Origin: Dichetophora obliterata
Taxonomy: Eukaryota; Arthropoda; Insecta; Diptera; Sciomyzidae
Direction of reading: 5' to 3'
Length of the DNA: 64,000 bases
NCBI GenBank assembly: GCA_963920525.1
Contig: OY986436.1
Location: forward strand, 96,041,842 to 96,105,841
Shown here: positions 1-64,000 of the stretch, piece after piece
Numbering within the stretch: position 1 is the first letter of the stretch
Layout of the letters: every line of letters begins with the position of its first letter
The notes under the pieces: generated by a model
The model's database searches: none
Told to the model about the DNA's origin: nothing
What the model saw: the letters and a program-made list of their open reading frames with translations, nothing else
Made by a program: the position numbers and the translations under genes

Positions 1-440
1 CGAATATGCATAGACTATCGTCGCCTTAATGCAATAACCGTCACCGATACTTACCCATTGCCACGTATGGATGATCTCCTACATGCTGCAAAGACTACTC
101 CGTACATGTCTACATTAGACCTTAAATCAGGATATTGGCAAATCAAGATGGCAGAAAAAGATAAAATTAAGACAGCATTCACAACGTATGGATGATCTTC
201 TACTTGCTGCACAGACTACTCCGTACATGCCTACATTGAACCTTAAATCAGGATATTGGCAAATCAAGATGGCAGAAAAAGATAAAATTAAGACAGCATT
301 CACAACGCTTTTGGCATTTACGTTTTTAATAGGATGCCGTTCGGTCTAAAAAATGCGTCAGCAACGTTTTAAAGAATAATCGATATATTTAGAAATTTAA
401 TAATTAAATATAATTATGCTTGCTTATTTGGACGATATAA
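1..440 (+). pseudogene. Ty3/gypsy reverse transcriptase fragment, decayed
   Basis: The sequence enters this fragment already inside RT. It reads CRIDYRRLNAITV, then DTYPLPRMDDLL and STLDLKSGYWQI, the fingers/palm motifs of Ty3/gypsy RT. After a duplicated segment it resumes with NRMPFGLKNASATF and then LAYLDDI near 420-440, where YLDD is the catalytic box. A stop follows ASATF, the reading frame is broken by the 121-bp duplication, and about 30 residues expected between ATF and YLDD are rearranged. It is therefore a dead pol fragment whose 5' part lies outside the window. The family cannot be named from so little; the remnant at 32.5-33.9 kb could be related. Confidence 0.8.
63..304. repeat. 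121-bp tandem duplication inside RT
   Basis: Positions 63-183 and 184-304 are the same 121 bp (beginning acgtatggatgatct) with a handful of substitutions. 121 is not a multiple of three, so the duplication itself destroys the RT frame. The substitutions between copies show it is not a very recent or assembly-only event. Confidence 0.92.
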
Positions 441-582
441 TTTGTGACAGGAACCAAACATTCACCTCGTAGCGGCGTGACATCCGCATACCGGATGACG
501 AGGCACTTCGTGACTTAGCGGGCGTCTGCATACCTAGCTATGCTTCAGCTTAGCTCAGGACAAATGGTCGTGGGGTTACTTC
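441..582. other. Unassigned spacer
   Basis: Between the RT fragment and the start of the region repeated at 20.9 kb there is about 140 bp with no open frame or repeat I recognise. It may be the decayed remainder of the gypsy fragment. Confidence 0.4.
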
Positions 583-1119
583 GTCAGAAAGTCGTGGGAT
601 GCGATCTGCACAAGTTAGTTGTATGCAGACGGTAAAAGGAAACGGACAAGGAACATTTGAATAAAAATTCAAATGGTCGGAAACAGGAAACGGATGGGAG
701 AGTGGACAAAAAAAACCGAAAGAGAAAATGCGAACCGAATTGTTGACCCTATGCACCGAGATATACGAGGGAGAATGGTGTTATTTTCCCTCATTGTCTC
801 TACCCGCCCAACCTGTCAATGAATAAAAAAATTTCATTAACCCTAATAGTGCACCTAAGTGCAGCAGCCCCTTACCATAGCTTACCTTTCATCATCCAAA
901 TAAATTTCAAGCCAATTAATTATACATTAGGGTACCCATAAATTCCGGATTTATATATTGACAACAATTTCAGAATATTTTGATCGTAAATGTATATGCT
1001 TGATTATTTTACAAATTTTCAATAAAGAATATAACCCAATTTCGTCATATATTTTACAAATAATGTATCCAAATTTACATGGGAAAACCAATTAATTAAT
1101 AAAAATTTTCAGTGCACTG
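583..1119. repeat. RGE unique noncoding segment, copy A
   Basis: This segment is nearly identical to 20908-21321 plus 22238-22345, where a mariner copy interrupts it. It contains no plausible gene; the short open frames are not conserved in frame between the copies. It leads directly into the splice-site satellite. Confidence 0.75.
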
Positions 1120-1762
1120 AAAATTTAAGTAATTTCCTCATTATCAACAAGCACGAAAGTATTAAGTAATTTTTTTTTCAGAGTACTGAAAATTAAAGTT
1201 AATTTTTCATTATCATTAAGCAGGTAAGTATTACATTTTTCCAGTGTACTGACAATTAATTTAATTTTTCATTATAACTAAACAGGTAAGTTTTAACTGT
1301 TTTTTTTTCTCTTTCAGTGTACTGAAAATTAATTTAATTTTTCATTATAAATAAGAACGTAAGTATTAAGTAATTTTTTCTTCAGAGTACTGAAAATTAA
1401 CGTTAATATTTCATTATAAATAAGCAGGTGAGTATAATGTTTTTTCCAGTGTACTAAAAATTAATTTAATTATTCATTATAACTAAACAGGTAAGTATTA
1501 TTTGTTTTTTTTTCTCTTTCAGTGAACTGAAAATTAATTTAATTTTTCATTATAAATAAGTATTAAGTAATTTTTTTCTTCAGCGTACTGAAAATTAACG
1601 TTAATATTTCAATATAAATAAGCAGGTAAGTATAATGTTTTTTCCAGTGTACTGAAAATTAATTTAATTATTCATTATAAATTTTCACGTAAGTATTAAG
1701 TAATTTTTTCTTCAGAGTACTGAAAGTTAACGTTAATATTTCATTATAAATAAGCAGGTAAG
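1120..1762. repeat. Splice-site-bearing satellite, array A (left part)
   Basis: About ten tandem units of 60-70 bp. Each has a core close to gtactgaaaattaa, an AT-rich arm ending cattataaataagcag (or cac), then gtaagta and a T-rich run ending in cag. Each unit therefore carries a 5' splice-donor consensus (CAG|GTAAGT) and a 3' acceptor consensus (T-rich run, CAG). Two unit types alternate. The array is broken exactly inside one GTAAG|T by Gyp-A and resumes at 15454. Confidence 0.9.
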
Positions 1763-2365
1763 TGTAGGGCACTTCAATCTAAACATTTCTATAACTCTAA
1801 TTTAAACACATTTATTCCATGCAATTATTATTTATAAACATTTAACACATAAGGATCTAGTCTACAAACTAACATTTCTATAAATGTAGCCTAAGTATAT
1901 TTATGTAGCAAACAAACAAAACAAACACATAACTATTGTTTACATTCTTACTCGCTTGCACTTTATGTTTACATAACTACACTACATAGCTACACAAAAA
2001 TGACTACATAAACTAATGTTCTACTTAGTTACAATTATATTAAATAAGATATATATTTAATTTTGTATTTATTTTAAGTTAAAAAATACTGTTACTTGGC
2101 TTTATAAGCCGAAGAAAATCTTAAAAAAAAAATTACTTAATTTTTGAGCTTTAAGTCAACTGCTCCTTTTTTCTTTATATTTCTAAGCGCTTGAATGCAC
2201 TTTCGAGTGACGGCGCAAAGAAATCTTTTTTTTTGATCTGGCCAGTAGCGCTCTTAAGCGCTGGCAATAAAATTAAACACGTATAATTAAAATAACCGCG
2301 TAAACTTTAATTCGCGTAAAACGCGTTAACAGCATAAAAGTAAAAGTCGCGCGTCCAACATTACA
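1763..2365 (+). repeat. Gyp-A 5' LTR
   Basis: It starts tgtagggcacttcaatctaa, ends gtccaacattaca, and is 603 bp long. It matches the 3' LTR at 14852-15453 throughout with scattered substitutions and one small A-run indel. It is immediately followed by the primer-binding site. Confidence 0.95.
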
Positions 2366-2377
2366 TGGCGATCCTGC
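2366..2377 (+). promoter_or_regulatory. Gyp-A primer-binding site (tRNA-Arg type)
   Basis: TGGCGATCCTGC directly abuts the LTR end. It is complementary to the last 12 nt (including CCA) of a fly tRNA-Arg whose acceptor end reads GCAGGATCG-CCA. The match is from my memory of fly tRNAs, so the tRNA identity is probable, not proven. Confidence 0.7.
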
Positions 2378-3591
2378 AACACGGACCAAGGAATCAATGC
2401 GGACAAAACGCAATGGTGTCGTGAACGCACCGAAATTCCAAACATCGCGTATTAACATTGAGGGATACCGACGACAATCATATTCAGAAGAAGCAACCGA
2501 TGCAGCTAAAAAAACAACATAAACAACAAACCAAAATCAGCTATATTCAGCCGAAGAAGAAGCAGCCGATTCAACAACAATAACTCTAAAAACAAAAACC
2601 AAGATAAACAAAATTTTTTTTGATTTCTTTTAAAATATTTATTAAAATTACATTATGAAAGAAAAAAAAACGTGAAAAAAAACACTACACATAAAAAAAA
2701 GCTTAATCCATTTTTCTACATAATTATTTCGGAGCTATATTTTAAAACAAAACTATTTTTAAGTAGTTTCATAAGGCCAAAACAAAACAAAAAAATATCA
2801 CATACACACACATATTTTTTCTTTGCGGTCAAATATGCCAGTTGCATATAGTAAAAATTTTTTAGGTTAAATTTTTGCACACATGACGCTGCGACGAATC
2901 TTTTTAATGATAAAAAAAAACACACACACAATATGTACAAACATATATATAAAATCTTCGTTTTTTTTACGCACCATTATGAAAACAATGCACATATTTT
3001 GATACATATGTGCAATGTTGAGTATTATGCGAGAAACACTTTAAAATAAATTTAACTCACTTTTATATTTTTTTTAATCGATTTCTTTTTCTTTACTATT
3101 TACGCACACGCGACCGGTTTTAATCTCATTCAAGAACTAAAACGTCATTTAGTTCTTCGTATTCTTTTGTTTACTTTCTTATGATAACTAATGTTCTATA
3201 AGTTGGTACTACCACAGGGTGTTCCATACGAATTAAAATATAAATAAATTAATCTATTACAAAACAAAATTTTATAGAAATAATTGAAAGAAACATTTTA
3301 ATATTAGAAAAATTTATATTAAACTTAAAGAAAAGTAAAAACAGAAAATACAGTAGTGAATACGTAAAAAGTAAGTTGAATTTTTTTCAAAATATAAAAG
3401 TTGAAATAGAGAATATTGAAAACAATGAAGATTGTCGAATTTTAAAAGTAAAATTCAAAAAAATTTATTATGAAGTTGTGAATATATTAAATAATTTAAT
3501 TATAAAAGTAAATACAAAAAGTTTAAAAAAAATTATTTCTATAGATTTAGATTTATCAAACATTTGGGAATAAGAGAAAATTTCGCCAAAA
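2378..3591 (+). other. Gyp-A leader, noncoding
   Basis: AT-rich untranslated leader between the PBS and gag. A 65-codon open frame at 3376-3573 directly precedes gag and is Ile/Lys/Asn-rich. It starts with TTG, so it may be coding upstream sequence or chance. Confidence 0.5.
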
Positions 3592-4502
3592 ATGTCAAAT
3601 TTCGACATTAATGTGGTAGGAAAAAACCTACAAGTTTTTAAAGGAAATTATAATGGATTAGAGGATTTTATTGTACAAGCAGAATTATTGCATGATTTAG
3701 TGAAGGATGATGATAATGAAATTTCTGTTAAATATATTTATAATTTTAAATTAACCACCCAAGTACGCAGCATACTTAGACGTTCAAACCGGCCTTCTAC
3801 TTTGGCGGAATTAAAAACTTTATTGGAGAAATCATACCCAAATCCGAAAAATTTGCAACAAATATTAAATTAATTTAGTTCACTAAAACAAAATAATATT
3901 CCAATTCCAAGTACGCAGCTTTCAGAGAAAAACTGGTAGAACTTTCAGAACAGCTGAGCTCTTATGAAATAAAAAGTCTAGAAAATCTGAGTGAGGACGC
4001 GAAAGATGCGGTATACAAAATAAATGAGAGCATGGCGCTCAATATTTTCTCAAAAGGTGTTGATACAGAATATAGAAATATTTTACTAGCAAATTCACCT
4101 AAAACTTTTGGTGAAGCTGTTAAGAGGTGTATGGCAGTAGAAGAAAATTTAAAGGCTAATGGAAATAATACTTTCCAAATTAGAAACAATTTTAGAGAAC
4201 ATAGATATAATAATAACATTAATAATAATCAAAGAAATTATCCAAATGGATATTCAAACAACAATTACAGATATAATAACAATAACAACAATTTTAGAAT
4301 AAATAGAAATAATTCAAATCAAGGCTTTAACAGAAACAATAACTTTTCAAACAATAACAACTTTCAAAATAACAATAGTTTTCGATACAATAATAACACA
4401 AACAGAAATTTTAGCAGGAATAATAATAATTTTAATTACAATGTGCAGGGAAACGGCGATGGCTGGGTAGCAGGAGCTGTTACCCACAGAGGCCACAATT
4501 AA
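3592..4502 (+). pseudogene. gag: Gyp-A gag with Asn-rich C-terminus
   Basis: The first frame starts MSNFDINVVGKNLQVFKG and runs to 3873, covering the N-terminal part of capsid. After a frameshift and stops at about 3873-4020 the second frame (to 4502) reads the C-terminal capsid half (NIFSKGVDTEYRNILL, then AKTFGEAVKRC-like text) and a tail of about 100 residues made of RNN/NNF repeats. There is no CCHC zinc knuckle; the Arg/Asn repeat tail probably supplies nucleic-acid binding. Capsid-like order and position before PR support the call. It is non-functional as read because the two halves lie in different frames. Confidence 0.8.
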
Positions 4503-4539
4503 TTTTACAACTATCAAAAAACTTATCTAATTTCATAAT

Positions 4540-7500
4540 TTTAAAATGTAAAAATTCAAATAGAACTTTAAAATTCCTTATAGATACGGGAGCTGATATT
4601 CCCGTTTGCAAAGTTGAAAATACTAACAATTTAAACACAAGATATATTACAAAGATAACAGGCATAACGAACGAAACTATGGAATGTATTGGTACATCAA
4701 ATTTAAAATTTTATATTGAAACTGAAGAATTTGAACATAATTTTCAAATAGTTGAAAATGATTTTCCTATAGCAACAGATGGAATAATAGGCCGAGATAT
4801 GTTGAGGAGGTATATGTCAAAAATAGACTACGAGATATGTACAAATACATTTAAATTTAATGAAAAAGAAGTAATATTGCCAATAATTTGAAAGGATTTT
4901 TATAATGTTACGGTACCCGCACGAACAGAAGCGGTAGTCCCGATCGATATCAAAGTTAAAGAAGATAGCATAAATCTTAATGAAGAAATTAGTGAGGGAG
5001 TATATTTAGGAAATAGTATTATACCCGCAAACGGAGTAGCGCACGTCAAGTTGATGAATACAACCAATGAAGAGATAAAAATAAAAAGTTTTAATGTGAA
5101 AACTAAACCATTAAGTAATTACAACATTTTTCAATGCAAAGAAAATAAACATTTTAATAAAAATAGGCTGAACAAACTTTAAACCAATTTGGATATTGGA
5201 TGCAATGGATCAGAAGTCAGAAAATCGATAATAGATATCATCGCAGAATACCAAGATATTTTTCATCTCCCTGGAGAAAATTTAAGCGTCAATAATTTTT
5301 ATAAACAACAAATACAAACAACAGATTCGACCCCTGTTTACATCAAAAATTACCGACTACCATAAACACAAATGACTGAAATAAATGAATAGGTTGACCA
5401 ACTGTTTCAGGACAACATCATAGAACACTCAATTAGTCCGTACAATTCCCCACTACTCGTGGTCCCAAAAAAATCAGCGGACGACACAAAAAAATGGAGA
5501 CTAGTCGTCGATTTTAGAAAGCTTAATGAAAAAATCGTGAGTGTTAAATTTCCCCTGACCAAAATTGAAGACGTACTTGACAGACTCGGAAGAGCTAAGT
5601 ACTTTTCGACATTGGACATGACTAGCTCGTTCCACCAGATAGACTTAGACGAAGACTCGCGACCACTTCCCTCATTTTCAACAGGAAACGGACATTTTCA
5701 ATTTACCCGCTTACCATTCGGGCTTAAAATTTCGTCCAATAGCTTTCAACGTATGTTGACGATAGCATTGACCGGTTTAGATGCAGAAGCTTTTTTGTAC
5801 GTGGATGATATAATTGTATTTAGGTGCAGCCTACAGCACCATATTGAAAGTTTGGCAAAAGTTTTTAATCGGATGAGAAAATAACCTGAAGTTAAATCCA
5901 GATAAATGTTCCTTTTTGAAACCTGAAGTTGTTTATCTTGGGCATTTGATAACAAACGAAGGCATAAGAACAGACCCAGCAAAGAATAAAGTAATAAGAA
6001 ACTACCCAGTCCCAACAAACTCGGATGAAGTCAGGAGATTTGTGGCCTTTGCCAATTATTATAGGCGTTTTATACCAAAATTTGCTGATATAGCCAAAAC
6101 TTTAAATGCATTGCTAAAGAAAAATACAAAATTTGAATGGAATGACGCGTGTCATCAAGCATTCGAAACTTTAAAATCTAAATTACTTAATCCACCAATC
6201 CTTCAATACCCTGATTTCTATAAACCATTCGTGCTAACTACTGACGCCTCAAATTATGCCTTAGGTGCAGTATTGTCGCAAGGTGAGATCGGATCGGATT
6301 TACCAATTTCTTACGCGAGTAAATCACTCGGGAAGCACGATTTAAACAAACCAATTTTAGAAACAGAATTATTGGCCATACACTGGGCTATAAATTTTTT
6401 TAGGCCTTATCTTTATGGTCGCAGATTTTCAGTTGTCACAGACCACAAACCATTAGTGTCTCTCTTTTCGCATAAAAACCCATCGTCTAAAATGACACGC
6501 ATTAGGCTAGACCTATGCGACTATGATTTCGAAATTAAATACAAAAAAGGGAAAGCTAATACCAATGCAGATGCATTGTCTAGAATCATTACAAATAGCG
6601 ATTCGCTTAAAGCTACAGTTTTAGAAAACGAAAATACAAAAATTCTAGCCATAACGAGAAGTATGGATAAAAATAAGCATACAAAAAACTCAACCAGTAA
6701 CAATTTAGAACTTATTCCAGGCAGGAAGATTGATCACCTTTTTGTGTGGGAATGCACTTTACTATCGGATGTAAACAAAATAAGAAAACTAAAGTTTATA
6801 ACAGAAAAAGATTTTAAGGGTACTCAGATAGACATAGAAGACAATCAGGTTTTTGTACGATGCAGTGACAATCAGATGTTCACACAGATGACTTTGGAGA
6901 AAGTGATTTCGAAGATGCAAAAACTAGGGATTGAAGAATTAGCATTCAATATTAATGATGAAATATTTAGAAACGTGGCCACGGAAAATTTTAAAAGAAT
7001 TTATAATAATTTAAATGTTGGTAAAAATAAAGTAAAAATACTCATTTATAGAGAACCAAAAAGAATAATAGAGATAGAAAACCAGAAAAGAATAATTGAA
7101 GAGTACCATAATTTGACCCATGGAGGTCAAATGGGAATTAGAAAAACGATTTTAAAAATAAAGCAGAGGTATATATGGAAAAACATGAGTAGAAAGATTA
7201 AAAATTTTATAAATAATTGCGAAACATGCAAAATTAACAAACAAACCAGACATACAAAAGAACAACTAACGGTGACAGACACACCAGGAACTAGTTTTGA
7301 AGTAGTTTCAATAGATACTGTAGGTCTTCTACGATTAACAAATAACTACCGGTACATACTCACCATGCGTGCGAATTAACAAAATATGTTATAGCATGTC
7401 CTATGGAGACGAAAGACGCCAAAACAGTAGCCAAAACTTTAATAGAAAACTTAATTTTTATTTATGGGCATTTTAAAACAATAAAGTCGGATAGGGGAAC

Positions 7501-7852
7501 AGAGTTTACCAATGAGTTGATGTCGCAAATATGCAGCCAATTGAACATAAAACAAGTATTTAGCACACCGTATCATCACGAAACTCTTGGTTCTATAGAG
7601 AGGAACCACAGAGTGCTAAACGAATTTTTACTTAATTTTTGCAAAGATGACAAATGGGACCATTGGATCCCATTCTTCAAATTTGCGTACAATACGACAC
7701 CTCATATCGATACGAACTATAGTCCATTTGAACTTATTTTTGGCAAATTGGCAAACCTACCAAATGAACAATTAGAAACATTTAAAACTTACAATACTGA
7801 AAATTATGCGCAAGAACTAAAAATTAGATTAGCATATTCTATAAAAAAAGGC
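4540..7852 (+). pseudogene. pol: Gyp-A pol: PR, RT, RNase H, integrase (5' part)
   Basis: In order: protease (LIDTGADIPV at about 4580, IIGRDML at about 4790), RT (LLVVPKKS, VVDFRKLNEKI, FSTLDMTSSFHQI, catalytic YVDD at about 5800, YLGHLIT), RNase H (TTDASNYALGAVLSQ, TELLAIHWA, VTDHKPL), integrase zinc finger (H-x3-H near 7110, CETC near 7220), and catalytic core (IDTVG, then SDRGTEF and an E in the GSIERNHR segment). Stops lie at about 4891, 5180, 5362 and 5390; frames shift at about 5880 and 7375. The core ends at 7852, where Gyp-B is inserted; the integrase C-terminus is at 14270-14490. Several lesions make it dead. Confidence 0.9.
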
Positions 7853-8400
7853 TGTGGCGGAACCTTCAGTTCCCCCTTTTGTTTACATTGTCGGCTCTCT
7901 GCAGTTCCCGGCGACACTTTGTCGTCATTTGAAACTTGTAACATTATTATTAGTAAACTCATAGCGAGGAATGATTAAGCGTGGCTTATCGCCTTTAGTG
8001 TCAAGCCAAGCACATTCCAATGTTCGTTTCCCATAGCCACATTGTATGGCTAATTTAATACAAAGTTTTTGAGTCATTTAAGTAGACCAAACACACTGAC
8101 GCCTGGCCCGCTGACTGTCCGTCAACGAGACTGACGTCAAGCAGTAAGACGCTAGTATTGACGCTGAGATTTGTTTACGATAAATTTCAGCGAGGCGATC
8201 AGTTTCAAGTCAAGTGGTTATTGTACAACAACAAGCGCTTACTTGTGTCGTTGTTCTTGTTGGCTGGCTGCTTGTGAGTTGGCTTAGCTACCCAGCGCAC
8301 AGACAGTATGTATGTCAACATGTGTTGTCTAAAGTTGCAACGTCAGCAGTTTTTTGTCACTGTTGTCCGTCTCGTCGTTAGCGCTGATGACGAGGCGGGC

Positions 8401-8410
8401 TAATATATAT
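8401..8410 (+). promoter_or_regulatory. Gyp-B LTR TATA box
   Basis: taatatatat sits about 40 bp upstream of the micro-ORF start codon and about 280 bp upstream of the AATAAA signal, the expected place for the LTR core promoter. Confidence 0.55.
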
Positions 8411-8444
8411 TGTGAGTGTTTGTGTAAACAAACACAGTTTCAAA

Positions 8445-8564
8445 ATGGATAAGGCTTACGTGATAGTTCTCGCGATGGGTTGCGCTGCAGCTATGTTTTT
8501 CCTGCTGCAGCGTATTTTAAATATTTTTTGGTGGCATGGACTATGGTCCATGCTAAATAGTTAA
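8445..8564 (+). CDS. Micro-ORF in Gyp-B LTR, membrane-type peptide
   Basis: A 39-codon ATG-to-TAA frame that would be the first ORF on the LTR-initiated transcript. The peptide starts MDKAYVIVLAMGCAAAM and continues with a hydrophobic FFLLQ stretch, so residues 5-21 resemble a single membrane span, followed by a Trp-rich tail (FWWHGLW). The copy in the 3' LTR encodes the same peptide. I do not recognise it; it could be a leader/uORF-type element or chance. Confidence 0.4.
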   Translation: MDKAYVIVLAMGCAAAMFFLLQRILNIFWWHGLWSMLNS

Positions 8565-8710
8565 TCAGTTCTTGGGCTACTGCAGAAGCTGACGCGCGCG
8601 TTCGTAGTGAATAATCTTTTTTATATTTCTTTGTATTCTTTTTATATTCTTTATTAAAAATAAGTTCTATGGTTAATTAAAATAAAGTGTTTTTATTTCT
8701 TAACTATAAT

Positions 8711-8729
8711 TGGTGACCCCGACGTGATT
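8711..8729 (+). promoter_or_regulatory. Gyp-B primer-binding site (tRNA-Trp)
   Basis: TGGTGACCCCGACGTGATT begins two bases after the LTR and is complementary over 19 nt to the 3' end of insect tRNA-Trp (AATCACGTCGGGGTCA plus CCA). Confidence 0.85.
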
Positions 8730-8968
8730 TCGTATCGAAAGTTTATAACGATTCATATAATTTGCGTGTTTAAACACTAGCCTACTTGTGTAAAAAATAA
8801 TTATAAATAATACGCAAAGGTCAATAGCAAGCTCTGACATTGAGAAACAATTTTTTTTTATTAAATAAAACAAACTGTGTCTAAATCCTTTTTGCGCGGT
8901 CCGTAGATCGAAATATTAACTACGGGCAATTTTTAAAACTTTGCGCATATTCCTTTCAAAAATTGGAG

Positions 8969-9922
8969 ATGAAAAACGACGCAGCAGATGACACTTTTGC
9001 AGAGCAGGAGCTCGATGAAGCAGCCGGAGGCGAGGTAGCTCCGCCACAAGTACTCCAGCAAGGTGAAGTCCATAACGCCAACGTAAACCGGGTGGTGGTG
9101 CAGACACCACATTTTTGGCACGAAGACCCCGATCTTTGGTTCTTGCAGATGGAGGCGCAGTTCTCCAAACTGCGCATTAAATCGGATCATGAACGTTTTT
9201 ACACCGTGGTTGGCGCCCTGGAAAAGGGCGTGCTAAAGCAAGTGAGTGACGTGGTGCGCGAACCGCCGGCAACGGACAAATACGTTGCCATTAAAGATAA
9301 ACTGTTGGAGGTATTTAGCGCAAGCGAGCAGGAGAAGCTTCTGAATGAGATGCTAGAGTTGGGAGGCAAGGGCCTCCAGGAAAAGATGTTAGAGAATCTT
9401 TGGCTGGCCAGGCTGCCAGCACCAATTCAGGGTTTGTTGCAGACCGTCACCGTCGACTTGCCGCAGAGGGCGGCATTAGCCGACAAAATTATGGCGACGG
9501 GAGCATTTTGCAACAAACAAGTGGCCACATTTGCGGCGCCAACCATAGTTGCGGCTACGTCTGTTGACTTTTTGGAGAAGAGGATAAACAGACTGGAAAA
9601 AGCTCTGTACAACAGAGACCACTCGCGGAATCACAGCGCTAGAGGTCGAGCGTTTCCACGCAGAAGTTTTCCGCCAGTAGAAGAAGCGCCAGATTCAGAC
9701 GACGAACTTTTATTCATCCCCTCTGGCAGAGGTCGTGGGTCGGCTGTACACCGAGGAGCACCTCCAACTTTTCGTTCTAGTCAGCGCGACGAACGTGGAA
9801 ATACGCAATGTGGTGCCGAAACTAAAAGGAAGAGACGCAATCCCTGGTGTTTTCACCACAGAACACAAGGAAAATGGGCCAAACAGTGCCGCCCACCGTG
9901 TACGTATCCGGCAAAAAACTAG
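8969..9922 (+). CDS. gag: Gyp-B Gag
   Basis: A 317-residue frame from ATG at 8969 (a TTG two codons earlier is less likely). The capsid signature FWHEDPDLWFLQMEAQF at about residues 49-65 is followed by RFYTVVGAL and by LLQTVTVDLPQRAALADKIM, the insect gypsy (K02A2.6-like) capsid layout. The C-terminus is Arg/Ser-rich and ends in a CFHHRTQGKWAKQCRPPC knuckle-like segment. The 3' end overlaps the protease frame, which lies +1 relative to gag. It is intact as read. Confidence 0.88.
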   Translation: MKNDAADDTFAEQELDEAAGGEVAPPQVLQQGEVHNANVNRVVVQTPHFWHEDPDLWFLQMEAQFSKLRIKSDHERFYTVVGALEKGVLKQVSDVVREPPATDKYVAIKDKLLEVFSASEQEKLLNEMLELGGKGLQEKMLENLWLARLPAPIQGLLQTVTVDLPQRAALADKIMATGAFCNKQVATFAAPTIVAATSVDFLEKRINRLEKALYNRDHSRNHSARGRAFPRRSFPPVEEAPDSDDELLFIPSGRGRGSAVHRGAPPTFRSSQRDERGNTQCGAETKRKRRNPWCFHHRTQGKWAKQCRPPCTYPAKN

Positions 9923-12900
9923 AAAGCAGCCACACCCAGCAGACGACATGAGTGGCGAGGATATATGTCGTCTGTACGTCACCGACGCGTCATCAACTAG
10001 ACGGTTCCTGGTAGATACCGGGGCCGACGTGTCGGTAATACCACCAAGCGGAAAGGATCGTTTTAATGGTCCGCACAGTTCTAAGTTGTTCGCCGCCAAC
10101 GGATCTCACATAGAGACGTTCGGCACCAAACAGCAGTCTTAGATTTGGGGCTACGCAGGAAATTCAAATGGAGTTTCGTAATCGCCGCGGTGAAATCACC
10201 ACTAATTGGAGCGGATTTTTTGCGAGAATTTTCTCTACTGGTGGACATGAAGCACGGTTGTTTGGTGGATGGCGAATCTAACAAAAAGGGTAAGTCTACA
10301 ATTTATACTTACAATATATCCGACCCTTTTGCCGATATCCTGTCTCAGTTCAAAGACATCACAGTAATGAGACAGGGTCTGTCTGCGACAAACTCAGGCG
10401 TCACGCACCATATAGTGACAAGTGGTCCTCCCACGCATGCCCGACCGCGACGCCTAGCTCCTGAAAAATTAAAAGTAGCAAAGACTGAGTTTGAATTTTT
10501 GATGCAAAATGGCATCTGCGAACCTTCAGACAGCAACTGGTCCAGCCCCTTGCATATGGTGAAGAAAAAAGACGGTTCATGGCGCCAGTGTGCCGATTAT
10601 CGGGCTCTAAATGAGAGAACTTTGCCCAATCGCTACCCCATACCGTATGTGCAGGATTTTACGCATATTCTTCACGGGAAAAAAATATTTTCTACTATCG
10701 ACCTGCAACGTGCGTATCATCAGATTCCGGTCGAGCCGATTGACATTCCGAAAACGGCAATTACAACACCTTTTGGGTTGTTTCAATTTAAGTTTATGAC
10801 TTTTGGTTTGCGCAATGCGGCACAAACATTTCAGAGGCATATCAACAAAGTGTTGGCCACTGAGTCAGACCATGCGTTCGTGTATATCGACGACATATGC
10901 ATCGCTTCTGAGAATAAAAGGCAACATGTAAAGCACATTAAGAAAATTTTTAGCCTTTTGCGCGAAAATGGTTTGGCAATTAATGTCGCAAAATGTGAAT
11001 TTGGCAAGTCTGAGATAAAATTTCTCGGTCACACACTCAATAAGGAGGGTATAAAACCGGCAACTGACAAAGTTCAGGCTATATTGGGGTTTAATAGACC
11101 AGAGACTGCTCGTGACCTTAAGCGTTTTCTTGGAATGGTAAATTTTTACAGACGTTTTATTCCGAATGCTGCAGTGACGCAGGCCACTATGCAAGCCATG
11201 GTAGTTGGCAATAAGAAAAAAGATAAAACGCCGTTAGAATGGTCCGAGCCCACCATTGCCGCGTTCAACAAATGTAAGGAGGACCTTGCGAACGCGGCGC
11301 TCCTTTTTCACCCGGCAGCAGACGCAGAGTTGTCATTACACGTCGATGCTTCAGACTACGCCGTTGGCGCAGTGTTGCATCAACGTTTCGGAGAGCAACA
11401 GCAACCACTCGGATTCTATTCCAAGAAGTTGAGCGATACTCAAAAGAAGTACAGCACATACGATAGAGAGCTGCTAGCGATCTACCAATCAGTGAAATAC
11501 TTTAAGCACATGGTTGAAGGACGAACTTTCGCCATTTTCACTGATCATAAGCCAATCATATTTGTGTTTAAGCAGAACCCAGACAAAGCATCGCCCCGGC
11601 AGGCAAGGCATTTGGATTACATAGGCCAATTCACAACCGATATTCGCCACATAGCTGGCAAGGAGAATGAGGTAGCTGATGCTTTTTCCCGTCTCTATCA
11701 GGTAACAGAGGCAATGCCCAGCGTCAATTTCGAAGAATTGGCCAGAGAGCAACTTGTAGATGAGGAGATTAAAAAATTAATCGACGCTTCTATTCCTACG
11801 TCGTTGAAAATTAAACAGCTCAAGCTGCCAGGCAGTGAGTCGACCATTTTTTGTGACGTAGCGTACGACAGAGTGAGACCATTGGTTCCAGCGAATTCAA
11901 GGGAAATCATAATGAAGAAGTTGCATGGAATTGCGCACCCCGGCAGACGAGCCACCGAGTTACTCATTTGTGAAAGATTTGTTTGGCCGGGTATGAAGAA
12001 GCACATCGCGGAGTTTGTAAAATGTTGCATCCCGTGCCAAAGAAGTAAAGTAACACAATACACCAAGTCGCCACTGGGTTTTTATCAGAAGCCTAGTGAG
12101 AGGTTCGAGCACATAAATATCGACCTCGTTGGGCCCCTTCCAATTTCTCGTGACGACCGTTACTGCCTTACGATAATTGATCGCTTCACTCGTTGGCCAG
12201 AGGCGATTCCACTACCAGACATGACGGCAGAGACCGTCGTACGAAATTTGATGTCGGGATGAATCGCCAAGTACGGAGTACCACTGCGAATTACCACCGA
12301 TCTTGGGCGTCAGTTTGAATCTGACATTTTCCGGCAACTCAATAATTTTCTGGGTATCAAGCACTACCGTACGACACCGTATCATCCACAAGCAAATGGG
12401 ATGATAGAGCGGTGGCACCGTACTCTTAAAGCAGCTATAACCTGCCATGGCGGCGACGATTGGTGTGGAGTTTTGCCGATGATATTATTGGGGCTTCGCA
12501 CGTCAGTGAAAACTGACATTAAAATGTCACCAGCTGAGCTCGTATTCGGCACTACGCTCAAATTCGGCACTGACGCCTGGTGAGTTTCTCTCTCCGTCGT
12601 TGCAGAAACCAAACGAGACGGAATTTGTGAAAGCTTTCAGAAGTCGCATGAAGAGAATTATGCCAACACAAGCCAGTCATCACATCAAACCCAGGATTTT
12701 CCTGCAAAAGGGTTTGGACGCGTGCTCTCATGTTTTCATCAGAATTGACAAAGTCCAAAGTCCCCTTCAGTCAAGATATGATGGACCTTACCAGGTCATA
12801 GATAGATTTGACAAATATTTCGTCATTAGCCAAAATGGCAGGAAGTCAAAAATTTCCATCAATAGATTAAAACCAGCTCATATGACTGAGGACGATAGCA

Positions 12901-13403
12901 AGGTCGTGACAGTTTCCGACCCGCCGCTGGACAACGTGGGCCTCAAAGTTACAAATTCGAGAACAAAACAAGAGGTCGTGACTTTTTCCGACCCGCCGTT
13001 GGACCTCGTGGGACAACCGCAAAGAAAAGTTGGCCGCCCAAAAAAGCAAAGCATGTTCTGCAAGTCGCAGGAAGTCGTCAAACTCCCAGTGCAAAGTGAG
13101 AAACACGCCGTGACAACTTTTTCCGGCGCCGCGTTGGACAACGCGGGACTTAAGAAATCATCAATAAAGAAACCTCGAACGGTCGTGACAACTTTTTCCG
13201 ACCCGCCGGTGGACATCACTAGATTTCATCGTCAAACACGCCAGGTGTCTCGTAGAAGTGTAGTTTTCGTTAATACTCCGGAGGTCATAATAAAGCATGG
13301 TATACCTACGGAAAGCTGTCATCCACCAGCGCCGGTCCAGACAAGGAGTGGCAGGAGGGTGAATCTCCCAACCCGCTATTTAGCATCGCGCCTTAGGCGC
13401 TAG
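9800..13403 (+). pseudogene. pol: Gyp-B Pol: PR, RT, RNase H, integrase; three lesions
   Basis: Protease FLVDTGADVSVIPP lies at about 10006-10050. RT has [24 protein letters not shown] and catalytic YIDD at about 10885. RNase H has [24 protein letters not shown] and FTDHKPI. Integrase shows an H-x-H-x-C-x2-C finger ([15 protein letters not shown]) and a core with DLVGPLP, TDLGRQFE and an E in MIERWHR. Lesions are a one-base frameshift at about 10130-10144 between PR and RT, TGA replacing Trp at 12260-12262 in the integrase core, and a one-base frameshift at about 12565-12575. The C-terminus (12600-13403) has a GPY-like segment (RYDGPYQVIDRFD), then four copies of a VVTxSDPPLD motif and a GRPKK AT-hook-like core. 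The rest is well preserved. Confidence 0.92.
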
Positions 13404-13413
13404 GGGAGAGTAT

Positions 13414-14269
13414 TGTGGCGGAACCTTCAGTTCCCCCTTTTGTTTACATTGTCGGCTCTCTGCAGTTCCCGGCGACACTTTGTCGTCATTTGAAACTTGT
13501 AACATTATTATTAGTAAACTCATAGCGAGGAATGATTAAGCGTGGCTTATCGCCTTTAGTGTCAAGCCAAGCACATTCCAATGTTCGTTTCCCATAGCCA
13601 CATTGTATGGCTAATTTAATACAAAGTTTTTGAGTCATTTAAGTAGACCAAACACACTGACGCCTGGCCCGCTGACTGTCCGTCAACGAGACTGACGTCA
13701 AGCAGTAAGACGCTAGTATTGACGCTGAGATTTGTTTATGATAAATTTCAGCGAGGCGATCAGTTTCAAGTCAAGTGGTTATTGTACAACAACAAGCGCT
13801 TACTTGTGTCGTTGTTCTTGTTGGCTGGCTGCTTGTGAGTTGGCTTAGCTACCCAGCGCACAGGCAGTATGTATGTCAACATGTGTTGTCTAAAGTTGCA
13901 ACGTCAGCAGTTTTTTGTCACTGTTGTCCGTCTCGTCGTTAGCGCTGATGACGAGGTGGGCTAATATATATTGTGAGTGTTTGTGCAAACAAACACAGTT
14001 TCAAAATGGATAAGGCTTACGTGATAGTTCTCGCGATGGGTTGCGCTGCAGCTATGTTTTTCCTGCTGCAGCGTATTTTAAATATTTTTTGGTGGCATGG
14101 ACTATGGTCCATGCTAAACAGTTAATCAGTTCTTGGGCTACTGCAGAAGCTGACGCGCGCGTTTGTCGTGAATAATCTTTTTTATATTTCTTTGTATTCT
14201 TTTTATATTCTTTATTAAAAATAAGTTCTATGGTTAATTAAAATAAAGTGTTTTTATTTCTTAACTATA
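13414..14269 (+). repeat. Gyp-B 3' LTR
   Basis: Same 856 bp as the 5' LTR with about seven substitutions, preceded by the purine tract ending gggagagtat. The micro-ORF recurs at 14006-14125 with one silent change near its end. Confidence 0.95.
14006..14125 (+). CDS. Micro-ORF copy in 3' LTR
   Basis: Same 39-residue peptide as at 8445-8564. The only difference in the frame is an Asn codon change (aat to aac). As the two LTRs descend from one template, identity alone is weak evidence of selection. Confidence 0.35.
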   Translation: MDKAYVIVLAMGCAAAMFFLLQRILNIFWWHGLWSMLNS

Positions 14270-14490
14270 TGGCATATGAATTGATAAACATAGCTAAAGA
14301 GAAGCGAAAGAAAGATAATGAAATTTCAAACCCACTTAATATAAATATTGGTGACAAAATAATTGTAAAAAGAATGAATAGAAGAAAGTATCAATCACCA
14401 TATCATGGTCCATACACTGTAATTAAGAAAAATGGAGTAAATACAATAATAGATAGATGTAAATGGAAAATTAAAAGAATACCACAATAA
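14270..14490 (+). pseudogene. pol: Gyp-A integrase C-terminus (split off by Gyp-B)
   Basis: It reads AYELINIAKEKRKK, then GDKIIVKRMNRRKYQSPYHG and GPYTVIKKN, the basic C-terminal domain with a GPY motif typical of gypsy integrases. It rejoins the core that ends at 7852 with a one-base slip in the preceding A run. Confidence 0.88.
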
Positions 14491-14851
14491 TTTATTGAAA
14501 AAATGGATTTAATTGAACTGAAATATTGTATTAAATATATTGAAATTTGTTTAAATATCAAAATAAACATATTTGAATTGTATAATTACCAATTATATAT
14601 ATATTGAAATTTATTAATATATCCAAATTAAAATATAAACAAAAATATTTTAATGGTATAATTACCAGTTATAAATAAATTGAAATCAAGTAAAATCTAA
14701 AAATTAAAATATTTAAATTATATAATTACCATTTTAAAATTTATTAAAACATTTGAATTGTATAAATTAAAAAAAATAAATAAAAAATTTGCATTGTATA
14801 ATTTTAAAAATTATTTTTTTAAATCAAATAATTTTATCTTAAGGATGGGGG
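14491..14851 (+). other. Gyp-A 3' untranslated region and polypurine tract
   Basis: Very AT-rich, with an aatt/tataattacca theme repeated every 50-60 bp and no env-like frame. The run aaggatggggg (14841-14851) directly before the LTR is the polypurine tract that primes plus-strand DNA. Confidence 0.75.
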
Positions 14852-15453
14852 TGTAGGGCACTTAAATCTAAACATTTCTATAACTCTAACTTAAATACAT
14901 TTAGTCCATGCAATTATTATTTATAAACATTTAACACATAAGGATCTAGTCTACAAACTAACATTTCTATAAATGTAGCCTAAGCACATTTATGTAGTAA
15001 ACAAACAAAACAAACACATAACTATTGTTTACATTCTTACTCGCTTGCACTTTATGTTTACATAACTACACTACATAGCTACACTAAAATGACTACATAA
15101 ACTAATGTTCTACTTAGTTACAATTATATTAAATAAGATATATATTTAATTTTGTATTTATTTTAAGTTAAAAAATACTGATACTTGGCTTTATAAGCCG
15201 AAGAAAATCTTAAAATAAAATTACTTAAGTTTTGAGCTTTAAACCAACTGCTCCATTTTTCTTTATATTTCTAAGCGCTTGAATGCACTTTCGAGTAACG
15301 GCGCAAAGAAATCTTTTTTTTTGAACTGGCCAGTAGCGCTCTTAAGCGCTGGCAATAAAATTAAACACGTATGATTAAAATAACCGCGTAAACTTTAATT
15401 CGCGTAAAGCGCGTTAACCGCATAAAAATAAAAGTCACGCGTCCAACATTACA
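14852..15453 (+). repeat. Gyp-A 3' LTR
   Basis: 602 bp, tgtagggcac to ccaacattaca, pairing with the 5' LTR. It is followed by the target duplication TAAG, then by continuation of the RGE satellite. Confidence 0.95.
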
Positions 15454-15530
15454 TAAGTATGTTTTTTCCCGTGTACTAAAAATTAATTTAATTTTTCATT
15501 ATAAATTAGAAGTTAAGTAGTGCGTTTTTT
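15454..15530. repeat. Splice-site satellite, array A (right stub)
   Basis: Continuation of the unit cut at 1762: taagtatgttttttcccgtg then tactaaaaattaatttaa and a last degenerate unit. Joined to 1758 it restores a normal donor GTAAGTAT. Confidence 0.85.
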
Positions 15531-15615
15531 TTCAGTGTTCAAAAAAATATTATTTATTTTAGTTTTGTTTTATTTGGTGTTATGTCTTTACATCTTTACA
15601 ACCATACTCTGTAAA

Positions 15616-15972
15616 CTCCTGGTCTACTTCGACGCTTTTCACCTACTCTATAATTTTCGGTCTACTTCGACGCTTTTCGCCTGCTCTTTAATTTTCGGTC
15701 TACTTCGACGCTTTTCACCTACTCTATAATTTTCGGTCTACTTCGACGCTTTTTCACCTACTCTATAATCTTCGGTCTACTTCGACGCTTTTCACCTACT
15801 CTATAATTTTCGGTCTACTTCGACGCTTTTCACCTACTCTTTAATTTTCGGTCTACTTCGACGCTTTTCACCTACTCTATAATTTTCGGTCCACTTCGAC
15901 GCTTTTTCACCTATTCTATAATTTTCAGTCTACTTCGACGCTTTTCACCTGCTCTATAATTTTCGGTCTACA
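15616..15972. repeat. 38-bp satellite, copy A (about 9.5 units)
   Basis: Unit core ggtctacttcgacgcttttc then acctactctataatttt, repeated at 38-39-bp steps with few substitutions. The same array, shorter, is at about 23680-23880. No coding potential. Confidence 0.93.
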
Positions 15973-16739
15973 TATTTTATTTAAGAAGTTAAATTTCAGG
16001 TGTAATGGTAAAAAAATTTTCATTATATTGTTTTTTTTTTCTTATTTTTTTTTCTTAACTTTCAAACGTAGTACGTTTTCACATTTCGTATTTTTTTTTT
16101 TTAAATTTTTTGTTTTTTCTTTCGTCGTTAAATTTTAATATAAGGTTTTAGTCAAATGCGAGCCAAACACAACGCAATCCAATAGTCACTGAATCTTTCA
16201 ACTGCCTATCTATTATTAATTTTGAAACCATTGTAAAATTTGCTTCACACACAACATCAAAAAAAATGTATGTTGACCGTTAATCAAACGAAATCAAATC
16301 AAATTGAAAGACTTGTCTGGAGGCAACAAAAAAAAATCAAACTCTTTTGATTTTTTTTATCAACCAACTCCGCAACTGTTTAACTGATCAAGTGACCAAG
16401 CTACAACCGCTTTGATTTGAGCAACAACCGACTCAGTTGATGATTGGATTGTATGGTGTATGACTTGCATAAGATACACACTTATGAAGCTGGATCCACT
16501 AACCTTGACACCCTATGGCGATGGCCAATTTACCTGTGGGTGTTAGGAAGATGCTGCTGTCGATGGTGTTGGCGAACTCCTGGGTGTCGTTGCCGTTGGT
16601 GGCTGAAGTAACTGCTGCTGTGGTTACTTAAATGACTGCTGACCTCGTACGACCGCAGGCCCAGACGATTTGGCAAATAGCTGTCATGAGTGCTCCCTGC
16701 GGTTGTTGTTGAAAGCTGCCGTTGTGGGTATTAGCTGCT
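15973..16739. other. RGE unique noncoding segment
   Basis: T-rich at the left, then mixed sequence shared with 23880-24790. The copy at 24 kb contains an extra internal duplication of about 145 bp (the segment around caaccaactcggcaactgcc). No ORF is kept between copies. Confidence 0.6.
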
Positions 16740-17178
16740 ATTGTTGTCGTTGCAGTAGATACCAACGATTCGTTGCATTAGATACCATCGATGTAGGTAG
16801 CTCAAAACCAATAGTGTACGCTTTTTGGTTAGATGTCGCTGCTGTTGTTGTCGTTGCAGTAGATACCAACGATGTAGTTAGCTCAAAACCAATGGTGTGC
16901 GCTTTTTGGGTAGCTGTCGCTATTGTTGTTGTCGTTGCAGTAGATACCAACGATGTAGGTAGCTCAACACCAATGATGTGAGCTTTTTGGGTAGCTGTCG
17001 CTGCTGTTGTTGTCGTTGCTATTGGTGCAGACACCCTTAGTAGCTGGTGCGTTGCTTTACGTGGCTGTTGGGCCGCCAAGGCTTGCTGAACAACAGACAG
17101 GATTTGTAAGTTTTGCAATTGATGAACAATGATATCAAACGATAATATTACCCGTTGTTGCTGCTGTTGGGCCGCCAA
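16738..17178 (-). repeat. 81-bp (27-codon) tandem repeats with open minus frame
   Basis: Units begin gataccaacgatgtag at 16780, 16861 and 16942, exactly 81 bp apart. On the minus strand the frame stays open for 146 codons: a short Gln run (AAQQQQQR), then Ala/Thr-rich repeats around STATTTTAATATQKAHTIG. A related frame is open in copy B (24804-25133). Because 81 is divisible by three, an open frame can persist without selection. The frame has no ATG at its upstream end. Confidence 0.45.
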
Positions 17179-17265
17179 GGTTTACTGAACAATAGTTTAA
17201 TCAATTTTGCAATTGCTTAACACTGATATTATTCGATAATATTACCAGTTGTTTCTGCTGTGTTG
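17064..17265. repeat. About 100-bp direct duplication next to RGE protease
   Basis: ttgggccgccaagg at 17064 and 17166 starts two related segments that both end near gataatattacc and gttgttgctgctg. The boundary of the second segment is where the insertion in copy B/C is located (at gaacaatgatatc). Confidence 0.75.
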
Positions 17266-17327
17266 GGAGTAAGAAAAAAATAATATATAAGATGTTTCTT
17301 TTAAATTAAGATTTTAACTTACCCAGA

Positions 17328-18305
17328 TTACCATCCGCGACTGCCCATGTTACCATCAGCGAAAAGAAAGACAAAGTCCGGAAGTTCGCCAGCCATCGCT
17401 CTTTTCGCTGACAGCAGCCACCGGTTGTATTTTCGTTTACATAGGCAAGTCGGACGGTACAACACGCTAGGATAAACAACATGGTTTAATGACAGCTTAC
17501 ACCGAATGTCGGTGCAAACGAGTGTTTGCGCAAACTGTCGGACACGGTGTTTGAACCCTTTTTTTTGCGATGTATCCGTATCTATTTCAAAAGCAGTAAG
17601 CTCGCTCACGGTCGGAACTAGCTGAATTTTTAGCTCAAACAAATTCCAGAAATCCATTCCGCAAATCACGTCTTGGACGATAGAAGGAACAATCAAGAAG
17701 TTTACATTTTTTGTATGGTTATGGAAGGTAATCGGAAGACTAATCGAACCCACGACCTTTTGTTGTTGATCGTCAGCGGTTCGAACATTGCCTCTTAATT
17801 TAATCAGTTTTTTGATAGAGTCAAAGAGAAGTACTTGAGCAAGACTTCCACCAATGCAACTCTTCGTAGCACCACTATCCAAAAGCGAAAGGTATTTATT
17901 TTTTCCAATAAGAAGGTTAGTATAACGCCGAATATCGGAGCCTTTATAGACTATTGCTGAGACAACAACTTTGCGTAAGGATTTTATTCGTTTCCAAAAT
18001 GAGCGCATACGTTCCGAAGAACGAATTGAAGGACGTCTGACATCGGAAGTTCCAAAAATTCTATCACGGTTTTTGCGATATTCCACAAGTCGAACATGGT
18101 ACGGTTTGATGGTATAAGGTAGAGGTTGAGAAACAACCGGAAGGTCTATCACAGTTTTTGTCGAGGCAGACAAGGACGTTGAAATATCGGATTTCAACAA
18201 AAGTTTAGCTGGAATTACATCCGAGGACGATTTAATTGCGGTCTGCTCGACTCGCGACAAAAATCCGATTCGAAGCTTTCTGCCTTCACTGCACACTTTT
18301 GACAA
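17328..18305 (-). CDS. RGE retropepsin-like protease region, no RT attached
   Basis: The 325-codon frame overlaps the end of gag by about 90 nt in the -1 frame, the usual arrangement for a gag-pol frameshift; a run of five T's on the minus strand in the overlap is a possible slip site. Around 17880-17900 the sequence KYLSLLDSGATKSCIGG carries the D-S/T-G active site, followed by VGSISLPITF and DVICGMDFW, a retropepsin fold signature. In gypsy elements RT would follow directly. Here the frame stops and only minisatellite DNA follows. The same truncated junction is present at 31780-32065, so the loss is ancestral to the family rather than private to this copy. Confidence 0.75.
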   Translation of the reverse strand: MSKVCSEGRKLRIGFLSRVEQTAIKSSSDVIPAKLLLKSDISTSLSASTKTVIDLPVVSQPLPYTIKPYHVRLVEYRKNRDRIFGTSDVRRPSIRSSERMRSFWKRIKSLRKVVVSAIVYKGSDIRRYTNLLIGKNKYLSLLDSGATKSCIGGSLAQVLLFDSIKKLIKLRGNVRTADDQQQKVVGSISLPITFHNHTKNVNFLIVPSIVQDVICGMDFWNLFELKIQLVPTVSELTAFEIDTDTSQKKGFKHRVRQFAQTLVCTDIRCKLSLNHVVYPSVLYRPTCLCKRKYNRWLLSAKRAMAGELPDFVFLFADGNMGSRGW

Positions 18306-19735
18306 CTTGATTTGTAAGTGTCAACAGCTCCACAGCCGTAACAAAAGATTCGCCTAGCTTTGAGGCAATCTTGATATCTATGCCCAACTTCGTCGCAATT
18401 CCAGCATTTCAACTTACTGATATCTAGCGCATTGATTTCTTGTGCAGCGTGGTCGATTTCAACTTCGTTTAAACTCGGATCAGTATCATGAGATAACTCA
18501 AATAACTGCCGACGTGAAATAGCATGTCTAGGAGGTACACTATTATTAGGACGAACGTCCTCGAAAAATTTTTCGTGTTTACGAACCTCACGACGTAGTA
18601 TGGCAATGCTGCGAATGTCAAGCTGCAGTAATTCACGACGTAAAACCAGTCGTAGATTTCTTATAACTGTTTCCACCAACTCAGATTCCCACATTAGATG
18701 TCGGAGTCTATCACTTAAGCACAAAATTGCGTCCAGAAAATCATCAAAAGTTTCGAAATGCTTTTGTTTTCGACTGCGTATGTCATCTTGTATATCAAAG
18801 TCTGAGGTATAATCTTTAAATTGGCACCGCAGAGCATCGCAGAGGTAAAACCACTCAACCTCATCGGCATTGCGATGATATCGCCAAAACCACTGGTGAG
18901 CTTTGCCTTCGAAAAGAGAGTGCACGTGCTCGCACAAAACCGAGAAATTACCATTAAGGTGAAGAGAAGTCAGGGTATTAATTCTATAGATAAATTCATA
19001 GACTGAAATGCCATCAGGCGTGCCCTTGAATTTCACGTGCCAATTTTGCACCACGTTCGAAATTCGCTCTTTAGAGCCAGGGTCTCTATCGCTACCGGGA
19101 AGAGGAGGATTTGCTCGACACCGAGCCGATGAAGGAGGTACAGGTCTCTGAACTTCCTCAGGCACTACTTGTGGCCATTCTGGTTGTCGAAGACTAGACG
19201 CAATTGCGGGAGGGTTAGCTCCAATGTTCAATTTACGCAGCATCGCTTGAAGCTCGTTAGAAATGATTGAGCTTATCTCCATTCGGAGTTGGCCTAATGA
19301 GTCGGCAACGATTTGGTGAACTTTGGTTTTAGACACTTGGTTCGGTTGGTTTGGTAAGATGGCATTGTCCAGCGGTTCAGGCCTACTATCACGATGGTCT
19401 GATCTAAAGTTTGCTTGTTGTCACGTGTTGGGGCGATACCGTGGTGCTCCAACACCTTTTCCCCGTTTTCGTTGTGGAATACAACCAGCAACTTTGAGAA
19501 GATTCGCCGCCGGAGAAGGACCTACAACTGCAGGAACCAATGCCAACCGACAAACCGGACATGCCTTGTTGGTTTCTAGCCAAGTCTGCAAGCACAAAGC
19601 ATGGAAGCAATGATTGCACGAGGTCTCCACCACTTCATCCGTAGGTTGAATGGTTTCATTGCACACGGCACATATGGCTTCGTTGTGAGGATTACCCACC
19701 CCTAACAGGTCTTCTGTACTTCGTGTTACAGGCAT
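18215..19735 (-). CDS. RGE RING-H2 plus Gag polyprotein, one in-frame TGA
   Basis: Reading from ATG at 19735 (MPVTRSTEDLLGVG), residues 22-63 form a complete RING-H2 finger: C-x2-C-x14-C-x-H-x2-H-x2-C-x10-C-x2-C, ending ACPVCR, with the conserved Trp before the last pair. After residue 104 there is one TGA (19423-19421). The same frame then continues without break into Gag: a linker, a capsid region (NWHVKFKGTPDGISVYEFIY and GKAHQWFWRYH), then two knuckles (CWNCDEVGHRYQDC and CYGC...CQKC). RING-H2 fingers are typically E3 ubiquitin ligase modules; Gag would form the particle. The stop could be a mutation or a read-through signal. The fusion is seen in the sequence; ubiquitin ligase activity is inferred. 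Confidence 0.8.
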
Positions 19736-19775
19736 CGCAAAAAAAATTTGAAAACAATCAATCAATAATAGTTAT

Positions 19776-20440
19776 AGCATAAATAAATTTTATGCTGTTA
19801 TAACCGAGAGAAACCTACCGATCTGGCGGAACGTGAAAACCAAGTAAAAAAATCAATTAACAATTTATCAATATAGCATAAATAATTTTATGCTGTTATA
19901 GCTGAGTGGAAACGACCAGTTAGCGGAACGAGAGGAATGGTTGGAAAAATAATAAAAAAAAACCAAATAATAATTGCTACGTAAAGGCTAAGCAATTTAA
20001 GCTGTTATAAAGAGACGTTATCTCGAAAGATTTCGAGAAAAATTTCAAAAAGGAATTAAATAAAAAAATTCAATCAATAATTGGTACGTAAACCATACCC
20101 AAGTGTAACCTGTGGCGTCGAAAAGGAAACCAACAGCTGTCACGCGAGCATCAATATGCAAAATAGAAAGAAATCAATTAGTATTTTACAGTAAAGCCTT
20201 GAAAATTTTATGATGTTGAAAGGAATGAAAGCCCAACGGTTTTCATGGAAAAAATGATTTTTTTTTTACAGTAACGAAGTCAACTGATCAACTTATCAGC
20301 AGCGCATAACCACATTATGCTGTCAAGGAGAAATAAAATCTAAAGTATTTCACGCGAGAAACGCCGATGTAAAAAAAACATTTACTGATCTTAATCGATA
20401 ATGGCTGTGAATAGCATAAGCCCGTTTATGCTGTGATGAA
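19776..20440. repeat. Hairpin-bearing repeats in RGE 5' leader
   Basis: Five or six diverged units of about 100-120 bp, each with an inverted core resembling agcataaat...atttatgct (about 19776, 19876, 19990, 20304 and 20413) and a following gctgttata or similar. Some arms are perfect over eight bases. The array lies directly 5' of the RING-Gag start on the minus strand, i.e. in the expected untranslated leader. Confidence 0.6.
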
Positions 20441-20907
20441 TAAATGAAATCCAATGATTTCTCGCAAAAAAAAAAATTTGAAAAAAAATATATAAATATA
20501 TAATGATATAATAAAATTTGGGCATTACTCGGCAAGGCCATGACGGGACCGCTACAGACTTAGGGCACAGGTGCATAGAGAAAACGTTCGGTTTACGGCA
20601 GAGGAATGAAAAAAAATTGTATTTGCAAAAATCACGAGAAAAGAGACTATATTCCATATACTTGAGTAAATCTTCGAAATTATCCAAAGATAAAAATCTC
20701 AAAAGCATATATTTGTTAATAAATTCCAATTAAAATTTAAATAACCTTTGGTTAACACAACAATAATATTATGAAACGATCCAAAAGATTATCAATAGCA
20801 AAAATCGAAATTATACAGAAAGAGTTTAACTCAATTCAAAACAATTGGTTGGCAGAGGTTCGGTAAGATCCCAAAAAATCCAGGAACTAAATCCAGAACA
20901 TGCCATT
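20441..20907. other. Spacer between RGE leader and copy B
   Basis: AT-rich, no gene recognised. In a terminal-repeat model the primer-binding site should be near 20890 on the minus strand; TGGCATGTTCTGG is present there but I cannot match it to a tRNA. Confidence 0.4.
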
Positions 20908-21321
20908 GTCAAGAAGTCGTGGGATGCGATCTGCACAAGTTAGTTGTATGCAGACGGTAAAAGGAAACGGAAAAGGAACATTTGAATTAAAATTCAAATG
21001 GTCGGAAACAGGAAACGGATGGGAGAGTGGACAAAAAAAAACCGAAAGAGAAAATGCGAACCGAATTTTTGACCCTATGCACCGAGATATACGAGGGAGA
21101 ATGGTGTTATTTTCCCTCATTGTCTCTACCCGCCTAACCTGTCAATGAATAAAAAAAATTTCATTAACCCTAATAGTGCACCTAAGTGCAGCAGCCCCTT
21201 ACCATAGCTTACCTTTCATCATCCAAATAAATTTCAATCCAATTAATTATTCATTAGGGGACCCATAAATTCGGGATTTATATATTGACAACAATTTTAG
21301 AATACTTTGATCGTACATGTT

Positions 21322-22237
21322 CAGGGTCCGCCATATAACTTTTTTTTCAACTAGTGCTTATTTCGTGAATGGTAACACTTAGCTCATGTCTGATTTGACA
21401 CGTAATTAGTTTTATCCTTCCGCTGAAAGAATATGGTTGTGTATATGCTTGAACAACGCTGGGAAATATTGCGACATTACTTTGAAAATCATGATGCCGA
21501 TTTTGCCAAAAAATCATCTTTTCAGATGAAGCTCATTTTGATCTTGGCGGGTATGTAAACAAGCAAAATTGTCGCATTTGGGGCACAGAAAACCCGCACG
21601 CATACATTGAAAAGACGCTGCATCCAAAACGAGTCACTGTTTGGTGCCGATTTTGGTCCAGAGGCATAATTGGGCCATTTTTCCTCAAAAATGAGCAAGG
21701 AGTGGCCGTTACAGTCAATGGCGATCGTTATCGGGCCATGTTGAACGAATTTTTGTTCACAAAAATTGAAGAGGAGGATATTGGCAACATGTGGTTTCAA
21801 CAGAACGGCGCTAAGTGCCACACAGCCGAAGCTACACTCGATGTTTTGCGCCCTGTTTTTGAAGATCGCATTATCAGCCGCAGAGCTGATGTCGTTTGGC
21901 CACCTCGGAGCTGCGATTTGACACCGTTGGACTATTATTTGTGGGGTGCCCTCAAAGATAAGTGTTACGCCGACAAGCCAGAGACAATTGACGCTTTAAA
22001 GGACAATATTCGTGAAGCCATTGGTAAAATACAGCTGCACACAATCGATAATGTGCTTAAAAATTGGACCGATCGTGTAGGCTACTGCATTGCCAGCCGA
22101 GGCAGCCATTTGAATAAATTATTTTCCGTTATTAACCGGAAGGATTGTACTTTCAAATAAAAAAAGAAATTTGGAAAAATATCCAGTAATTTTTTTTTAT
22201 AGAATTTTCAAAAAAAAAAGTTATTTGGCGGACCCTG
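21322..22237 (+). mobile_element. Mariner-type DNA transposon, internally deleted
   Basis: Terminal inverted repeats cagggtccgccatataac and its reverse (gttatttggcggaccctg) bound 916 bp. TA follows the right end (22238-22239), and TT replaces the expected TA on the left. Comparison with 961-1000 shows the empty site. The element carries the start and the C-terminal half of a transposase but lacks the central part. Confidence 0.93.
21432..22160 (+). pseudogene. Mariner transposase, DNA-binding region deleted
   Basis: The start MVVYMLEQRWEILRHYFENH is joined almost directly to the catalytic domain (IIFSDEAHFDLGGY), so the paired helix-turn-helix region is missing and the join is out of frame. 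The C-terminal half is open from 21702 to 22160. The first catalytic Asp (SDEAHF) is present; the second sits in WFQQNGAKCHTA, where Asn replaces the usual Asp; the third-acid region PPRSCDLTPLDYYLWG is present. The deletion and the Asp-to-Asn change each predict an inactive enzyme. The inverted repeats remain as possible substrates for an active relative. Confidence 0.9.
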
Positions 22238-22344
22238 TATATGCTTGATTATTTTACAAATTTTCAATATAGAATATAACCCAATATCGTCGTATATTTT
22301 ACAAATAATGTATCCATATTTACATGAGAAAACCAATTAATTAA

Positions 22345-23645
22345 TAAAAATTTTCAGTGTACTGAAAATTTAAGTTATTTCCTCATTATCAATAATCACG
22401 AAAGTATTAAGTAATTTTTTTTACTGTACTAAAAATTAAAGTTAATATTTCATTATAAATAAGCAGGTGAGTATAATGTTTTTTCCAGTGTACTGAAAAT
22501 TAATTTAATTGTTCATTATAACTAAACAGGTAAGTATTATTTGTTTTTTTTCTCTTTCAGTGCACTGAAAATTAATTTAAGTTTTCATTATAAATAAGCA
22601 CGTAAGTATTAAGTAATTTTTTTCTTCAGCGTACTGAAAATTAACGTTAATATTTCATTATAAATAAGCAGGTAAGTATAATGTTTTTTCTAGTGTACTG
22701 AAAATTAATTAAACTATTCATTATAAATTCGCACGTAAGTATTAAGTAATTTTTTCTTCAGAGTACTGAAAATTAACGTTAATATTTCATTATAAATAAG
22801 CAGGTAAGTATAATGTTTTTTCCAGTGTACTGAAAATTAATTTAATTAATCATTATAAATTAGCACGTAAGTATTAAGTAAATTTTTTTTCAGAGTACTG
22901 AAAATTAATGTTAATATTTCATTATAAATAAGCAGGTAAGTATAATGTTTTTTCCAGTGTACTGAAAATTAATTTAATTTTTCATTATAAATAAGCACGT
23001 AAGTATTAAGTAATTTTTTTCTTCAGAGTACTGAAAATTAACGTTAATATTTCATTATAAATAAGCACGTAAGTATTAAGTAATTTTTTTCAGTGTACTG
23101 AAAATTAACTTTAATATTTCATTATAAATAAGCAGGTAAGTATAATGTTTTTCCCAGTGTATTGAAAATTAATTTAATTTTTCATTATAAATTAGCACGT
23201 AAGTATTAAGTACATTTTTTTCAGAGTACTGAAAATTAACGTTAATATTTCATTATAAATAAGCAGGTAAGTATAATGTTTTTTCCAGTGTACTGAAAAT
23301 TAATTTAATTTTTCATTATAAATTAGCACGTAAGTATTAAGTAAATTTTTTTTTTCAGAGTACTGAAAATTAACGTTAATATTTCATTATAAATAAGCAG
23401 GTAAGTATAATTTTTTTTCCAGTGTACTGAAAATGAATTTAATTTTTCATTATAAATTAGCAAGTAAGTATTAAGTACATTTTTTTCAGAGTACTGAAAT
23501 AAACATTAATATTTCATTATAACTAAACAGGTAAGTATTCATTTTTTTTTTCAATGTACTGAAAAGTAATTTAATTTTTCATTATAAATAAGCAGTTAAG
23601 TAGTGCGTTTTTTTCAGTGTACGAAAAAATATTATTTATATTTGT
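22345..23645. repeat. Splice-site-bearing satellite, array B (about 19 units)
   Basis: The longer version of the array at 1120. From about 22600 two unit types alternate as a 132-bp dimer (caggtaagtata at 22669, 22801 and 22933): one type has a CAG donor and short T-run acceptor ttttttccag, the other a CAC donor and an acceptor like ttttttcttcag. Nearly every unit keeps GTAAGT. Confidence 0.92.
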
Positions 23646-23674
23646 TTTGTTTTATTTGATTTTGTGTCGTACTC

Positions 23675-23880
23675 CCAGGCTACTTCGACGCTTTTCACCT
23701 CCTCTATAAGTTTCGGTCTACTTCGACGCTTTTCACCTATTCTATTATTTTCGGTCTACGTCGACGCTTTTTCACCTACTCTATAATTTTCGGTCTACTT
23801 CGACGCTTTTCACCTACTCTATAATTTTCGGTCTACTTCGACGCTCTTCACCTGCGCTATAATTTTCGGTCTACTTATTT
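23675..23880. repeat. 38-bp satellite, copy B (about 6 units)
   Basis: Same unit as 15616-15972 with fewer copies; it directly follows the splice-site satellite. Confidence 0.9.
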
Positions 23881-24803
23881 TATTTAAGAAGTTAAATTTC
23901 AAGTGTAATGGTAAAAAAATGTCATTATATTTTTTTTCTTTTGTCTTATTTTTTTTTCTTAACTTTCAAACGTAGTACGTTTTAACATTTCGTATTTTTG
24001 TTTTTAAAATTTTTTGTTTTTTCTTTCGTCGTTAAATTTTAATATAAGGTTTTAGTCAAATGCGAGCCAAACACAACGCAATCCAATAGTCACTGAGTCT
24101 TTCAACTGCCTATCTATTATTAATTTTGAAACCATTGTAAAATTTGCTTCACCAACAACAGCAAAAAAATGTATGTTGACCGTTAATCAAACGAAATCAA
24201 ATCAAATTGAAAGACTTGTCTGGAGACAACAAAAAAATCAAACTCTTTAGATTTTTTTATCAACCAACTCGGCAACTGCCTAAATATTATTAGTTTTGAA
24301 ACCATTGTAAAATTTGCTTCACCAACAACAGCAAAAAAAATGTATGTTGACCTTTAATCAAACGAAATCAAATCAAATTGAAAGACTTGTCTGGAGACAA
24401 CAAAAAAAATCAAACTCTTTTGATTTTTTTTATCAACCAACTCGGCAACTGCCTAACTGATTAAGTGACCAAGCTACAACCGCTTTGATTTGAGCAACAA
24501 CCGACTCAGTTGATGATTGGATTGTATGGTGTAAGACTTGCATAAGATACACACTTATGAAGCTGGATCCACTAACCTTGACACCCTATGGCGATGGCCA
24601 ATTTACCTGTGGGTGTTAGGAAGATGCTGCTGTCGATGGTGTTGGCGAGCTCCTGGGTGTCGTTGCCGTTGGTGGCTGAAGTGACTGCTGCTGTGGTTGC
24701 TTAAATGACTGCTGACCTCGTACGACCGCAGGCCCAGACGATTTGGCAAATATCTGTCATGAGTGCTCCCTGCGGTTGTTGTTGAAAGCTGCCGTTGTGG
24801 GTA

Positions 24804-25133
24804 TTAGCTGCTATTGTTGTCGTTGCAGTAGATACCAACGATTCGTTGCAGTAGATACCAACGATTCGTTGCATTAGATACCATCGATGTAGGTAGCTCA
24901 AAACCAATGGTGTGCGCTTTTTGGGTAGCTGTCGCTGCTGTTGTTGTCGTTGCAGTAGATACCAACGATGTAGTTAGCTCAAAACCAATGATGTGAGCTT
25001 TTTGGGTAGCTGTCGCTGCTGTTGTTGTCGTTGCTATTGGTGCAGACACCCTTAGTACCAGGTGCGTTGCTTTACGTGGCTGTTGGGCAGCCAAGGTTTG
25101 CTGAACAATAGTCAGGATTAGTAAGTTTTGCAA
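24804..25133 (-). repeat. 81-bp repeats with open frame, copy B
   Basis: Counterpart of 16738-17178 with one fewer unit and one 21-bp duplication (tagataccaacgattcgttg). The minus-strand frame stays open for 109 codons. Confidence 0.45.
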
Positions 25134-26132
25134 TTGATGAACAATGTGTCATGGGCACCTGCATATAGTGAATAATACCTTTTATGAATACCCCTGGTAT
25201 TTCCACTAGCGCCCTCTAGCGTGGCAGTGCACACAATTTTTTTCCCATTTAGATGTGGCACCTCGGTTAGGTTCGAGAACATTCGGCTAACAAAATGGCG
25301 ATAAACATGCTTGAGGTGGATAAACACCAACAACAATAGCCAAATTAGTTCCGGCGCGAATAAACCGGTCTGAAAAATGGCGTGATCCGACACGCGCTTG
25401 AATCAGTAGCCAATGGGAATACCGAAACAAGCGTCGGTTAACGGCCATTTTTCGACGTGTCATTTTAAAGTCTAAGCCAACCATTACCTACTCCCCTCGG
25501 TTATGGTCGATTCCACCGAGAAGGTAGTAAAGTTGGACAAACATCGCTAGTTTGCACATCTAAATGCCATCAAAATGCATGCGGACACACCCTTATCAAG
25601 GACATGTGGCAGCCCCGGCCAAAGTACCTAAAATCATTGAACTGGAAAAAATACAACCCTGGGTAGACGTTTCTGTCGCAGAGAATCGCCATTACAAAAG
25701 TTAGAGTGAAGAGTGGTAGGTCGTACATTTTTAATCGTTGCCGTCGTGAACTTTTCTAATTTGTGGAAGTAAAAACATATTATTTTCCTTATGTATTTTT
25801 TTTGTCTGGCTTGCAACCTTTATATTAAAATTAAAGACGTCGAAAACCTAACAGGATTAGTGAAAGGTATGTTAATCTTAAGTGTGGTACTATAACAAAA
25901 ACTTGATATTGTTTTACGGAACCAGCAGCTCCTCATAAACGGGCAGCAACGTCAGTAGCAAATTCACCCCACGTCAGGGTTTCATCGAAGTCTTTTAGTG
26001 ACTAGACGCAACGACAACAACACCCAACAAAATTAGTCCACAGCTGCAAGCGTTTCGCTGCAGTGCTGCAACGCCGCCACCAGGGTCATGCTACACGACC
26101 GTCAGCAACATAGGCACCCTTAATTTGCCGGT

Positions 26133-26322
26133 AAGTGACAACTCTTCACCACAGGCTAGAGCCACTAAAACGCTGTAATTTTCGCAACAGCAACGCCAAT
26201 GTCAGCCTACAAGTCGCTCATCAACAAGTGACAACTCTTCACCACCGGCGAGAGCCACTAAAACGCTGTAATTTTCGCAACAGCAACGCCAATTTCAGCT
26301 TACGAATCGCTCGTCAACAAGG
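26133..26322. repeat. 95-bp tandem duplication
   Basis: gtgacaactcttcaccac occurs at 26133 and 26228 and starts two near-identical 95-bp units, each containing aaaacgctgtaattttcgcaa. A frame open through it to 26614 is low-complexity (Ser/Pro-rich) and I do not call it a gene. Confidence 0.85.
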
Positions 26323-26334
26323 ACAACAGCAGCC

Positions 26335-26455
26335 ACCAACACCATCGTCATCATCACCAGCTCTAACACCATCGTCATCATCACCATCGTCATCATCACC
26401 AGCACCAACACCATCGTCATCATCACCAGCACCAGCACCATCGTCAACATCCAGC
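26335..26455. repeat. CATCGTCATCATCACCA microsatellite
   Basis: Imperfect trinucleotide-type repeat of caccatcgtcatcat blocks. It explains the Ser/Pro-rich open frame here. Confidence 0.9.
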
Positions 26456-27359
26456 CTTTGCACCAGACCACCGCTGACGTTTCGCCGCAGGGCAGCTGCG
26501 TCACCCACACCGCCGATATCAGCGCAGCACCGACACCAACAACCAAACCAACAAAAACTACACCATCTCCATCAGCACCAGCAACATTCTTCATGTATTA
26601 AATCGGAACATTGAAAGAAAACTACCTTAATACCAAAACTTAGTCTCAAACAATTGCCCGCTAAAGTAAATTAAGGAAATACTGCATAGATTGAAACTAA
26701 ATTAAGACGAAGCAAAAAATTGCATTAACTTAAGTTAAATTCTGACAAAAACTAGAAGGTAAAGGCAACTAAAACAAAAACCATTTAAAATTAAAATAAC
26801 AGAACACTAGCTGAATATAACGTTATATACAACAAAATCAGGAAATACTTGAAAATTGGATCGCATCATAAGATGATGAATAGACATTTATACCTTGCCT
26901 AAACTAAACACTACCATTAAAATAAAACTACCTTTATACAAAAACGTAATATCAAGCAATTACCAACTAAGTCAAATTAGATTTCAACTTAAAACCTATG
27001 GCTAAATATCATGGTGCGAGTAACCAGGCAGCATTGACAATGGCTGAGGTTGGATTATGCATGAACCCATATCTTTCCAAGAGTGTCTGTTAACGCAACA
27101 AAGGAAAAATCTAAGAAAGTATCAAAGAAAAAAACATTTTCAAAATTTAACAGTTTCTCTGAAGGCGACCCTTCAAAAATGGCGAGAGCTCTCTTGGGGC
27201 GTGTTTTTTTTATTTAACTTCCGAACCGGATGTCAATGCTGCTTGATTCCTTCCTTATACAATGGCTATAAATATATGAATATATTGATAAAAGTATTTA
27301 CTTCAAACTGGCTAAACATCGATAGGCGTTCATGTATCTAAAATTTTAAGGGTATACAT

Positions 27360-27645
27360 TGTAAGGACCCCTTTTGACGGCTGTCACAAACCGGCCCTCA
27401 CATTGAGGCTGTCATTATACGCGGCCCACGCAACCGGCCCTCACCATGAACGGCCCCACTAAAATCGGCCTTGCAACAAACGGCCCACCGCAACCGGCCC
27501 TTAACATAAGCGGCGGCAAGAGAACCGGCCGTTTAACGAGCAACAATAGACAACAGCTACAACAACAACAACAATATTAATATCAACATCAACTACAGCG
27601 CCTACTACATAAGTCAACAGCTACGGCACGAGCTAGTAATAACGA

Positions 27646-27676
<31 letters not shown>

Positions 27677-27928
27677 CACCACAGCGTCTTCTACTCAAGA
27701 CAACAGCTACGGCACGAGCCAGTAGCCACAACAACAACAAGTTACAGCACAAGTCGTCATAACCGTCATAATGGCAACCGGCGATAACGAAGAGACGCCC
27801 CAATACAGGCAAACACAACAAACAGCTGCAACAAGCCCCGCCGCATCACGTCATGCACGGTATTTGATTATATATATAAGAAAATATTTAAAGTTTAGCT
27901 GCTACGTAGGCACAGCCTAAACAAAACA
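27360..27928 (+). mobile_element. Probable solo LTR
   Basis: 569 bp beginning tgtaaggacccc and ending acaaaaca, flanked by the 5-bp repeat tacat on both sides (27355-27359 and 27929-27933). The interior is compositionally distinct, with repeated CGGCCC blocks and CAACAA runs, and a TATATATATAAG near 27870. The TG...CA ends and 5-bp duplication fit a gypsy or BEL LTR left after recombination. No internal sequence remains to prove it. Confidence 0.5.
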
Positions 27929-28440
27929 TACATCAAATTATTTTTATTATTTCTAATACTAAGATGCTTAAAACTAACATTTGTAAATCATCTTCTTTAT
28001 CTTAAACTAAGTATACATTATAATATACAGAAATTATCAACACATATTATAAGCTAAAATGTAGCATTAAAGTATTTAACACTTTAGTAATGAATTAACA
28101 TACTCACCCTGTATTACAAACTCTAAGTATATAAGCGAAACAGAAGGTTTCCCCTGAAAATAGCAACACACACACACTAACATAGTTAATAAGCGAAAAC
28201 ATGAATTATTATTTTTATTTAGTTGCTCGCTCGGGCAACCGAAACATGTGTTGCTATTTCAAGAATATTAATATGTATTTGTAACACGACGCTGGTGCCG
28301 GCCACTAGTTAGTCATTTTTTAAATCTGAAATAAATTATTCTTGTGAGAGGCATCAAGCGAAGCAGACGTGCTGGAGTTTTTATTTGCGCAACATATTTG
28401 GAAGAGGGCACAGATTTATTGGTCACACGGACGACGACAC

Positions 28441-29110
28441 CACGACGGTAAGCCATCCTTTAACTACCCAATACCTAAATCCTGCTCCTTGTATTTCGGG
28501 CCGAAAACAGTTGAGATCCTAGGTTGCAACTATGTTGCCAAATCTCTCGAGATCCCTGTTTTCACCCACGACCAGTTCTGCACGAGCACGGCACCTCAAC
28601 CAAATTCCCACTAAAATACTTCTCCACTCGTTGGGCAGAAAACGTGAGATCCTAGGTTGCAACTACGTTGCCAAATCTCTCGAGATCTCTGTTTTCACTC
28701 ACGCCCAGTTCTATACGAGCACGGCACCACAAGCAACCTTGTTAAATCCTACCTCCTTGATTCAGGGCAGAAAACATTGAGATCCTAGGTTGCAACTTTG
28801 TTTCCAAATCTCTCGAGATCTCTGTTTTCACCCACGCCTAGTTCTACACGAGCACGGCACCCCAATCAACCTAACCAAATTCCGCTTCCTTGAACTTAGA
28901 GCAGAAACACGAGATCCTAGGTTGCAACTTTGTTGCCAAATCTCTCGAGATCTCTGTTTCCAGCTACGTCCAGTTCTAAACGAGCACGGCTCCTAAGCCA
29001 AACTTCCTGCATAGCAACTCATTGAGCCATTGAGGCGTAAACGCGGTCCTAGGTTGCAACTTGTTGCCAAATCTCTCGAGACCCGGTTATCGCCCTCATT
29101 TTTTGACTCT
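28441..29110. repeat. 133-bp tandem repeats (5 units)
   Basis: gagatcctaggttgcaac at 28513, 28646, 28781 and 28911, with a variant at 29045, marks units of 130-135 bp. Each contains ccaaatctctcgagatc, with an internal CTCGAG palindrome, and cgagcacggc. Confidence 0.92.
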
Positions 29111-29376
29111 ACGAGGCTGCCAATACCCTTCACCCCAAATTCCTAGTTATCCCGACCCCTCCAAACCGAAGACCGAACGCGACCGACTGACTAGACACGA
29201 CCAAGAAGTCATCGGCAGCTCTCTTCGACACCAAGTGGACTGGTAGCCACTCATCACGGGTACCGCGACCTGGAGTGCTCCCGTAAAGACGGAGAGCGAG
29301 CGGGACCTACTGCCAAAACCTCACCTTTCTTGGAAGAACCTCTGGACAGCCGCTGAGTCTACCCCGGCTGGAAAGC

Positions 29377-29403
29377 GTTGTAACGCCCGAGGTTCGTTAC
29401 AAC
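29377..29403. other. Perfect 9-bp inverted repeat (hairpin)
   Basis: gttgtaacg, a nine-base loop, then cgttacaac. It lies just after the 133-bp repeats and before an AT-rich field; it could mark a former element end. Confidence 0.6.
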
Positions 29404-30720
29404 ATGGAGGGAGATTGAAGTTTGCATCTAGGTAGTTATATGTAATAAAAATTTAAATAAAGTATCACAGTTAATCTAAGAACTACAAACCCACCTAGCT
29501 ACATTTTACAATTTACATACTTACCTATAATCAACTTAATAAAACTAAAATCGGTACTGACCTAGAACCGGAACTTTAGGAAACGAAATACTTAACAAAG
29601 AAATAATATACAATAAATCTAATATTGAAATGAATTGATCTAAAATAACACTAAGATAAAATGACACTGAAACCAAACTAAAGATAATATAACACTGAAC
29701 AAGAAGAAAGTTAATATAAATGCAAACTGATTTGTAATAAAACTAATATAAATAAATCGAACTCAAAACAAACTGCATATAACCCTAAATTAAAGCTACT
29801 AAAACTAACATAAACTAACCGGAAATAAAATCATTGAAATCCGAAACTAAGTCGCGATAAAATCAATATAACACCAAACTAAAACAAAAATAAAATCAAA
29901 ATTCTACTAAATTAAACGGGAATTAAATCATTAAAATCCGAAACTAAGCTGAAATAAAAGCAACATAATTCAAAATTAAACTAAAGTAAAAGCAATATAA
30001 TTAAAAACTAAACTAAAATAGAATCCATCAAATTCAAAACTAAATTACAATAAAATCAATACTATACAAAACTTAACTAAAATAAAAGCAACATAATTAA
30101 AAACTAAACTAAAATAAAATCGATCTAGTTCAAAAAAATTAATACACTAAAATTAAATCAACATAATACTAAGCTAACCGGAAATAAAATCATTGAAATC
30201 CGAAACTAAGCCGCGATAAAATCAATATAACACCAAACTAAAACAAAAATAAAATCAAACTTCTACTAAATTAAACGGGAATTAAATCATTAAAATCCGA
30301 AACTAAGCTGAAATAAAAAAGCAACATAATTCAAAATTAAACTAAAATAAAAGCAATATAAATAAAAAACTACACTAAAATAGAATCAATAAAATTCAAA
30401 ACTAAATTACAATAAAATCAATATTATACAAAACTTAACTAAAATAAAAGCAACATAATTCAAAATTAAACTAAAATAAAAGCAATATGAATCTTAAACT
30501 AAACTCAAATAAAATCGATATAATTCAAAACGTAACTAAAAGTAAATCAACATAATACTAAACTAAACGGGAATAAAATCGTTAAAATGCGAAACTAAAT
30601 TAAAATAAGATCAATATGATTCAAAACTAAACTAAAATAAAAGCAATATAATTAAAAACTAAACTAAAATAAAATCAAAATAATACTAAACTAAAGTAAA
30701 ACTAATATCCATGCAGGCAC
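29404..30720. repeat. Degenerate AT-rich repeat field
   Basis: Long run of variants of aaactaaactaaaataaaat and caatataattcaaa at 25-60-bp spacing, with a larger duplicated block (29810-30020 resembles 30170-30370). No coding potential. Confidence 0.8.
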
Positions 30721-31617
30721 ATATGAGAAAAAAATTTTTGGGGTTAAAGTAACGATTATGTTAAAAAAAATGTATTTGAAATATTCTCCCTCTGATTTTG
30801 AAAGCTCCGCGATGTGCGTGGACACTTGTTGAGAAAAAACTTTTTTTAAAATGTTTTAATTGCGAACCGATCTGACTTTACAGATGGTTATGTCGTTTTT
30901 TGGTATCTTATTGTATTGTGATACCGGTTCTTATTTGAATTATTAAATTCCTGTTAATATAGAAAAACATTAATATTTACTAAAATAATCTTAGCAATCG
31001 ATCTAAGAACCTACTGTTAATGTAAGTAACTTTAAGAATGAATAGAAGTAATAAATGATTCTGTTAAGTTAAAGAAAAGGGAAAAATGAGTAATTGATAG
31101 AAGAGGATGGGTGGCGGGAACAAATTGGTAAGGGCGTAAGTATAAAAGTTTTTAGGGTGACCTAAACTAAGGCACAGGGTCACCATGGCTGGTCTTTTGT
31201 GGCCAGAAGGGGCGGGCTAGCCAAGGGCGATCGAATTACAACAAAGATCGACCCACGAGACGTGCCAACGTGGCAACAGCGAGCAACCGGCTCAGATTCC
31301 TTCTTCGTTTTCAGCACTTTCGCGTAAAATAATCGGTTTTTTTGTATCTTCCTTCGAGATTTTAATCTTTTTGTATGGTTTATAGGGATTTTTTCAGGCG
31401 GTAATTTTTCGTCACAGCTGGTACGATTTTTATTCATGTGTAGTTTCCGTCGGTCGGACCAGGCTGGCAAGAACACCACCCCATCCGGCGAGCCTTAGCC
31501 GCGCAATACGCCAGCGTACCAGTGCTGCCAGAGGGACGACAAGGGTGCGCAACAAAGGCTACCTTGCCACATGATGCACCAGCCATATACCACAAACGGT
31601 GGGCCGGAAACATGACA

Positions 31618-32065
31618 AATGATATCAAACGATAATATTACCCGTTGTTGCTGCTGTTGGGCCGCCAAGGTTGGCTGATAGTACAGTTTAGTCAATTTTG
31701 CAATTGCTTAACACTGATATTATTCGATAATATTACCAGTTGTTGCTGCTGTGGTGGGAGTAAGAAAAAAATAAAATATAAGATGTTTCTTTTAAATTAA
31801 GATTTTAACTTACCCAGATTACCATCCGCGACTGCCCAGGTTACCATCAGCGAAAAGAAAGACAAAGGCCGGAAGTTCGCCAGCCATAGCTCTCTTCGCT
31901 GACAGCAGCCACCGGTTGTATTTTCGTTTACATAGGCAAGTCGGACGGTACAACACGCTAGGTTATACAACATGGTTTAATGACAGCTTACACCGAATGT
32001 CGGTGCAAACGAGTGTTTGCGCAAACTGTCGGACACGGTGATTGAACCCTTTTTTTTTGCGATAT
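31618..32065 (-). mobile_element. RGE fragment, copy C (continues copy B)
   Basis: Matches 17140-17572, from the noncoding side into the end of the RGE protease frame (mirroring ELPDFVFLFADG). Homology stops in the T run at about 32060. With copy B it forms one RGE copy cut by the 6.47-kb insertion. Confidence 0.88.
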
Positions 32066-32489
32066 TTGCATCAATCAGGCTACATACACAACGAAAGGGC
32101 TTTAACAAGCACAACGGCTGACATGGACACCCACGGCAAGAAAAAAAACACACAAACCATCAATTATATGTAACATCTTCAGAGTTGAAATCCCAGCTCA
32201 GGTTCGAATTTGAATTCAAATTCCAGACCAGACGAGGGCACAACACAACGTTTTTACCGGTTGAGCCGATGAGAAAAAAAGCTCTTCCGGTGATCAGTTG
32301 TAGTGTTTCCTCTGCTCATTTGAATTTTGAATTCGAATTCAAACCTGCGCATTCAAACTGTCGACTTATCTGTCAAAATTGGGGATGCGTTATGACAGTG
32401 AATTTTCATTAAGGTTGGTTCGCCAACTCACGCTACTACTATCTGTCAAACGACCCTTTGATGCTTGAAATTTTTTTCACCCCCACAAA
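32066..32489. other. Spacer with EcoRI-type palindromes
   Basis: No gene seen. An 18-bp perfect palindrome gaatttgaattcaaattc lies at 32206-32223, and a related gaattttgaattcgaattc lies at about 32324. Confidence 0.5.
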
Positions 32490-33900
32490 TTGTATGTTTA
32501 AAAGATTTCGAATCACATTTGATGGACTTACGAGTAACCTTTGAAAGTTTGAAGAATTTTAATTTTCACCTCAATAGAGAAAAATGTTTTTTCTGCAAGT
32601 CAGAGGTTAAATATCTATGCCATATCCTTACCAAAGATGGAATAAAAGTTGATTAAACGGGAAAGACCTAAAAATGTCAAGCGGTTGATGTCATTTTTGC
32701 AAACCTGTTCCTGGTTTCGCTGATTCATACCCAAGTTTGCTGAAGTTTCTAAGCCACTTTCAACTTTAACAAGGAAAAATGTTAGCTTTAAATGTAAATG
32801 AACAATTTGCATTCGATAAGCTTTAAGAGTTATTAACTTCGCCACCAATTTTACACCAAGTTAAAGCTAACTGCAAATTTTATTTAAGAACTGACGCAAG
32901 CAATTATGAGCTAGGAACTGTTTTATTGCAGGGGGAGGAAGAGCACGAATATCCTTTAGAATATGCAAGTCGCTTATTGCTTCCCGCTGAACGAAACTAC
33001 TCAACTACTGAACGTGAGGCACTAGCTGTTGTCTGGGCAGTACAAAAATTCCGAGGATATATTGAGGGTTCGGAAGTAACAATATTGACTGATCATCAAC
33101 CACTTAAATGGCTATTTAGTCTAAAATCACCAACAGGCCGACTAGCAAGGTGGTCCTTGCTGTTACAAATGTACAATTTAACATTTTCATTCACACCAGG
33201 AAAGCAAAACGCAATAACAGATACCCTTTTCCGGCCACTTTGGGTATATCACAAACATTTACACCAATTAACCATTCTGAAGTGAATCCGGTGGAAAGAA
33301 AGAACCGGGACTTAAAATACCAACTTTCCATATGCGTAGCAAAAAACACACTGATAGGGATTTAAAATTACCTGCTATAAGATTCGCTATGAACACGGCA
33401 AAATGCAGTAGCACAGGATACACAGTAGCGTACTTAACATTTGGCAGAGAATAGCAACAGAAGTACATCATGTTCTTAGAGCAATAATTAGTTCCAAAAA
33501 TTTTATGCCCCAAATTACAACACACTTATTACGACTAGCTGATAGCTTAAAGTTAGCAAAAGAAAATCAGGAGAGAGTACAAGACAAAAACAAAACGTAT
33601 GTAGAAAGAAAACCATAAATGGCTATAAATGTTGGATATCGTGTTTTGGTAACGACAAAGTTATTAAGCAACGCAAGTAAAGGTTTTACTTCGAAGTTTG
33701 TTCCCCGTCGAGATGGCCCCTACTTGGTCATTACGAAAAAAGGATCGTCGTGTTACACCATTGATGCAGAAAACAAACCAGATACACCTTTAGCTACACA
33801 TCACGTTTCAGCTTTAACGCCTTTTGAAGGACCTGCAGACAAGCCAGTGTATCCAATTAAAAACCGAGGGCGTCCCAAAAAACAGTATTTAAGGATTTAA
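32490..33900 (+). pseudogene. pol: Gypsy pol remnant: RT end, RNase H, integrase tail
   Basis: RT thumb/connection text (NREKCFFCKSEVKYL, HILTKDGIKV) at 32560-32656. After frame breaks, RNase H reads ELGTVLLQG, then EREALAVVWAVQKFRGYIEG and LTDHQPLKWLF, to 33285. The integrase finger and most of the core are missing. The tail (33619-33900) has GYRVLVTTKLLS, PRRDGPYLVITKKGS and a terminal NRGRPKKQYLRI, an AT-hook-like core. No LTRs were found near it. Numerous stops make it dead. Confidence 0.85.
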
Positions 33901-33956
33901 GGCATAAGAAGAACCTTTATAGCCCAACATACACATGTATCGAAAAAAAAAATTAA

Positions 33957-34530
33957 ATGCGGTCTTGCGTTTGCAAAAGAATATTTAAAAAGTCAACGAA
34001 GTTTTGGAAAAATGTGCTTTGGAGGGATAAATACAAGTTTTGCCGGTTCGCATCTGACAGCAAACAATATGTGTGGCATCCTCAAAACATGCAACACAAT
34101 CCAAAGTACACGCTCAAGACTATTAAACAGGGTGGATGAAATGTTATGGTTTGGGCGGCATTTTCTTGGCGCGGAGTTGGTTCAGTTGTTAAAATTTACC
34201 AAAAAATGGATCAACACGCTTACAAAAACCAATACCATGATACCGCTTCAAGAGGATAATTTGCCGCTTTAATTGCGTTTTATGCAGGATAATGATCCAA
34301 AGCACTGTGCTCACATAATTAAGAGTTGCTTGGAAGACAAACATATTGATATTTTAAAGTGGCCATCGCAATCATCGAACTTAAACTCGATTGGGAATCT
34401 CGAGCAGCAAATACTAACAGTATAATCCAAAAATTTGTGGAGGGAAATCCAAAAAATTCGGTATAGTATTCCAAAAGTCCGTTGTGAGGCTTTGGTCGAA
34501 AGTTTACCAAGGATATGAGATGCAGTAATT
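33957..34530 (+). pseudogene. Tc1-type transposase remnant
   Basis: Fragments in three frames resemble the catalytic domain: WRDKYKF-like start, VMVWAAFSWRG, then the QDNDPKHCAHIIKSC block (second catalytic Asp) and WPSQSSNLNSIGNLE, the decayed WPxxSPDLNPIEN signature with the third acidic residue in view. Frameshifts and stops throughout; no inverted repeats recognised. Confidence 0.8.
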
Positions 34531-34534
34531 AAGA

Positions 34535-35478
34535 ATAAGAGATTTCCTACGAAATGGATTTCCTTTTTATGCGAAAAAGGAATAATATAATTTTTGATTA
34601 TAAAATAAAAGATACGGCTTTAAATCGTGTAGATTCTGTCAAAGATCTTGGTATATGCATGGATTCTAAGCTATCGTTTAGCGTTCATATTGATATCATT
34701 TGTAAAAAACCGTCTTCTATGCTTGGTTTTATAAAACGATGGGCCAAAGAATTTAATAGTATGATTACAACTACAACGCTGTATTATTCAATTGTCCGTC
34801 CTCACTTGGAGTATGCAAGTCAAGTTTGGTCACCTAGTTACAATGTACATGTTGAAGGAATAGAAAGAATTCATAAACGTTTTGTTCGGTTTACTCTAAG
34901 GGGCTTAAGCGGAACTGACATTTTAAATCTTCCTACTTATGAGGATCGTTTGAAACTATTAAAAATGCAATCCTTAAATGAGAGAAGGAAATCTGCTGAT
35001 ATCGTCTACTTACACCAACTCATAACTGGTGGGTTTGATTCACCGGAACTCCTAACTCTTATAAATTTTAACACTAACCGTAGAAGCAGTAGAAACGCTA
35101 ACAATTTAATTTACTTACCTTTTAGTAGCACAACTTATATGGCTACTGCTCTTTTAAATCGCATTAGTACCTTTGTTAACAACTGTAGCTTTTTTGATGT
35201 TAACTTATCGAAAGGTCAACTCAAAAGTAGATTGAAAATTAATGTATGATTAGATCTATGTTAACGCATGGTTAGTTGTTATGTCTTGTGTTGCCCCTGA
35301 GCCCAACCCATATTATGGTGGGTATATTTTTCTCACTTTGGATTGTTTTGGACCACTTTTATCTATGTATATCGTTGAGATATTTCAATGATATTAAGTT
35401 GGTTCTTAAGATAGTCTAATGTGGAGAAAGTGAGAAAAAGCTGTTACTTAGCTGAACTCTATTGTTATTGCATGTATA
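34535..35478 (+). mobile_element. Non-LTR retrotransposon, 5'-truncated copy
   Basis: An open frame of 231 codons (34554-35249) encodes the C-terminal part of a jockey/CR1-like ORF2: VDSVKDLGICMDSKLSF, SMLGFIKRWAKEF, IVRPHLEYASQVWSPSY and a terminal LSKGQLKSRLK. The 3' UTR is recognisable to about 35478 because the same sequence recurs in reverse at 47741-48393, where it ends in a poly(A). Catalytic RT motifs are missing, as usual for 5'-truncated copies. Confidence 0.88.
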
Positions 35479-35778
35479 TTTTTCATCCTAGACATTTTTT
35501 CGCTCGTGTGCTAAATTCATGACCAAGTAGAAATGCTTATTTTTAATTTTTATTTGCTTGTAAGTCCTATAAAAAAAAGTTTTGAAATAAAAAATGTATA
35601 TAAGGAATAAAGAAGACATAATATATACAATTAAAAAAGCTAATTAAAAATTTACAAAGAATAAATGGAAAATATAAGTATTCACTTTACTTTTTGAAGT
35701 GTTCCACTACTGTACGTACTTCCTGCACGGAGACAATGGCAGTAAAACTGTAGACTGGGATTGTGAAATAAGGGAGAA

Positions 35779-36100
35779 AGTCGTGGCAGGAACTGGCTGC
35801 GTAGAAACGACTATTCAATCCCAGTTCAGGCCGAAGTCGAATTGAAGATTTGGTTGGACAATACCAAAATAAATTAACACTTGTAAAGTCATGGCGGGAA
35901 CTGGTTGCGTCGAAACAACTATTCAATCCCAGTTCCGGCCGAAGTCGAATTGATGACTCGACTAGACGATATCAAAATAAATTAACACTTGTAAATTTAT
36001 GGCGGGAACGGGTTGCGTCGAAGCGACTATTCAACCCCAATTCAGGCCGAGGTCGAATTGAAGATTCGGTTATGATTAAAAATCAACGTTAAGCGATAAT
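35779..36100. repeat. 108-bp tandem repeats (3 units)
   Basis: Units start at about 35779, 35887 and 35995 (agtcatggcgggaactgg and variants) and share cgaagtcgaattgaagat and aaataaattaacacttgtaaa. Copies differ by several substitutions. Confidence 0.9.
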
Positions 36101-36239
36101 TGTTAAGCCAATGATCGTACGACTGTGAATTAGGTGAGTTTTAGCTAATTCCAAACGAAACTTATTTTATCCATTCAGATACCCTGGAACTAAAATATAA
36201 AAAATAAAAAACAAATATACTCGTTAAGCAAATAAATCA

Positions 36240-36900
36240 AAGGATACACTCTGCATGGTGCTACGACTTCCTCAGTCGTTAAGTCTCAGACGACCTCTGT
36301 CGGCGTCGTCTGTACAATGCCTGTATAATAGATGACCTCTGCCGCTGCCTCTGTCGACGTTCTCTCGTTCTGCCTGTATAATCGATGATCTCTGCCACTG
36401 CCTCTGTCGACGTTCTTTCGTTCTGCCCGCATAATCAGTGATCTCTGCCGCTGCCTCTGTCGCCGCTCTTTTCTCCTAACCGCTGATTTATACTACGTCG
36501 TTACTTTTCACTACTTTGAAGTTAACTTTAACTGGAACAGACGAAGCTGAATGTGGCTTCTCGTCTCGGTGGTTTTTAAGAACTGAACGATCTTTCTCTT
36601 CAGATGGCCTTTTATAGTCTTCTGGCTGCTGGTGGTCCAGCTTCATGTTGCTGTAACATCTCTCTCACACGGTGGCAACAGACGCTCAGTTCGGCGTTCT
36701 TATTGGCCAGCAACGTCGTGTGATGTTGCGGTCTCTCCTGTACGTGCTCCCCTCGCCATTGCAGTCCCATTGACGTGCCGAAAAGGAGATAAAATAAACA
36801 AATGAGTCATACTGCAGTATAACGACCCTGTGGTAACTCCTGGCATATGCCTCGGTAGCTATATATGGTAAGGCCTAATCTCATGTTTTCCTTATTTTAA
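36240..36900 (-). mobile_element. LTR-like block with 60-bp repeats
   Basis: Three repeats of about 60 bp around gatgacctctgccgctgcct, then ggccttttatagtcttctgg. The latter resembles gccttttatagtctccctg in the Gyp-C LTRs and would be a TATAAAAG promoter on the minus strand. It is probably a solo or partial LTR of a relative; termini not found. Confidence 0.4.
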
Positions 36901-37605
36901 ATTCATTAATTAGGTTAATTATTTTGTACTAAAACTCTAGTTAATCAATAGCTTAAGGGATAATATTAATTCTAATACTTATAAGAAAAAAAAGATAAAA
37001 GAAGAAAATAAAAAAGATAATTTAATATTCTAAAATTAAACTAGCACTGGCTTCCATGCCTTTTCCCCTTCGCTGCTTGTATCAGCTTCCCTCCCTAGCT
37101 TAGGAGCTTAATCAAGAAAAGAGAAGGTGGTTTGATGCTAAACATGCAAGGATAAAACTTGGCAAAAGTTTTAGTTCTTACAAACATGTTTAGAATTCTT
37201 CCCACCTGCCATTCCTCATAGACCACCTGTGGTGACATACACATAACATTTTTATTCTTTAGAATACTTCTATCAATGCCAGCGTAAGATCGACCTTTTT
37301 TATTTGATGTTTATATTGCCTTGTGGTTCTGGTAGCTAATCTCATTTTACTTAGCGAACATAAGGGATAAAAGAAAATGTCTCATATATTGCACTTTATG
37401 ATGAAATAGATGTGAGTATGAAAAATCATTTTTTCGTTTGTCTTTAGAAAATGGATTTTGATACTTTTAGATATTGCTACATAGCTTCTGCTTTTTAAAA
37501 TGTGTTATTTTATATTTAAAGGGTGTGTTACGTTGAAATAATTTTTTCGTCACATTATATTCATAGGGTGTGTTGTGTTCTTACTTCTTCTTCTAGGTTT
37601 TCTTT
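36901..37605. other. Unassigned AT-rich spacer
   Basis: No convincing gene, RNA or repeat boundary seen. Confidence 0.4.
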
Positions 37606-37759
37606 ATGTTAAATAAAAATTTCCAAACCTCCTGCTTCATAAAAATTCCTACAAATTTGACTTTTACCCCCGCCTATGTGCAATACATCAAAATTCCCCA
37701 CACGATCGCATCACCAATTAAAATTCCGCTACACATTTTCACCACCCATCAAAATTCAC

Positions 37760-37905
37760 CTTCTTGCTCCATGGTCCAGAACCGGGATACAAAATTCTGC
37801 TACTTGGTCCAGAACCCCCATACAAAATCCTGCTCCTGTTCCCTAGTCCAGAACCCCCATACAAAATCCTGCTCCTGCTCCTTGGTCCAGAACCCCCATA
37901 TCCTA
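37760..37905. repeat. About 40-bp tandem repeats
   Basis: ggtccagaacccccatacaa blocks at about 37767, 37807, 37847 and 37885 with intervening cctgctcctg. The 113-codon frame across them is an artefact of the repeats. Confidence 0.85.
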
Positions 37906-38640
37906 CCTACTAATACTATTGATAATAAAAAGTTAATTATTAGTTGAAAAACTGTTTATTATTGGGAGATATTCAACTATTTAGCTTTGTAACCAGCAAG
38001 TATTTTCAGACCATTTATGTGTCGAAAGATGGGTATGAGATGTCAATTGAGCCTTTCCGAAATATTTTTGGACCGGTTCTTAGGTAAGTCTAAAGGTATC
38101 TACCCAGTGTGAATTGACCCCTGCCGAAATAGTTCTGAACCGGTTCCAAAGGTATGTGAATTGACCCCTGCCAATGACAACGCTGTGTAAATGTTACCGG
38201 TTTGTTTCATATATAAGTAATCAAACTAGGATCATGGTGTAAGAAAACAAGGTGTAAGTGACGTCTAATTATTTCTCTAAAGCTGTCAAACTTGTGAATG
38301 AGTGAAAGTGACAGAATAGTTTATTTTGTATGGTTTGACAACTTCAGTGTAAGATTTTTGCAACAAAAATGTAAATTCGCTAACCCCTTGATACTAGGAC
38401 CAGTTCCAAATCCTTAATAACCGATCACGTGTCTTGTTGAAAACTGATTATATTTCCCGTAGGGTACATATATAGAAACGAAAATTTGGGCCTATTACGC
38501 CAGATCTGTTATTATGTTATGAGTTTTCTGTTATGAATCATAAAAGATGCTGACCATGTGCGCCCTGTTATCAACTTCTGTTATGAAACAGCTGATTGCT
38601 GTCAATAAATTAAAAAATGAACGCAAGTTGAAGGAGCTAT
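37906..38640. other. Unassigned spacer with a short duplicated motif
   Basis: gtgaattgacccctgcc occurs twice (about 38110 and 38156). Otherwise nothing recognised. Confidence 0.4.
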
Positions 38641-38650
38641 CGTTCTTAGC

Positions 38651-38815
38651 GGATGCAAAACCGCTATTCGAATGACAATCGTCGTGGTGGCGACAGTGGT
38701 AGCATATCTTACCAACGACAAGATGTTGAGCGCAAGAAGAAACGAACTATTAACTATGATGGAGGCGATGCTGGAGGTTCCTCATACTATAAACGTAGTA
38801 ACACAGAATAAAATT
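38651..38815 (+). CDS. Possible terminal exon of an unidentified gene
   Basis: After an acceptor-like gttcttag, a frame of about 50 codons runs from MQNRYSNDNRRGGDSGS to a TAA, with a basic KKKRT patch and a Gly/Ser-rich tail (DGGDAGGSSYYKRS). The composition is that of a low-complexity RNA-binding protein tail and unlike the surrounding DNA. I do not recognise the protein, and no upstream exon was found. It may be a pseudogene fragment or chance. Confidence 0.25.
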
Positions 38816-38840
38816 TTAATTTTGATAAAAGGCAGTAAAT

Positions 38841-39290
38841 GCAGTGTTGCCAACCTTACACAGTGTCTCCAATTACAATATTTGATTGCATGCGAATTGT
38901 CAAATTGAATATCATATATCTCAAGTGTAGACCACTCATATCATTAACTTTTTCATATCATGAAATTTATCTATTGAAATATTTTTTGAGATATATTACA
39001 TGAGATGAGCTGTCACTTTTCAGTAAAATATGTAAGTGTGTGCGTTTTTAAGAACTTTTCAAGTAAAAAATATTGCAAAAGCATTAAAAGAGTGAAAAAC
39101 ATAAAATGGAATGGCGAATGGAAGAAATTATTAATTTATTAACTTTTACACGCAATTCCAAAGTGAAATTTCATGAGATGAAGTGGCCACCTAAATATTA
39201 TAGCATGAAATCTGGATATCATGAATTCAATTTGACAGTTCGCATGCAATCAAATATTGTAAGTGGAGACAGTGTGTTAGCATCCCAGAT
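38841..39290. mobile_element. Foldback/MITE with long inverted repeats
   Basis: The segment acagtgtctcca...attacaatatttgattgc and onward through tgtcaaattgaat (38860-38912) returns in reverse at about 39225-39275 with only a few mismatches, giving inverted repeats of 50-70 bp around a 300-bp centre. The left end cagtgttgcc resembles hAT-type ends, but no target duplication was identified. The open frame at 39106-39372 runs over the right arm and is not a gene. Confidence 0.8.
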
Positions 39291-39474
39291 AACCGTACAA
39301 AGCGGTAAAAATTACCGTATTTTTAGGTTCAGTACCGTACTCATTTTTTTATTGGTACCTGAAATAATATGATGTTGAATAACTACTACCAAAACAGTAA
39401 ATTGATTGAATTCTTTAAATAAAATTTGTTTTAAAGTTAGGTAAATACAAAAATTGAGAAGAGTTTGAATTCAT

Positions 39475-40290
39475 TGTTCAAAAACTAAGTCAGCATCACC
39501 CTCACCCAGTGCAACCTGCTGGTCTGTGTTATCGATTTCGGATGCCTTTTTTGATCTGCGTACAAAGATGATTTTGTCCTGATGCTTCTCTTTTTCTTTC
39601 GCTACGGAGCATTTGCCAGCTTAAGTTTTCTCAAGTTGCATACTTTGTGCAATATTTGATTCCGGAAAATATTTTTGTTGCTCTCTTTCATCAAGTCTAC
39701 TTTGCAAATTGATACATTTTGCTGTACCAGAAACGCCCACGTTCGTATTTCTGCTTATTTTACCTACTTTTCTAAAATGTATTTTTCTTGGTCTGGCTTT
39801 GAAGTCCTGAGTTGACCGTCAACAATAGATGTGCCTTTATTTTTATGACCGAAGCGGGATGCATGTATTTTTAAAACACTCAGTTCTGCTGCAATAAAAT
39901 GCTCACGGCTTTGGTTGAGCCACTTTGTAAGGCCAGAACAACTGCTTGATTTTTGGAATATTTTGCCTTAAGATACTGAAGTTTTATCAACTGTACTTCT
40001 TTACTGCTTTTACATCTGTATTTTCATTTTCGTAACTTGTTTAGTACAGAAGACGACAATCTTTCTAAGCCATTTGTTGACGTGTCCAATTTAAGATGAA
40101 ATATGTAAGGAATACAATTTCTACCTAATTTTATCCCCACATGTTTTCCTAACTTGCGTAATGTCTTTTCAGATTTCGACTGGGTCGAGCACCGGGAGAG
40201 TTTATTTAGGAAAACTCCCAGCAGGAAAACTGCATTTAACAAAACCGAGCATGGTACGCAGCCGGGCTGCAACCTGCTCATGAAATCAAA
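39475..40290 (-). pseudogene. Decayed or exonic coding remnant, unidentified
   Basis: On the minus strand a coding-like text can be followed for about 800 bp. It starts with a stretch containing LRKLGKHVGIKLGRN, then SGLTKWLNQSREHFIAAELS and HASRFGHKNKGTSIVDG, and after one frame change KVGKISRNTNVGVSGTAK and SRLDEREQQKYFPESNIAQ. After one TAA it ends with KEKEKHQDKIIFVRRSKKAS and an acidic tail (ALGEGDADLVFEQ, stop at about 39476). Frame changes at about 40010 and 39795 could be introns or mutations. The charged, low-repeat composition differs from the transposons nearby. Protein family not recognised. Confidence 0.4.
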
Positions 40291-40422
40291 ATGTTTCAGG
40301 CAAACTGAAATAAATAATAATTTAAGTAATGAAGTTGTTATAGAATAAGTATACTAGAAGTAAATGCACGTTAAAAGGATGCATACAAAACATATTTAAT
40401 ATTTTCTTCTTTTTAATTTTAA

Positions 40423-41016
40423 GGGCCGCTTTCTCAATGTCCGGTTAAGCACTAATCAGCACTTTAACCAGCAGTTAGCAAAAAAGCCCTTTCTCAATGT
40501 TCGGTTAAGGCTAAGCTGTCAGTTAAGTTCTGATTAAGTTAATGGCAAGCTGTGGTTTCGGTTAGCGCTACTAATCGGAAGAACAGGGAGAACATTTTAC
40601 ACAAAAATAGACAGAACTTCAATAATTTATTTTCTTTATACGACGCCATACCGATCCTCGAACTCCAGGGCAATATTCCCCCACACTTTCTTTTTTTTCT
40701 CCCAGGCAACAGCATCTTTTATTTATTTTCAATGATTTGGGCGTGCTCTTCTGCCAATGAAAAATGTTCCCTCGGATGATGTGAAATTAGGCAGTCCGTT
40801 GCGTTTTGCCATTTTTTTATATATTTACAGCACAAAATCAAAAAATATGTAAACACGAGACAGCTGATATGATGTTTTTACGTATTCAAAATTGAAAAAT
40901 TCACAATTATTCATCTAACCGACAGTTGGTGAAATCAAAATTATTTTTTTAGCTATCGTATGGTTAGCTAACTCCTGGTTAAGATCTAGACTAACCGGAC
41001 ATTGAGAAAGTGGCCC
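40423..41016. mobile_element. PIF/Harbinger-type MITE
   Basis: 594 bp with inverted ends gggccgctttctcaatgt...ccggtta and taaccggacattgagaaag...tggccc (25 bp, one mismatch) and a TAA duplication on both sides (40420-40422 and 41017-41019). TAA/TTA targets and GGGCC-type ends are the Harbinger signature. A partial second copy of the left end lies at about 40487-40520. No transposase. Confidence 0.92.
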
Positions 41017-41127
41017 TAAGTTTATTTACTGAATAAATAATTCAAATGAATACCGAATACTGGTGTGTGCCTTACAGCCTTTTTCAATTCGCTGGTAAAT
41101 ACAGATAAATATCAGACGTAAGTAAAT

Positions 41128-41163
41128 GTAGGGAATGTGTCTAGAAGATACAACATTCCTTAC
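41128..41163. other. 11-bp hairpin
   Basis: gtagggaatgt and acattccttac pair with one mismatch around a 14-nt loop. It stands alone upstream of the LTR-like region; function unknown. Confidence 0.5.
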
Positions 41164-41399
41164 GCTAAAATTCAACTAAAGAGTTGAACCCAGGACGGAA
41201 AGTCATTTTATAAATCAATTTCCATTTAAGAATTTAAACACCCACGATATACTCCTGATAGGTTTTCAGTTCTAGGGAAGCGGTAGCTAGTGTTTACACG
41301 AGGGATTACCTGAAATAACATGGTCATGCATATTTTCCTACCTGGATGACCTGCCTGTATTAATATGTTTTATCTTTTATTTTTTTTCATGCACAATAT

Positions 41400-42240
41400 G
41401 ATTAACGAGCGATGATGATAAAGGCAAGCAGCCGGTCAACAACGGCAATAAGGCGTGAGGTTATTCGAGAAGATTTCAAGGCGATAGAGAAACACGCGCC
41501 GAAGAAAGACACAAGCCAACCACTCAACTGACTGGAGTATAAAAGGCGAAACTTAGAGGAAATCTAGGAGTTTGATTTTGAAGTGCCAAGGTGAAAAGTC
41601 GAAAGTAATAAGTGCTCCGCGAGTCTCCAGTTGGTGGCAGTGACGACGCTGCCCGCATCAACTACAGCATTACGATTAAGTCAACAGTAACCGAGCAACG
41701 ACTGCGACCGTGCAGTGAATAGCAACTGAGTAGCGACTAAGCAGCGACAGCGACTGAGCAGCAACAATGGCCGAGCAGCGACTGCGACTGAGGCAGCGAC
41801 TGCACCCGAGCAGCGTTTACGATTGAGCGCTACAGCAAACTGAACGGCGACTGCGACTGAGCAGCGACAGTATAACCAGGCAGCACCTTGCAGCAGCGCT
41901 CACGACAAGTATCACCAACTGTAGCCAGAGACGGGCAGAAGAAGGGTATCGACAACCTAGGCGAACACTGGAGGATCCCAGTAACGTATCACAAACTTCA
42001 TTTATAGTAGAGTATTTTAGTTTATTTGCTTAATCAAGACCTAGTTAGTTAGTTAGGGCAATAATAAGAATCGTACAGAATTGTGGAAAGCAGTTACCCA
42101 CAAGAAATAACTGCTAGTAAAAGAGTATTGACGCCGGGAGTTTTAACGTAAAGGAGTTAATAAATAGTTAATCGTAATATTTTATTTGTAATAAACAGAA
42201 AGTGAAATAACAACTTTCTACTTGCATTCATAGTATTTTA
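41400..42240 (+). promoter_or_regulatory. LTR-like promoter region with CAGCGACTG repeats
   Basis: A TATA box (gagtataaaaggcg, about 41536) is followed by a roughly 190-bp stretch of diverged gagcagcgactgcgac repeats and, at about 42189, aataaaca. The order promoter, GC-rich leader, polyadenylation signal suggests an LTR, but neither terminus nor a partner LTR was found. Confidence 0.4.
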
Positions 42241-42412
42241 ATTTAGCATTCGGGAATAAAGTGTGTTCCAAAGCCAGTCAACCACGTAAAGGGTGATTAT
42301 AGCAAAAGGGAAATAGTTTTTGGTACAGAGGAGTTTCTGTAAGAGGCAGAGGCGTAAGGGATGATTTCGAGGAGAATCAGGTAAAGTTGTGTCACTGTTG
42401 ATGACCTTATTT

Positions 42413-42480
42413 CTGAGCAGAAGTCGAGCTAAAGGCGGTATGACGACACTCGCACTTCGCCCATTCATATGCACAACGAG
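42413..42480. repeat. gcagaagtcgagctaaaggcgg repeat, left of RTE
   Basis: One unit of the motif that recurs three times at 45653-45850, on the other side of the RTE insertion. The two sides were therefore probably contiguous before the LINE arrived. Confidence 0.75.
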
Positions 42481-42793
42481 ATACAGCTGGTGTTAGTAAC
42501 TTTAGCAAACATTCTCAATAATTAAGTTTAGTAATTTTAAATTTAAGTTTAGTAAGATTTTAGGAATCTGGGGCCGATGTAACAATGTAACATGTCTGAC
42601 TGTCTCAACCTGGCGAGGCCAGCATAATCTTTGTGAAATCGCCTCAAGTCGACTCAAACCTCCACGTGGTGTTTCCTGGGCAACGTCAAAACTAACAACC
42701 GTTAGTTTGGCGGCTAATCTGAGCGGCGGGCCTCCCTAGGCTTAAAATAGGTTGTGCGTCGGGTTTGAAGCCCACCCGTAAAAACCTATTTCA

Positions 42794-43620
42794 ATGAAAA
42801 CAAATAAGAAAAGAAGAAAAATTATCCCCAAATTTGATGACGACTACCGCAAACGAAAAACTGATAATGATTTACGGATATGCACATGGAATGTCCGAAC
42901 CCTTAATTGGGAAGGTGCCTCTATCCAACTGACTGATGTCTTGAAAAGATACAAAGCTGATATCACTGCTATCCAAGAAATGCGATGGAAGGGACAGGGT
43001 TGCATTCGGCATGCACCCTGTGATATCTACTACAGCGGCCATACGGAGAAGCACGAGTTTGGATGCGGATTTGTAGTTGGCAAGGACTACGGCCCCACGT
43101 CCTGCGATTCACACCTGTGAACGAACGACTTGCCATAATCCGCATCAAGGTTAGATTTTTCAATATAAGCCTAATATGTGCGCACGCTCCGACAGAAGAC
43201 AAGGACGATGGGATCAAGGAAATTTTCTACGAGCGCCTTGAAAATGCTTACGAGCGCTGCCCCCGTCACGACGTAAAAATCGTGCTTGGTGACTTCAACG
43301 CTCAGGTGGGCAAGGAAAATATTTTTGATCCAACAGTCTGAAAGTTCAGCCTCCACGACAACACCTCCGATAACGGAATGAGGCTGATTGACTTCGCCGC
43401 AGCTCGAAACATGGTCGTAAGTAGCACTAGATTTAAGCATCTCAATATTCATAAAGCCACCTGGATGTCCCCTGATCAAAAAACCAAGAATCAAATTGAT
43501 CACGTTTTGATCGACGGAAGGCACTCTTCCAGTGTATAAGATGTACGCACGATCCGTGGTGCAAGCATTGACTCGGATCACTATCTTGTTGCAGCCAAGA
43601 TCCGTACACGTCTGTGCGCA
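42794..43620 (+). pseudogene. RTE endonuclease domain, broken
   Basis: Motifs in order: RICTWNVRTLNWEG (N), ADITAIQEMRWKG (catalytic E), SLICAHAPTEDKD, VLGDFNAQVG (D-x-N), NGMRLIDFAA, KNQIDHVLID and SDHYLV (final D-H). One frameshift at about 43100, TGA at about 43341 and TAA at about 43541 prevent a continuous product. Confidence 0.88.
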
Positions 43621-45587
43621 GCTAAGAATACACGCAACCCTACACAGAGAAAGCTAGACGTCGACAAGCTGCAATCGAAACAGACAGCCGATGCTTTCGC
43701 CACTCGACTCTCACTCCTGCTTCAAAGCACTCCTCCAATCGATGATATATGCACGCAGTGGACACACATTTCCAACTCCATGCGTGCAGCTGCTAAGGAG
43801 CGATATAAAGAAATGAGGAGGGAAGAGAGATATATTTTCAGGCGGAAAAAAGAGAGGCAGAAAAGCGCGAGCAAGAGAAGATTGAGATGTATGGTGAAAG
43901 GAATGAGGCCCGAAAATTTTTCGAAAAAATAAGAAGCCTTGCCGATGGTTTTACAACCGGGGCCTATTCCTGCAAGAATGAAAACGGGAATCTAGTGACA
44001 GATATCCAGAGTACACTGACGTTTTGGAGGGAACAATTCTAAATGGCGACGCTGACAACAATCCCGCCAATAGAGATGATATTCCGGAAACCCCAATTTT
44101 GGATGACAGCGTTGAGGTTCCGCTGCCCGACTATGATGAAGTTCTAACAGCTATAGCTCGGCTTAAAAATAACAAAGCCGCGGGAGCTGATGGCTTACCT
44201 GCTGAGCTGTTTAAGAACGGAGGCGAAGCTCTACTTAAATGCATTCACGAGCTTCTATGCAGAATATGGTCGGAAGAAAGCATTCCGAACGATTGAAATC
44301 TCAGTGTGCACTGCCCAATCCACAAGAAAGGCGATCCCACTATCTGTGCCAATTACCGTGGGATAAGCCTTCTTAATATCGCATATAAGGTCCTGTCGAG
44401 CGTTTTATGTGAAAGATTGAAGCCCATTGTAAACGAACTGATCGGACCTTATTAGTGTGGCTTCAGACTTGGAAAGTCCACCATCGACCAGATTTTCACG
44501 CTACGACAAATCTTGGAGAAGACTCAAGAAAAACAAGTCGACACCCACCATCCTTTTGTCGACTACAAAGCCGCCTTCGATAGCCCAATAAGGAAGCACC
44601 TGTACTCCACCATGTCTGAATTTGGTATTCCTGCAAAACTAGTACGACTTTGCAGGATGACACTGAGCAACACCAGCAGCGCAGTTAAAATCGGGAAGGA
44701 CCTCTCCCCACCATTTATTATCAAACGAGGTTTCAGACAAGGTGATTCCTTATCGTGCGACTTTTTCAACTTAATGATGGAAAAGATCATCCGAGCTGCT
44801 GATCTGAGACGTAGTGGCACATTATTCTACAAGAGTGTAATGCTGCTTGCGTATGCTGATGACATCGATATCATTGGCCATAATACGCGCGAAGTCAGTG
44901 CAGCATTTTTCAGATTAGAAAGAGAGTCAAGTCGAATGGGTCTGGCAGTGAATGCAGATAAGACGAAATACTTAGTGTCAACAAACAAACACTCCCAGCG
45001 TCTTGGAACCCACGTTACCGTTGACAATACCTCCTTCGAGGTTGTGAAGAACTTCGTTTATCTGGGATCCATCATTAACTCAACCAACGACATCAGCATT
45101 GAGATCGAGCGAAGAATAACTCTTGCCAACAGGTGTTACTTTTGGCTCAGTAGGCAATTGAGAAGCAGAGCCCTCTTTCGACGAACGAAAATCACGCTCT
45201 ATAAATCGCTCATCATTCCCGTCCTACTTTACGCATCACTTCTTCGTAAGATCTATGGACCAATCTGCGTCAATGGCGAGTACCAAATACGGTGGAATGG
45301 TGAACTGTATGAGCTGTACGCTGACATCGACATAGTCAAGCTCATTCAAATCGAGCGGCTTCGCTGGCTTGATCATGTTAAGCGCATGAAAGACGATGCT
45401 CCAGAAAACATTCGATTCGGTACCCAGCGGCGGTCAACGCAGAAGAGGACGATCGCATCTTCGTTGGAAAGACCAAGTAGAGGACAACCTGACGAAGTTT
45501 GGAATTTCCAACTGGCGCCAGCAAGCGAAAGATAGAAATGGCTGGCGCAAATTCTTAGATGAGGCCAAGACCGACATACGGTTGTAG
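43621..45587 (+). pseudogene. RTE reverse transcriptase domain, broken
   Basis: RT blocks: LKNNKAAGADGLPAELFKNG, VHCPIHKKGDPTICANYRGI, a fingers block at CGFRLGKSTIDQIF, the palm aspartate in VDYKAAFDS, KRGFRQGDSLS, and catalytic LAYADDIDIIG at about 44850. The connection region KNFVYLGSIIN and a C-terminal RLRWLDHVKRM follow. Stops at about 43931, 44296 and 44453 and a frame change near 45400 break it. The region C-terminal to the palm is otherwise open for 340 codons. Confidence 0.9.
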
Positions 45588-45652
45588 CGCCAACTAAGTA
45601 AGTAAGTAAGTAATTTTCATACACGCTATGTAGATTTTCCTCTTCATATCTT

Positions 45653-45850
45653 GAGCAGAAGTCGAGCTAAAGGCGGCATAACGACACTCGAGTTTTGCTC
45701 ATTCATATTAGCATTTTCCACCCATCTCTTGAGTAGGATCCGAGCTAAAGGCGGCTTGACGAAACTCGGGTCTCGCTCACTAGCCTAGACTTCCCATTCC
45801 TACCTTGAACAGAAGTTGAACTAAAGGCGGTAAATAAATCTCTTTTGTAA
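45653..45850. repeat. About 78-bp repeats (3 units)
   Basis: gagcagaagtcgagctaaaggcgg at 45653, with diverged copies at about 45731 and 45808. They end near gtaaataaaggatc, a possible polyadenylation signal, so this may be the end of an old LTR that Gyp-C entered at 45886. Confidence 0.8.
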
Positions 45851-45886
45851 ATAAAGGATCATTTCATTCAGAGACTGTGTGAGTAT

Positions 45887-47017
45887 TGTGACGAACCTCT
45901 GGTTGTTGCCTTCAGGCTGAGGTATGCTCAGCGGGTTCCAAAGTTAATTTTTATTTTCACTGTTTCCTGTCTGCCTGTTTTCTCAGCTTCCCGTCGGTGT
46001 CCCTCGTTGTGTTGTCGCTGCTGCACACAACTGGCGGGCCTACAAGCCTCGGAGCTGTTGCGGGATGAATACTTAGAGTGCGCGGGCTTACAAGCCACGG
46101 ACTTTGCACTCTTTCACTAGAGAAGGAGGGCTTACAAGCCGCTGACACTGCTAAAAAAAATGGTAAAATTAGGTGGGCCTACAAGCCACCGACTCTGCTG
46201 ATGCGGATATTAACAGGTTGGCCTACAAGTCACCGACTCTGTTTGTTGATTTTATGCAGGTGGGCCTACAAGCCAACGACTCTGTTTTGCGGGTTTTGTG
46301 CAGGTGGACTTACAAGCCAACGACTCTGCTGATGCTGGTTTTCCTAAACAGGTGGGCCTACAAGCCAACGACTCTGTTTTGCTGGTTTTGTAGTTGCCTT
46401 GCTCACCGTATCCACTTCTTCACTGTCACTGGGTTCACTATTCACTGGGTTCACTATTCACTGGGTTCACTGTTCACTGGGTTCACTGTTCACTGGGTTC
46501 ACTGTTCACTCGGTTCACTGTTCACTGAGTTCACTTGCGTGAGTGTCTCGATTGACTGTCCAGATCTCTGCGCTGGCTGCCTTTTATAGTCTCCCTGACT
46601 GCTGTTCTTCGCCTGGTTGGTTTTAGCTCGTCAACAACATCCCGTAACTTTGTATCGTTGTTGACCTCTGCTTGCATTTTTGTTCGTCAACACGCTTTTT
46701 GCTCGTCAACAACGTACCGCAATGTGTGCATTTTGTTGTTGCCCTTGTTGCTTAGTTCGTCAACAAGTTGTGCCATCTGCCTTGTCATGCTATGGATCTT
46801 GCGGTATTCCTGTTCTTAAGAAAAATTAAAAGAGAGAGCCTATTATTTAAGTTCATGTTGTTTTTTTATTGTTTGTTTTTATCTTCATGTGAATATAAGT
46901 GTGTGTGTGTATATATAAAAAAATAATAAGACACATTTTGGTAGTGGCGGTGTTCATCGAACCACCACTCCGGCGCTGTGACGATGTATTTCAACGCCGT
47001 TGAAATTGGGCGTCACA
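45887..47017 (-). repeat. Gyp-C 3' LTR
   Basis: 1131 bp; differs from the 5' LTR mainly in copy number of a gtgggcctacaagccaacga minisatellite and of ttcactgggttcactg repeats. A TATAAAAG on the minus strand lies at about 46585. Confidence 0.93.
46150..46390. repeat. LTR minisatellite (gtgggcctacaagcca)
   Basis: Five to six units of 45-60 bp. The matching array at 55375-55690 has a different number of units and order, so it has changed since the two LTRs were identical. Confidence 0.88.
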
Positions 47018-47029
47018 CTCCCCCTCTAC
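47018..47029 (-). other. Gyp-C polypurine tract
   Basis: ctccccctctac on the plus strand is a purine run on the element's strand directly before the 3' LTR, the site of plus-strand priming. Confidence 0.75.
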
Positions 47030-47740
47030 TTTGGCGAGACAGCGAATCCTCACCTCACCTCGTCGGCCGATTTTTATACGATAACGCAACCAGTTGACGG
47101 TGCGTATCGAGTTGCGCACCTCACCTGGACGTCGTCCTACCAACATGGCCTGCACCGCGTTGGTGATGGCCACCAGATAGTGCTCCTCCTCAGCGTCGCT
47201 ACTGTCGATATGTAGCGCCTCACTCCTATATGAGCTACTTCCGCTGCTTTTGTTGGTGTTGTGGTAGTAGCTGTTGTCGTAACTTTCATTGTTGTTGTAG
47301 TTGTTGTGACTGTTATCCGAGTTGTTGGTGATGTCGTTGTAGTTGTTACTGTAGTTGTTGTTGATGTGGTTACCATTGTTACTATTGTTGTTGTTGATGT
47401 TGTTGTAGTAGTTATTATAGTTGCTGTTGATGTTGTTGTAGTTGTTATTGTTGATGATGTCGTTGTGGTTGTTGCTATTGTCGTTGTTAATGATGTTATA
47501 ATTTACGTTGTAGTCGTTGTGACAGCTGACGTCGCTGTCCGTCCATTCTATGGCTGGTGGTGGCGATGGTGGTAGCTCCACGATTGGCACACTTTCTCCT
47601 ACGACGCCTTCGACCTCCTGCAGGAAAGTTGCCGTAATGCGGACCACCTTCATCCGGTAGCCCGGCCACCTCTCAATCTCCTCCTCGACTCGCAAGTCGA
47701 ACCGGCCCTCCGGTCGGTGCCACTCTTCTTCATCTTCCTC

Positions 47741-48393
47741 TTTTTTTTTTTTTTTTTTTTTAAACTAATACATGCAATAACAATAGAGTTCAGCTACTAC
47801 AGCTTTTTCGCACTTTCTCCGCATTAGATCGTCTTAAGAACCAGCCCAAATAACATTAAAACATCTCAATAAGGCCATTCACAGTTCGAATACGCTGGTC
47901 TGCCATTTGTTCGATCTGCTATTTGTTCGCCAATTTACGAAAACGTATTTTGCTTCGTTGTTGTTTTGCATACAAATGCAAATACGCAGGCACGCGTAAA
48001 TAAAAGCAGCCCTTGGACGTGCTCTTTGTACCTCGTATTTTTATGCTCTGTCTACAGCCGCATAATCACATACATCACAGGGTTGCACAATCTTTTTATA
48101 CGACAGTCACATGGCGAGGTGCTCACAGTTTGAACAATAACAAATGCTATAAATGTGATTTGTTAAAAGTACGCTCAAACCGTGAATAGCCCTAATGATA
48201 TCGATAAGAGTGGTCCAAAACAATCCAAAGTGAGAAAAATTTACCCACCATAATATGGGTTGGGCTCAGGGACAACACAAGACATAAAAACTAACCATGC
48301 GTTTACATAGATCTAATCATACATTAGTTTTCAATCTACTTTTGAGTTGACCTTTCGATAAGTTAAAATCAAAAAAGCTACAGTTGTTAACAA
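47741..48393 (-). mobile_element. 5'-truncated LINE copy in the third ORF
   Basis: Reverse copy of the 3' end of the LINE at 34535-35478: FVNNCSFFDFNLSKGQLKSR, then the same 3' UTR, then a poly(A) of about 20 (poly T at 47741-47761). Flanks share cttcttca...tcttcctc, the likely target duplication with a small indel. A MITE interrupts its UTR. Confidence 0.9.
47873..48192. mobile_element. Harbinger-type MITE inside the LINE
   Basis: 320 bp with imperfect inverted ends ggccattcacagttcga and its partner (read inward from the right: gggctattcacggtttga), and TAA duplications (47870-47872 and 48193-48195). The empty site is visible in the other LINE copy near 35385. No coding capacity. Confidence 0.88.
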
Positions 48394-48966
48394 ACTCTTC
48401 TTCAGCATCTTCCTCAGATGCCCAAGATGGCGCTGGTGGCGCCTCTTCTTCGTTTTCGACCCGATCGTCATCATTGTCGGATCCGACATCCGACACCTCC
48501 TGATCTGCTTCGGACAGCAGACATCCGATCGCCTCCGCGATCTCTTCGTCCAAGGTCCCGTCCTCTGAGACCTCCCTCTCTTCCTCGAACTACAGACATC
48601 CGACTGACTCCTCCTCGGTCTCACTGTCGCTTATGACGATTATTTGCATGTTTCCGTCCATTTCTGTGAATATATTTTTTTTTTCTTCAGTTTAATAAAT
48701 TATTTATTTATTTGCCTCATTCTTAATGTCTATTCCAGTTCATTAGTGTTTCTTTTGTGATGTTTTTATACCTTTCGTTTATGTCTGTATATAATTTCCT
48801 TTCCTTGCCTTACTTTGGTTATTTTTTATATGTATATCTCCCAGCGTGGTCAAAGATCGAATGATCTTTACTGCCGGTGTCTTTTCCTTATGACCTCCTG
48901 TCCGGTCCGCTCATCTTCTGCTCCTGTGTCATAATTCCCTACGTGAACGTACCCTTGACCCTCGGC

Positions 48967-49525
48967 ATGGCACCACCTTGTTTTGGGATTTTTTCCTCCC
49001 CTGGTATAATTTGGCAGCACTGGTCTCCGCCATTTACCTCTATTGACGTTTCTTCTTGGTCTCGCCATTTGTTTACGATTTCGGTACATGTGAAGACATG
49101 TTTTCGTTGTTGTGCTAATTTTTATTTATCAAGATCCAGGAAAAAACAAAAAAAGGTTAGTTTAATGTTAATAAACTTAAATTAATTTATTTGTTGTGCA
49201 TTTTATTAATATGTCATTATTATTCAATTTCAGCGTCGCTGTCCATCGGTCATGTGCAGGCGGCGCCTGCTGGAGTTGCAGCTGGAGCACCTCGCCGGTG
49301 TTCATCCTGGCACATATGGACTCGTCGCCCTGGATACTTGCAGGTAAGCACACAGTGTGTATTTTCTTAAATTTTTTGACTGGTCGTAATAAACTTAATA
49401 TCTTCTCGTTTAGGTTACCACACCGGGATCCCATCGTGTGTGACAGCGATGCCCATGGAACCTTGCTGTTGCTGTCCGTTTCTAACGCCGCTGGTACCTG
49501 GAAGTCTCTGCCACGAGTGGCATAG
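48967..49525 (+). CDS. Antisense three-exon reading frame within Gyp-C
   Basis: On the strand opposite Gyp-C, exon 1 (from ATG at 48967, frame open from 48865, to 49155) ends AAAG|GTTAGT. A 78-nt intron ends in attcaatttcag. Exon 2 (49234-49343) ends TGCAG|GTAAGC. A 70-nt intron ends in ctcgtttag. Exon 3 (49414-49525) ends in TAG. Phases match across both introns, giving about 136 residues: MAPPCFGIFSSPG at the start, a basic SRSRKKQKK stretch at the first junction, LLELQLEHLAGVHPG in exon 2 and DSDAHGTLLLLSVSN in exon 3. Intron sizes are typical for flies. I recognise no domain. It may be an antisense retroelement gene or a captured host segment. Confidence 0.45.
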
Positions 49526-50190
49526 TGAAATTTAAGTTGGATACTAATGTGATTTTTTTTTTTATTGTGATTTCTTTTTATGGTGATTTCTGTGGTGGTC
49601 CAAAATATAAAGGATCCATCTTCATGAGCGCCGAACGGCGCCGTTCGTTTGTTTTATTTTACTCTTCCGTGCTTCCGGCGTATCGATTAGTTGGTATAAG
49701 GTGGGCCAGGCTTGGAATCCACCGGTGGGCTCCAAATTTGGCCTTCGCGTTTTGCGGCAGCGTTTCGGGTGCCGGTTATTTCAACGTTACAGCGCAGAGG
49801 GCGCTATCTCTGTGCCTAATTTTGCTGTGATAAGTTATTGGTAAGTCAATATTCTTTTGAAAAATTTTTTTTATATGCAGCGACGTTGCTGTAACATAGG
49901 TGTCGCCGCATCGAATCCTTGCTTTAGTGCGTGGCTTCTCTGTTACGTCACCGATGCTCTGCCGCTACTGCGCTGCATCTTGCGTAGCTGGTGCGCAGCT
50001 TGCGCCAGTGGGACTGCGGTGTCTGCGCAGTTTGCTTCAGTGCGGCTGCGACGTCGGCGCGGTTAACCCAGGTGCTTCTGTGATATCTGCTGACGCGGGT
50101 TTCGCCGCGGTCTCAGTTGACGCGGGTGACCATGCCACCCTGCTGCAGACTGTTGACGCAGGTCTCGCTGTAAGCATTATTGTTTAATTT
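49526..50190. other. Gyp-C region between antisense frame and minisatellite
   Basis: Contains further plus-strand splice-like signals (ttattg|gtaagt at 49841, ttatatgcag ending 49881) and GC-rich plus-strand open frames, none recognised. No minus-strand element gene is evident here. Confidence 0.4.
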
Positions 50191-50289
50191 GCCAGCTTCA
50201 GATTTTTAATTTTTTTTTATTTAATGTTGAAGACGTCATGCCGTATGACCTTGTCTTATGACGTCACAGACTTTCGTCTTTCATTGGGA

Positions 50290-50850
50290 TCTTTCGTGCG
50301 GGTGATGCCACGTTAGGTTTCAGTTTTTCGTGTGGATGAAGCCACCTTACATCTCAGTTTTTTATGTGGGTGTTTCCACAGGTTTCAGTTTTCGTGTGGA
50401 TGAAGCCACGTTGATACCAGTTTTCGGGTGGGTGACGCCACATTAAATATCAGTTTTTATATATGTGGGTGTCGCCACAGGTTTCAGTTTTTCGTGTGGA
50501 TGAAGCCACATTAATACCAGTTTTTCGTGTGGGTGTCGCCACATTAAATCTCAGTTTTATGTGGGCGTCGCCACAGATTTCAGTTTTTCATGTGGGTGAT
50601 GCCACAGGTTCCAGTTGTTAACGCAGGTGGTGCTGCGCATAAAATCTCAGTTTTTTTGTGTGGGTGTCGCCACAGGTCTCATTTTTTGTGTGGTTGATGC
50701 CACAGGTTCCAGTTGTTAACGCAGGTGGTGCTGCGCATAAAATCTCAGTTTTTTGTGTGGGTGTTGCCACAGGTCTCATTTTTTGTGTGGTTGATGCCAC
50801 AGGTTCCAGTTGTTAACGCAGGTGGTGCTGCGCATAAAATTTCATCGTCA
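50290..50850. repeat. GTGGNTGNNGCCAC minisatellite
   Basis: About a dozen units of 40-60 bp, each with a short palindromic core such as gtgggtgtcgccac or gtggatgaagccac, followed by tttcagttttt. At the right end a larger unit of about 90 bp (ggttccagttgttaacgcag, at about 50607, 50704 and 50801) is repeated three times. It lies 3' of integrase in element orientation. Confidence 0.88.
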
Positions 50851-50869
50851 CACTTGTTGGTCGTCAGTC

Positions 50870-53800
50870 TGAAATAGTTTCAGTTGACTGACGTGTGCAG
50901 TTTTCGTTCGGGTTTCACCTTGGCGCTTAACGCGCACTATCACTGGTGATATAAAATCCATTATTTTGTATGGCCCGTCGAATTTTGGAGCCTATTTAGC
51001 CGCAAAATTATCAATTGCCTTCGAAAGGTGGTGTTATTTGATAAGCACAACTTCTCCAATCTTCGGCCTTCAATTTCGTCTTCGCAGATTGTAATGGCGG
51101 GCTTGATCCTGTGCCGCTCTTTCTAGATTTCGACGTACAATCTCGAAAATCTCCTTAAGTTTTATTAATTGTTTTGATGCAGTTTGTGGTTCTTGTCCTG
51201 TGCCAAATGTACTTTCGTCGTAAAGTGTTTTTGGCAACCTTAACTCTCTTCCTTGAATTAGAAAAGCTGGGCTGTAGCCTGTGGTTTCTGAGACGCTCGT
51301 GTTCATCGCCAGCGAGATTTCCGTGAGTAACTCATCCCAAAACTTTTGGTCTGCACTGGTGAATTGAGCTATCATCGTCTTGATTGTCCTGTTTGCTCGT
51401 TCCGTCGGGTTTTCCTGGGGTGTATACGGTGCAGTGAATTGGTGCTTCACACCTAGCTCTGCTAAAAACTTTTTGAATGCTCGACTCGTGAATTTGAGCG
51501 CCATTGTCCGTTACAAGAACTTTTGGGACGCCAAATCGTGCTAAAATACGCTCTCGAAACGCACGTTGGAGGTGATTGCTGGTTGCCTTGCGGAGAGGGA
51601 TCACTTCAGTCCATTTCGAGAATTTGTCGAAGAATACCAGGAGGATTGTGTTGCCGTGATTCGATCAGGGCAGCGGTCCTACGAAATCAGCGCACAAGAT
51701 TGACCACGGTTCCTCCGCGATTTGGGTAAGCATTTTACCAGCGGGACTCTGTTGGCTTGGCTTGTAGCGTTGGCACGATTCGCAGCGACGCACATATCGA
51801 CCGACATCACGGAACATGCCTGGCCAATAGTACCTATTGGCTATTCTCGCAATCGTTTTCCGTATTCCTAAATGGCCGGCGCATAGGCTATCATGGTTCT
51901 CTTTGAGTACTCTTTCTCTTGAAAAGGTGGGTACGCAAAGTTTCCATGAAACACAATCTTCATCACTTGCTTGACTTGCTATATGCCGGTTCATTTGCCC
52001 ATCTTCGACGACATAGTCTGGGAACTTCTCAGGGTTATCCAAAACTTCTTGCATCTTCTTACGTATCCAGTTGCATGTTTCCTCTTCCGTCTCATTCGTA
52101 TCTGTTTTCCGCAACGTCTCTAATGGCTGTCGCGATAAGGCGTCGGCAACTACGTTGAGTTTTCCTTTGCGATACTGGATATCAAAAGTATGTTGCTGCA
52201 GTTCCAACGCCCATCTGGCGATACGACCTGAGGGACTCTCTATTGAGTTCAACCATTTCAACGACAAATGGTCCGTTATCACCGTGAATTTATAGCCCTC
52301 GAGATAGGGCCGCATTTTCCGGATTGCCCACACTATCGCGAGGCATTCTTTTTCTGTTGGTGAATAGTTACATTCCGCCTTGTTCAGGTGTCGGCTAGCA
52401 TATGCAATCACCCTCTCCTCGTCTCCCTGGCCTTGCGTCAGAACGGCTCCGAGACCGAAGTCACTTGCGTCGGTCTGCAGGGTAAACTTTTCGTCAAAGT
52501 TTGGGCATGCTAAGACTGGTGCCTCTGTTAGCTTTCTCTTGAGTGTATCAAACGCTTCCTGTTGGCTCTCACTCCACTTCCAATGCCTTCCTTTTCCTAA
52601 CAGTGTCGTAAGTGGGAGGACTATAGTCGAAAACTCGGGAACAAAACGTCGATACCATGAAGCTATTCCCAAAACTCTTCGTAACTCCTTCGTATTGGTG
52701 GGAGGCTTCAATTCTTTAATGGCCGATACCTTCTCGGGGTCCGTGTGTATTCCTTGGATGCTCACCACATGCCCCAGGTACTTGGTTTCCTGTTTGAAGA
52801 ATTCGCATTTTTCCGTGTTTATCTTCAAATTCGCTGCTCGTAGTCTTCGGAACACTTCTTTCAAATTCCGCATATGTTGTTCAAATGAGCTCCCCGTGAC
52901 AATAATATCGTCTAAATAAGCGAACGCATGCGGTTCCATTTCGGGACCAATCACCTGGTCTAACGCTCGCTGAAAGGTTGCCGGTGCTGAATGAAGTCCG
53001 AAAGGCATCACTCGCCATTGGAAAAGCCCGCGACCGGGTACCGTAAATGCTGTATATTACTTACTGTCTTTATCCATCGGAATCTGCCAATAACCATTCT
53101 TGAGATCGAGGCTGCTTATATATTTTGCATCACGCAACCGATCTAGTATGTGGTGAATTCTTGGTATTGGGTAAGCGTCCGGAATGGATTTTGCATTCAA
53201 TTGCCGGTAGTCCACGCATAGTCGCCATTTTCCCGTTTTCTTCTTTACCAGTACTATCGGAGCGCTATGAGAGCTGTATGAGGGCACAATGCAGCCTTTG
53301 CTATCAATTCATCGATTTCTTGGTTTATTATCGCTTGCATTGCGGGATTTTAGGGAAAATATCTTTGTTTAATCGGTCTATCATCCTGCATAAATATTTT
53401 ATGTGTGGTGATGTTGGACAGACCCTTTAGTTTTTCAAACTCATCCAGTTCTTTCTCCAAGAAACTTTCTATTAAATCCGCCTCCGTTGCTTCTTCTTCT
53501 CGCACCACCGTGCATAATGGGGAATCGCTAGCACCTGTTGTCGCCTCGTTATTTTTCAACGTGATGGTGTGGCCACCACATGAAAAGGTTGCCTGAATTT
53601 TAATTAGAAAGTCCATTCCCAAAATAACATCGTCTACTACATTCGGTAGGACGAGTAATGGAATACTGCAGCTATCATCTCCCAACTTTATATCCAGCAC
53701 CAGTGCCTCGCGCACGGTTCGTACAGAACTGTCCGCCATACGTACGATGATATTTTCCTCGCTTTTCTCTGCCACGTGTGCCATTTTCTCTGCTAGTTTT

Positions 53801-53960
53801 TCACTTATGAAACTCCTGGTTGCCCCTGTATCCACAGTGGCCTCTACAACTTCTTCTCCTAGGGAAATATTTGCAAAAATGTGCGTCTTGTCGTGCTGCA
53901 GACTTTCTACGGGATGCGAGGGACCGTGACTGCGTTCCCCGATAGGCCTCGCCTCTATCG
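50870..53960 (-). pseudogene. pol: Gyp-C Pol: PR, RT, RNase H, integrase
   Basis: PR: ATVDTGATRSFISEK and DVILGMDF. RT: LCVDYRQLNAKSIPD, ISSLDLKNGYWQIP, MPFGLHSAPATFQ, catalytic YLDD in AFAYLDDIIVTG, YLGHVVSIQGI. RNase H: TLQTDASDFGLGAVLTQ, TEKECLAIVWAIRKM, ITDHLSLKWL. Integrase: H-H-C-C finger (HDSLCAGHLGIRK, CESCQ), core with ADFVGPLP, VTDNGAQ and an E in ENPTERANR, and a C-terminal GPYKI segment. Pol is -1 relative to gag. Lesions: TAA at about 53350, frame change at about 53300, TAA at 53057, TGA at 51665, frame change at about 51500, stops near the C-terminus. Confidence 0.93.
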
Positions 53961-55040
53961 GGTGTTCCGTCCGTTTGCCGACTGCCGACGACAGCAGTCA
54001 TTTGTCCGTAGGCCACGCTTTCCACACTCCCAGCAGAACATTACCCATGGGTTCCGACATTCGTACCGCCTGTGACCATCTCTGCCACATCGTCTACATG
54101 CCGTCTGAGGGTTAATAGGTGCCTCCGGCGCTTGCGTGACCATGCGATGACGTTCTTCTCTCGGCCGCTGAGCCGGCGCTACTCGTGTTGATGCCGTGTT
54201 CGCATGAATGCATTCGAAGTCTTCGGCCAGTGCTATAAGCTCGTCTAGGCTTACAAAGTCCTTCCTCTAAATATAGAGTTGGTACTCTTGTCGACTATTG
54301 CGAAAGGTTCTTTCGATTCTTTGGCCTTCGTCGTAGCTTGAATGTCGCATTAAATTCTGCAATGCCAAAACGTAATCCTTGAAGGACTCTCCAGCGCGCT
54401 GATGTCTTTGCCTGATGTCATCATCCAACCTCTCGAGATATCTCGCCGGTAAGAAAAAATGTAAACAGTCTTCTTTGAAGCTCCTCCACTCTATCCACAG
54501 GCGATTATTATTCCGAAACCATGTAAGAGCTCGGTCTTGCAGCAACTCGGGCATTGTTCGGGGAAGGTAGTCTTTTCCCAGACCGTACACCTCTGCCAGT
54601 TCTTCCACGCGCTTGATAAATGCAAGTGGATCTTTGCCACCGTCGTATTTCACAGACCACTTTCTTACTTGGTCAATCACTGCTGCATATGGATTGTGGC
54701 TTCCCTGCAATCTAGTTGGTGGCGGTACTCCGGCCAGCCTTTTGTTATACGCCGTATATGCGAAATCTATATTTACGCCGCCAGATCCTGATGGTGCCAT
54801 GTTCAGCGGTGGTACCGCCGGAGGCACAGTGAGTGGACATGGGGAAGCAACTCTGGTGTGCTTTGCTTCTAGCTCGATAAGCCTTTGCTCAATTTCTGGC
54901 TTTTGCTCCGGTTCCACTGCGAATGCCGAAAACCTCTTCCTAAGTTCCTCCACGGTTCCTTCTCCGCTCAGATTGAATTCCTTCACGTACGCTATCAAGT
55001 CGTCACGTCGCAGTTGATAGATCCACGTTGTTCGCACCAT
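53955..55040 (-). pseudogene. gag: Gyp-C Gag with SAP-like N-terminus
   Basis: From ATG at 55040 (MVRTTWIYQL). Residues about 8-42 (LRRDDLIAYVKEFNLSGEG, then VEELRKRFSAFA) fit the helix-loop-helix of SAP domains, which bind AT-rich DNA. Capsid follows (KWSVKYDGGKDPLAFIKRVE, ALTWFRNNNRLWIEW, QRAGESFKDYV). After one TAG at 54267-54269 the same frame continues to two CCHC knuckles (CRRCGRDGHRRYEC and CWECGKRGLRTNDC). Apart from that stop it is complete. Capsid and knuckle layout resemble the RGE Gag, so the two are relatives with different N-terminal modules. Confidence 0.88.
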
Positions 55041-55110
55041 GTTTTCTGAGGGTTTCTAGTTTCTGCGTTGTTCTCCTGATGTTTTCTCGTTTCTGCGTTG
55101 TTTCCTTGAT

Positions 55111-55131
55111 GAAGTCCCTGCTCGGGCGCCA
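55111..55131 (-). promoter_or_regulatory. Gyp-C primer-binding site (Lys type)
   Basis: On the element strand TGGCGCCCGAGCAGGGAC lies two bases after the LTR. It differs at one base from the complement of the tRNA-Lys(UUU) 3' end. Confidence 0.8.
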
Positions 55132-55133
55132 CT

Positions 55134-56307
55134 TATAACGAACCTCTGGTTGTTACCTTCAGGCTGAGGTATGCTCAGCGGGTTCCAAAGTTAATTTTTA
55201 TTTTCACTGTTTCCTGTCTGCCTGTTTTCTCAGCTTCCCGTCGTTGTCCCTCGTTGTGTTGTCGCTGCTGCACTCAACAGGCGGGCCTACAAGCCTCGGA
55301 GCTGTTGCGGGATGAATACTTAGAGTACGCGGGCTTACAAGCCACGGACTTTGCACTCTTTCACTAGAGAAGGAGGGCTTACAAGCCGCTGACACTGCTA
55401 AAAAAAATGGTAAAAGTAGGTGGGCCTACAAGCCTACGAAACTACTTTGCTGCTGTTCTGCAGGTGGGCCTACAAGCCACCGACTCTGTTTGTTGATTTT
55501 ATGCAGGTGGGCTTACAAGCCAACGACGCTGCTGCTGCTGATTTTTTTAACAGGTGGGCCTACAAGCCAACGACTCTGTTTTGCGGGTTTTGTGCAGGTG
55601 GGCTTACAAGCCAACGACTCTGCTGATGCTGGTTTTCCTAAACAGGTGGGCCTACAAGCCAACGACTCTGTTTTGCTGGTTTTGTAGTTGCCTTGCTCAC
55701 CGTATCCACTTCTTCACTGTCACTGGGTTCACTATTCACTGGGTTCACTGTTCACTGGGTTCACTGTTCACTCGGTTCACTGTTCACTGTTCACTCGGTT
55801 CACTGTTCACTGAGTTCACTTGCGTGAGTGTCTCGATTGACTGTCCAGATCTCTGCGCTGGCTGCCTTTTATAGTCTCCCTGACTGCTGTTCTTCGCCTG
55901 GTTGGTTTTAGCTCGTCAACAACATCCCGTAACTTTGTATCGTTGTTGACCTCTGCTTGCATTTTTGTTCGTCAACACGCTTTTTGCTCGTCAACAACGT
56001 ACCGCAATGTGTGCATTTTGTTGTTGCCCTTGTTGCTTAGTTCGTCAACAAGTTGTGCCATCTGCCTTGTCATGCTATGGATCTTGCGGTATTCCTGTTC
56101 TTAAGAAAAATTAAAAGAGAGAGCCTATTATTTAAGTTCATGTTGTTTTTTTTTATTGTTTGTTTTTATCTTCATGTGAATATAAGTGTGTGTGTGTGTA
56201 TATATAAAAAAAATAATAAGACACATTTTGGTAGTGGCGGTGTTCATGGAACCACCACTCCGGCGCTGTGACGATGTATTTCAACGCCGTTGAAATTGGG
56301 CGTCACA
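55134..56307 (-). repeat. Gyp-C 5' LTR
   Basis: 1174 bp. The end next to the PBS has two transitions (tataacg for tgtgacg) that break the terminal inverted repeat in this copy; the other end keeps cgtcaca. Confidence 0.93.
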
Positions 56308-57374
56308 GTATGATTTGAAGTCCGAGAAGAAGAAAAGTATAAATACTTGCAACGAACCTTGGCATCCGGCGAGCGCATCCTCGGCAGGAGAAAACCCGAA
56401 CTTAAATAATGATTTTAAGTCCAACTGAATATTCAGTATCTATATTTTCTTTTGGTCGCTTTTATTTGTCAGAAAATACCGTTAGTGTGTGTTGCTTAGA
56501 TATGTTTCAGGGATACCAAGTAATCAAAAGGGAAAATTTCACTGAAAATAAAATTTAAAAATTCTAAATTACCGTACGTTTAATAGGATCCTACAAATCA
56601 GGATCGAAAATGGTAAAGAGGTAAATTACCGTACACCCTTACAATTACCGTACCAGTTGGCATCACTGAAAAAAAGGAATCTGTTATTTTGTTGTGTTTC
56701 ATAGCAGATTTTGTCACGTAGAATACCAATTCAAGAACTTGTAAAAAGATTTTTGGCATTTCGAAAATTTTTTTGGAATTTATAACAGTTTTCATAAAAG
56801 ATTGTCGTACAGAATAAGAATTTTGATTTCATAACAGGTTTTTTGACAGCTCAAAAATTTGTATGGGAAATCATAATAGAATAACAGAAATGTTTTCATA
56901 AAGTATTCTACAAAATAGGCCTAATTATTTATATTGGTATCAGAATTAGAGGGAGTTTTCGCGGGATTTCAGAATCTTTTGGAAAGGATAAAGAGTGCAA
57001 AAATAGGATTTTTACACACAGTAGCAAAGTAAGTAAGTAATTATTCTAAGCAAAAATTACATGTATACGCAACTTGCTTGTTTTTTGTGAAAGAAGAGGT
57101 TTAATATAAGTATAGTTCACATTAATATAAGTTTGTGTGTTTGCTCCTGACACTTCATAATAGCATGAGAAGTAAGTTCTCGATGGGGAAATTTAATAAT
57201 TTTGTTCAGATGGTTACTGTCGGTAACTGTACAAAAAATGGGCGTGGTCATAATATCATGGCAATTCCGGAGTTCTACACATTTTTACAGTGAAACTTGC
57301 TGTGTAGGTGCTCCAAGAGACGGTCACTATACATAAATGTTTTCACGCCCACTTTTACCGACCACAAATCAATA
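56308..57374. other. Flank of Gyp-C, unassigned
   Basis: Continues the region cut at 45886. No gene recognised. 57195-57374 is already part of a 180-bp segment repeated at about 58615-58795, so the tandem-repeat region may begin before the proposed Helitron end. Confidence 0.4.
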
Positions 57375-60300
57375 TCTATGTATATAAAAAGCAAAACGAT
57401 TATGTCTGGCTGTGATGTTTATAGACTCCAAAACTACTGAACCGATGACTTGAAATTTTGGCAGTCGATTTGTTTCAGGTACTATATGGTTGAGGAAAAA
57501 AAATTTGCCACACCCCCCTTTTACCGAACCAAATCCATAAAAATGTTATATTTCAGTCGGTTTGCATCCTATAAGGCTAAAATTTTGTAATTTAGTATGT
57601 ACGGTTACTGTCGACAACTGTACTAAAAAATGGTTTCCACGCCTCCTTTTACTGCCCACAAATAAATGAAAATGGTTTATTTAGGATGGTTTTGGTCGTA
57701 GAAGACTTAAATTTGGTGCTTTGGTTTGTGTAGTTACTGATAGTAACTGTACGAAAAATTAGTTTCCACGCCCCCTTTTGCGTTCACAAATCAGTGAAAA
57801 TGCTATATTTCAAGCAGTTTTGGCCGTATGAGACTAACATGTGATACCTAATTTTGTATCGTTACTTTCGGCAACTGTTCTTAAAAAGGGCGTCATAGCT
57901 ATATAGCCACACCCACTTTTTGAGAAATCATTAAAATCGACTACTGGGTCGATTGAGCTAAAATGTTGGCTTAGTTTGTACGGCTACGGTCAGCAAATGT
58001 ACTAAAAATTGGTTTCCACGCCCCCTTTTACCGCCCACAAACCAATGAAAACGTTTTATTTCAACGGTTTGAGTCGTATTAGACAAAAATTTTGTAATTC
58101 AGTTCATATGGTTACTCTCGGCAAGTGCACAAAAAATAGGCCTGTCCCACTTTAGTTAAACTCACTTTTCGGGGAGTTAGCGTCGAGTGAAGTAAAGTGC
58201 GCTAGGCTTAACCTAAATTTAGCTGAAATTTGGGCAGTCGATTTGTTTCGATTACGATATGGCTCAAGGGAAATATTTTGCCGCACCCCTTTTAACCGCT
58301 TGCAAAACAGCAAAAATGTTATATTTCGCACGGTTTTGATCGTATTAGACTAAAATTTGGTTATTTAGTGCATATGGCTCCTTTCGGCAGCTATACTGAA
58401 AATGGTGAATATATTTGGCATTTCGTGACATTTTCGTATATGGCAGTAAGGTGGTCTGTGGCAGAACAACGTCTGCCGAGGAAAGTGAGTGTTCCTGTGG
58501 GGTTTGGTAACGTTTGGACGAGAGGGCGTGGTACCTCCCATACAAGCCAAATTTGCGCTATCGACCACAAACCGAATGAAGGATATATATCAGACGGTTT
58601 CGATAGTAAAAAACTAAGATTTTGTTCAGATGATTACTGTCAGTAACTGTTCAAAAACCCACTTTTTCTAAATCATGGCAATTCAGGTGTTCTACACATT
58701 TTTATAGTGAAACTTGCTGTGTAGGTGCTCCAAGAGGCAGTCACGATACATAAATGTTTTCACGCTCACTTTTACCGCTCACACATCAATATCTGTATAC
58801 ATAAAAATGAATCATGATTTGTTCGGATGCTTAAAACTTGAAAACGACTGGACCAAATTGGATACTTCCTTTAATGGGTTTGTTTGTAACTGCTACGCAA
58901 AGGTTTAGGAAAAAAAATAATGCCACACCCTTTTTATCGCCCACAAATCAATAAAAATGCTATATTTAAGACGGTTTTGGTCGTATTAAATAAGTTCGTA
59001 AATAAGTCATTAACTTTAATAAAAACGGACGTGGTCACACTTCATCTACGCCTACTTTTAAGAAAATATCAATATACTTCGAAACTATTGGTCCGATTGA
59101 GCTCAAATTTTGTAAGTGGCTTTGATTTGAGTACGAGATGGTTTAAGAAGAAATGTCACACCCCCTTTTACCTCCCAAAAATATATAAAAAATTTGTGTT
59201 ATCGAATAGCTTTAGAGTTATTGGTCGCACAGCTAAGAAATTCAGCGTTGGACAGGAAGGCGTGACATCTCCCTTACAACCCAAATTTGCGATATCGCAT
59301 TGCTTTGAAGTCATAGGTTGACAGCGTAAAAATTCGGTATTCGACCTAAATTTATACATGCACTTTCATTACTTACATTTTATGGGCGTAGGGCAAAGGA
59401 GAGTGGCACTTCCCATACAACCCAACTTTTTGCTTTCAAATAGCTTTGGAGTTATAGGTCGCACAACGCCGGAATTCAGTATTCGACCTCAATGTACACA
59501 TGCAGTTTCATTAATTTAATTTTGTGTTCATTGGTAATATGGGCGTGGCACCCCTCATTTAACGTAAATTTGCGATATCGAATATCATGGAAGTTAAAGG
59601 TCGCACAGCGTCAAAATTCAGTATTCGACATCAATTTATACATGTAGTTTCGTTAATCACATTTTATGGGCGTACGACAAGGTGGCCTGAAACCTCCAAT
59701 TTAACCCAAATTAGAGATATCAAATAGCTTTGGAGTTATAGGTCGCACAGTTTTTGAATTCAGTATTGGGCCTCAATGTACACATGCAGTTTCATTGATT
59801 ACATATTATGAGCGTTGATCAAGGGGGTGAGTGGCACCTCCCATACAACGAAAATTTGTGATATCGAATAGCTTTGGAGTTCAAGGTCGCACAGCGTCGG
59901 AATTCGACCAAAATTTACGCATGCAGATTTACTGATAAAATTTTTTAGTTTGTCGGGGGGACGTGACACCAACAACTTAACCCAAATTAGCGATATCAAA
60001 TAGCTTTGGAGTTATAGGTAACTCAGCCTCGGAATTCAGTATTCGATCTCAATTTACACATGCCGTTTCATTGGTAAAATTTTATGGGCGTAGTGAAAAG
60101 GAGAGTGGCACCTCCCATACAACCCAAATTTGTGTTATCGAATAATTTTGGATTTATATGTCGCACAGTTTTGGAATTCGGTATTCGACCTACATGTACA
60201 CATGCAGTTTAATTGATTACATTCTATGAGTGGTGATCAAGAGGGCGTGGCACTTCCTATACAACCCAAATTTGTTATATCCAAAAGCTTTGAGGATATA

Positions 60301-60417
60301 GGTCGCACAGTCTCGCAATTCAGTATTTGACCTCAATTTCGACATGCTGTTTAACTGATAACATTTTATGGGCTTTTGACAAGGGAGAGTGGCAGCAACG
60401 CGCCGGGTTTCAGCTAG
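57375..60417 (+). mobile_element. Probable non-autonomous Helitron-like element
   Basis: The proposed 5' end tctatgtatataaaaagc follows an A, and the 3' end gggtttcagctag is followed by T: TC...CTAG inserted between A and T is the Helitron rule, and ctatgtatataaaa starts are common in insect Helitrons. The interior is two diverged repeat families: cacgccccctttta...cgcccacaaatcaatg units on the left and gctttggagttataggtcgc units (about 140 bp) on the right. No Rep/helicase. A second start-like atctgtatacataaaaatg at about 58790 suggests nested or duplicated copies, so the 5' end is uncertain. Confidence 0.55.
59150..60400. repeat. About 140-bp diverged tandem repeats
   Basis: Eight or so units, each with tagctttggagttataggtcgcacag, a gaattcagtattcgacctcaa block, acacatgcagtttcatt and gggcgt...gtggcacctcccatacaaccc. 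Divergence between units is high. Confidence 0.88.
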
Positions 60418-60429
60418 TAATATATTCAA

Positions 60430-62110
60430 AAGAAATTAAAATATAATTAAATATATTATAATGAAATAGTTTCAGAGATAATGAAACAAGCTAGGAAATG
60501 ATATTAATGTAATTAATGAGTCTTACAAATTATATATATTTTTTTAAGATTTTACAGTAGAATTTTATTAAATATAGAAAAACAATATATACGAAAATTT
60601 GTATAAACATAAAAAATGGACTTATTCAAAATTGTCTTAAAAATTTCTAAGCCTCTATGAGTGTCAGGAGAGACTTTTAAATAGAATTCAGGCAAAATTG
60701 GCTCAGATAAATCATATTCTGTTGATATATTAGCATTTAAAAATCCAATTAGGGATAAGAAACGACATTTGGTCCAGTTATAATTTTTTTGATTGTTGAA
60801 AATCTCTGACAGAGGATTTTCACGGAATTCTAATTTATCAATAAAACGTTTAAGTAGATAGAAGGGATAAAAACAAAGAGGTTTTATAAGTGTCTTACTA
60901 TAAATAAACTTTTTTGAGTATTTCCTGGTGAAAGATTCAAAATTCCCTACTCACAATCTACGAATTTTTCTTTTTGAAATTTCTAGCTGTTTCGCGACAT
61001 AAGGGGAAAAAGAGAACCAAATTGGAAAACCATAAGTGATGACCAACCTTATGCTAACCTTATATATTAGAATCTTTGTATCTTGTCTTAGATATTTATT
61101 CCTAAAGAGATTAGCAAAAATGGATTTAACTTTGTTAGCTTTTTTAAGTGCTATCCTCGCGTGATCATTAAATTTAACTAGTTTATTAAAAGTAATACCA
61201 AGATATTTAATAATGTCTTTAAAAGGAATCTCCGTACCATTAAGAAACAAAGCTAAACGTTTACTTTCAGGGTCTACATTTTTGGCAAATCTCCCAGAAG
61301 CATTTCTAAGACAAATTGCCTCGGATTAAGAAATGTTAATTTTAATACCCCAGTTTTTATAAAAATTATTAATACAAGAAAGATGAAAAGAAACCATATT
61401 CAATGTCGCAAGGAGAGACAAAGCATGCGCATAAACCAGCGAATCTTCAGCATACAGAATACTCTTAGAAGCGCTTACTTCATGAGGAAAGTCGAGTATA
61501 AATATATTATAGAGATGCGGAGCTAAAATTAAACCTTGCGGAACCCCACTCTCAACCGAACCCAGATTAGAAAAAACTTCATTGACATGAACCAAAAACC
61601 TTCTTCCGCTTATTTTAATAATAAAATGATCAAAGCCAATATTTATTCATTTAAAGAGAATACCATCATGGTATGCATTATCGAACGCTTTCTCGATGTC
61701 TAGGGAAAAAGCCACCGTGCATATTTTCTCTCGAAGATTTACAATAACGTCATCATGAAATTTGAGCAAAGCCTGTGTTGTGGAGTGGGCCTTCGTGAAG
61801 CCGAACTGATGACATGGGATATAGTCAAGAACAATATTAAAGTCCATTTTGATTTTAAGAACTCGTTCCAAAAGCTTCCCTAAATTAAAAAGCATCGAAA
61901 TTAGACGAAAATTGTTAATGATCGGGATACCAGGTTTTTTTTAAGAGGAACAATTTTTGCAACCTTACATGCATTATTAAAATAACCATTATTGATGCAA
62001 TTATTAAAAATGCACGAAAGGAACTGCAAGGCGATAGGAGAAAATTTTTTAATAAAAAAATTCGAAATTTTTTCGATTCCCGTAAATTTTTTAGTATTTA
62101 AGACCGTTAT
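60430..62110 (-). pseudogene. Jockey-like LINE remnant (RT region)
   Basis: On the minus strand: QFGFTKAHSTTQALLKFHDD and SLDIEKAFDNAYHDGILF (palm, 61650-61840), SGVPQGLILAPHLYNIF (61500-61560), catalytic box ILYAEDSLVYA at about 61440 where YAED replaces YADD, and the thumb/connection text IIKYLGITFNKLVKFNDHA and IRLVITYGFPIW (61000-61230). Frames are broken between blocks and the third catalytic position is Glu. A poly(A) was not found at the left end. Confidence 0.85.
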
Positions 62111-64000
62111 TATATCTTTAATACAGTCCGTTTAAATTTTGGTTTTTGTAATTTTTTGCACAAAATAGCTCAAGATTATGTTATAGCCACCGTGATGTCG
62201 TATTTAAAAATATTGCATTTTTGATTTTTAGGAATTTAGAATCTGCATTATAAGCGGAATAGTTTTGAAATTTTTTGTACCTATTTTTAAAATAGCTGCA
62301 CAACAATAATCAATTAAAAAACAGATTTTCTTTTCAAAAAACTGTTTGCCTAACTTCAATTAATTTTTGAAAATTTGGATTAAGAATGAATTTTTGGAAT
62401 AAGTTGTTTCTATTTTTTAAAACGCAAAATAGAAAAATGCATAATCACAAAAGCCATAAAATGCTGAATTCACAAAATTCAAAACACTTTGTCTTTATTA
62501 ATTTTCCATTTATTCGCTATCAACAACAACACAGCAAAACCGGTTTCATGCAAAAACAATGCGCTCGTTGCTTACAATAACAAACTTAATGGTAGCCATC
62601 GTGGTAGCTGCGGCAATGAAAATACGAAGTTATGTTCGTTTAAACGCAAGAGCGATCGGAGAGTAAGTGAAAGTGTAGGAGCCACTGCATACAATTTCGA
62701 TAGGAACACATTTTTAAACTGTTTGAGACCTCTATGTAAATATTATATGCTCAGTGGTAAAATTATGCATAATATCATATTAATTATGAATAAAAAATTT
62801 TCACAAAATCCGAAAATAGTCGATACATAAATTGATTTTCGACTAATAACTGAAATCATTGGCGGCGTTTACAGAACTAAATTTTTTGCAACTGTTGGGT
62901 AAAAGTCTTGAGAACTGCAAGTATTATTTCCGCTACTCACAACCTGTTGTCTATATTTCCACTACATTTACTCAAAAACATGTTGTATTTTTCAATTGCA
63001 AAGTTGGACATTTGGAAGTGAAAGTATTAAGCCGCGTTTCCATGTTATCTTCTAGTATCCCGTATCACAAATTTTTTGCTATAAGAGCGAGATGCCTATA
63101 TGTGATGTAATTTATAGCAAGTTTGACATGGTTTGACGTATGTTAAAAATAAATTAGTTTGCAATGTACTAAGAAATATTTAATTTGCCTGCAGATTTAA
63201 AAACGAGTTTTAAGCTTTTTCCTGATGATATTAAATGGAATACGATATCAGGCATATAGGCTTCAATCCTGTGTTCCGCACACTGATGACGAAATCCATA
63301 ATAAAGTTTTGCAAACTAATAGGACAACAACGTTGTGCCGATGTATAATGCGCCGCAACCGGCTCTAATATATTCTATTGTTTTCAGCCCAAGGAAATAT
63401 TGGGAATGCCTTCATAAATCTGCACTTTGAAGAATTACAAGAAACTACATTCTTGAAGAATTTTTTAGTATTTGAACTTGGTATTTTTTAGGAGCTCCTT
63501 GTGACGAAACAAAATCGCTGAAAGAAGCGTCAAAAGACCGTGGAAAGAAAAAATATTCACTAAAAACGATCGGATGCAATGAATTGCTAACAATTATTCA
63601 TGCACTTGGACTCATTTTTACTCGAAATTGTAAATAAATTGCAATGAAAAGCAGCGTAAAAGCATTCTTTAAAAATAATTTCCTATCAGATAACAGCAAG
63701 CGACAGTAAACGTGGTCCTAAGTCCTTGGGTAACCAAGGTAACCAAGAATATAGTAAAGATTACTCATGCTAATTATTTGACGCATTTTTCCCGATATAG
63801 GTAACCTTATCAGAGCATCGTACGGCATCAGTAGTTCTGATGTTTTTCTCATAGATTATCGTAAAAAAACACTAGCTACGACTGCGCTCCATATTGTAAT
63901 AGGCAGTGTGATGATTGCTAATCTTGAACCTACACCAGCCAGGGAAGCAGTGGGTGGATCAAAGCGAATATTGGTCGATTAGTTTATCATCAAGCGTATA
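62111..64000. other. Unassigned AT-rich sequence
   Basis: No transposon or gene recognised. A short plus-strand frame at about 63495-63636 (CDETKSLKEASKDRGKKK... to TAA) follows an acceptor-like tttttag and could be an exon, but nothing supports it beyond that. gtaaccaagg is duplicated at about 63730. Confidence 0.35.

Follow-up and report, generated by a model that had tools for sequence, protein, structure and literature searches.

Organization of the locus

We analyzed a 64,000-nucleotide stretch of DNA (contig OY986436.1) from Dichetophora obliterata, hereafter referred to as the window. A decayed, pol-deleted copy of a Ty3/gypsy retrotransposon is located on its minus strand, and the features of this copy are summarized in Table 1. 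The identity of the two LTR-like repeats, about 1.6 kb in size, was 93.6–95.0% in three main pieces and 84% in the outermost one, and their ends are blurred by tandem repeats. Downstream of the leader, an open reading frame (ORF) starting with Met at 19735 encodes a RING-H2 domain and ends at a TGA codon. The sequence-only reading placed a Gag directly after this TGA in the same frame, and the domain search agreed: the region matched Pfam Retrotrans_gag (E 3.7e-6), with the capsid at about 18653–18925 and the zinc clusters at about 18290–18410. Of the two zinc knuckles proposed for this Gag, one is a CCHC knuckle; the other consists of four clustered cysteines (C-x2-C-x9-C-x2-C) and is conserved among relatives. 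The protease domain matched Pfam gag-asp_proteas with an E-value of 1.2e-5, slightly short of the curated cut-off of the model.

Table 1 Features of the RING-bearing element in the window.
Feature	Position	Strand	Remarks
5′ LTR-like repeat	23545..25146	−	direct repeat
Leader, 5′ LTR-like repeat to RING ORF	19739..23544	−	tandem repeats, opposite-strand transposase-like ORF
Gag N-terminus, with start peptide MPVTRS, RING-H2 and linker start	19424..19735	−	104 codons before the private TGA
RING-H2 core	19547..19672	−	residues 23–64 of P0001; eight zinc ligands plus Trp and Pro of the E2 contact
In-frame TGA between RING part and rest of Gag	19421..19423	−	private among 30 loci of the same genome
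Remaining Gag (linker, capsid, one CCHC knuckle, one C4 cluster)	18215..19420	−	same frame as RING ORF
Retropepsin-like protease domain	17649..17909	−	frame of ORF 18320–17328, differs from Gag frame
Internal deletion junction, protease end against 3′ non-coding part	17573..17581	−	matches to L036 and L039
3′ LTR-like repeat, with 38-bp tandem units	15462..17131	−	direct repeat

Reverse transcriptase (RT), RNase H and integrase are absent from the window copy, and Gag and the protease are the coding parts that remain. Positions 17581–18322 aligned with the protease part of another copy, L036 (742–1), and positions 17353–17573 aligned with the 3′ non-coding part of a further copy, L039 (1581–1361). 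These two matches adjoin in the window but are separated by about 3.4 kb in another copy, indicating that RT, RNase H and integrase were deleted from the window copy.

Several other features were observed. A plus-strand transposase-like ORF (21495–22160) lies within the leader; it appeared mariner-like by eye and had no Pfam match at 0.01. The regions 583–2366, 14851–15454 and 20908–23602 share sequence blocks that are reordered around tandem repeats, and look as if recombination between repeats had rearranged long LTRs. A 452-base stretch (31612–32063) is 95.6% identical to 17122–17571 and starts where the RING element has its deletion junction; when 31000–34000 was compared with 17000–20000, nothing else matched besides two short internal matches. 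A second Ty3/gypsy element is located on the minus strand at 45891–56307, with LTR-like repeats at 45891–47017 and 55138–56307, and contains pieces of protease, RT, RNase H and integrase. Its Gag is split into two frames (55055–54267 and 54266–53955) and begins with a stretch that appeared SAP-like by eye, had no SAP match in Pfam, and showed no RING.

RING-H2 domain at the N-terminus of Gag

The zinc pattern of the window RING, C-x2-C-x14-C-x-H-x2-H-x2-C-x10-C-x2-C, follows the RING-H2 ligand order and is complete, exactly as first spelled out from the letters. Residues 23–64 of the ORF matched Pfam zf-RING_2 (48.2 bits, E 1.3e-12), and the nearest solved chains were the RINGs of RNF24 (best, E 7.5e-12), Arkadia and RNF126. 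Such E-values argue against a chance pattern. An Arg directly follows the last Cys of the core.

We predicted the structure of a relative, P0004, using 13 sequences. The RING was modeled confidently (residues 21–70, block pLDDT 82–93), a long helix (residues 166–197) lay within a disordered linker, and the capsid occupied residues 263–440. The placement of the domains relative to each other is not meaningful in this model, because its mean pLDDT was 65.6 and its pTM 0.36. In a Foldseek search, the modeled capsid matched dArc1 (best E 2.8e-5) and the modeled RING matched RING1B (8.9e-4), TRAF6 (1.7e-3) and TRIM21 (3.9e-3); the predicted zinc fold is thus that of a RING resembling those of E3 ligases. 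Taken together, the reading frames and the model show the Gag of the open-frame relatives as a single predicted protein comprising a start peptide, a RING-H2 domain, a disordered linker with a long helix, a capsid, and the CCHC and C4 clusters.

The TGA codon is private to the window copy

Among 634 candidates in the same genome, 150 RING matches were scored; 71 of the 150 sit within an open frame of at least 500 aa, a count that is therefore a lower bound. The TGA codon was compared at 30 loci, the best-scoring of the 150. All 29 loci other than the window carry a sense codon at this site, providing the copies without the stop that had been sought. Among 28 rows with the MPVTRS start, 27 read past the site, as do two loci with a changed start. 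Open Gag frames of 500–506 aa, counted from Met and including the RING, were found in 11 full frames among the 28 rows. The private TGA would restrict the window copy to a RING peptide of at most 104 residues from Met 19735. A recoding or read-through stop was rejected, since none of the other 29 loci has this TGA.

RING-bearing families in the same genome

At least five Gag families of this genome have an N-terminal RING, namely that of the window and those of L031, L032, L033 and L034; the matches in the latter four are 31–41% identical to the RING part of the window. The RING therefore belongs to the element, being borne by other copies, by several families and by the 29 loci lacking the TGA.

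In the window's family, pol is in a separate frame from Gag, as seen in L036. The order Gag, protease, RT, RNase H, integrase, deduced from L036 and from the Pfam domains in its relatives, places the family in Ty3/gypsy. No env-like ORF was found after pol in the one copy examined, L039, in which the longest same-strand ORF was 101 aa; the opposite strand has a 149-aa frame that lies in tandem repeats and runs off the end. An env ORF after pol, which marks Errantivirus (insect endogenous retroviruses), was thus not found in this copy.

Head-to-tail RING copies were observed at two places in the genome, six at G000:C1:103728329-103785256 and four at G000:C7:10955980-11000120, with a spacing of about 11.2 and 14.6 kb. 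L033 and L038 represent one RING-Gag family. The 471-aa frame of L033 stops ahead of any zinc knuckle, no CCHC pattern was present in any frame of the 2.2 kb examined, and its linker bears two PPxY motifs.

Selection on the RING

To evaluate the constraint on the RING, we calculated omega (dN/dS) over RING codons 1–70. Between the window and 27 other copies, omega was 0.05–0.19; these copies are partly identical, giving 20 distinct RING sequences including the window. Seven pairs of other copies gave 0.10–0.32 for the RING, 0.09–0.20 for the linker and 0.02–0.13 for the capsid, and the five pairs that have the zinc part gave 0.06–0.15 for it. These pairwise omegas are rough, because the copies L005, L012, L024, L029 and L035 are probably mosaics: the synonymous divergence of one pair varied strongly among RING, linker and capsid. 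Fisher tests of synonymous versus non-synonymous changes in the RING, using rounded counts, gave p values of 3.5e-5 (window–L005 and window–L012), 1.7e-4 (window–L007), 2.5e-4 (L035–L012), 0.0027 (L024–L029) and 0.036 (L005–L012). Codons 71–104 of the window copy, after the RING, had few sites, and omega was 0.53–2.07 where computable.

The dN/dS value across the RING, which had been expected to fall below 1, was well below it (0.05–0.32). Judged from these codon comparisons, the RING is under purifying selection that is about equal to that on the linker and weaker than that on the capsid. As the linker had similar omegas among the other copies, the RING is not specially constrained within Gag.

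Conservation of the E2-contact residues

We examined the Trp, the Pro and the Arg linchpin, by which active RINGs bind E2 and ubiquitin. All three were present in all nine rows examined from this genome, of which the window, L005, L012 and L035 belong to one family and L031–L034 and L037 to others.

A protein search with Gag alone retrieved 44 relatives and a profile search 48. Among 77 database Gag proteins examined, three of them found via RT, a RING near the N-terminus was present in 21; some of the 56 proteins with no visible RING are incomplete and could not have shown one. Named hosts of RING-Gag are Drosophila elegans (P0036), D. gunungcola (P0044), Calliphora vicina (P0051) and Lucilia sericata (P0194). 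Trp was present in nine of the 21 database RING rows and gone in 12, and Arg or Lys followed the last Cys in 13. The other eight have Asn, Gly or Asp at this position and have also lost Trp, with their zinc ligands kept. Four of these eight are on the tree described below (P0035, P0036, P0037 and P0044), where they fall in one six-row clade (support 100/96) that includes the D. elegans and D. gunungcola proteins; they retain every zinc ligand and Pro. All zinc ligands were present in 30 of 30 RING rows, as the search pattern itself required.

Two other possible features of these Gag proteins were rejected. N-myristoylation is not a common feature, as a Met-Gly start occurred in two of 21 RING rows. 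Substitution of the RING for late-domain motifs was also rejected, since PPxY, P[TS]AP and YPxL were absent in 43 of 44 relatives regardless of the RING; the sole motif was one PPxY in P0047, a RING-less outgroup. The PPxY motifs in the L033 family, which has a RING, likewise indicate that there was no clean exchange between the two.

Evolutionary history of the RING

A tree was constructed from the capsid and zinc-cluster regions of 55 rows; P0168–P0173 and P0194 are absent from it. Twelve rows lacking a usable start were omitted from the RING count, and P0047 was omitted from a second count of RING states. All three deep clades next to the outgroup-like P0047 contained RING rows, and three changes of RING state were needed across 42 rows of known state. 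When all RING-less rows were forced into one clade (20 vs 22 rows), the topology was rejected (p-AU 2.5e-10). The RING has probably been lost more than once, as the RING-less Gags do not group as one clade in this tree.

In the RING-less rows, a start peptide resembling that of the RING rows leads directly to the linker. The start was exactly M-P-[LVI]-T-R-S in 12 of 20 RING-less rows, and RING rows have looser versions; a RING-less call required a start-like motif or naming by hand, and retention of the start peptide is thus partly built in. RING and capsid distances were correlated (Mantel r about 0.62 (0.615), 0 of 10000 permutations as high) in 27 rows, after removal of two close copies from the window's family. 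The simplest reading of these alignments is that one old RING was inherited together with the capsid and lost at least two times, or three with the root placed as in the drawing, a placement that the tool did not infer.

Comparison with known elements

In the sequence-only reading, no described family with this layout was known. This did not hold, as a RING finger in Gag is in print for an Osvaldo-lineage element of C. vicina. That 2013 report describes this "Isis-like" element as having a 531-aa Gag with the RING, two ORFs, CCHC, no env and LTRs of 2.57 kb, and states that Osvaldo also bears a RING in Gag and that Isis (D. buzzatii) is RING-less (PMC3630058). A RING label also stands in a figure legend of PMC12910113.

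By that description, the present family resembles the Isis-like element in its Gag of 500–506 aa with a RING, its separate pol, its LTR-like repeats of about 1.6 kb and, in the one copy examined, the lack of an env-like ORF. It differs in being another family, and the window copy differs in lacking most of pol and carrying a stop in Gag. The likeness to Osvaldo of Drosophila buzzatii, compared by description only, lies in the RING in Gag, and Isis differs, again by description only, in having no RING (PMC3630058). The RT of a family member was 74% identical to C. vicina P0051, whose single gene model contains RING, Gag and RT; this identity concerns P0051 only. Osvaldo has env, unlike the one copy examined here. 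P0011 and Stomoxys calcitrans P0070 have the same kind of capsid, the CCHC knuckle and a similar start peptide, but no RING. The element most likely belongs to the Osvaldo lineage of Ty3/gypsy, without env. The RING in Gag, found here and reported for Osvaldo and the Isis-like element but not for Isis, is not strictly lineage-defining.

New in this study are the findings that the RING is constrained, that several families of one genome bear it, that it was probably lost repeatedly, and that one clade no longer has the E2-contact Trp or the linchpin. Among the open-access matches listed, none addressed the function of the Gag RING in these elements by title or abstract.

Possible function of the Gag RING

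We consider it probable, if by a modest measure, that the RING, as the N-terminal domain of a Ty3/gypsy Gag most likely of the Osvaldo lineage, acts as a Gag-borne E3 ligase. Its zinc ligands and E2-contact residues are like those of the RING-H2 E3 ligases RNF24, Arkadia and RNF126; unlike the Gag RING, these have no capsid fusion, and the ligase role is here a predicted one. In its position the Gag RING resembles the arenavirus Z protein, a RING at the matrix position of a virus particle. From this E2 face we infer a ligase activity that may be activated by Gag assembly. The RING would most likely bind a host E2, assembly would gather many RINGs, and ubiquitin might go onto Gag itself or onto a host protein meeting the particle, with the capsid possibly serving as dimerizer and substrate adaptor. 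The one copy examined shows no env-like ORF after pol, which disfavors a role in budding and makes a function inside the cell likely. Several observations count against ligase activity, namely the missing Trp in most of the database RING rows, the persistence of RING-less relatives in more than one clade, and a constraint below that on the capsid and about equal to that on the linker.

The main alternative, less probable but to be taken seriously, is a structural role without ligase activity: the RING would be a zinc domain that occupies the matrix position in Gag and serves assembly, protein contacts or RNA binding. RINGs that serve only to hold a fold exist. P0035, P0036, P0037 and P0044, which keep the zinc ligands and Pro with Trp and the basic residue gone, fit such a domain, whereas the retention of Trp, Pro and Arg in every row from the window's genome would be needless for a mere zinc scaffold. 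It is improbable that the RING is a relic that hitch-hikes and no longer has a role: RING-less relatives do persist in two separate lines at the least, and probably in three, but the low omega of the RING core argues against this, as do the zinc ligands kept in all RING rows, although the search pattern required them. The window copy alone, in which the TGA splits two open frames, would suggest that a host RING gene and Gag were joined by chance, or that the design is based on stop-codon read-through. We give this practically no weight, given the sense codon at all other loci and the recurrence of the fusion across many elements and several species; a host-gene junction was rejected because the RING-Gag fusion was found again both in database relatives and in genome copies.

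Extending the ligase reading, we tentatively propose, while regarding the whole as rather unlikely, that fly retrotransposons of this lineage bear a capsid-activated ubiquitin ligase. The Gag lattice would cluster the RINGs and so direct either Gag or some host factor to removal via ubiquitin. Some lineages would have retained this ligase, a weapon or a regulator; in the clade containing Drosophila it would have lost its E2-facing Trp and linchpin, and it would have been dropped altogether more than once. Such a pattern would be as expected of a host-dependent function. The surprise is limited, as a RING domain in Gag was already noted in 2013. If the proposal is true, we would have here a rare example of a retrotransposon that carries a ligase on its own capsid and thereby intervenes in the ubiquitin system of its host. 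Since some families have the RING and others do not, and the E2 face is intact in some and altered in others, the role of the RING can be tested by comparing them.
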